From IMG/VR virus record IMGVR_UViG_3300025769_013087, positions 1 through 34,313 of that record: a DNA stretch of 34,313 bases. One strand, given 5' to 3'. This document shows, piece after piece, positions 1-34,313 of the stretch. The notes under the pieces were generated by a model. It had not been told where the DNA came from. It saw only the letters and a list, made by a program, of their open reading frames with translations, and made no database searches. Position numbers and translations under genes: made by a program. The first letter of the stretch is position 1, and the number at the start of each line of letters is the position of its first letter. Origin of the DNA: a virus.

Positions 1-786
1 ATGGCCACCGGAGCTGCCTTACGAGAGGTCAAGCTTCTAATATTTTCGGTCAGGATGTTGTACAACTGCCCGATTTATGTCGTTTGTGACGATTATGTGT
101 ATACACAGCTAAAAAACATGGGTTTTCTTTGGTTAAACCTAAAAGCGAGCGCAAATCCCGATGATTTAAAAAAAGCCGCTTACAAAACCAAATCAGTCAA
201 AAGTCACAACGATTTCCACTCCGCAGGGGCAATTTGGACTAAAATAGGCGCAATGGAGTGGGCATTGGAAGAAGAGGGTGAAACTTTGTTCTTAGACGCC
301 GATATTGTGCTAAATAAGCCAATTCACGAAGATATTCTTACTGATGTCGATGGAATGATATCTCCCCATTACCACACCGGGGATACGCTTTCCGATAACC
401 AAACATACGGAGCGTTTAACGCCGGTTATGTTTTCGCAAGGCATTCGGACTTCGCAAAGGTTTGGAAGGAAATATACCTAAACAGATCATCATTTTATGA
501 GCAGCAGGGTATGATTTGGTTTTTCGAGTATTTCGACATGGGTGTCTTTAACAAGAACCATAATATTGGATTTTGGAGATTTGCTAAAAAATGGAAAAAG
601 GGAGTCCTTAGATTAGATGACTGGGGTATAGATTGGTCAAAAGCTAAATCGTTCCACTTTCACGCCTTCCCCGAAACTTACGAAAAAGCCAACAAAGGCT
701 TAACCAGGGGCTACAACTTGCTCAAAGAAGAAATGGTTGAGCGCATTAACCCCGATTTAAAAAGAATATATAATGATCTACTCTAA
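1..786 (+). CDS. Glycosyltransferase, GT-A-like, probably 5'-truncated by the window edge
   Basis: This is probably a nucleotide-sugar-dependent glycosyltransferase. The sequence shows a DxD-type metal/nucleotide-sugar motif, D99-A-D101, inside a hydrophobic strand context (LFLDADIVLNKPI). A beta strand ending in VVCDD near residues 27-31 precedes it, and a His-containing C-terminal stretch (SFHFHAF) follows, as in many GT-A fold enzymes. Which sugar and acceptor it uses cannot be read from the sequence. The ATG at base 1 is the first base of the window, so no ribosome-binding site can be judged. The protein begins in the middle of a likely first helix, so the real start is probably upstream. 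It overlaps the next gene, a sulfotransferase, by 14 bases, and another glycosyltransferase follows that. The three therefore look like one sugar-modification cassette. No signal peptide or membrane segment is visible, so a cytosolic role is expected. Confidence 0.75.
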   Translation: MATGAALREVKLLIFSVRMLYNCPIYVVCDDYVYTQLKNMGFLWLNLKASANPDDLKKAAYKTKSVKSHNDFHSAGAIWTKIGAMEWALEEEGETLFLDADIVLNKPIHEDILTDVDGMISPHYHTGDTLSDNQTYGAFNAGYVFARHSDFAKVWKEIYLNRSSFYEQQGMIWFFEYFDMGVFNKNHNIGFWRFAKKWKKGVLRLDDWGIDWSKAKSFHFHAFPETYEKANKGLTRGYNLLKEEMVERINPDLKRIYNDLL

Positions 787-1450
787 AGAAAAAGGTTGGT
801 ACTTTATACATGTACCAAAAAACGCCGGAAGCTCCATTTTAAAACCTTACATGTCCATAGGGGGTAAATTTAAAATGATCGAAGAAGTTCTTTATCATCA
901 ACGAATATCAAATAGAGAAAAGTATGGGCTAGGGATTATAAACAAAGACGCCAACAAGGCTCACAATAAAGCTTCTTATTGGGGGGAGCGGGGCGGAAAA
1001 GGTTTAAAACCTTTAGCAATACTGCGGAATCCTTGGTCACGGTGCCTATCGATTTACTTATATAATTTAAAAATAGCTAAAGCTAATCTCGGCAAAAAGT
1101 GGGCCGACATAGATCATCCTATATTAACAGCTCAAGGGTTTAAAACTTCATGGATGCCCGGGGGGTTTTTTGTAGATGGCCACTCCGATCATGTTTCATA
1201 CAACACTCAAACGGGGAGAAACTGGGACTATAGGGATAGCCAGTTCACTTGGTTAGAGGGTTACGAAGGTAAGTGGTTTAGGTTAGAAGATGGTTTTGAG
1301 GGTTTTAGCGAGTTTACCGGCTTACCTTTACCGCCCAAGGTAAACACTACTGAAAAAGCAGATTACCGTAGATATTATGATGACGAGCTAGCGGAGAGGA
1401 TAGGTATTCTTTACGCCAAAGATGTCGAGCTAGGAGGGTACTCATTCTAA
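773..1450 (+). CDS. Sulfotransferase (PAPS-dependent, carbohydrate sulfotransferase-like)
   Basis: This likely transfers a sulfuryl group from PAPS to a sugar acceptor. Two hallmark motifs are visible. The 5'-phosphosulfate-binding loop at residues 10-22 reads FIHVPKNAGSS, with P15, K16, G19 and S20. The 3'-phosphate-binding motif at about 83-95 reads LRNPWSRCLSIY, with R85, P87, R90, S93 and Y95. Both fit the sulfotransferase family 2 (Sulfotransfer_2) pattern. At 225 residues it is short but covers both motifs. There is no signal peptide or transmembrane anchor, unlike Golgi homologues, which fits a bacterial cytosolic enzyme. It begins inside the upstream glycosyltransferase gene (14-base overlap), and its stop overlaps the ATG of a second glycosyltransferase. 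Translation is therefore probably coupled and the three enzymes likely build or modify one glycan. The acceptor is unknown. A sulfotransferase next to a phage terminase is unusual. Confidence 0.82.
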   Translation: MIYSKEKGWYFIHVPKNAGSSILKPYMSIGGKFKMIEEVLYHQRISNREKYGLGIINKDANKAHNKASYWGERGGKGLKPLAILRNPWSRCLSIYLYNLKIAKANLGKKWADIDHPILTAQGFKTSWMPGGFFVDGHSDHVSYNTQTGRNWDYRDSQFTWLEGYEGKWFRLEDGFEGFSEFTGLPLPPKVNTTEKADYRRYYDDELAERIGILYAKDVELGGYSF

Positions 1451-2247
1451 TGAAAGTGCTAATATACCAGATATACATCCCCCGGGATCCCAAGAAAAAA
1501 CACGATAAACTCATAGAAGAGTCTACTTCAAGTTTTAAGGCTTACGCTGATTACTATGGTATGGATCATATGTTTGTAACTGATCCACCTTTTAAAGGAG
1601 ATGAAATCCCAAAAGATGCGGATTGGCGTATGCAATATTATTGGTCAATGGATCTTTGTAAGCCGGAGCTTATGCATTATGATTATATCTGCCATTTTGA
1701 TGTTGATGTAATAGTAAAACTTACCGCACCCGACATCCGCGAAGAATTGAAAGGCGACTTCCTAGCGGTTAGAGAAGCAATAGATTTATTGGACCATTTC
1801 CACACCCCAATAGCTGCATTAAGAAGAGCTTTTGCGCACAGAAATGTTTCAGATTTTTATGGGTTTCCTTGGTGGAACTTCTTTAATGCCGGTGTTTGGA
1901 TAGGTTCCCCCGCTGCAAGGAAACTATTTTGGGAAAACTGGAGAGAAGACGCATTTAAAATATACGAAGAACCCGCTCCCGAATTTCCTTTTAGATTAGG
2001 TAACCCTTATAATGGGGATCAAGATATTTTTAATAATTTAATCCACAACTCAGATTTGGAATTTAATCCCTTATCTTGGAAGTGGAATGCTATGAGTGAT
2101 GCTTTAAAACACAGTAGCTTAAAAGAAGCATATGCAATCCATTATTGTGCCAAGCCGGGCAAGTTTCTTTACAACAACCCCGAATATCGGGACAAAACTC
2201 CTCTTAGTAAAGAAGCAATTAAGTTAATGAACGAACAGATGCAATGA
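1450..2247 (+). CDS. Glycosyltransferase, GT-A-like
   Basis: This is a probable glycosyltransferase of 265 residues. A DxD motif, D84-V-D86, sits in HFDVDVIVK after a hydrophobic strand. A later NAGVWIG stretch and a C-terminal AIHYCAKPGK segment are typical of GT-A enzymes that hold nucleotide sugar and metal. The N-terminus (MKVLIYQIY) is a first Rossmann-like strand, so the protein appears complete. The ATG overlaps the sulfotransferase stop (TAATG). A full AGGAGG lies at 1432-1437, but 12 bases upstream of the ATG, somewhat further than usual. The gene overlaps the terminase start by four bases (ATGA). Donor and acceptor are unknown. Possible targets are a virion protein, host lipopolysaccharide or modified phage DNA, and nothing in the sequence chooses between them. 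Confidence 0.78.
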   Translation: MKVLIYQIYIPRDPKKKHDKLIEESTSSFKAYADYYGMDHMFVTDPPFKGDEIPKDADWRMQYYWSMDLCKPELMHYDYICHFDVDVIVKLTAPDIREELKGDFLAVREAIDLLDHFHTPIAALRRAFAHRNVSDFYGFPWWNFFNAGVWIGSPAARKLFWENWREDAFKIYEEPAPEFPFRLGNPYNGDQDIFNNLIHNSDLEFNPLSWKWNAMSDALKHSSLKEAYAIHYCAKPGKFLYNNPEYRDKTPLSKEAIKLMNEQMQ

Positions 2248-4001
2248 CAGACAAGGACCAACAAATAGCCAACCTTATCAGAATCGACCCCGAGGTGTGG
2301 TTCTCAACATTTGCCGTCATTAAGGATAAGAGGGGTAAAGATATTAAACCTAAAGCGAATACGCTCCAAAAGCGTATGTTCGCTCATTATAGAAAATGCC
2401 AAGTAGAAAAAAAGCCGTGCAAGATGATCATCCTAAAACCCCGTCAGAAGGGGGCGAGTACATGCGCCCAAGCTCTGACTTACCACCACATGAGGAAGCA
2501 CGAGAATCTGGCGGGCTCGCTGATGGGGGATATTGCAGGGACGAGCGACAAAGTCTTCGAGATCTATCGGAGATACGCCGAGAACGACGCCTTTCCGTGG
2601 GACGATACCGGAACAAACCTGGAGGATGGGGGCAATCTGGCAGATTTAATAAAGCTAAGAACCAGAAGCGCGTACGGAAAGGAAACCGCCGGATCGAAAA
2701 ACGCAGGCCGAAGCGGAACGATTCAGGTAGGAAATATGACTGAGGTCGCTTTCTGGCCTAATACGGGACAAAAAGACCCCGCTCTTGGTTATCTACAGTC
2801 GCTGTACGACGGAGACAATGTTTCGCTAGTTGTTGCCGACTCTACACCGAATGGCCCAGCCGGTTGGTTTTATAACACATGGGTGCAGGACAATGAATGG
2901 GCTAAGATATTTGCCGCTTGGTGGGAGTTCGAAGATTCTGAAATACCTTTCAAATCTGAAGACGAGCTTCAGGATTTCAAGGATTCTATGACCGATGACG
3001 AAAAGTCCGAAGTAGAGCGTTTCGATGTAACATGGGAACAAATGCATTGGAGAAGGAGAACTCTTCAGGACAAGTGTAATGGTGATGTTTCTAAGTTCCG
3101 TCAGGAGTATCCATCGGATCCCGAAGAATGTTTCTTAATGTCATCCCGTCCAAGGTTCCAGATAGAAGTATTGAAAGAAATGATGGATGCCGCACCAAAT
3201 CAGCATAAACAGGTCGGAAACCTAAGTTTACAGTCTAACAAAACGGTGAGTTTTAACATGGATAGGGGAGGCTCTTGGGTTGTGTACGACGAGCCTGAGC
3301 ATGACTCTAAATACATTATCGGAGTTGATACCTGTACGGGTGAAGATCAACAAATGCAGGGTTTGGCGGCCGATCCAGACTATCATAGCGTCCAAGTTTG
3401 GCGAGCTCCGTACGAAGATTGGAACGGAGACTGGCATGTAGCACGAATGGTTGCAGTCCACCATTCCCGTGCAGAGATTGGAGTGCTCGCGGAGGAGATT
3501 ATTGCAGCGGCTCAATGGTACGGCGGAGCTTTTGTTGTCCCCGAAGTCAATAATACGGGGTTAGCTGTCGTAAAATACCTATTGGAGGCAGGGGTTCACA
3601 CCTATCAAAGGCGTAAGATCAACAATTCAACGGGTATGGTTGAGAAGTTCTTCGGTTGGCAGACTGATAAAGTTACAAGAAAGACATTGATCGATCATAT
3701 GGCAGCCGAATTAATGGAAAGAAACTTTGATATCCCGGATGAAGACATCCTAAAAGAGATGAAAGTGTTCGTAATTAACGAAAAAGGTAAACCCGAAGCT
3801 GCTCCCGGTCACCATGATGACCATGTTCTCGCTGCCGCCTTGTGTTTATACAACATGGAATCCGCTTCTTCGTACAAGGGACATAAGAAAAAGAAGATTA
3901 CAACAAGGATGCTTCGGAAAGATCCCAGTTTAATGTGTCCCGATGGATTTATGCGAGTTCCGCTCGGAAAAACATCTAATTACAAGCGGTTGAGGGTTTA
4001 A
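2244..4001 (+). CDS. terL: Terminase large subunit (TerL), packaging ATPase and nuclease
   Basis: TerL drives genome translocation into the procapsid and cuts the concatemer. The N-terminal ATPase shows a Walker A loop at residues 65-73 (KPRQKGAST, with K69, G70 and S72), a Walker B-like strand ending in TEVAFW with catalytic E167, and a coupling motif DSTPNG at 199-204. The C-terminal RNase H-like nuclease shows the acidic triad positions D362 (IIGVDT), E434 (VVPEVNNTG) and D525/D526 (GHHDDHVLAAAL). At 585 residues it has the normal length and appears intact. The ATG overlaps the stop of the upstream glycosyltransferase (ATGA). No small terminase gene is recognisable in the window, and it may lie upstream. 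The next genes are two very large non-canonical proteins rather than the portal, which starts about 15 kb downstream. Confidence 0.95.
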   Translation: MTDKDQQIANLIRIDPEVWFSTFAVIKDKRGKDIKPKANTLQKRMFAHYRKCQVEKKPCKMIILKPRQKGASTCAQALTYHHMRKHENLAGSLMGDIAGTSDKVFEIYRRYAENDAFPWDDTGTNLEDGGNLADLIKLRTRSAYGKETAGSKNAGRSGTIQVGNMTEVAFWPNTGQKDPALGYLQSLYDGDNVSLVVADSTPNGPAGWFYNTWVQDNEWAKIFAAWWEFEDSEIPFKSEDELQDFKDSMTDDEKSEVERFDVTWEQMHWRRRTLQDKCNGDVSKFRQEYPSDPEECFLMSSRPRFQIEVLKEMMDAAPNQHKQVGNLSLQSNKTVSFNMDRGGSWVVYDEPEHDSKYIIGVDTCTGEDQQMQGLAADPDYHSVQVWRAPYEDWNGDWHVARMVAVHHSRAEIGVLAEEIIAAAQWYGGAFVVPEVNNTGLAVVKYLLEAGVHTYQRRKINNSTGMVEKFFGWQTDKVTRKTLIDHMAAELMERNFDIPDEDILKEMKVFVINEKGKPEAAPGHHDDHVLAAALCLYNMESASSYKGHKKKKITTRMLRKDPSLMCPDGFMRVPLGKTSNYKRLRV

Positions 4002-4024
4002 GTACAAAAACCTAAGCTTGCTTG

Positions 4025-6910
4025 ATGGCTACTAACAATGATTTCTCACATTTAGATCTAGATAAGCTAGCGCAGGAGTTTATAACAGCGATTGTACGGC
4101 ATGGCACCGATGATATGGCCATACGCAGAATCGCAAGACTGGCCCAGCGGTACGGGAGTGAGTTTGTTAATGCGCTAGACGCAAATCCCATTATTCAAAA
4201 TGCGCCTCAGGGGTCTCCCCCTTCCGGACCCAGTATGAGAGAACGGTTAATCGACGACCACGATTACGGGGAAGACGAAATCCTGGCCGCTTTCGGTTTT
4301 GCAACTGAGGATCTAGTTGGCGACTCCCCTTCGGAATCAGACGCTAAAGCCCGTGGCGAGTTAAACAAATCGAATTTTAAGCGGTACGGTGTCGGAGGCA
4401 CTGCGACCCGTGTAAAAACTGGTAACCCCGATTACACCTACGACAAAAACAACCCCGGCCATCGAGAGGAGAGCACTGCTTACTTTAAACCAAGTGCAGA
4501 CAAGCGAACCGAAGACAACCCCGAAGGTGTAGATTGGGGGCAGGCCCATCCCCGTTGGCCAAAAGATGCAGATGGGAAACCACTCCCGAAAGATGCTAAT
4601 GGGAACCCGGTAATGCCCGAGGGAGATCAACAAAAAACTCCCGACCCAAAATTAGATTCTGATGGTAACCCTATACCTTCAAAACCCGAAGCCCCTGCCG
4701 AACAAGAAGAAAAACCGGCAGAAGACGAGACAGTAAATCCCGAAGACGCCGCCCCCAAAGGCCCGCCCGCGGCATCAATACCTGACCCCCGACAAGAAGA
4801 GATAAAAGGCACAGGTCGTGGTTTACAGAAGAAGCCTACCAGGAAGCCTCGCATGGGTAACCCCGGAAGCTCTATCCCCGATCAAGCGGGCGCTCGTGAT
4901 CGTGCCGCTATTGAGAATTGGCAAGGCAAGAAGCTTAAAAGAGCTATTAGGCAAGATGAGGATATGGATCGTAAAAACGACATTATCCGAGATTGGGTAG
5001 ATAGTATAAAAGGACCCGGAGCTTATGACGCGGCAACTCCTGAGGAAAAAGCTAATGCCGCCGCTAATTATATTGCTAAATCAAAAGCTAGCCCAACCCA
5101 TCCCGACAACAACCCCGATTTTGTACCTAAAGCCTCCGCTTCCGAGCAGGCCGAGGCTGACAGAATAGCGGGAGGTCCTTCGAAAAGAGCAGATGATGAA
5201 GTCCGTAGAATATTAGATGAGAGAAAAGCTAGGGGTGAAGATGTAGCTTCTACGGATACTTACGAAGGCAACCGACCAAAAGCAACAGCTTCCATGGACA
5301 ACCCGGGTGGCGAAGTAGTCGCCGAAGGTTCGATGATGAGCGCTAATGTAGGTTCCCCTCCTCAGCTTGAGTCCGGCCAAGTACCAATGCAAGCACCTGG
5401 GCCAAATGGCTTACCTACTATGAATGGGAAAACCGTCCCATTTAACCCAATTACGGGAGAAGGTATCGCATACCCAACTCAACCTCAACCTAGAACTCAA
5501 GTACCTCCCGCAGACTCCGACCCTACCGCGGGCTTACCTCCTTTACCCCCAAAGCCCAGCCAACCTAGAACACTGGTACCTCCCGCAGACTCCGATCCTA
5601 CTGCGGGCTTGCCTCCCGTACCTCCTAAACCTACTAGTTTGGACGACCCAAGTGTTCCCGATTATTCGGATAAGGTCGTAAATGCTAGCCCCATAGATGA
5701 CCCAAATACGCCTGACTACTCAGACAAAATAACGGATGTACCTGATTACTCGGATAAGATTGTAGATGTACCTAGTCCAATAGACGACCCAAGTGTACCT
5801 GATTACTCAGATAAGATTGTAGATGCACCGCATCCAACTTTAGATGATCCAAGCGTACCCGATTATTCAGACAAAATCGTAGATGTACCTAGCCCAATAG
5901 ATGATCCAAATGTACCCGATTATTCGGACAAAATCGTAGATGTACCTAGCCCAATAGATGATCCAAATGCACCCGATTATTCGGACAAAATCGTAGATGT
6001 ACCAAAACCTGGAGACAAGGCTCGTGAGTACTTAGCTAATTTAGAAAAAGGAATCGATAAGAGACCTGATGGGGCGGCTCCCTCAACCCCAGCTCCAGCT
6101 CCAGTTCCAGCTCCAGCTCCAGCCCCAGTTCCAGCTCCAGCTCCAGCCCCCGTAGTATCAATGGAAAAGCCTGCCCAAGACCCTTCAAGGTCACACAGCA
6201 CACCTGAGGGTAGGGAGCGCCCCATCACTCAGACTGAGTTACTTTTTAACTCTATCCGAGATCACTACGCGAGAATGGGGGAGGATATAAGTAATCCAAA
6301 TTCTCCCGGTATGGAGAAAGCTCGTAGAGATTTTACATTGATGCAAAATCAATGGAAGAACATGCACCCCGCTGAGAAAGACAATTTTATTAACAGTAAA
6401 ATAATGTCTCATAATGAGCACCGTCCAAATCCTCTTACCGGTAATCAACAAGATATTGATGATTACAAAAATAAGCGGGATATGGATAATATGGACTGGC
6501 GCGGAAGAATGCAGTCCGTTGGTCTTGGGCAAGAGGACATGGTAAGAAGAGGTGTCAACCAAGACATTCTCGACAGAACAGGTGGCAGAGGCCCAAGTTT
6601 TCACGCTAACCCTAAATACGGAAACGCAAAAGCAGCCGGTGATGCTTATCAAGACTGGCGTGGCGGATTGACCCCTTCTCAAACTAAGCAACACGATGAC
6701 TTTTTATTCCCCGAAGGTAGACCATCTCCGGCAGCTATTATGGAAACAAAAAGGCGAGATATTATAAATGACGATATGGTAAACAGGGTTCCAAAATTTG
6801 AAACAGGTGGTCTTAGGGCTGAGTCAGCTATAAATGATTTTAATAAAAAGTCTAGATACGAGCAGTCTAAAAGGCTTGGAATGAATCATCTGACTAATTC
6901 CTTTCTTTAA
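4025..6910 (+). CDS. Large disordered, repeat-bearing phage protein of unknown function
   Basis: This 961-residue protein matches no family I recognise. It is hydrophilic and rich in Pro, Asp, Lys, Asn and Gly. A short ordered-looking helix lies at residues 1-60, followed by long acidic, probably disordered stretches. Two near-identical 23-residue Pro-rich units lie at about 489-536, seven copies of the hexamer PDYSDK at about 540-660, and a Pro-Ala-Val run at about 689-710. A more ordered C-terminal part of about 230 residues is rich in Asn, Met and Arg and ends in a Lys/Arg/Asn-rich tail. The frame can be opened at a TTG at 4022, but the ATG three bases later at 4025 is preferred. It lies between TerL and the giant polyvalent protein, five bases before the latter's start, so it may be a virion or ejection partner (inference). 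No signal peptide or membrane segment is seen. Confidence 0.8.
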   Translation: MATNNDFSHLDLDKLAQEFITAIVRHGTDDMAIRRIARLAQRYGSEFVNALDANPIIQNAPQGSPPSGPSMRERLIDDHDYGEDEILAAFGFATEDLVGDSPSESDAKARGELNKSNFKRYGVGGTATRVKTGNPDYTYDKNNPGHREESTAYFKPSADKRTEDNPEGVDWGQAHPRWPKDADGKPLPKDANGNPVMPEGDQQKTPDPKLDSDGNPIPSKPEAPAEQEEKPAEDETVNPEDAAPKGPPAASIPDPRQEEIKGTGRGLQKKPTRKPRMGNPGSSIPDQAGARDRAAIENWQGKKLKRAIRQDEDMDRKNDIIRDWVDSIKGPGAYDAATPEEKANAAANYIAKSKASPTHPDNNPDFVPKASASEQAEADRIAGGPSKRADDEVRRILDERKARGEDVASTDTYEGNRPKATASMDNPGGEVVAEGSMMSANVGSPPQLESGQVPMQAPGPNGLPTMNGKTVPFNPITGEGIAYPTQPQPRTQVPPADSDPTAGLPPLPPKPSQPRTLVPPADSDPTAGLPPVPPKPTSLDDPSVPDYSDKVVNASPIDDPNTPDYSDKITDVPDYSDKIVDVPSPIDDPSVPDYSDKIVDAPHPTLDDPSVPDYSDKIVDVPSPIDDPNVPDYSDKIVDVPSPIDDPNAPDYSDKIVDVPKPGDKAREYLANLEKGIDKRPDGAAPSTPAPAPVPAPAPAPVPAPAPAPVVSMEKPAQDPSRSHSTPEGRERPITQTELLFNSIRDHYARMGEDISNPNSPGMEKARRDFTLMQNQWKNMHPAEKDNFINSKIMSHNEHRPNPLTGNQQDIDDYKNKRDMDNMDWRGRMQSVGLGQEDMVRRGVNQDILDRTGGRGPSFHANPKYGNAKAAGDAYQDWRGGLTPSQTKQHDDFLFPEGRPSPAAIMETKRRDIINDDMVNRVPKFETGGLRAESAINDFNKKSRYEQSKRLGMNHLTNSFL
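5489..5632 (+). repeat. Two-copy 69-bp Pro-rich coding repeat, 75-bp period
   Basis: Two direct copies at 5489-5557 and 5564-5632 each encode 23 residues of the form PRTxVPPADSDPTAGLPPxPPKP. They differ at only two residues and several silent bases, which suggests a duplication followed by selection on the protein. They abut the PDYSDK array. Confidence 0.9.
5639..6003 (+). repeat. PDYSDK coding tandem array, seven copies
   Basis: Seven copies of PDYSDK occur, mostly within a unit that reads DDPxVPDYSDKIVDVPSPI, about 19-20 residues long. The second and third copies are closer together, apparently through loss of part of a unit. Silent differences are common (gat/gac, tcg/tca, ata/atc), so the array is old or selected at the protein level. 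Each unit has one Tyr in an acidic, Pro-flanked setting, like a short linear binding motif. Function unknown. Confidence 0.92.
6089..6154 (+). repeat. Pro-Ala/Pro-Val codon repeat
   Basis: A run of alternating CCA and GCT/GCC/GTT codons encodes PAPAPVPAPAPAPV-type sequence. This is a stiff extended Pro-rich linker between the PDYSDK array and the ordered C-terminal part of the protein. The low-complexity DNA could vary in length by slippage. Confidence 0.9.
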
Positions 6911-6915
6911 AAGAC

Positions 6916-9900
6916 ATGGGGCTCCTCGACGATCTGGATTTAGGGAGGGATCAGTTTAAAGACAAACAGCCTCTGAAATTAGAAGGGTTAAACCAACCTC
7001 TTCCTAAGGCGGCGGCTAATCCCCGGTATGATTGGAATATATGGGGCGACCCAGCTAGCTCCCAAACATCTCAAGAAGAGCTACACAACTGGGAGGAACC
7101 CGTAGATCAGAGTGAACCCGAAGTCAATGTACAGACTCAGCAAGCATATAAAGATATTAAATCTTTTGATTCAGATATCTCGAGACTTACCTCTGACATC
7201 GGCAAGTATAACGACATCCATAGCAATAAGAAAAAAGCTCTAGAAGAGTTTCACGAAGGTACGCTTTCCCCTTTTTGGAAAGAACAATTTAGCGAAGGTT
7301 TTTTAGAGGCTCCAGACTTAGATTTAGATAAACCCGAAACAATTGATGCGTTTACTAAAGATATAGACGATAGGTACGCACAGTTTCAGAGTCGAGTCGA
7401 CGAGGGTGACACTTCATGGTTCGGGGAGGACGAAGACTATACTAGGGCGTCCGGTGCTTTAAGGGGTAAACGAAAATACGATCTTATTAAACAAAAGCAC
7501 GGTAGGCTTTTAAAAGATTACCACCAATCAAAGGAAGCCGCAGAGCGGGCAAAAGCTAGAAAAACAGCTATGTCCGAAACTCTTATGAGCTTACCTGAAA
7601 ACCTAAGGTGGGCTGCCAAACAGTGGAAAGAGGAAAACCCAGGAGAGCCTTTATCTCAAGAGCGGGTTAACAAACTTCTAGACGATCAAAAGTTTGAAAA
7701 GCCTCAATGGGGGCCTATGGGTGAGCTTTTGAACCCCGGTAAAGTAGACCCAAGAGCGGCCTTACCTAGCGACGGAAGTGATTATATTAAGAAAGCAAAC
7801 AAAGGTCAGCGTAAAAGGTTAGAAGCTGTCCGCAGAGAGGGTATACAAGCTCTCAAGAAAGATATTTCCGAACTTGAGACGCGCACTAAATTAAAGAAAC
7901 ACGGGTTCTTGTACTCCTTAATGGGTCAGGTAGCTAACCGCTCCATTTATATTTCCGATAGTGAAAAGGAAGCCATTAATGTAGATGCTCTTAAAAAAGC
8001 GGGTATAACTACATACAAAGGTGTAGATATAGACTCCGCCCTAGAAGCTCTTGGTGGCGAAGATAGGGTAATCGGAGCAAAGCTCGTGGAAAATGTAGGC
8101 AATGCTCATGTAGCTTACGAGAGAGCAAAAGTTTATTGGATCGAAAGTTTAAGAACCAAAGGTTTAAAAGAAGCCAAAAAAGACTTAGATCTGGCTAAAA
8201 AGAACTATCATGCCTCCTTAAATTCAGCTATCCAAGCGGGATTCGGGATGGAAGTTGCCGACAAAGGGCGGTCGGATAGTTATTATGGGCACTTAGCAAA
8301 TGCTTGGAAAAGTGGTGATTTACTCGAAGACGCTACCGATTTTGTACCACAGCTCGCCGGTTTAGCTGATTTTAGTAAAGCAGATGCTCAACAATTTATT
8401 GACATAATGACCGAGATGGAAGGTCTCGAGAACTCTGAGTCATATACGAAATACAAAATGACAGAAGTGGACGGCTTCTGGGACGGGATACAACACTTTT
8501 TAAAGCACGCTGACGCAATTCCCGAGATGGTTGTAGAAACCATAGTAGGGTTTATGAACACATACGCAACAGAAGCGCCCCGAGTAGTTGGAGCTTCAGC
8601 GGGTATAGGCGCCACTATAGGCGCCGTAGGTGGGCCAAAAGGTGCTTTAGCGGGTGCTAAAGTAGGGGCGGCTAGAGGTATGAAAGTAGCGGTCGGCGTG
8701 TCTTCGTTTGTTATGGAGTATGTAGGTGCGCTAATGTCGGAGCTAGAAAAAGCTGGCGTTGATTGGCACAATCCTAACGAATTAATGGCCGCTTTTAACA
8801 ATCCCGAGTTAATGACTGAACTCAGGAACCAAGCTACATTAAAATCGGGACCAGTTGCCATTTTAGATATGCTATCGGCAGGTGTAGCGGGTAAAACTTT
8901 AAAATTATTTAAAAACCCTTCCGCTTTAAAGAAACTACCAAACGGTATGAAAGCGTTCAGGCAGGAATTAAGATCTGGCGTACACGCAAGCAACGGGCGC
9001 ATTACAGCCGGTATGGCTGCGGAGTTAGGTGTTCAAGGAGGTTTAGGAGGCGCTGGTGAAGCAATTGGTCAATTACTTACTTTAGACCCCGGTGAAAAAT
9101 TAGATTGGAAAGCTATAATTGCCGAAATGGGTGTAGAGGCTTTTGGACCAGGAGGTTTAGGCTTCGCAATGAACTACGCCAAGTCAAAATTTGGCGGGTA
9201 TGCAATGGAAGATATTTCCGGAGCTACTGCTAATGTTATTAGTAGAGAAAAAACTGCCGGCGGTTATATTGAACAAGTAGACCAAGCCGGATTTAAATAT
9301 GAGCGCAGAAGGTTCAACACAGCTCAAGATTATTTAGATTATGTAGTTGAACAGACCGGTATGGATTTAAATTCTCCTACCGGTTTCTTAGTTCAAAAAA
9401 TGGTCGGTTTTGCTCAAACCGCGGGTAAAATTGGTGACCTCGGAATCGTTGTTGCCGACCGTACACCTTTTAAAAACAAAAACACCCGAGGTGCTTACAG
9501 CAATGGTGTTATATGGTTAAACAACAAAGCTCTACAAGGTAGGCAAGACAGCACTCCGTTTGTATTCCTTCACGAAGGTGGTCACTACATTCAGGATATG
9601 TTTTTCACACCTGAGCAAGCGAGGGATCTCTACACTAAAGCCTTGCCTGAGGAAGAAGCAAGAAAGATAGCTTGGGCTCAATATAAACTCGGTAGGTCAG
9701 TTGAATCCTTAAGCGATCTTTCGAACTCCGAGTTAAGTATAGTCAACGAATCATTTTCTAGTACTAGTGAAAATATACAGATCGCCGAATGGTTTACCGG
9801 TCAGGTAGCTGCGGCTCTAGCTATTGAGAGTGGTGTAGCTGGCGGCACTAAGGTTGATACGGGTATTAAAAAAGCCGTAAAGACTTTGATGAAGTTTATT

Positions 9901-12900
9901 ACTTCTGATGAAAACGCCAATCAATTCTTTCCAGCCGATGCTAATCAAGAATCCGCAATTAGAATTGAGCTACTTAAGAATTTAGGATTTGACCCCGTTA
10001 CCTTAGAGTCTAACCGCGCAAGTTATTTTTCAGATGAAGAAATCGCGGAAGATGGTTCGGGTATTTATAACCCATTTGAAGTAGATCTCTCAAACATGTC
10101 TAAGTGGGATAAGAACACTAAAGATGTGTGGGCAAGAATTCTAGGGTATGAAAATTGGGCAGCGTTACCTCAGGAATATAGAAGATCTCAAAACAGAGCG
10201 GGAGATAAGAAAGCTCAAAGAGACGCGGCAGGAGAAGGTGATCCGTTTGCCCAAGCCGATTTATCAGACCCAGCAACTCAAAAACGGATTAGAGAAGCTT
10301 CAGATGTGACACGAGAGGTAGCATCTGAAGAGCAAAAGGGCGGCTCGGGGGTAAGTGAGGATGCTCAGTCACCGGAAAAAGAAAGCCCTTCAAGTAAAAT
10401 TAAAGAGTCCGCAAAGTCCGTTGTTAAAAGTGGTGGTGTTGCTAGGGATGACGACACACAAGATTTAAGAGAGCGAATAATAAAACAAGAAGAGACTTTT
10501 AAAGGTAAGGAAAAAGCCAAAGAGATCGCTGAAGAGAAAGTTAAAAAAGCTACCGAAAGTAAGGTTGTGGCGGTTTCCGGAAAGACCGCCGAAGATTTAA
10601 ATAAAGTATCTAATGCAAGGACTATATCAAAAGCAGAGCTTGCAAAAGAACAGGCAAATGCTGACAAAATTGCAGCTGAATTTAGAGCAGAAAAAGCGAA
10701 AACTAAAGCTAGAAATATTTCTACCGAATTAAATAATACCGTAGACGCAATAGAATCTAATTCAAAACTAGATAACGGTTCTTTAAAAGTTTCAATAGAT
10801 AAAGCCATTTCGGATATTAAAAAAGCAAGATTGGCGGACATTAAAAGCAGAAGAGATTTAAGTGCAAAGCAGAAGCAAAAACTTCTTAAAGCAGCCATAG
10901 CTGTTAAACCGATAGATGTGCTTAGAGAGATTTTAATACCAGGTCTCGAGTCTAATGAATCTTTAGCTGATGCACTTAATACTGCCGACTTTGACGATAT
11001 TTTCGCAGGATTAGGGGGAACATTAACGGTTACTCAAATCAACGATGCGGTAGAAAAGATAGGCTCATTTTTCGAAGAAAACTTTTCAGAACTTTCAGCC
11101 GAACCTCCTTTAATCGACGATGTGCTAATCCCTTATGGGGTTCACGAAATTGCCGACCAACAAGTTGTCAACGACCTTAATAAGGCTTTAGATGCCGGGA
11201 CACCAACCGTTGTAACCTTACCGCAGAATGTAGGGGAGGTTGGTCATTTTGTTAATTTTAAAGGCCCTTATGCCGGGGGATATTCCGGGTTCGTACCTTC
11301 GCAAAATTACTACGCATTTGAAATAGTAGGCAGTAAGCCCGTTGGTGGTAAAATAGAATATACACTTAAACCCGTTACTGAAGCACAGGCTCGTAAGACG
11401 GTTGCTTGGCACGAACTGCCCGCGGCGTCTATACCAAAAAGGCGAAATAAAAAAGAAAACGGAGTTACTAAGGAGTTACTCGTAAACCCTTTCCGGCACA
11501 CCCCCGCTAAGCAAGCCAGCCTAGGCGGTAGGGTTAAGAAGGAAAACTTTAGAGATCCAATGTCGCCCGTACTAGGACAATATATGTCCATTAAGGACGC
11601 CTTGGTAGGTAAAAGTAAAACGGGGATTACAAGTGCCGGACCGAGGCAGAAAAGTACGAAAGAAATTCCCGCACGGCAAATACAACGATTAGCTAGGGAT
11701 AAATCCGGCGGAAGTGATTACGGTTTGCTTGAGAGTTTTAAAAATCCTTCTAATTTAGAAAACCACGAAATAGACGCTACAACCGCTAGAATGGTGGCCA
11801 CTATGATTCTAGCGGCACTTAGCGAAAGTTCGGTCACTTCTAAAAGACGAGTTGCTTCAATGCAGGCAAATCTTACCGGTCAGTACGACCCCGCTGGTGC
11901 TTCTAAACGATCTAGGCTTCAAGCTCAAGGTGGGGGTAAGTATGAACAAACGAAATTAAGAAGAGATGCCGAAGGTAATACACCTTCTTTACTACTCGGT
12001 TTATACGAGCGTATCCGGCACGAAATGGGGGGAAGCAGAAAAAATATAAATTTATTAGGTCTTTCCGATTTAATTTTAATAGATTTAATGGGTGCTGAGC
12101 GGGACTTTGGGTACACTAAAGATCAACTTAGGCAAGAAATACTAGCCTTGTATGTTGAACCTCAAAATGAAATGGCTGGCGAGGTTAACTTGTTTAGGTC
12201 TGCTATAGACAGAGAGTCCGGCGAATCAACGAAAGTTGAAAAGAATTCAGAGGGCAGGATTGAACCTACCGAGGGTCAAAGATTGGCTTTAGAAGACGAT
12301 ATGGCAGACATTGAAGCTCAGGCCAAGGGTATATCTCCATCGGTCATTGGTACGCCGGACGAAGGTGGTAGTGAAACTTCTACAATTTCCAAGAACACCG
12401 GTAAAGAAAAGGACATGCCTGCCGACCTTATCGTAGATGACGCGGATTTAGCTAATGAAAAACCTAGAGAAGGTACATGGCAAGACGAGTGGCTTAACGG
12501 CATAGGTAAAGAAAAAGAATATAACTATGTTCGAAGATTAGCCGCTAAGCTTAAAAAGTCAGGACAGATATCTAAAGACACAACTATCATAAGTCACCCC
12601 GAAATAAGAGAACTAGATGCGTCTCTTTCCAGAGCGGAAGAAGATCAAAGACATTCCAACCGTACCGTAATGTCTCCCCGAGTTGTCGGGAATATGGTTG
12701 AAAAGAACGGTCTTAATAATATGGTCGCCCTCCCCGACACCAATAAACAGGGCAGGGTTACTGAAGGGGGTCCCGCCGGGAGTGCTTTAATTTGGACAGG
12801 TATTATGTCTAAGATTGTTTCTAACTACGGTAAGATTACAGCGGGTAAGAAAGGCGTAGTTGACGCGGGTATAACTCCGAGCGATCTTATGAAGCGAGCC

Positions 12901-15900
12901 ATAGCTGAGTACAATCTACTAAAAAGTGGGATGACGAAAGCGGAATGGTCTAGCTTTAAAAATCGATGGGGTGGTTCTTTAGATACTACTATACCTAAAA
13001 AAGCCGATCAATTTACAGCACAAGAAGCTAATGCTAAAAAGCAATTTGCATTCGGTTATTTTATTCAATGGACTCGTAAGCGCGTTGCACAAATGGGTGG
13101 CATGGAGGAAAAATTCGGTGACAAGATAGCGACCGAAGGCGAGAGCCAAGCATTTGATAAAGACGGGAAAAAGCAGGAAATAGACCCCGACAGCCCAGAA
13201 GGAGCAAGCGTAGAGAATATTGGAGAAGCTACCGAGGTAGAAAGTCAGATAGATGAGGATACTGATTTCCGCGACGGTATAAGTTTAAAAAGCGATGTTA
13301 TTGCCGATGCTCTTTACAAAGACGATAGCCAAGCTACTTTTAAATCATTGGGCGAGCTTAGCTCCGGTTCCGTTTGGGGTAAGGTTGGTAAATACTTAAA
13401 TATGTCGGATGCTGAGCTCGCTGCACAACCTGAGCTCCGAAGACTCTTCAGTAAAGGAGAAATCACCCCCGACCAAGCTAGAGCAGTTATAAAAGGAGCT
13501 TTGCATAAAGATCATATTCAAAGCGTAAACACTGATGCCGAAGTTAAGAAAAGACTAAAAACTTACATAGAGAATCAAGAAGAAGACGCAGAGATCCGTG
13601 CCGCAGAGAGAAAGAAAAAGAGAGGCAAAGGACCACTTCTAGGATCCGAATACTCTCCCGAAAATCAACTCGGTATGCCCGAAGTCATGCGTGACTACTT
13701 ACTGCCTAACATCAGAATGTCGGGCGCTAGTCGTCGGTCGCCGGAACAATGGATCGCCGAGATTAAAAAAGTCGCCGGTATGGCAGAGTATGCTGAAGAC
13801 ATGGGTCTCATGCATATGTTAAAGAATGTACCCGCTAAATCTATTACCCCCGACTTTATCGAAGGATGGTTAGACGCAAATGCCCCAACTATCCGAGTTA
13901 ATGAGCAATTGGGGGATACAGATACGCCTGAAGGTGCCTATTTTGAGGCAGTTAACCTTGGTACTGAATATCTTGATGCTTTAAGTGAGCCGGGCGCCGC
14001 ACCCCTACCAGATGATACAGATAAATTCTATAATCCAGAGGCTGAGGAATTCACTGTCGCCGGCCCTCCTTTTAAAGTTCTCTCCGCACACCGGCCAAGC
14101 ATGCGTTGGGATGAACAAAGTATGTATGTTGCAGAACATCTTGATAAAAATCCCGATCAAAAAAAGTTCTTCGAAATAAACGAAGGCAAGCCTTTAAACA
14201 GAAATCCAAATTGGGAACCCGATTCTTATGAAAAGCAACATGCCATCGATTTTGACAAGAACAGAGGGCATGACGGCTGGGCTACCTTTGATAACACTAT
14301 ATTCTTCGCCACCTACCAATTAGCTAAAGATGTTCTTCGGGTGGAAGAACTTCAATCTGACTGGAACCAAAAATCAAGGAGTGAAATAGCTAAAGTTAGG
14401 CGTGGGCCTCCTGTGACGGAAATATTTACCGAGGATGAAGAACTTGCAATGGAACAACACTACCAAGGCGAAACAGATCCAACCGAACCGCCAGGTTTTT
14501 ACGACAGATCTGACGACCAAGTTCTTATGGATCACGGAAGACCTCCATTGAACATGGGTTGGATAAATGCGGGTATTCGTACAATAGTAAAAAAAGCTAT
14601 TATTGAGGGTAAATCGAAAATTGCATTTCACAGGGAAGATAAAGACCCCGATGGTAAAGAGCAACCTATTCGAATTGCGATGTACAGCACTCACATACCT
14701 AATGCAATAATGAAGTTTGCAAAGGCTATGAAGCTGCCTAAGCCTACCATTAAGAAAGTAGAGAAAAAAATGACGGGTCCAGACATGAAAGACCCTAAAA
14801 ATAACCCCATAGGTGCTGAAATGGCTCGCAAAGAGCGTGAAGGGCTTAATTTAAAAATGCTAGATTACCCAATACCCGAGGGTACCAATATGTACACTCC
14901 TCTGCATTACAACGCGACTCCGGGTATGGTTAGTTTATATAGAGAAGTTTACAATGTCTATAAAAACACTAGAGATAAAAATCTTTTAGATAATTGGAGA
15001 GAGTATAAGGAGCAGCAAAGAAAAAGGAATGAAAGACTCCGAAAATTTGAGTCGGAAGCAGATCCTATGAATTTCGATGATCTATCGGGGTTTGATCCCG
15101 ATGTTTTTAATGCTCAGGAAAATGCTGGTCAGGAGGAAGCTGCGAGTTATACTGCTTTATTTACAGAGCAGGAAGCAGAATTGCAAAATATGACCGCCGA
15201 GCGATTTGTGCACGAAAGCGGTGGTAGAAACGCGAAAATAAAAACTCCTCCTGTATTTTGGGAAAACCAATCTGTGAAAGACCTAATAAAAGGCTTAGTA
15301 AATACCGAACTTGAGTATTATGAGGACAGAAGTGCTCATCTTATTAATAATGGTAAGCCCGGCCCTTTAAGTGCACATTTAAGAAGAGAACTAGAAACTA
15401 AACTTCTCGATCGTATTCACAGACTCATGTTCGAGTATCAATACGAACCTTTCATGGCGCCTAAACCCGAAGCTACTTTAGGTGATTTTATACTAGATAT
15501 ATCCAGCTTAACCGAAGACGATGTTAACCGTATATCTTTATATGGAATCGTTCCAAAAAACATCGCCGAAAAGGTAAATCGGGGGAAACAAAAAAGACAA
15601 AATAAGACTCTTGGATCCGAGCTTACCCTTGTTTCTGAGATGCCCGCTTTATTCTCCGAAAGAATAGCCGCTTCCGTCATGTCAACGGTTAGAGCCGGGT
15701 TTAACAAGATACCCGAAGAATGGCGATACAAAGTACGCGTAACTTTATTCAACCAACATGCATCTCTTGAGGATTTGGCTATTAAGCTAAATGATAAATT
15801 AAACCTTAAATTTGGCACGGACGGTAGAGACTTCTTTGACATGATGGGTGTTATATTGCCCACCTATGCAAAAGTTAAAATAGCTTCTCGAGATTTTGAT

Positions 15901-18900
15901 TCACGATTCCGTAAACCTATTTTAAAATTACTTCGTGACTACGGTGTTTCCGAAACCGATTTCGGTAGGTATGTTCAAGCGCTATCTGCGGGAACTTTTA
16001 ATAGACATGTCCGTGGGTTGTTAAACGAAGCGAAAGCAGATCTTCAAAATAAGATAGACACTGCTCAAAAGAAAATAGATGACCATGAAAACACACTGGC
16101 GGGTGAGGGTCTAAGTGAAACCGGAAGAGAAGAACTTACCGAAATTGTTAAGAAATATAAAGCCGATATCAAAAGAGATCGTGAGCTTATTAAAAAACAT
16201 TACGACGAATCTTTGTATGAGAATGAAAGCGGCGAGTTTGCACCGTCAGGTTATTCCGACAGAGAAGCTGCCGCTATAGTAAATAATGCTAGGTCAAACA
16301 GTAAACTTACCCGTTTGTTAAAACACGGAGCGAGTAACCCAAGTCAAAGTATCATGGGTCTGTGGGCAAGGATGAACGCCACTACTATTTCCCGCGCTTT
16401 GGAAACGGGTCAAATTACTCAAGAAGAAGCCTTTAAGTTAATCACATCTAAATCAAGAGCCGCTACTGCGGATGAACTTGTTAACATTGTATTTGAGTCA
16501 TTGGAACTTGATCCCACTGCCCCTGAGTACGCAGAAGATGTTGCTACAATAAAGGCTACATTTAACTCCGATAATTGGAAGGCTCAGAATAAAGTAGACT
16601 CAGATCTCGGGTTACCTAGTGGTTATTTCTATGCCCCAATGAGAGGGTTTCAGAACAACGAGTTTCAATACGAAGAAACCGAAGCTCTTCAAGATCTTAT
16701 TAAGATAAAAGGGGGTCAATCGGGTTGGGCTTCAAAGAGCAGTAACGAAATTTCTAAAAGAGTCACAGGTAGAAGAAAAGGTGTGGACAAGCCCGACCCT
16801 TCAACTGCTTTAGCTCATGCATTTTTAGATCATGACGCAATGGTTATGAGAGGTGCGAAAATAGCACCCGGTCAGCGTATGCGTGAGTTCTATGAGTTGT
16901 TTTTAGAATTATTTAAAAACAGAGACAACTTAGATGGGAATATTGAGTGGTCTGACAATTTTAAAGAAATTACCGAAGCAAACGGTATATCTAAACTATT
17001 TAACGACCCCGCTAAGCGAAAGATCATATTCCAAGAGTTTAATGAAATTTTCGATGTAATTAACGAAGAAGATTTAAGCGGGAAAATGCCAACAGTAGAG
17101 GGTACCCGTTTAAAGAAAAAAGTAGTAGATGGTAAAACTAGAACGGTCTTAAGAAAAGGAGAAATACCTATAAGTATGCAAGACCCATCTATCTTCTTGG
17201 TTAAGCAAAAAGGTGAGCTTAAATTTGTTAAGTTTAACATGAAGGTAGCCCGGAGTGGTCAATCTCTTACGGGCATCGGTGCTCGTATGAAAGCTGAGTT
17301 AGGTAACCTTAATTTCGTACCTACCAACCCTATACTTAAACTATTTAATGTACCTACTCGTTTCCTCGCTCAGATGTACACATCGTTCAATCCCGACTTC
17401 ATTCTTGCGAATGCTGTTAGGGATACGATCAATGCGATGGCTAACATCAGAGAAGACGAGAAGAAAAAGATATTTAAAGATGTAGCTTCACTTTTAAACC
17501 CCCGTAATTTCTACAAAGTTACAAAAGGTATTTATAAAGTAGAAAGAAGTTTAGAAGAGGGTAAAAGATCTAACGAGTGGGCTAAGGTTAACCGAGAAAC
17601 AGCTTTAAAAATACCCGAAGGTGATTGGGAAAGTTGGTTTAAATTCTTCGAAGCACATGGCTTGCGTACAGCTTTCTCAGGCCCTGACGCAATGACTAAC
17701 GCAATGGAGGATATTCAAAAAGTCCTCGGAACTCAACCGACCGGAGTTAAAAGAAAAATAAGCAAAGCTAAAACAGCTCTGCTCGAAAATAGATTTATTA
17801 AAGTAGTTGAAGCGGCTAATGCGGGTGTAGAAAACACAGTCAGGTTGGTTGTAGCCACTAAGCTACTTCAATCCGGTTTTACAATACAGCAAGCCGTTAT
17901 GGCTGGTAGAAACATCTCCGTAGACTTCAACCGTAAGGGTACGCTAAGCTCAAGTATTGGTTCTTTGGTATTGTTCTTTAACGCAGGAGTTCAGGGTAAC
18001 TTGAGGTTCTTAAGAGCGTTGGCTAATAGGGATGCAGGAGCTGCTAAAATAGTGGTCGGAATTATGACCGTATCTTTTATGTGGGGGATACTTCAAAGAT
18101 TGCTTACCGGTCACGACGAAGATGAAGACGGTGAAAAAGAAGGCAACCATTACGATAATTTAGGTGACTTTGAAAGAGATTCTAATCTCGTAGCTTTTAT
18201 ACCCGGAACGGATAAGAACTTAAGAGTCCCATTACCTTGGGGTTGGAACTTAATTTGGATGATGGGGCAGAAAGCATCTAATGTAGTCGCAAGCCAATTC
18301 GGACCCGCTATGGGTGGCTCAGGAGTTATAGCTAATGGCGCAAGCGCTATGGATAACTTCTACAACACATTTAACCCCGTTGGTGAAACTTGGGTTCCTG
18401 GTGTATTTGCTCCTTTGTATCAAGTAATGCAAAACGAAACTTTTTATGGAGCACCCATTACTAGAAAAGACAGAGACTTCGGAGTAAAGACACCAGCCTC
18501 CGAAAGGAGTAGTAAAGGAACTAAAGACTTTTTCGTAGATGCCGCAAAAAGCATTAACAAATGGTTAGGCGGTGACGAAGTGACTCCCGGATCATTAAAG
18601 AAAATGTTTGGTGCAGGCGAGGTTACTAACGAAATGGATGATATGCTTTGGGGGCTCTCAGGAAGCGACTTAGAGCACATATTCGAAGGATACACAGGTG
18701 GCCCAGGTGCAGCGTTTTCGAGAATTATTTCAGGAGCATATGCAGGTTTAAATGGAAATGCAGATGTTAATTGGAAGGAAGTTCCCGTAACACGCAGATT
18801 CTACAGAGAAGGTTATTCAAGTTTCACAACTTCTAAAAGATTTTACGGTCTGAAACACAGAGTAGATGTAGCTAATGAGTATGTAAAAAACCTAAAAAAT

Positions 18901-19143
18901 GGTAAAAACATAACACAAGCTAAACAAGCAATGTTGGCCAACAAAGACTTATTAAAAATCAAACCCATCGTAGATGCCGCTGATACTAAACGAAAAGCAA
19001 TACAAAGACTCATCGATAAAGTTAATGCGGGTAAGTTGTCGGAATCACAAAAAGCTGCTAAGATCGAAGAGTACGAAAAGCAACGGGTCGCGACATGGCT
19101 TAAAGTATTGTACAAAGCTAGAAAGATGGGAATTGATGTATAA
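6916..19143 (+). CDS. Giant phage polyvalent protein (zincin-like, LPD and LPD38-like domains), candidate ejected virion protein
   Basis: This single 4075-residue frame covers over a third of the window. In order, it has a charged helical N-terminus, then Gly/Ala-rich hydrophobic segments (about 555-615 and 698-760) that could insert in membranes. A zincin-like site follows, H886-E-G-G-H890, with E958 in AEWF as possible third metal ligand. Next are an Ala/Lys/Glu coiled coil (about 1185-1330) and a stretch resembling sigma-70 region 2 (about 1956-2056, weak). An LPD-type block carries VEELQSDW at 2476-2483. The C-terminal part is typical of polyvalent proteins: SGYSDREAAAIV near 3112, YAPMRGF at 3239-3245, and an LPD38-like region from about 3450. 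That region has NPDFILANAVRD, SVDFNRKG, LFFNAGVQGN, a hydrophobic helix (about 3712-3730), an acidic D3734-x-D-x-D-G loop and IPGTDKNLRVPLPWGW. Such proteins are known to be packed and injected. Here that role and any peptidase activity are inferred. It lies between TerL and portal. Confidence 0.85.
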   Translation: MGLLDDLDLGRDQFKDKQPLKLEGLNQPLPKAAANPRYDWNIWGDPASSQTSQEELHNWEEPVDQSEPEVNVQTQQAYKDIKSFDSDISRLTSDIGKYNDIHSNKKKALEEFHEGTLSPFWKEQFSEGFLEAPDLDLDKPETIDAFTKDIDDRYAQFQSRVDEGDTSWFGEDEDYTRASGALRGKRKYDLIKQKHGRLLKDYHQSKEAAERAKARKTAMSETLMSLPENLRWAAKQWKEENPGEPLSQERVNKLLDDQKFEKPQWGPMGELLNPGKVDPRAALPSDGSDYIKKANKGQRKRLEAVRREGIQALKKDISELETRTKLKKHGFLYSLMGQVANRSIYISDSEKEAINVDALKKAGITTYKGVDIDSALEALGGEDRVIGAKLVENVGNAHVAYERAKVYWIESLRTKGLKEAKKDLDLAKKNYHASLNSAIQAGFGMEVADKGRSDSYYGHLANAWKSGDLLEDATDFVPQLAGLADFSKADAQQFIDIMTEMEGLENSESYTKYKMTEVDGFWDGIQHFLKHADAIPEMVVETIVGFMNTYATEAPRVVGASAGIGATIGAVGGPKGALAGAKVGAARGMKVAVGVSSFVMEYVGALMSELEKAGVDWHNPNELMAAFNNPELMTELRNQATLKSGPVAILDMLSAGVAGKTLKLFKNPSALKKLPNGMKAFRQELRSGVHASNGRITAGMAAELGVQGGLGGAGEAIGQLLTLDPGEKLDWKAIIAEMGVEAFGPGGLGFAMNYAKSKFGGYAMEDISGATANVISREKTAGGYIEQVDQAGFKYERRRFNTAQDYLDYVVEQTGMDLNSPTGFLVQKMVGFAQTAGKIGDLGIVVADRTPFKNKNTRGAYSNGVIWLNNKALQGRQDSTPFVFLHEGGHYIQDMFFTPEQARDLYTKALPEEEARKIAWAQYKLGRSVESLSDLSNSELSIVNESFSSTSENIQIAEWFTGQVAAALAIESGVAGGTKVDTGIKKAVKTLMKFITSDENANQFFPADANQESAIRIELLKNLGFDPVTLESNRASYFSDEEIAEDGSGIYNPFEVDLSNMSKWDKNTKDVWARILGYENWAALPQEYRRSQNRAGDKKAQRDAAGEGDPFAQADLSDPATQKRIREASDVTREVASEEQKGGSGVSEDAQSPEKESPSSKIKESAKSVVKSGGVARDDDTQDLRERIIKQEETFKGKEKAKEIAEEKVKKATESKVVAVSGKTAEDLNKVSNARTISKAELAKEQANADKIAAEFRAEKAKTKARNISTELNNTVDAIESNSKLDNGSLKVSIDKAISDIKKARLADIKSRRDLSAKQKQKLLKAAIAVKPIDVLREILIPGLESNESLADALNTADFDDIFAGLGGTLTVTQINDAVEKIGSFFEENFSELSAEPPLIDDVLIPYGVHEIADQQVVNDLNKALDAGTPTVVTLPQNVGEVGHFVNFKGPYAGGYSGFVPSQNYYAFEIVGSKPVGGKIEYTLKPVTEAQARKTVAWHELPAASIPKRRNKKENGVTKELLVNPFRHTPAKQASLGGRVKKENFRDPMSPVLGQYMSIKDALVGKSKTGITSAGPRQKSTKEIPARQIQRLARDKSGGSDYGLLESFKNPSNLENHEIDATTARMVATMILAALSESSVTSKRRVASMQANLTGQYDPAGASKRSRLQAQGGGKYEQTKLRRDAEGNTPSLLLGLYERIRHEMGGSRKNINLLGLSDLILIDLMGAERDFGYTKDQLRQEILALYVEPQNEMAGEVNLFRSAIDRESGESTKVEKNSEGRIEPTEGQRLALEDDMADIEAQAKGISPSVIGTPDEGGSETSTISKNTGKEKDMPADLIVDDADLANEKPREGTWQDEWLNGIGKEKEYNYVRRLAAKLKKSGQISKDTTIISHPEIRELDASLSRAEEDQRHSNRTVMSPRVVGNMVEKNGLNNMVALPDTNKQGRVTEGGPAGSALIWTGIMSKIVSNYGKITAGKKGVVDAGITPSDLMKRAIAEYNLLKSGMTKAEWSSFKNRWGGSLDTTIPKKADQFTAQEANAKKQFAFGYFIQWTRKRVAQMGGMEEKFGDKIATEGESQAFDKDGKKQEIDPDSPEGASVENIGEATEVESQIDEDTDFRDGISLKSDVIADALYKDDSQATFKSLGELSSGSVWGKVGKYLNMSDAELAAQPELRRLFSKGEITPDQARAVIKGALHKDHIQSVNTDAEVKKRLKTYIENQEEDAEIRAAERKKKRGKGPLLGSEYSPENQLGMPEVMRDYLLPNIRMSGASRRSPEQWIAEIKKVAGMAEYAEDMGLMHMLKNVPAKSITPDFIEGWLDANAPTIRVNEQLGDTDTPEGAYFEAVNLGTEYLDALSEPGAAPLPDDTDKFYNPEAEEFTVAGPPFKVLSAHRPSMRWDEQSMYVAEHLDKNPDQKKFFEINEGKPLNRNPNWEPDSYEKQHAIDFDKNRGHDGWATFDNTIFFATYQLAKDVLRVEELQSDWNQKSRSEIAKVRRGPPVTEIFTEDEELAMEQHYQGETDPTEPPGFYDRSDDQVLMDHGRPPLNMGWINAGIRTIVKKAIIEGKSKIAFHREDKDPDGKEQPIRIAMYSTHIPNAIMKFAKAMKLPKPTIKKVEKKMTGPDMKDPKNNPIGAEMARKEREGLNLKMLDYPIPEGTNMYTPLHYNATPGMVSLYREVYNVYKNTRDKNLLDNWREYKEQQRKRNERLRKFESEADPMNFDDLSGFDPDVFNAQENAGQEEAASYTALFTEQEAELQNMTAERFVHESGGRNAKIKTPPVFWENQSVKDLIKGLVNTELEYYEDRSAHLINNGKPGPLSAHLRRELETKLLDRIHRLMFEYQYEPFMAPKPEATLGDFILDISSLTEDDVNRISLYGIVPKNIAEKVNRGKQKRQNKTLGSELTLVSEMPALFSERIAASVMSTVRAGFNKIPEEWRYKVRVTLFNQHASLEDLAIKLNDKLNLKFGTDGRDFFDMMGVILPTYAKVKIASRDFDSRFRKPILKLLRDYGVSETDFGRYVQALSAGTFNRHVRGLLNEAKADLQNKIDTAQKKIDDHENTLAGEGLSETGREELTEIVKKYKADIKRDRELIKKHYDESLYENESGEFAPSGYSDREAAAIVNNARSNSKLTRLLKHGASNPSQSIMGLWARMNATTISRALETGQITQEEAFKLITSKSRAATADELVNIVFESLELDPTAPEYAEDVATIKATFNSDNWKAQNKVDSDLGLPSGYFYAPMRGFQNNEFQYEETEALQDLIKIKGGQSGWASKSSNEISKRVTGRRKGVDKPDPSTALAHAFLDHDAMVMRGAKIAPGQRMREFYELFLELFKNRDNLDGNIEWSDNFKEITEANGISKLFNDPAKRKIIFQEFNEIFDVINEEDLSGKMPTVEGTRLKKKVVDGKTRTVLRKGEIPISMQDPSIFLVKQKGELKFVKFNMKVARSGQSLTGIGARMKAELGNLNFVPTNPILKLFNVPTRFLAQMYTSFNPDFILANAVRDTINAMANIREDEKKKIFKDVASLLNPRNFYKVTKGIYKVERSLEEGKRSNEWAKVNRETALKIPEGDWESWFKFFEAHGLRTAFSGPDAMTNAMEDIQKVLGTQPTGVKRKISKAKTALLENRFIKVVEAANAGVENTVRLVVATKLLQSGFTIQQAVMAGRNISVDFNRKGTLSSSIGSLVLFFNAGVQGNLRFLRALANRDAGAAKIVVGIMTVSFMWGILQRLLTGHDEDEDGEKEGNHYDNLGDFERDSNLVAFIPGTDKNLRVPLPWGWNLIWMMGQKASNVVASQFGPAMGGSGVIANGASAMDNFYNTFNPVGETWVPGVFAPLYQVMQNETFYGAPITRKDRDFGVKTPASERSSKGTKDFFVDAAKSINKWLGGDEVTPGSLKKMFGAGEVTNEMDDMLWGLSGSDLEHIFEGYTGGPGAAFSRIISGAYAGLNGNADVNWKEVPVTRRFYREGYSSFTTSKRFYGLKHRVDVANEYVKNLKNGKNITQAKQAMLANKDLLKIKPIVDAADTKRKAIQRLIDKVNAGKLSESQKAAKIEEYEKQRVATWLKVLYKARKMGIDV

Positions 19144-19154
19144 CAAATGATATC

Positions 19155-21191
19155 GTGAAGAATACAAATCTAATACTTAACAAAGAACAGGAGGAAAAGC
19201 TCGTTCAGTACGCGCTGGATAGAGTTGAAGCCCTTAAGGAAGACAACGCGATTAGGATTAAATCTGATAAACTTTCTTGGAAAACTTATGAAAATGATCG
19301 GTTTGATCGGGATTCGCTAGACGGTATTTATTCACAATCAAATGTTTCAGTACCCTTGACCAGTTTAGTCGTAGATCATTTCTTAGCTAGAGCTGAAGAT
19401 GAAATAACGGGAACTAGCCCATACTTCGAATTTAAACCGCAAGGGCTCGCAGATGCTGATTCCGCTGAAGATTTTAACAGATATTTCCATTGGAAACTAG
19501 AAGACAAAGGCCGTATCCGTGAAAGGCTTGAGGAAAGTTTTCTGCATATATTTATCCAAAGAGCCGCTATATTTAAATCCGTTTATGAAGAGCGTAAATC
19601 TACATGGTACGACATGGAGCGTAGCGCTTTGTTTGATAACGAGATTCAAGAGTTTGTAGAGATCTTAGACCAAGGCCCGGTAATTGAAGGAGAGTCTAAT
19701 CTATTCCCCGAAGTTAACCCTGAAACCGGCGAAACGGAGTCTCGTCTAGAAGCCGACCCGTCGTTCGTTGTCACGCCGGGTAAACATGAATTTAAACCGT
19801 TTCCCGAAGGCGTACCGACTCAACAGATAAAGTACAAAGGTCCTCGGTCGGTGGTCGTTGATTCCGATAGATTCTTAGCTCCAAGCTCCGTTGAGCACCT
19901 AGAATACGCCGATTTTATAGCCGAACTTTACGACAAAAATCTGCACTGGTGTGAAGAGATCTTTCTTAACAGAGAGTGGTTCTCATTCGCCGATTATTTA
20001 GAAGCTGTCAAAAAAGATGCTAATCCAAGGACTGATTCTGAAAAGAATGAAGAGTCAAAGGACACCGTAAAATGGGATCAGGAAAAAGTACCTATGATTC
20101 CTATCGTAGAGTGTTGGATATCTAAAGACATTCTCGGCACCGGTGAGCCACAAGATTTCTGTGTGTTTATCGACACGGAATTAAAAAAAGCTATTTTTTA
20201 CGAGTACACCGCTAAATTAACTCCCGATAACAAACCTCCTTATGTAACAGTTGCTATCGGTAAAATGAAGAACCGTTGGTGGGGTCCGAGTTTACCTGAA
20301 AAAATCAGGACATATCAGGAGTATATCGATAAACAATTTAATTCAGAGAGCTATAGAAACGAGCTTTCATCTAATCCAATTATAGGTGTTAACCCTCAAG
20401 CCGTCGAAGATGAGCCCGAAGATGTAGAGCTTCATGCGGGTAAGTTATTTCAGCTCAAGGATCAGTATAGTATGGAAGACTTTCTATCGTTTTCCGCTCT
20501 TCCTAATTTAGACAACAAAACTCAAGAGTTAATAGATTTCGTATTCGGAATGGTTCAGCTTTGGCTCGGCGTATCGAACATGGCGCAAGGTGACTACCAA
20601 GCGTTATCTCCCGCTAATACAGCTACGGGAGTTGAAGCTACACTTAACGAAGCTTCTAAAATAGGACGCCGTTGGATGCGTAGAATTGTACGCGGTTTTG
20701 AAGAGCACTTGGCAAAATTGATTAAAGTATCCATGGCAACTATGGACGAAGCCGAGATCTATGAGTACATGGAAGGAGATGTAACAGCTTTTGCCGAAAT
20801 GACCCCCGAGCGTATTGCTAACCTAGAAATGAATTGTAAAGTTATTCTTTCTCAGGATCAGGGTCAAAGAGCTATCGAAAAAGCTAACTTAGCTCTCCAA
20901 GTACAAGAGAGATTTTTACAACACCCACCGGAAATCAGACCGTTTAGCCGTCCTATGTTTAAGCGCATTTTGGACGCTCTAGGCTACGAAAATACGGAAG
21001 AGCTTCTACCCGAAGCCGCACCTCCCGATCCTAAAAGCGAAGCTGAGATTATGAAACTCATGGCGGATGCTCAAGGTGCCGGTGGCGGTGGACAAGCTCC
21101 CGAAGCCGGTGATCAAATTGCAGCACAAGTCCAGGGAATGGGTAACAGCAATCCACAGGGCGAAAATCAATATCAACAACAAACAGGATAA
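19155..21191 (+). CDS. Portal protein (head-tail connector)
   Basis: This is the probable dodecameric portal through which DNA is packaged and ejected. The 678-residue length fits podovirus portals. Recognisable features are an N-terminal helix rich in Lys and Asp, then a conserved-looking VPLTSLVVDHFLARAEDEI segment. The block GKMKNRWWGPSLPEKIRTYQ is followed by a long helix. A later ANTATGVEATLNEASKIGRR segment resembles the portal stem/tunnel helix region, followed by WMRRIVRGFEEHLAKLI. The C-terminus is a Gln/Asn/Gly-rich tail. The start is GTG at 19155. No in-frame ATG lies nearby, and the ATG at 19148 is closed at once by a stop. It follows the giant gene by 11 bases and precedes a string of small genes by 5 bases. 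Confidence 0.85.
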   Translation: MKNTNLILNKEQEEKLVQYALDRVEALKEDNAIRIKSDKLSWKTYENDRFDRDSLDGIYSQSNVSVPLTSLVVDHFLARAEDEITGTSPYFEFKPQGLADADSAEDFNRYFHWKLEDKGRIRERLEESFLHIFIQRAAIFKSVYEERKSTWYDMERSALFDNEIQEFVEILDQGPVIEGESNLFPEVNPETGETESRLEADPSFVVTPGKHEFKPFPEGVPTQQIKYKGPRSVVVDSDRFLAPSSVEHLEYADFIAELYDKNLHWCEEIFLNREWFSFADYLEAVKKDANPRTDSEKNEESKDTVKWDQEKVPMIPIVECWISKDILGTGEPQDFCVFIDTELKKAIFYEYTAKLTPDNKPPYVTVAIGKMKNRWWGPSLPEKIRTYQEYIDKQFNSESYRNELSSNPIIGVNPQAVEDEPEDVELHAGKLFQLKDQYSMEDFLSFSALPNLDNKTQELIDFVFGMVQLWLGVSNMAQGDYQALSPANTATGVEATLNEASKIGRRWMRRIVRGFEEHLAKLIKVSMATMDEAEIYEYMEGDVTAFAEMTPERIANLEMNCKVILSQDQGQRAIEKANLALQVQERFLQHPPEIRPFSRPMFKRILDALGYENTEELLPEAAPPDPKSEAEIMKLMADAQGAGGGGQAPEAGDQIAAQVQGMGNSNPQGENQYQQQTG

Positions 21192-21196
21192 CTATC

Positions 21197-21400
21197 ATGG
21201 CTAATAAATATACACACTCAAAAATACCTAATGCTTTTAAGCAGGGCAGGATTAATAATCGCAAAAAAGGAGCTAGTCTCGAAGTAGTCAAGCGTCAGCT
21301 TGGAGCTAATTTCGGTAACTTCTGCCACCCACTTGGAAAAGGATACACCGTACTTACAGGCGTTATTACTAAGACTAACCGGGCTCAGTCCGTAGCTTAA
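21197..21400 (+). CDS. Small basic hypothetical phage protein
   Basis: This 67-residue protein begins MANKYTHSK and is rich in Lys, Arg, Asn and Gly (KQGRINNRKKG near residues 15-25). It has no membrane segment or known motif. It follows the portal stop by five bases, and its own stop overlaps the next ATG (TAATG), so it belongs to a coupled series. The positive charge would suit nucleic-acid or portal/DNA contact, but that is only a guess. The family is not recognised. Confidence 0.65.
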   Translation: MANKYTHSKIPNAFKQGRINNRKKGASLEVVKRQLGANFGNFCHPLGKGYTVLTGVITKTNRAQSVA

Positions 21401-21681
21401 TGAGCGACATCGTTCTATTCGACAAACTTTCCGATGTCAAAAGGCTTACTGTGGATGAGGCTTTTAGCCATCTTGAAAAACGGTTTCAGACCGAGAGAGG
21501 GAGATACCTCTCCAAAATGCTTGACCGTGAAACAAGTCCCGAGGAGACAATTGCTCTCAAGGCCGTCGTTAACGCGTTGGAAAACTTATCGCCAATGGCT
21601 CTTGCGGAAGCGGTCATCAAAATAGAATCGAAGAATCTTAAGAAGCACAGCCCCGAAATGTTTAAGGTTAAAAAGGCATGA
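21400..21681 (+). CDS. Small helical hypothetical phage protein
   Basis: This 93-residue, mostly helical protein has alternating acidic and basic residues (DEAFSHLEKRFQTERGRYLSK, then ALKAVVNALENLSPMALAEAV). There is no signal peptide, cysteine or membrane segment. Its ATG overlaps the upstream stop and its own stop overlaps the next ATG (ATGA), so it is translated within a coupled cluster between portal and scaffold. It could be a small assembly chaperone or connector subunit. The family is not recognised. Confidence 0.65.
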   Translation: MSDIVLFDKLSDVKRLTVDEAFSHLEKRFQTERGRYLSKMLDRETSPEETIALKAVVNALENLSPMALAEAVIKIESKNLKKHSPEMFKVKKA

Positions 21682-22055
21682 TTGGAAAAACTACAACTAC
21701 TTTCGTTGGAAAGAAAGCAACCGACCCCGCACCCACTAAGTTTTCGGCAGTAGCTCCCGTAAAACTTACGGATTCGGGGTCTATTAAATATATCAGCCAT
21801 TATAAATTCCCTACTGCACCAAATAATGGTCACATCAGAGATTACACTTTCCCCGCCGGTAGCGGGCCACAAATTATTGCTTTAAAAACTACAGACCGTC
21901 TCGTTAAGGGCACAATTTACCGTATTAATTTAGTGCGCTTTCAAAGTACTACTATTTTAAGATTTTTAACTCTTTCTAATAATCAAAGATTCTTATCCTT
22001 AAATAAGCGCGGTGATGAGTTTGAAGTTTTTTCAGAGCCTAAACCTGTGAAATGA
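21678..22055 (+). CDS. Hypothetical phage protein, probable beta-rich
   Basis: This 125-residue protein has a Thr/Lys/Ala/Pro-rich N-terminus (MIGKTTTTFVGKKATDPAPT) and a beta-strand-rich middle (TIYRINLVRFQSTTILRFLTLSNNQRFLSL). No membrane segment or catalytic motif is seen. It overlaps both neighbours by four bases (ATGA junctions). A small beta-rich protein between portal and scaffold could be a capsid decoration or minor structural protein, but no family is recognised. Confidence 0.65.
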   Translation: MIGKTTTTFVGKKATDPAPTKFSAVAPVKLTDSGSIKYISHYKFPTAPNNGHIRDYTFPAGSGPQIIALKTTDRLVKGTIYRINLVRFQSTTILRFLTLSNNQRFLSLNKRGDEFEVFSEPKPVK

Positions 22056-22537
22056 GTAATCGGGGTTATATAGTCTTAATTTTAGATATATTACTAATAG
22101 CGGCAATGCTGCTTTTGGTTATGGGGTGTAAAGCTTCATCTTGGTATCCAGTCATGGGCTCAGTAGCCGGAGGGGCTAGTGGTGCGGTTCTTGGGCCAGC
22201 GGGTGGTGCTGTTGGCGCCGGTGTAGGTTATGCTGGTGGTAAGACCGCTCAGATGATGACCGAGAATGAGGATCTTAAAGAAACCGTAGATGCTTTGACC
22301 CACGGAGATGTCGATAAATTGGTTCAAAAGGGCTTAGAATCTCAAGCTAGTGGTTTTGAAGAGTTTACGGATTCTATAAAAAAAATACTAACGGTAGCGG
22401 GCTCCGTTTTACTAGCTTATCTTTGTATTCCTATCCTGCTAGCTAGAAAAACAGCCCAAAAATGCGCACGAACTGAAGCAGAGAAACAACTTACGCGCGC
22501 GCCCTTCCCAATAAAACCACCGAATGAAAAACTTTAA
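22052..22537 (+). CDS. Putative membrane lipoprotein with glycine zipper
   Basis: This 161-residue protein has an N-terminal hydrophobic segment at about 6-25 ending in LLVMGC. C26 is a plausible lipid-attachment cysteine, although Met at -2 is not the usual lipobox residue. A Gly/Ala-rich glycine-zipper-like region follows at about 36-65 (GGASGAVLGPAGGAVGAGVG). After a charged stretch comes a second hydrophobic helix at about 112-131 (ILTVAGSVLLAYLCIPILLA). The C-terminus is basic and Pro-rich. It could act in lysis (spanin-like), in DNA passage through the envelope, or as an inner-membrane exclusion factor. The sequence does not decide. The ATG overlaps the upstream stop by four bases, and the following tiny gene starts inside it (14-base overlap). 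Confidence 0.7.
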   Translation: MSNRGYIVLILDILLIAAMLLLVMGCKASSWYPVMGSVAGGASGAVLGPAGGAVGAGVGYAGGKTAQMMTENEDLKETVDALTHGDVDKLVQKGLESQASGFEEFTDSIKKILTVAGSVLLAYLCIPILLARKTAQKCARTEAEKQLTRAPFPIKPPNEKL

Positions 22538-22640
22538 ACTTTTAAAAGATTATTATCAAACCTTACCGGGTTCAGGTAAAATTGTGTTTATATTAGCCTG
22601 CATGGTAGCAGTTTATTTAGCCGTGGAGGTATTATCGTGA
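22524..22640 (+). CDS. Tiny single-span membrane protein
   Basis: This 38-codon frame encodes a basic N-terminus (MKNFKLLKDYYQTLPGSGK) and one hydrophobic helix at about 20-37 (IVFILACMVAVYLAVEVL). It begins inside the 3' end of the lipoprotein-like gene and its stop overlaps the next start (GTGA). Both the overlaps and the clean topology argue that it is real. Its size and position among other membrane proteins suggest a lysis or holin/antiholin role, which is an inference. No homologue is recognised. Confidence 0.6.
   Translation: MKNFKLLKDYYQTLPGSGKIVFILACMVAVYLAVEVLS
22625..22629 (+). promoter_or_regulatory. Shine-Dalgarno site GGAGG for the holin-like gene
   Basis: GGAGG lies seven bases before the GTG at 22637. 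It is the best-spaced Shine-Dalgarno sequence I found in the window, and it supports the GTG start of a gene too short to call on length alone. Confidence 0.75.
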
Positions 22641-22792
22641 GCGACTCCACTCCTATAATTGGTATGATCGGAACCGGGCTCTCTTTTACGCTCGGACAAT
22701 GGAACGACATAGTTGGACTTTGTGCCGGTGTACTTACTTGTACTTACATGCTCTGGAAACTCCTAAAATTCTATAAAGATGGACAAAAATAA
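22637..22792 (+). CDS. Holin-like tiny membrane protein
   Basis: This 51-residue protein starts at GTG (22637), with GGAGG seven bases upstream. It has a hydrophobic Gly-rich N-terminal stretch (PIIGMIGTGLSFTLG), a second hydrophobic segment at about 25-43 (IVGLCAGVLTCTYMLWKLL), and a short Lys-rich tail (KFYKDGQK). Size, one or two spans and a positively charged C-terminus match small phage holins, which form membrane lesions that release endolysin. No endolysin is seen in the window, so the holin role is unproven. It overlaps the preceding gene by four bases and the following gene by 14 bases. Confidence 0.62.
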   Translation: MSDSTPIIGMIGTGLSFTLGQWNDIVGLCAGVLTCTYMLWKLLKFYKDGQK

Positions 22793-22910
22793 AGAATTCC
22801 AAACTTGCGAAAAATGTAAAACTCCTGAGGTTTGTAAAAAAGCCCAACAGTGCGCGAAAGCCAAGCCAGTAAAGAAAAGCAAAGGCAAGCGTAAGATATA
22901 CGGGTACTAA
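22779..22910 (+). CDS. Tiny basic four-cysteine protein
   Basis: This 43-codon frame starts inside the holin-like gene. Four cysteines lie at residues 10, 13, 19 and 25 (C-x2-C-x5-C-x5-C), followed by a strongly basic tail (KAKPVKKSKGKRKIYGY). The spacing could hold one metal ion or two disulfides, and the tail could bind nucleic acid. It overlaps the upstream gene by 14 bases and is followed by 44 non-coding bases before the scaffold gene. No family is recognised. The case that it is real rests on the overlap, the cysteine pattern and the clean fit between neighbours. Confidence 0.58.
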   Translation: MDKNKEFQTCEKCKTPEVCKKAQQCAKAKPVKKSKGKRKIYGY

Positions 22911-22928
22911 TACAACCGGTTTTCAGCT

Positions 22929-22952
22929 CCGTATAACATTAGTATTGTACGG
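22929..22952 (+). promoter_or_regulatory. RNA hairpin abutting the scaffold start codon
   Basis: CCGTATAA (22929-22936) can pair with TTGTACGG (22945-22952), giving eight pairs including one G-U, around an 8-base loop. The stem ends two bases before the scaffold ATG at 22955, occupying the place where a ribosome-binding site would lie. There is no U-tract, so it is not an intrinsic terminator. It may modulate scaffold translation or be a processing site. Confidence 0.4.
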
Positions 22953-22954
22953 GA

Positions 22955-23998
22955 ATGGAAGAACAAACCGGGGTGGTTGATTCCCCCCAACAAACCGAGT
23001 TAAATCTCGCGGATGTGTCAACTGACGACCTTCGTGAGGCATTATCAACGAATGAACCTGTACGGGTAGAAACAACAGCTGAACCTCAGCCTGAGGAGCA
23101 ATCCCAGGAAGCTCAGCCCGAAGCTACAAGTACGGAGGAAGAGGTTTCTTTGGAAACTGCTGAACCGCAAGGAGAAGTAGAATCTGAAGAAGATAGACTG
23201 GCTAAAAGAAGAATTCGGCCGAAGAGCGAATTAGACCAACAAGTCATAGATCTATATAGGTCTGAAGGATTTAGTGGTACATTTGCAGACGCGGCTAAAG
23301 TCATCTACGGTCAAGAAACTCAGAATCAACCACAACCGCAACCGGTACAACCTCAGGAAGCTCAACAGCCGACTGACCCCTTTGCACAGGAAGCGGGGAC
23401 TCTGAACACTCAGATTCAGGAGCTCGAAACTAAGGTTAAAGAAGCAGCCGAAGATTTAGATACTCTTCAAGCTCTCAATTTTCAAAGAGAGATTATGAAG
23501 AAGGAACTACAACTTCAAGCTATCCAAGACCGGAAAGAAAGAGCTGATGAAAGGAGGCGTGAAGAGGAATATAATACCCATCGCGATAGAGCGGTGGAGA
23601 GCAGGGACAGAGCTTATCAATCCTACCCGGATCTGTCTAATAAAGAGACACTCTACAGAAAAGAGTTCGATCACTTTATTGAACAAGCTCAATCGTCTCC
23701 TGATTACGCAGCAGTTTTTCAATCGCCAAGGTGGCCTGAAATCATGGCTCATGACTTTGCGGCTCAGAAAGGACAAGTTCCTTCTGTTCAGCAGCCTCAG
23801 CCTCAGCAACCAGTTGAGCAAAGGCAAGTCAGACCAGCCATGGGGAATCAAGCCAAAGTATTGACGACCGGACAAACTGCTAAACCCGTTCAACAAACGC
23901 TAACAACGGAGTCTATTGTCAACAATATGGGTTCAATGTCCAACGACCAACTTTATGAGTTACTAGGGCAACCCGATGGCAGGAGCTTCCTTCGTTAG
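22955..23998 (+). CDS. Capsid scaffolding protein (probable)
   Basis: This 347-residue protein lies directly before the major capsid gene, the usual place for a scaffold, which templates procapsid assembly and then leaves. The first 80 residues are strongly acidic and rich in Glu, Gln, Pro and Thr. A basic patch (LAKRRIRPKSE) follows, then a Gln/Pro-rich linker at about 124-145. A long charged coiled-coil helix lies at about 148-210 (LNTQIQELETKVKEAAEDLDTL, then ERADERRREEE), followed by further Gln/Pro-rich sequence and a short C-terminal helix. This helical, acidic, low-complexity make-up is typical of scaffolds. No protease domain is seen. Its start codon sits just after a potential RNA hairpin, and no clear Shine-Dalgarno is visible. 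Confidence 0.68.
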   Translation: MEEQTGVVDSPQQTELNLADVSTDDLREALSTNEPVRVETTAEPQPEEQSQEAQPEATSTEEEVSLETAEPQGEVESEEDRLAKRRIRPKSELDQQVIDLYRSEGFSGTFADAAKVIYGQETQNQPQPQPVQPQEAQQPTDPFAQEAGTLNTQIQELETKVKEAAEDLDTLQALNFQREIMKKELQLQAIQDRKERADERRREEEYNTHRDRAVESRDRAYQSYPDLSNKETLYRKEFDHFIEQAQSSPDYAAVFQSPRWPEIMAHDFAAQKGQVPSVQQPQPQQPVEQRQVRPAMGNQAKVLTTGQTAKPVQQTLTTESIVNNMGSMSNDQLYELLGQPDGRSFLR

Positions 23999-24034
23999 TA
24001 AAATCTAACACTATAATATAAGGAAAAACTAATC

Positions 24035-25552
24035 ATGGCTAATAAAGCAGCAACCGTAGCAGCACAGTCAGCAGCCGCAACTTTCGGTAATGTCGACTTG
24101 CTCAATACAAACACTAACTACAGCACTTCCGCAAACAAGGGCGGTACTACTATCTTTGCCGATGGTGATTTGCGCACCAGACTTTGGTCTGAGCTCGTAA
24201 CTCGCGACGCTCGGGAAAAGAATGTATTCGCAAAATTTATCGGATCTGAAGGTTCCGGTTCTCCAGTAGTTGAAAAACGCGATCTTAGCGCAGGCGGATC
24301 AGACAAAGTAACTTTTACAACAGTTGCTCCAATTCGCGGACAGGGTGTTCGTGGGGAACAAATCCTCAAGAATAAAACCGGAAAGCTAAAATTCGGCGCA
24401 TTTAGCGTTGAAGTGGATCTTATCCGTCACGCTGTTGCTTGGACGCAAGTTGTAAAACTTATGCGCTTCACAGGCAAAACTATTGACCAGCTTTCAGCCG
24501 AAGTTATGTCCGAATGGGCAGGACGCACTGAACAGGATCATATCCAAATGGTTCTTCGTGACACCTGCTTGAACAACTCTACTTCAAACCTCATCTCAGG
24601 TTACGGAGCAGGACCTAATCTTCTGTACACAGAAGGGTTAAGTACTGATATTATTCAGGAAGCTAAACAAGCATTGATCGCCCAAGGTGGTGAGCCAATG
24701 AATGTTGGCGGTGACGACAAAACCGAAATTCCCGGTTACTTGTTCTTCGCTCCTGACGCTTGCTTACGCCCACTTCGTTCAGATCCTGATTACCTCGAAG
24801 CTATTCTTCAAGCTGACGAGCGTAGTAGCGCTAACAAATTGTACAGCGGTAATTATGCAATGTGGGACGGTAATATTATTGCCAATCACAATGTGATTAT
24901 CGACACAGCTGACGGACGCCAAGGTTCTCCTTTGCTTCCAACCGCTCTTATTGGCAATGCTCTTACTATCGCTACCGCGGGTACGCTTACCCTTGGTTAT
25001 GACTGCTTTGCAAATTTCACAGGTTTCGACGCAAAGATCCCAGGCGGAGGCGGATTCAAGTATGCAACTACTGCTACTGGTGCAGCTAGTATTGACGGAT
25101 ACATTCTCGCAGTTTCTCCTACTGGGGACTACGGTTGTGCTTCTTATAAGGTAAATACCGGTAACCAACTTACCGGTCTTGTTCGCGTAAGCAGCGGAGG
25201 TCAGCTCGCAGCAGCATCAAGCGCCGGCACTCCTACAAAGAACAGCATTAACTTGGCAGTAGCGGGAACAATCCCAGCCGGAACCGTTATCTACCAATGT
25301 AACTCTCTTGGAACTCCAATCGGGTATGCGTTGGCAATGGGTAAGAGTGCTCTTTACTACGCTAAAGGTGCAGTATCTAACGAGCAAATCTTCCACTATG
25401 ACGATTTCGCTAATAGTGGAAACGAAGCTCACTTGTCAGCTGTAGGTATCCAATCCGTTTACGGAATGGCTGCTTATCAAGACACCAACGGAAGAATTCC
25501 AGGTGCTCAGCTTGTCGAAGCAGTTCGTCAAATCCCCGGATTTAGCTATTAA
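24035..25552 (+). CDS. Major capsid protein, N4-gp56/DUF4043-like
   Basis: This is the main shell protein. The N-terminal half resembles the N4-gp56/DUF4043 capsid family, which adopts the HK97 fold. It has a DLRTRLWSELVTRDAREKNV helix, a KFIGSEGSGSPVVEKRDL strand region, a DKVTFTTVAPIRGQGV segment and AFSVEVDLIRHAVAW, followed by the spine helix with SAEVMSEWAGRTEQDHIQM. At about 315-435 there is a Gly/Ala/Thr-rich, beta-rich stretch (GYILAVSPTGDY, LVRVSSGGQLAAASS) that looks like an inserted surface domain. The final 70 residues return to a shell-like sequence. An AAGGA at 24020-24024 lies 10 bases before the ATG. The gene follows the scaffold by 36 bases and ends 40 bases before a strong terminator, which suits a highly expressed gene. 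Confidence 0.85.
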   Translation: MANKAATVAAQSAAATFGNVDLLNTNTNYSTSANKGGTTIFADGDLRTRLWSELVTRDAREKNVFAKFIGSEGSGSPVVEKRDLSAGGSDKVTFTTVAPIRGQGVRGEQILKNKTGKLKFGAFSVEVDLIRHAVAWTQVVKLMRFTGKTIDQLSAEVMSEWAGRTEQDHIQMVLRDTCLNNSTSNLISGYGAGPNLLYTEGLSTDIIQEAKQALIAQGGEPMNVGGDDKTEIPGYLFFAPDACLRPLRSDPDYLEAILQADERSSANKLYSGNYAMWDGNIIANHNVIIDTADGRQGSPLLPTALIGNALTIATAGTLTLGYDCFANFTGFDAKIPGGGGFKYATTATGAASIDGYILAVSPTGDYGCASYKVNTGNQLTGLVRVSSGGQLAAASSAGTPTKNSINLAVAGTIPAGTVIYQCNSLGTPIGYALAMGKSALYYAKGAVSNEQIFHYDDFANSGNEAHLSAVGIQSVYGMAAYQDTNGRIPGAQLVEAVRQIPGFSY

Positions 25553-25592
25553 GCTTTTGAGAATATCCACCGTATTCCAATCCTAACCATAG

Positions 25593-25626
25593 CCTCTCCT
25601 CTGCGCAGCGGGGGAGAGGTTTTTTT
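25593..25626 (+). terminator. Intrinsic (rho-independent) terminator after the capsid gene
   Basis: CCTCTCC (25593-25599) pairs perfectly with GGAGAGG (25613-25619). The stem can extend inward through T-G, C-G, T-G and G-C pairs to a 5-base loop. Seven T residues follow at 25620-25626. It is the strongest terminator in the window and lies 40 bases after the capsid stop and six before the next start codon. It should therefore limit read-through into the tail genes. Confidence 0.9.
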
Positions 25627-25631
25627 ATATC

Positions 25632-25943
25632 ATGAAAATAATAATTATCGGAAAAAGAGATCAAATGGGCACAGTCCCAGTAATGCGCGTAAAAGGTATG
25701 AGCCGTTTGCAATACACTTTTGAATGGGATGCGGAAAGTAGGCACTATGCTTACGAACCTAAATCTCAAAGAGAAGCAGACGACATATTCAGAACACAGG
25801 GTAGGTTGTACAAGCGTATGTTTTTCTCCGTTCTTATGGATGAGAAAAAAGAGCCAAAAAAAGAGCCAAAAAAAGAGCGAAAATCCAAGAAGGTTGAAAA
25901 AACGGATCGTGCTCCCGAATTACAAGCGGTAGTAGAAAGTTGA
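25632..25943 (+). CDS. Small phage protein with Lys/Glu/Pro-rich tail
   Basis: This 103-residue protein has a compact N-terminal part (MKIIIIGKRDQMGTVPVMRV, then an aromatic YTFEWDAESRHYAYEPK stretch). A short linker leads to a low-complexity tail (about 73-90) made of repeats KKEPKKEPKKERKSKK, encoded by 12-base direct repeats with A7 runs. The ATG lies six bases after the terminator T-tract and has no visible Shine-Dalgarno. It sits between the capsid and adaptor genes, where small head-completion or decoration proteins are common. No family is recognised. Confidence 0.65.
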   Translation: MKIIIIGKRDQMGTVPVMRVKGMSRLQYTFEWDAESRHYAYEPKSQREADDIFRTQGRLYKRMFFSVLMDEKKEPKKEPKKERKSKKVEKTDRAPELQAVVES

Positions 25944-25964
25944 CCTAATGTATAGGTTGGAGTA

Positions 25965-26987
25965 ATGGCAGCTCCCGTAACTACTATACAAAATTTAACG
26001 GTAACTTTACCGCCTTCTAACTCCGTATCAAACAGCTCGGTAACTTTACCTCCGAGTAGCACCGTTAATGTTGCCGTAGTCAGGCAGCCCGTGGCTACTG
26101 TGTCTAATGTAGGCACTTTGCCGTCCCCTCAGGTTGCCGTTCCCAACTCTAGTAGTTTGATATCCCCTCAAACGCCTATGGTGGCTCCAACAATTTTAAC
26201 CTCCCCAATGGAGGGTTCTTATTTTAAAAGGTTAAAATTCAGACAGCTTTGTTTATTTGACCACATACTCGATCAAGTAGCGAGTATGCTCGGAGCCGAT
26301 CAATGGGAAGATCTCCCTTTAATAGATCAAGAGCGGGTAAAAATAACGGTAAACCAAGCGTACAGAGAGTGCTACGCGCCTATAGATGGCCACAGACCTA
26401 GATGGGCTTCTCGGAAGATGGCTGTAGATTTCCCCGAAGGTGTGCAGTCTATAGAACTAGACACGGATGTCATAGATGTAGAAAAGGTACCAGTTTTAGT
26501 TGGTCACGGGCCTCTTTCTCCTATGAACGCCCGTACAGATGAGGTGTCGGCAAGAAGCCACTATTCCGGAGACTTTAGACCCGTAGGGGGTTACCAAGGA
26601 AACTTTCCCTCGTATGACATGGATGAGCCCGAGGTTGACAGACCTATATGGTACTATGTCGATCAAGTAGATACATCGGAAGACTTTATGGTGTATCCTA
26701 AATTAGTTTTATACCCCGTACCTGATATAGATTATCAAGTTGAACTTGTAGCTAACATAATACCCGAAGACTTGCAGTTAGGAGACTCACCTAGGCTTCC
26801 CGGCGAAGTGTGTTGGGATATTTTATTACCTATTGCACAGTATAAATTATTAACCGACCCCCGTTACAACGGAGCTAATAAAGAGTTAATAGTTCAGTCT
26901 GCGAGAGAAGCTAGGCGTAAACTTAAACACTTCTCTTCTCCACAAAAGCAGAGAACTATAAGAATTATTAGAAGAGGGGGTTGGTAA
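25965..26987 (+). CDS. Head-tail adaptor / tail-tube-like protein (probable)
   Basis: This 340-residue protein has two parts. Residues 1-75 are low complexity, with Ser, Pro, Val and Asn in repeats such as VTLPPS and PSPQVAVP. Residues from about 85 contain helices DHILDQVASMLGADQWEDLP, VKITVNQAYRECYAPIDG and HRPRWASRK. A beta-rich middle follows, then a basic C-terminal helix (REARRKLKHFSS, IRIIRRGGW). The helical core with its tail of strands resembles gp11/HK97 gp6-type adaptors that sit below the portal. Its position after the capsid gene is also right for an adaptor. Its stop overlaps the next ATG (TAATG). The assignment is by pattern and position only. Confidence 0.5.
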   Translation: MAAPVTTIQNLTVTLPPSNSVSNSSVTLPPSSTVNVAVVRQPVATVSNVGTLPSPQVAVPNSSSLISPQTPMVAPTILTSPMEGSYFKRLKFRQLCLFDHILDQVASMLGADQWEDLPLIDQERVKITVNQAYRECYAPIDGHRPRWASRKMAVDFPEGVQSIELDTDVIDVEKVPVLVGHGPLSPMNARTDEVSARSHYSGDFRPVGGYQGNFPSYDMDEPEVDRPIWYYVDQVDTSEDFMVYPKLVLYPVPDIDYQVELVANIIPEDLQLGDSPRLPGEVCWDILLPIAQYKLLTDPRYNGANKELIVQSAREARRKLKHFSSPQKQRTIRIIRRGGW

Positions 26988-28888
26988 TGGCTAAAGATTT
27001 AAGAATACGCCCGATAGGGAAGCCTAAAGTCGAAGAAGACTCGCTAATAGGCTTTCAAACAATAACCCGAAAGTTTGCCGCTGAAGGCACAAAAATTACA
27101 AAAGACGGTTTAGACGGAACCGACGACGGTATCGCTTTGTTTAGAAGAGTAGGTGAGCCTGATGAAGAGTATACCGACCACTACCTTATAAATCAGCAAG
27201 TAATTCCCGGCGATACATTGGACACCGCCACATTGATACGGCAATACGCAAAACTTAGGGATACATGGTACAGTCAACAATCTAGTGAGTCGGGTGAGTT
27301 AAAACGCATGACGCGTAAGTATGTGGTACTGAAAAACAGCAACCACATATTGAAACAACTAGGTAACTTACAAGACCTCGGTTACGATTCGAGAGAGTGG
27401 TCGCTACACCCCGAAACTGGTGACGGTCTTACTCAGGGCGCAGAAGCGTTGAACGATGGTACGCCGGAGTCAAATGCGGATTGTTGGGATATGCTGCCCG
27501 AGGTAATTAGGAGAACTGAGCCAAGAGTAGCATCTTATGTAGACGGGGATGCCGCCGGCACTATACCTGCCGAAGCTGGCCCGGTCAGTTTAGGAGTAAG
27601 TTTAAACGCAACCGAAAGTTATCTCCTATACGCAAGAGCCGCAACCGTAGTATCAAGTTCAAACGGTAAAACGGAGTTGAGAATAGATTCGGCAGCTCCT
27701 TGGAAATTGGGAGACCAAATATTTCATACCGAAAAAGGAAAAGCCGTAATAGATACAACACAAGGGTTAAGCGAAGGAGAGGAGCTTGTTGTTATCGGGG
27801 ATCCTCGGCAAGGGCAGGGCATAGACGACCCCACTAGCTACAGAGCTTCCGATGAATTATTTTATACAGAAGGGGTAAATTTAACATCTCCGGGGGCAAG
27901 TATTGTCCTTGATAGCTCAAAAATAAAAGCAGTTATTCCAAACCACGATTCGGTAAATTCCCAAGGAGAAAATCCATACTTCGCTTATAGTTTTACTGAA
28001 GCCGACAGAAAGTCTAATTTTATCGAAGACTTAGCTCTACAAGATCAAATGCTTTCAGTTAGCCTTGGTAATAGTGTAAGCCTCGGAGCTGTCTCTGGGG
28101 CGAACAGTAGAAACGAAGCGGGTTACAACTTAAGATGGTTAAGAGCTTCCGCTAGTATAGATACCTCAAGGCCCGGAGTTGACATCTGGACATGCTCGTG
28201 GGTAGCACCTATCGGATCTTACTGGAAGGTTTTAAGTAACCGAGAGAAAAATGTAGCCCACCCAACTATTGTTGGATTTGACCACACGGGATTTAAAACA
28301 TTTAAAAAAGGTAATAAAAAACAAGGTGCGCCGAGTGTACTCACTTATTTTGTGGTAGCTGAACAAGCACCTTTTTATGCCACTACATACGCTAAGAATA
28401 GCGGCGCCGTGACTATGGACTTTTTTATAGTACACGCCGAAGGTAATAGTGATACCAAATCTTTTAAACAAAGCTTTTCAAACGCGGCTTTTTACCAAAC
28501 AACCAACGGGACTCAATTGAGGTTCCCAACCGAACATATGCGCATAACGGGGGATAGAGACTTGGTTGATGTAGCTTGTTTAAAGGGTGCGGGTTGCGGA
28601 GCTTTAAGTGGTGCAGAATATATAAATCGTATGCCTCCTTCGGATCATGTAACAGTTCCCGGTGGAAGTTCGTTGGTCTTCTTTTATAACGATACGAGTT
28701 TAGAAGTAGACACTCTTAAAAGACCTTTATTTCAAGGAAGAGCGATACAGCAAGCCGGTGGTCATATTGCGTGGGACGCAACGATTTGGAGTAGTAGACT
28801 TGTAAACTCTCCAAGCTCTATGAAGGTAACCCCTATATTTCACCACCATAGAAATAGAATTTGGAAAATTGAAGTTATTTATTTTTAG
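26987..28888 (+). CDS. Structural protein, probable tail/virion component, function unknown
   Basis: This protein has about 634 residues. The frame opens at TTG 26981, but the ATG at 26987, overlapping the upstream stop (TAATG), is the likely start. The N-terminus has a GFQTITRKFAAEGTK stretch, followed by helices (DTATLIRQYAKLRDTWYSQQ and a Lys-rich KRMTRKYVVLKN). From about residue 195 it becomes beta-rich with Gly, Ser, Thr and Asn, consistent with a tail hub, nozzle or fibre-base protein. The ending is rich in aromatic residues (FHHHRNRIWKIEVIYF). It lies between the adaptor and the long beta-repeat protein, where podoviruses usually encode tail proteins. No catalytic motif is recognised. 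Confidence 0.5.
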   Translation: MAKDLRIRPIGKPKVEEDSLIGFQTITRKFAAEGTKITKDGLDGTDDGIALFRRVGEPDEEYTDHYLINQQVIPGDTLDTATLIRQYAKLRDTWYSQQSSESGELKRMTRKYVVLKNSNHILKQLGNLQDLGYDSREWSLHPETGDGLTQGAEALNDGTPESNADCWDMLPEVIRRTEPRVASYVDGDAAGTIPAEAGPVSLGVSLNATESYLLYARAATVVSSSNGKTELRIDSAAPWKLGDQIFHTEKGKAVIDTTQGLSEGEELVVIGDPRQGQGIDDPTSYRASDELFYTEGVNLTSPGASIVLDSSKIKAVIPNHDSVNSQGENPYFAYSFTEADRKSNFIEDLALQDQMLSVSLGNSVSLGAVSGANSRNEAGYNLRWLRASASIDTSRPGVDIWTCSWVAPIGSYWKVLSNREKNVAHPTIVGFDHTGFKTFKKGNKKQGAPSVLTYFVVAEQAPFYATTYAKNSGAVTMDFFIVHAEGNSDTKSFKQSFSNAAFYQTTNGTQLRFPTEHMRITGDRDLVDVACLKGAGCGALSGAEYINRMPPSDHVTVPGGSSLVFFYNDTSLEVDTLKRPLFQGRAIQQAGGHIAWDATIWSSRLVNSPSSMKVTPIFHHHRNRIWKIEVIYF

Positions 28889-31800
28889 ATGAGCGAGGAA
28901 ACTGCCGAAGAATTAAAAGAACGGTTAATTGCTCTAGAAACTCAAGTTGAGGAGATAATAGCCGAAAATAGTGACCCCGAAAGTATATTTGAGGGTACTT
29001 TAAATGTTGTAGAAAGCCCCGCGGGTAGTAGACAAACTATCATACATTTTGTAGATGTCGGTGATTATGGGCTGTCCCCACCAACTTCGAGAGGTTTAGG
29101 GCACGCTTGTTTCCAAAAAATTATAGATGATGAGTGGGATCCTAATAAAAGGAAAAGAGATAGATTAATATCTCACGGAGATCTTATAGTAATAAAAGGT
29201 TCACCTTGTCTGTATTATTGTTATGTGGGGTTAATCGACAGAACTAGCGACAGCCCTTCAGGTTTTCAAAAAGAAGCAAATATAGACGGGACTATTAAAA
29301 ATAAAAGAGAGAGCGGTGAAACCCGTCTTGAGCTTATCGTTTGGACTGAGACATTTCCCGGCACGGGAGTTGTTGTAAAGGCGGAGTTTTCAAAGACGAC
29401 TCTTAGCCCCGGTTCTCAGCAAGATATAAACCTAGACGATTTAACAATCACCCCGGACGACCCCCAGCCTGAAGAAGTAGATTTAAAACTTCCCGAGATT
29501 GAGGTAAAAGACACTACTCCAGACCCCGCACCCGAACCTATAGATGTAGAGCTTCCTACTAAAGTAGAATTTAAGCCTTCGGAAACTGACGCTCACCTTG
29601 ATCCGCCTTGCACCTTTTACAGTCAAAAAATTACGGGTGATAAAGTACCAAATGGTGAGGATATTGAATTGGATATGTTTTCCTTATCCTCAACCACTCC
29701 TACTCAAGGCGATAAAGTAGTTTTTCACGCCTTTAAGCTGGAAGTAAAAAAGACCAATACGAAACCGAAAGCAACATTACAAGCTACAAAATTAGACATA
29801 GATCAGGATTTCTTAGATCCAACTAAAAGTACAAAATCTAAATCAGCTACTGCCAAGCCGCAGACTTTTAAAGTAAGCGAGGTAGATGTAAAACGGACAC
29901 CTTTAACTGCGGTAGATTTTAGCACCGCTAGCCCATCAGTAACTCCCGGTACATGGGGTGAGGTCACTAATTATGACTCTACTGATTGGAATATTCACGA
30001 AAATGTTTCACAAGGGGAGCTAGATTGCGCATATGGCAGTTTTGAAACTAATAGAACTACTATTGATGATTCGGGTACTGAGACGCCTACTAATGTTTAC
30101 TCTAATGAGCTAACAATTACGAACGAGACTCCAAACGGCAACCCTTCTACCGAAACTATTGAGATGTTTGACGCAACTCATAGTTGGACAGGGCCGGAGA
30201 CCACGAATGACTATTACTTTGGTGCTCCAACCTCAAACGGATCTACTGCTCAAGCTCGAAGCTACCCCGCCTGGGCTCCAAATACGCAATATACTAAAGG
30301 TCAAGTAGTCACTCACGGCGGGAAAACATGGAAAGTTACCGATGACCATTTGTCGGATCCCGCTGGTCAGGAAGTACCCGGAGTAGATGTAAATTGGGAA
30401 GAAAGAACCGATGATTTAGAGAAGTTTAATTTTACTACGGACTTAGATATAAATATCGATTGTGAAGATGTAACTTGGGATTACGACAACGATATAAATG
30501 TTTCCGAAATAACTGAGTTAAGTTTTAACGCACCTAGTCCAAGTCAGAAAGATAATTTTGATGTAATTACCAATGTAACCGCCGGGACGCCAACTAATGT
30601 TAATAAAGGTGTTAAAAGTACTAATAAATTTACCGAGGTTACCGCGTTAAATCCGATACTGGGGACAAAGCAAAAGCTTGAAGAGCACACCGTTCTTAAG
30701 TCTTTAGAAAATGCTTATGTAGATAAAGGAACAAAGGCAAAAGACGACGAATTCAATATACTAACCGGTCTTGGGGTTAATGAAAATCTCGGAAAAGATT
30801 TTGACACACTTGCTTTAACAAGCTCAGCAGCATCATCTACGGATGATTGCTTTGCTTTTGATGTTAAAAAAATCGTAGTTAATGAGAGAAGACAATACTT
30901 CAATGAAAGGTCTGCGACCACCTACACTCAGAATTGGGATTTTTATGTAAAGGGCACGCCGGTAAAAATAACTACTTATGAGCAAAAAGATAATTTAACT
31001 TTAGCGAACATCACTAAAGAAATAAAGGTTACCGAGTATGAAAATAATAATGCGTTGAACGCATCAATTTCTAATATAAACATAACAGAAGTTGCGGTAG
31101 ATCTTAAAATGAAAGCGGTCACTCACCGCATACAAAATACAATTAAGAAATTTTCGTACGATGCAACTTGGCAACAAATACCGGCGACAATTTATAATAC
31201 TACTTTTGATTTTGATAAACATAAATTAACAATTACCAGAAGACCCGGTGAGTGGGTCGGGACTAAAAAGACTGCTACTTTTAGCAGTTATATTTACAAA
31301 TTCGCTCAAACTAAGCGTACGGATGTTATAAAAGCAAAGTCGGTAACTGTTTCAACGGACGAAGAAACTACGGTTACCTCAGAGCCTTGGAAAGTTTATT
31401 TTGAATGTTTAAAACGAGAAAGACTGTACTGGCGGGAAAAAGACACTACTGTATCTTTTGACGACCCTAAAACGGTAACTCTTACTCCTTATAAAAGTGA
31501 TTTATCATATCAAAACAAAGAAGTCACACTTACACCGCGTGAAACTGAGTTAAAATATCAAAATAAAGAACTAGAGATAAGCTCGGAAGATTATGAATTT
31601 AATTTCTCTAATGTTTATGAGCTTACTTTAGAAAACAAGACAACTACTTTAACGCATGACAACCCTAAATGGGCTAAGTTTAAACCGTCTAAGATAACGA
31701 TAAAATTTGAAGACGAAAAAGAAGTAACCCTTACTCCAAAACAATATAAATTTATAATGGAGCGTAAGGCGCTTAAGCTTACCTCTAAACAGTTAGAGAT

Positions 31801-33571
31801 AGTTTACAAAGAGGCTAAGCAATATAAAGCTATCCCGAAGAACTTTACATTTAAACAATTTAAAAAGCTTATAAAATATAAGCCAGTTACAGTTACAAAT
31901 ACGGAAGGTTCGTTAGATCTAAATACTTCAGAGTGTCAAACACTCAACGGAACAGGGGGCATGGGCCCTACTACTACCGAAAATATGGGGTCAATAACTG
32001 TGGAACCCGGCTCAGAACCCGAAGAAAAAATAAGCAGTACAGAGTTTAAGGAAATACCGATAAGCCCCCCACCTGAACCTAAAACTTACCCGGTAGACAG
32101 CTTAAAAATCGAAGAGCCTACTGAACAGCCCGAAGATATTGACGAAGACATAGACAGCTTAAAAGTAGAATGCGAAGAAGTAGATGAGTATTATAAGCAA
32201 GAAGACATCGAATTTGACGCTTACGAACTTACTACGGGTGACAAATCACCTATACCCGACATCGATATTGATAGCACATCGGTAGGTACAAAATCCACAA
32301 CTATAAACGACGCGGAGTCTACAAAAATAGATTGGGATATAAGTAATATAGATCCAAAGGAAGAAACTAAATACATCAGAGAACTTGGATTTTATATTAA
32401 AGATACCGACCCTAATAAAGTTACTAAAAGTATTAAAGAATGTGAAGTAGCTAAAACCGACGACAGTGATGTTCCCGACGCGGAAATACTTTCCACCAGA
32501 GTAGGTAAAAATCCTCTTACTAAACCCACGGATTTTAATGTAGAAGGTACGAAAATCTGCATAACTGAAACTGTAGACAATAGCGGTAACACAGTGCCCG
32601 ATGATTCGGCGACTATTCACAGTGCCGAGTATGTAAAAGGTACGGACAACCCGCAACCCGACAAAACAATAGACAGTACATCAGTTTCAGTTACCACTGA
32701 TAATTCCCACACAGTCCCCGCCGATAAGTTTGAGACGACCATAACTCCTCAAAGTACGAATTATGATCCGATGGAAATGACTTCAATAACATTTGATGAG
32801 GTTGAACCTTATTATGTTAGCGAAATATGTTATTTCAGTAGAGTAGATCTAAACAAAAACTACGGTACATCTTACGACGAGAGTGCTTCTTTTAATGTTA
32901 ATGAAATAACTAGAACACCCGGTTCTCCTAATGCTATAACTTGGAAAGGAGCTCTGTACGATAAAGTTGATATTTCGAGCGTTAACTCTCCGACCTTAAA
33001 ATTTGATAGGTACAAGTACACAATAGATGCTACGGATCAAAGTCTTCAGGCTTCAGAAAAAGCTCGATTGACTACGGAAGAAATTGAGCTAGGGGAAGAG
33101 CAATCTACATCTTCATATTTTGATTACCCCGAACTTTTGCTTGAAAATTCGAACATTACTAAAAAAGCATATGTTCCAATTTTGGACAAGGCTCCGCTCA
33201 GCGATACATTAAAAGTAATAAACCCTGCAGCCTATGCTAATGGAAGTACCTTGCTTAACCCCGAAGGTGTTGATTGTGTAAACAACCAAGTTTTTATTAA
33301 GTTTAGCTTCCTTGTAGACCAATACACTGTAAAATGCGGAGTCTTAACTAAAAAATCAGACAGCACACAAAAGGTTTATGGTCACCTAAAAGGCCCCGAA
33401 GTTGGAGATGAGGTTTACCAACAAGAAGTTTCGGTATGTGTGTATGTCGGTGGTGGTCAATATGAGACAAAAACTATTAATGTATTAACCACCTCTGTAC
33501 CCGATGGTCAAACTAACGAAGACTCTGTAGGAAGACTTATGAAGGGTCTTCCTTGTGGTACTCCGAGTTAA
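28889..33571 (+). CDS. Giant beta-strand-repeat protein with CBM5/12-like module, candidate tail fibre or spike
   Basis: This 1560-residue protein probably makes a long appendage. It opens with a short coiled coil (EELKERLIALETQVEEIIAE) and a globular domain to about residue 160. After that it is mostly beta-strand repeats rich in Thr, Lys, Asp, Glu and Pro. In about 185-350, hydrophobic/charged strands alternate with Pro/Thr-rich turns (VDLKLPEIEVKDTTP, KVVFHAFKLEVKK). Residues 459-505 resemble a CBM5/12 (chitin-binding type 3) fold, with W462, Y-T-K-G-Q-V-V, W480 and W503. Around 863-1004 there is a 16-17-residue repeat beginning VTLTP or similar. Acidic IDSTSVG-type units follow at about 1110-1290. 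No membrane segment or catalytic site is seen. The ATG directly follows the upstream TAG, and its own stop overlaps the next gene (TAATG). A fibre role is inferred. Confidence 0.6.
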   Translation: MSEETAEELKERLIALETQVEEIIAENSDPESIFEGTLNVVESPAGSRQTIIHFVDVGDYGLSPPTSRGLGHACFQKIIDDEWDPNKRKRDRLISHGDLIVIKGSPCLYYCYVGLIDRTSDSPSGFQKEANIDGTIKNKRESGETRLELIVWTETFPGTGVVVKAEFSKTTLSPGSQQDINLDDLTITPDDPQPEEVDLKLPEIEVKDTTPDPAPEPIDVELPTKVEFKPSETDAHLDPPCTFYSQKITGDKVPNGEDIELDMFSLSSTTPTQGDKVVFHAFKLEVKKTNTKPKATLQATKLDIDQDFLDPTKSTKSKSATAKPQTFKVSEVDVKRTPLTAVDFSTASPSVTPGTWGEVTNYDSTDWNIHENVSQGELDCAYGSFETNRTTIDDSGTETPTNVYSNELTITNETPNGNPSTETIEMFDATHSWTGPETTNDYYFGAPTSNGSTAQARSYPAWAPNTQYTKGQVVTHGGKTWKVTDDHLSDPAGQEVPGVDVNWEERTDDLEKFNFTTDLDINIDCEDVTWDYDNDINVSEITELSFNAPSPSQKDNFDVITNVTAGTPTNVNKGVKSTNKFTEVTALNPILGTKQKLEEHTVLKSLENAYVDKGTKAKDDEFNILTGLGVNENLGKDFDTLALTSSAASSTDDCFAFDVKKIVVNERRQYFNERSATTYTQNWDFYVKGTPVKITTYEQKDNLTLANITKEIKVTEYENNNALNASISNINITEVAVDLKMKAVTHRIQNTIKKFSYDATWQQIPATIYNTTFDFDKHKLTITRRPGEWVGTKKTATFSSYIYKFAQTKRTDVIKAKSVTVSTDEETTVTSEPWKVYFECLKRERLYWREKDTTVSFDDPKTVTLTPYKSDLSYQNKEVTLTPRETELKYQNKELEISSEDYEFNFSNVYELTLENKTTTLTHDNPKWAKFKPSKITIKFEDEKEVTLTPKQYKFIMERKALKLTSKQLEIVYKEAKQYKAIPKNFTFKQFKKLIKYKPVTVTNTEGSLDLNTSECQTLNGTGGMGPTTTENMGSITVEPGSEPEEKISSTEFKEIPISPPPEPKTYPVDSLKIEEPTEQPEDIDEDIDSLKVECEEVDEYYKQEDIEFDAYELTTGDKSPIPDIDIDSTSVGTKSTTINDAESTKIDWDISNIDPKEETKYIRELGFYIKDTDPNKVTKSIKECEVAKTDDSDVPDAEILSTRVGKNPLTKPTDFNVEGTKICITETVDNSGNTVPDDSATIHSAEYVKGTDNPQPDKTIDSTSVSVTTDNSHTVPADKFETTITPQSTNYDPMEMTSITFDEVEPYYVSEICYFSRVDLNKNYGTSYDESASFNVNEITRTPGSPNAITWKGALYDKVDISSVNSPTLKFDRYKYTIDATDQSLQASEKARLTTEEIELGEEQSTSSYFDYPELLLENSNITKKAYVPILDKAPLSDTLKVINPAAYANGSTLLNPEGVDCVNNQVFIKFSFLVDQYTVKCGVLTKKSDSTQKVYGHLKGPEVGDEVYQQEVSVCVYVGGGQYETKTINVLTTSVPDGQTNEDSVGRLMKGLPCGTPS
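31475..31900 (+). repeat. 16-17-residue beta-strand coding repeat
   Basis: Adjacent units at 31475-31522 and 31523-31570 encode VTLTPYKSDLSYQNKE and VTLTPRETELKYQNKE, identical at 11 of 16 positions. More divergent units follow, including VTLTPKQYKFIMERKA at 31724-31771. The period fits two short strands per unit, as in a fibrous or solenoid beta structure. The nucleotide copies are diverged, so this is a protein-level repeat. Confidence 0.8.
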
Positions 33572-34313
33572 TGGATTTTTTACCCCACAAATGCTGTTTT
33601 GATAATGACGGCAATTTAATATGCTCGGATGGGCCTTGTGATGATTGCGAAAAACCGTGTAAAGATGAGTCGGGTTGCGTATCTCCTTCCGATAATAGTA
33701 ACAAGGTTTATAGGATTATATATTCAGGAGCTAAGGAAGGATACTCAAGCTACGAGGGATCCGAGCCTTGTATAATAGTACTCCAACCAATTGACCCATA
33801 CACGGGGGATAATATCGACATACCCCCTATTGTTATTAATGAAGATAATTACGAAAAGAACTATGTAAAAGTAGATCCCTGCCCATCTGATTGTATTTGT
33901 GGTTGGACGGGCTGTTGGGAGTGGGTAGAAGATATGGGCGGGATTACATATTTCGTAGAATATTGCGACAAGGCGGGTGCTTACCCCGATGACGGTTCGG
34001 ATGAAAAAGCTTACATGGAAACCTTTACCCAAACTGATTGCGTAGTCCTTCTTAGAGAAGACTCAAATGAGAGTGACTATTATCAAGTTGTTACGGAGTC
34101 AGTTTTCTTTGATGAATGGATGCCGGTCGATTGCCCGCCAACGGCGTGTACATTCCCCGGTCAATGCGCCTATGTTAAAGAAGAACCCAAAAAGTGCGGA
34201 AGATTGTTTCAGTGGGAAGTTAAGCCGCACGACCCAATGGAGGACGATTGGCACTATATAGACGAAGAGCGCACGGAACAAGTATACGGCAGTTGCTTTT
34301 TTAAACTATGGAA
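33571..34313 (+). CDS. Cysteine-rich phage protein, 3' end beyond the window
   Basis: An open frame starts at ATG 33571, overlapping the stop of the beta-repeat gene (TAATG), and runs without a stop to the window end. It encodes at least 247 residues, of which 19 are cysteine, about one in 13. The cysteines often pair with Pro, Asp or Gly (KCCFDNDG, GPCDDCEKPCKDESGC, CPSDCICGWTGCWEW). The rest is rich in Asp, Glu, Tyr and Trp and looks extracellular. Many disulfides would fit an exposed virion protein or an appendage domain; zinc binding is the alternative. The upstream overlap and lack of stops make it very likely real. No family is recognised. Confidence 0.8.
   Translation, partial: MDFLPHKCCFDNDGNLICSDGPCDDCEKPCKDESGCVSPSDNSNKVYRIIYSGAKEGYSSYEGSEPCIIVLQPIDPYTGDNIDIPPIVINEDNYEKNYVKVDPCPSDCICGWTGCWEWVEDMGGITYFVEYCDKAGAYPDDGSDEKAYMETFTQTDCVVLLREDSNESDYYQVVTESVFFDEWMPVDCPPTACTFPGQCAYVKEEPKKCGRLFQWEVKPHDPMEDDWHYIDEERTEQVYGSCFFKLW

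Follow-up and report, generated by a model that had tools for sequence, protein, structure and literature searches.

A predicted glycosyltransferase-sulfotransferase cassette among the virion genes of uncultured tailed phages

Three overlapping genes in front of the terminase gene

The DNA analyzed here (the window) is a whole IMG/VR-type virus record, linear and 34,313 b long. Its first 2.25 kb hold three overlapping genes on the plus strand, which run into the gene of the large terminase subunit, TerL. The first, gtA (1..786), encodes a predicted GT-A glycosyltransferase of the glycogenin/LgtC/LARGE1-like kind and is cut at its 5′ end by the contig edge. It is followed by sulT (773..1450), encoding a predicted PAPS-type sulfotransferase of 225 aa, and by gtB (1450..2247), encoding a predicted GT8-like glycosyltransferase of 265 aa. 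The overlaps are 14 nt between gtA and sulT, 1 nt between sulT and gtB, and 4 nt between gtB and the TerL gene (2244..4001, plus strand; PHROG 24361, 6e-16; PHROG 2, 2e-12). The initial annotation had described a sulfotransferase between two DxD glycosyltransferases, overlapping TerL, and this arrangement was confirmed by the ORF coordinates, the motifs and the TerL PHROG matches. Around these genes we computed gene order, conservation, selection (for the comparable pairs), fold class, cofactor motifs, gene fusion and virion-gene neighborhood.

The ORF at 1-786 is a real gtA gene but not a complete one. A record near-identical to the window, L002, reaches 2.2 kb further upstream. There, the full gtA occupies 2203-3006 and encodes 267 aa from a GTG start, which lies 6 codons (18 nt) before window base 1. 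Upstream of gtA is a short ORF (L002:2009-2206; 65 aa as called, 61 aa from ATG). It is coiled-coil-like (VVIDTAQAALRRA...) and directly precedes gtA in the window lineage; an ORF of the same type is also present at L112:7115-7405, a few genes past gtB. The ORF at L002:853-1431, upstream of the trio, looked lysozyme-like by eye. A promoter scan of L002 found no more sites than were found in shuffles.

Both PAPS-binding motifs reported earlier for sulT are present: the 5′-PSB motif FIHVPKNAGSS at residues 11-21 and the 3′-PB motif ILRNPWSRCLS at residues 83-93. PKNAGSS agrees with the K-x-x-G-[ST] loop of the PAPS-dependent sulfotransferase superfamily, and RNPWSRCLS agrees with its R...S motif. 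The key residues are invariant; positions without variation in 14 sulT homologues are F11, H13, P15, K16, N17, G19, H64, R85, P87, R90 and S93. sulT matched PHROG 3347 over its full length (7e-7), a family whose name, 'Galactose-3-O-sulfotransferase', comes from annotation only; no PHROG, however, matched gtA. Against Pfam PF03567 (Sulfotransfer_2), sulT reached E 0.049 and 14.2 bits, below the gathering cut-off of 22, and was therefore not counted as a member. The same cut-off was passed by its relatives in L037, L046 and L072 and by the second copy in L041.

The AF2 model of sulT had a pLDDT of 83. Among the Foldseek matches, the best 50 listed PDB entries were all sulfotransferases, with a modest best E of 1.6e-3. 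Structural comparison with VIA gave Z 8.4 for heparan sulfate 6-O-sulfotransferase (176 residues, rmsd 4.3) and 8.1 for heparan sulfate 2-O-sulfotransferase. These two enzymes had the top structural scores over about 170 residues, yet their identity to sulT is only 13-15%, and their Z scores are within 1 of those of other sulfotransferases and so give no guide to the substrate. In 50,697 named phage records sulT found only weak partial matches (26-28% identical), the nearest being in Stenotrophomonas phage DLP6 and Pelagibacter phage Mosig, over part of the protein. The motif residues, the PHROG profile and the modeled fold all fit a sulfotransferase profile. The assignment of sulT to the predicted PAPS-type sulfotransferases is well supported as an enzyme class.

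The DxD motif of gtA is FLDADIVL, in which D105 and D107 were invariant in 21 sequences. gtA belongs to no family in Pfam, PHROG or NCBIfam, and the GT8 family of Pfam (PF01501, Glyco_transf_8) matched none of four gtA members. Its AF2 model (pLDDT 91) was matched by Foldseek to LARGE1 (6.8e-9), glycogenin (2e-7) and LgtC (5.5e-7), and by VIA to glycogenin (Z 17.5, 224 residues, rmsd 3.5), LgtC (17.3) and LARGE1 (16). Judged from the model, gtA is clearly a predicted GT-A fold glycosyltransferase, GT8-like in fold only. The DxD motif of gtB is HFDVDVIV, with the further motifs FNAGVW, GDQD and IHY; D84-x-D86 and D190-Q191 were invariant among its homologues. Glyco_transf_8 matched one of four gtB homologues (1.8e-5), and the gtB of the window had no match. 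A profile link between gtA and gtB around the DxD motif was weak (E 2.5e-4, probability 43%). A tblastn search of the 50,697 named phage records found no match for gtA, gtB or two of the fused proteins described below, and a sequence-profile search of the PDB gave nothing credible for gtA, sulT or gtB. Taken as predictions from sequence and structure, the enzyme classes of the trio are well supported.

Distribution of the trio and its gtA-sulfotransferase core

The initial annotation had proposed a search for the trio in related phages, and the same order was indeed found in other viral contigs. The order gtA-sulT-gtB before TerL also occurs in L011, L022 and L023, whose TerL proteins are 88-94% identical to that of the window and which look like one lineage. 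In a different phage group (L007 and L008), the same order lies behind the capsid genes, at about 47-54% identity. L004 and L005 have gtA and sulT without gtB, and L006 is a fragment with sulT-gtB. The full trio was also found on a phage contig, L112 (CACFTI010000022.1), in the single-cell genome of the uncultured Verrucomicrobia bacterium AG-908-P09. This could be a clue to the host of the L007-type phages, or a free particle might have been sorted together with the cell. A host origin of gtA was considered and rejected: among 273 genomes from the taxonomic order of this bacterium, only the AG-908-P09 phage contig has gtA, and two others gave weak partial matches. The trio keeps its order across two unrelated phage groups and the Verrucomicrobia phage contig; it is no chance insertion. 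In L008, gtB is fused behind a methyltransferase-like domain (10670-12040; Methyltransf_12, 2.5e-6, below the cut-off), and gtA and sulT appear frame-shifted, perhaps through sequencing errors.

In twelve further TerL relatives (L009, L010 and L012-L021; 76-90% identical), none of the trio genes lies beside TerL. L009, L010, L012 and L021 instead encode, directly before TerL, a basic protein with RRWKC or a close variant at its C-terminus, and its stop overlaps or adjoins the TerL start codon. In L002, the short ORF, gtA, sulT and gtB sit exactly between an RRWKC-type stop and TerL, and comparison of the junctions placed the insertion point precisely at the TerL start codon. The whole 70.9-kb record of L019 contains neither gtA nor sulT. 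As close TerL relatives lack the trio at the exact junction, the trio is accessory. Absence from close relatives, which had been named as a possible objection to a dedicated pathway, thus applies to many TerL relatives, but not to L011, L022 and L023, where the trio is kept.

The other objection, compositional signs of chance insertion, found no support: GC content is unremarkable and purifying selection is seen where it is measurable. The trio genes have a GC content of 0.39-0.41 and the window as a whole has 0.43; the trio values are inside the range of the window's other genes, and the gene of a 1560-aa protein in the window also has 0.39. Ka/Ks was 0.05-0.13 for the trio genes in the pairs where it was computable, namely the window and L011 (gtA only), and L007/L112 and L025/L026 (gtA, sulT and gtB). 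For sulT and gtB of the window and L011, Ks was saturated and Ka/Ks was not computable. Purifying selection is therefore measurable for the trio genes of the relatives and for gtA of the window lineage. Comparison of the window with L011 gave 92% identity for gtA and 89% for TerL, but only 56% for sulT and 68% for gtB. The divergence of sulT and gtB goes far beyond that of the flanking gtA and TerL, which implies an exchange of cassette parts.

An alignment search with gtA gave 63 viral loci, which together with L112 made 47 non-redundant loci at 90% identity. Their ORFs were scanned with sulfotransferase profiles built for this analysis. A sulfotransferase-like domain is fused to gtA in 14 of the 47 loci (L071, L080, L050, L088, L053, L089, L091, L095, L098-L100, L103, L107 and L110). 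The sulfotransferase is the next gene after gtA in 13 and lies at most 6.5 kb downstream in 11, and the profile scan detected none in the remaining nine. Separate sulfotransferase hits numbered 0 in the 277 kb upstream of gtA and 30 in the 314 kb downstream; the profiles were partly seeded from the scanned islands, which inflates their sensitivity but not this upstream/downstream contrast. At 27 loci, the distances of gtA and those of sulT were correlated (Mantel r 0.81, 0 of 9999 permutations), in part owing to the separation of fused from unfused lineages.

In the fused proteins (about 540-770 aa; 564 aa in L091), an N-terminal extension precedes the gtA domain, and a sulfotransferase-like domain forms the C-terminal part. 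Pfam found no sulfotransferase in the fused C-terminal domains. By hhalign, the fused domain matched the sulT profile with 94.7% (E 6e-8), against 0.4% in a control comparison, and the fused domain of L071 matched PHROG 3347 weakly (0.0012). The islands of other phages use different Pfam families (Sulfotransfer_2, Sulfotransfer_3/1 and Sulfotransfer_4). gtA and the sulfotransferase, fused or adjacent in many other marine phages, are the core of the cassette, to which gtB, methyltransferases or further glycosyltransferases may be added.

Some further fusions were seen. In L084, L085, L092, L097 and L109, gtA is fused to another long C-terminal domain, apparently a further glycosyltransferase; separate downstream sulfotransferases are present in L085, L092, L097 and L109, and none in L084. 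In L041, a 922-aa protein combining methyltransferase and GT2 (11443-14211) lies between two sulfotransferase genes and adjoins a tandem gtA-gtA fusion.

Virion-gene surroundings

The window contains a portal protein gene (19155..21191, plus strand; PHROG 1216, 7e-22) and is therefore a virion structural module. The major capsid protein is of the N4-gp56 type (24035..25552, plus strand; Pfam Phage_capsid_3, 7e-9); its match to NCBIfam TIGR04387 (5.6e-12) was below the cut-off of that family. The 1560-aa protein (28889..33571, plus strand) carries a CBM_5_12 carbohydrate-binding module at residues 461-492 (Pfam, 7.7e-8) and is possibly a tail or host-contact protein. The capsid protein and this 1560-aa protein are candidate acceptors. 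Downstream of TerL lies the gene of a Pro/Ala-rich protein of 962 aa with seven PDYSDK repeats (4022..6910, plus strand), and positions 6916-19143 form a single ORF of 4075 aa.

The position of the module within the virion genes differs among phage groups. The window group has it in front of TerL, and in the L004/L007/L112 group it comes, with overlaps of 4 nt, after the genes of the portal, capsid and adaptor. T4-like phages (L091, L099, L107 and L088), a label that like the names of the T4-like neighbors was given by inspection and not by profile, have the fusion flanked by collagen-like or 'RQNFLASH'-type fiber-associated proteins on one side and by neck-like genes on the other. These fused loci resemble the islands of the pelagimyophages, marine T4-like phages in which GT8 genes lie among fiber, collagen-repeat and concanavalin-like genes (PMC7029224); the phage of the window, however, is not T4-like. 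Glycosyltransferases inside a structural module, a criterion for virion glycosylation, were found at the examined islands of unrelated phages.

No structural protein was found in all of the cassette-bearing phage groups, and thus none stands out as an acceptor common to them. Apart from the trio, the two trio-bearing groups clearly have just one protein of 60 aa or more in common, a glycine-zipper lipoprotein-like protein (window 22052-22537). It was rejected as a shared acceptor, since it is also present (76% identity) in L019, which has neither gtA nor sulT, and is thus not linked to the trio.

Proposed pathway and its alternatives

A dedicated sugar-plus-sulfate pathway with the virion genes, as initially suggested, is well supported by the gene order, the fusions in 14 of 47 loci and the islands in structural modules. 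We infer that the enzymes form a joint pathway with the reaction order given here, that they are expressed late, that their acceptor is a virion protein and that the phage is affected. gtA, with its GT-A fold and GT8-like structure, would transfer a sugar to the acceptor, and sulT would move sulfate from host-made PAPS onto the sugar added by gtA; an APS kinase is encoded in the AG-908-P09 single-cell genome. The fusion of gtA with a sulfotransferase suggests that sulfation comes directly after the transfer of the sugar. The GT8-like gtB might then add a further sugar. Since the module is consistently found among virion genes, the most likely acceptor is a virion protein of the capsid, neck, fiber or tail, and the particles would carry a short sulfated glycan altering surface charge, adsorption or recognition. 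We lean, though not strongly, towards reading the trio as an accessory cassette for sulfoglycosylation within a late virion-building operon, acting most likely on a virion protein. The broader proposition, that a widespread, unnamed two-enzyme module, in which a new glycosyltransferase family is coupled or fused to a sulfotransferase, equips the particles of uncultured, mostly marine tailed phages in several unrelated lineages with sulfated glycans, is tentative, and its chance seems somewhat short of even.

The trio might instead place a sulfated sugar on the envelope of the host (on its LPS, capsule or exopolysaccharide), causing superinfection exclusion or receptor hiding, and the linkage to virion genes would then stem only from late expression or from a site that tolerates insertions. 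LPS is a substrate of GT8 enzymes such as LgtC, and LgtC was among the top structural matches of gtA. The accessory nature of the trio also fits a host-range trait. The GT8 glycosyltransferases in the host-recognition region of pelagimyophages have been interpreted in this way, as modifiers of the host O-antigen or O-chain, in a text on these phages with no word starting 'sulfo' (PMC7029224). However, inspection of the genes around the islands revealed no membrane anchor, flippase or polymerase, and in T4-like phages several gtA with the N-terminal extension lie directly between fiber-like and neck-like genes. A late change of the envelope would, moreover, shield the cell only briefly. We therefore regard an action on the host envelope as unlikely, although its chance is appreciable. 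That gtA, sulT and gtB are unrelated adjacent morons with no joint pathway seems improbable. The far greater divergence of sulT and gtB than of gtA and TerL between the window and L011, and the absence of gtB from L004 and L005, would be expected of morons, but gtA and a sulfotransferase are fused or adjacent in 27 of the 47 loci, with the sulfotransferase only downstream, and their distances are correlated.

Two other substrates have still smaller chances. As a tyrosine-protein sulfotransferase, sulT could target the PDYSDK repeats in the 962-aa protein, whose seven DYSD motifs are above chance expectation; acidic residues beside tyrosine resemble the tyrosine-sulfation consensus. The counterpart of this protein in the trio-bearing L023 lacks the repeats, however, and on this ground they were rejected as a general sulfation target. 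Carbohydrate sulfotransferases also headed the structural matches and the PHROG name is Gal-3-O-sulfotransferase, both being weak guides to the substrate. Tyrosine sulfation is thus very improbable. Slightly more remote is the construction of a hypermodified, glycosylated and sulfated DNA base. Base-modification systems of phages that include glycosyl- and sulfotransferases have been put forward (Iyer et al. 2013, cited in PMC10829341), but the trio genes sit in late structural modules, and the scanned island genes include no base hydroxylase, hydroxymethylase or DNA-binding domain, a result of limited weight since the window has no replication module.

Relation to known systems and significance

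The glycosyltransferases encoded by mycobacteriophages are placed with virion genes, as are those of the trio. A passage of PMC12619734 on mycobacteriophage virion glycosylation (citing Freeman et al. 2023) reports glycans on the capsid and the tail tube and mentions no sulfotransferase. In Moumouvirus australiensis, a fibril glycan cluster with a sulfotransferase and an APS kinase (ma457/ma461) has glycosyltransferases beside the sulfotransferase, and sulfation of the fibril sugars was proposed (PMC10117803). The fibril clusters of Megavirinae, however, belong to eukaryotic giant viruses with sugar-nucleotide and PAPS genes of their own, and sulfation is likewise only proposed there. Viral sulfotransferases have been catalogued as auxiliary genes (PMC8290583, PMC10829341). 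No paper describing a coupled gtA-sulfotransferase module was found in the searchable literature, which mostly excludes subscription papers. The gtA-sulT module would be a form of phage-encoded glycan modification.

We know of no report of sulfation of bacteriophage particles. The fusion in many T4-like phages, together with the varied sulfotransferase families, suggests repeated selection for a sulfated end product, and the fused enzyme offers a single protein for testing the activity. If the module acts on hosts, it would give infected cells a new way of making sulfated envelope sugars. If the sulfated glycans are on virions, they would bear on the surface charge of marine phages, their sticking to hosts and their avoidance of loss.
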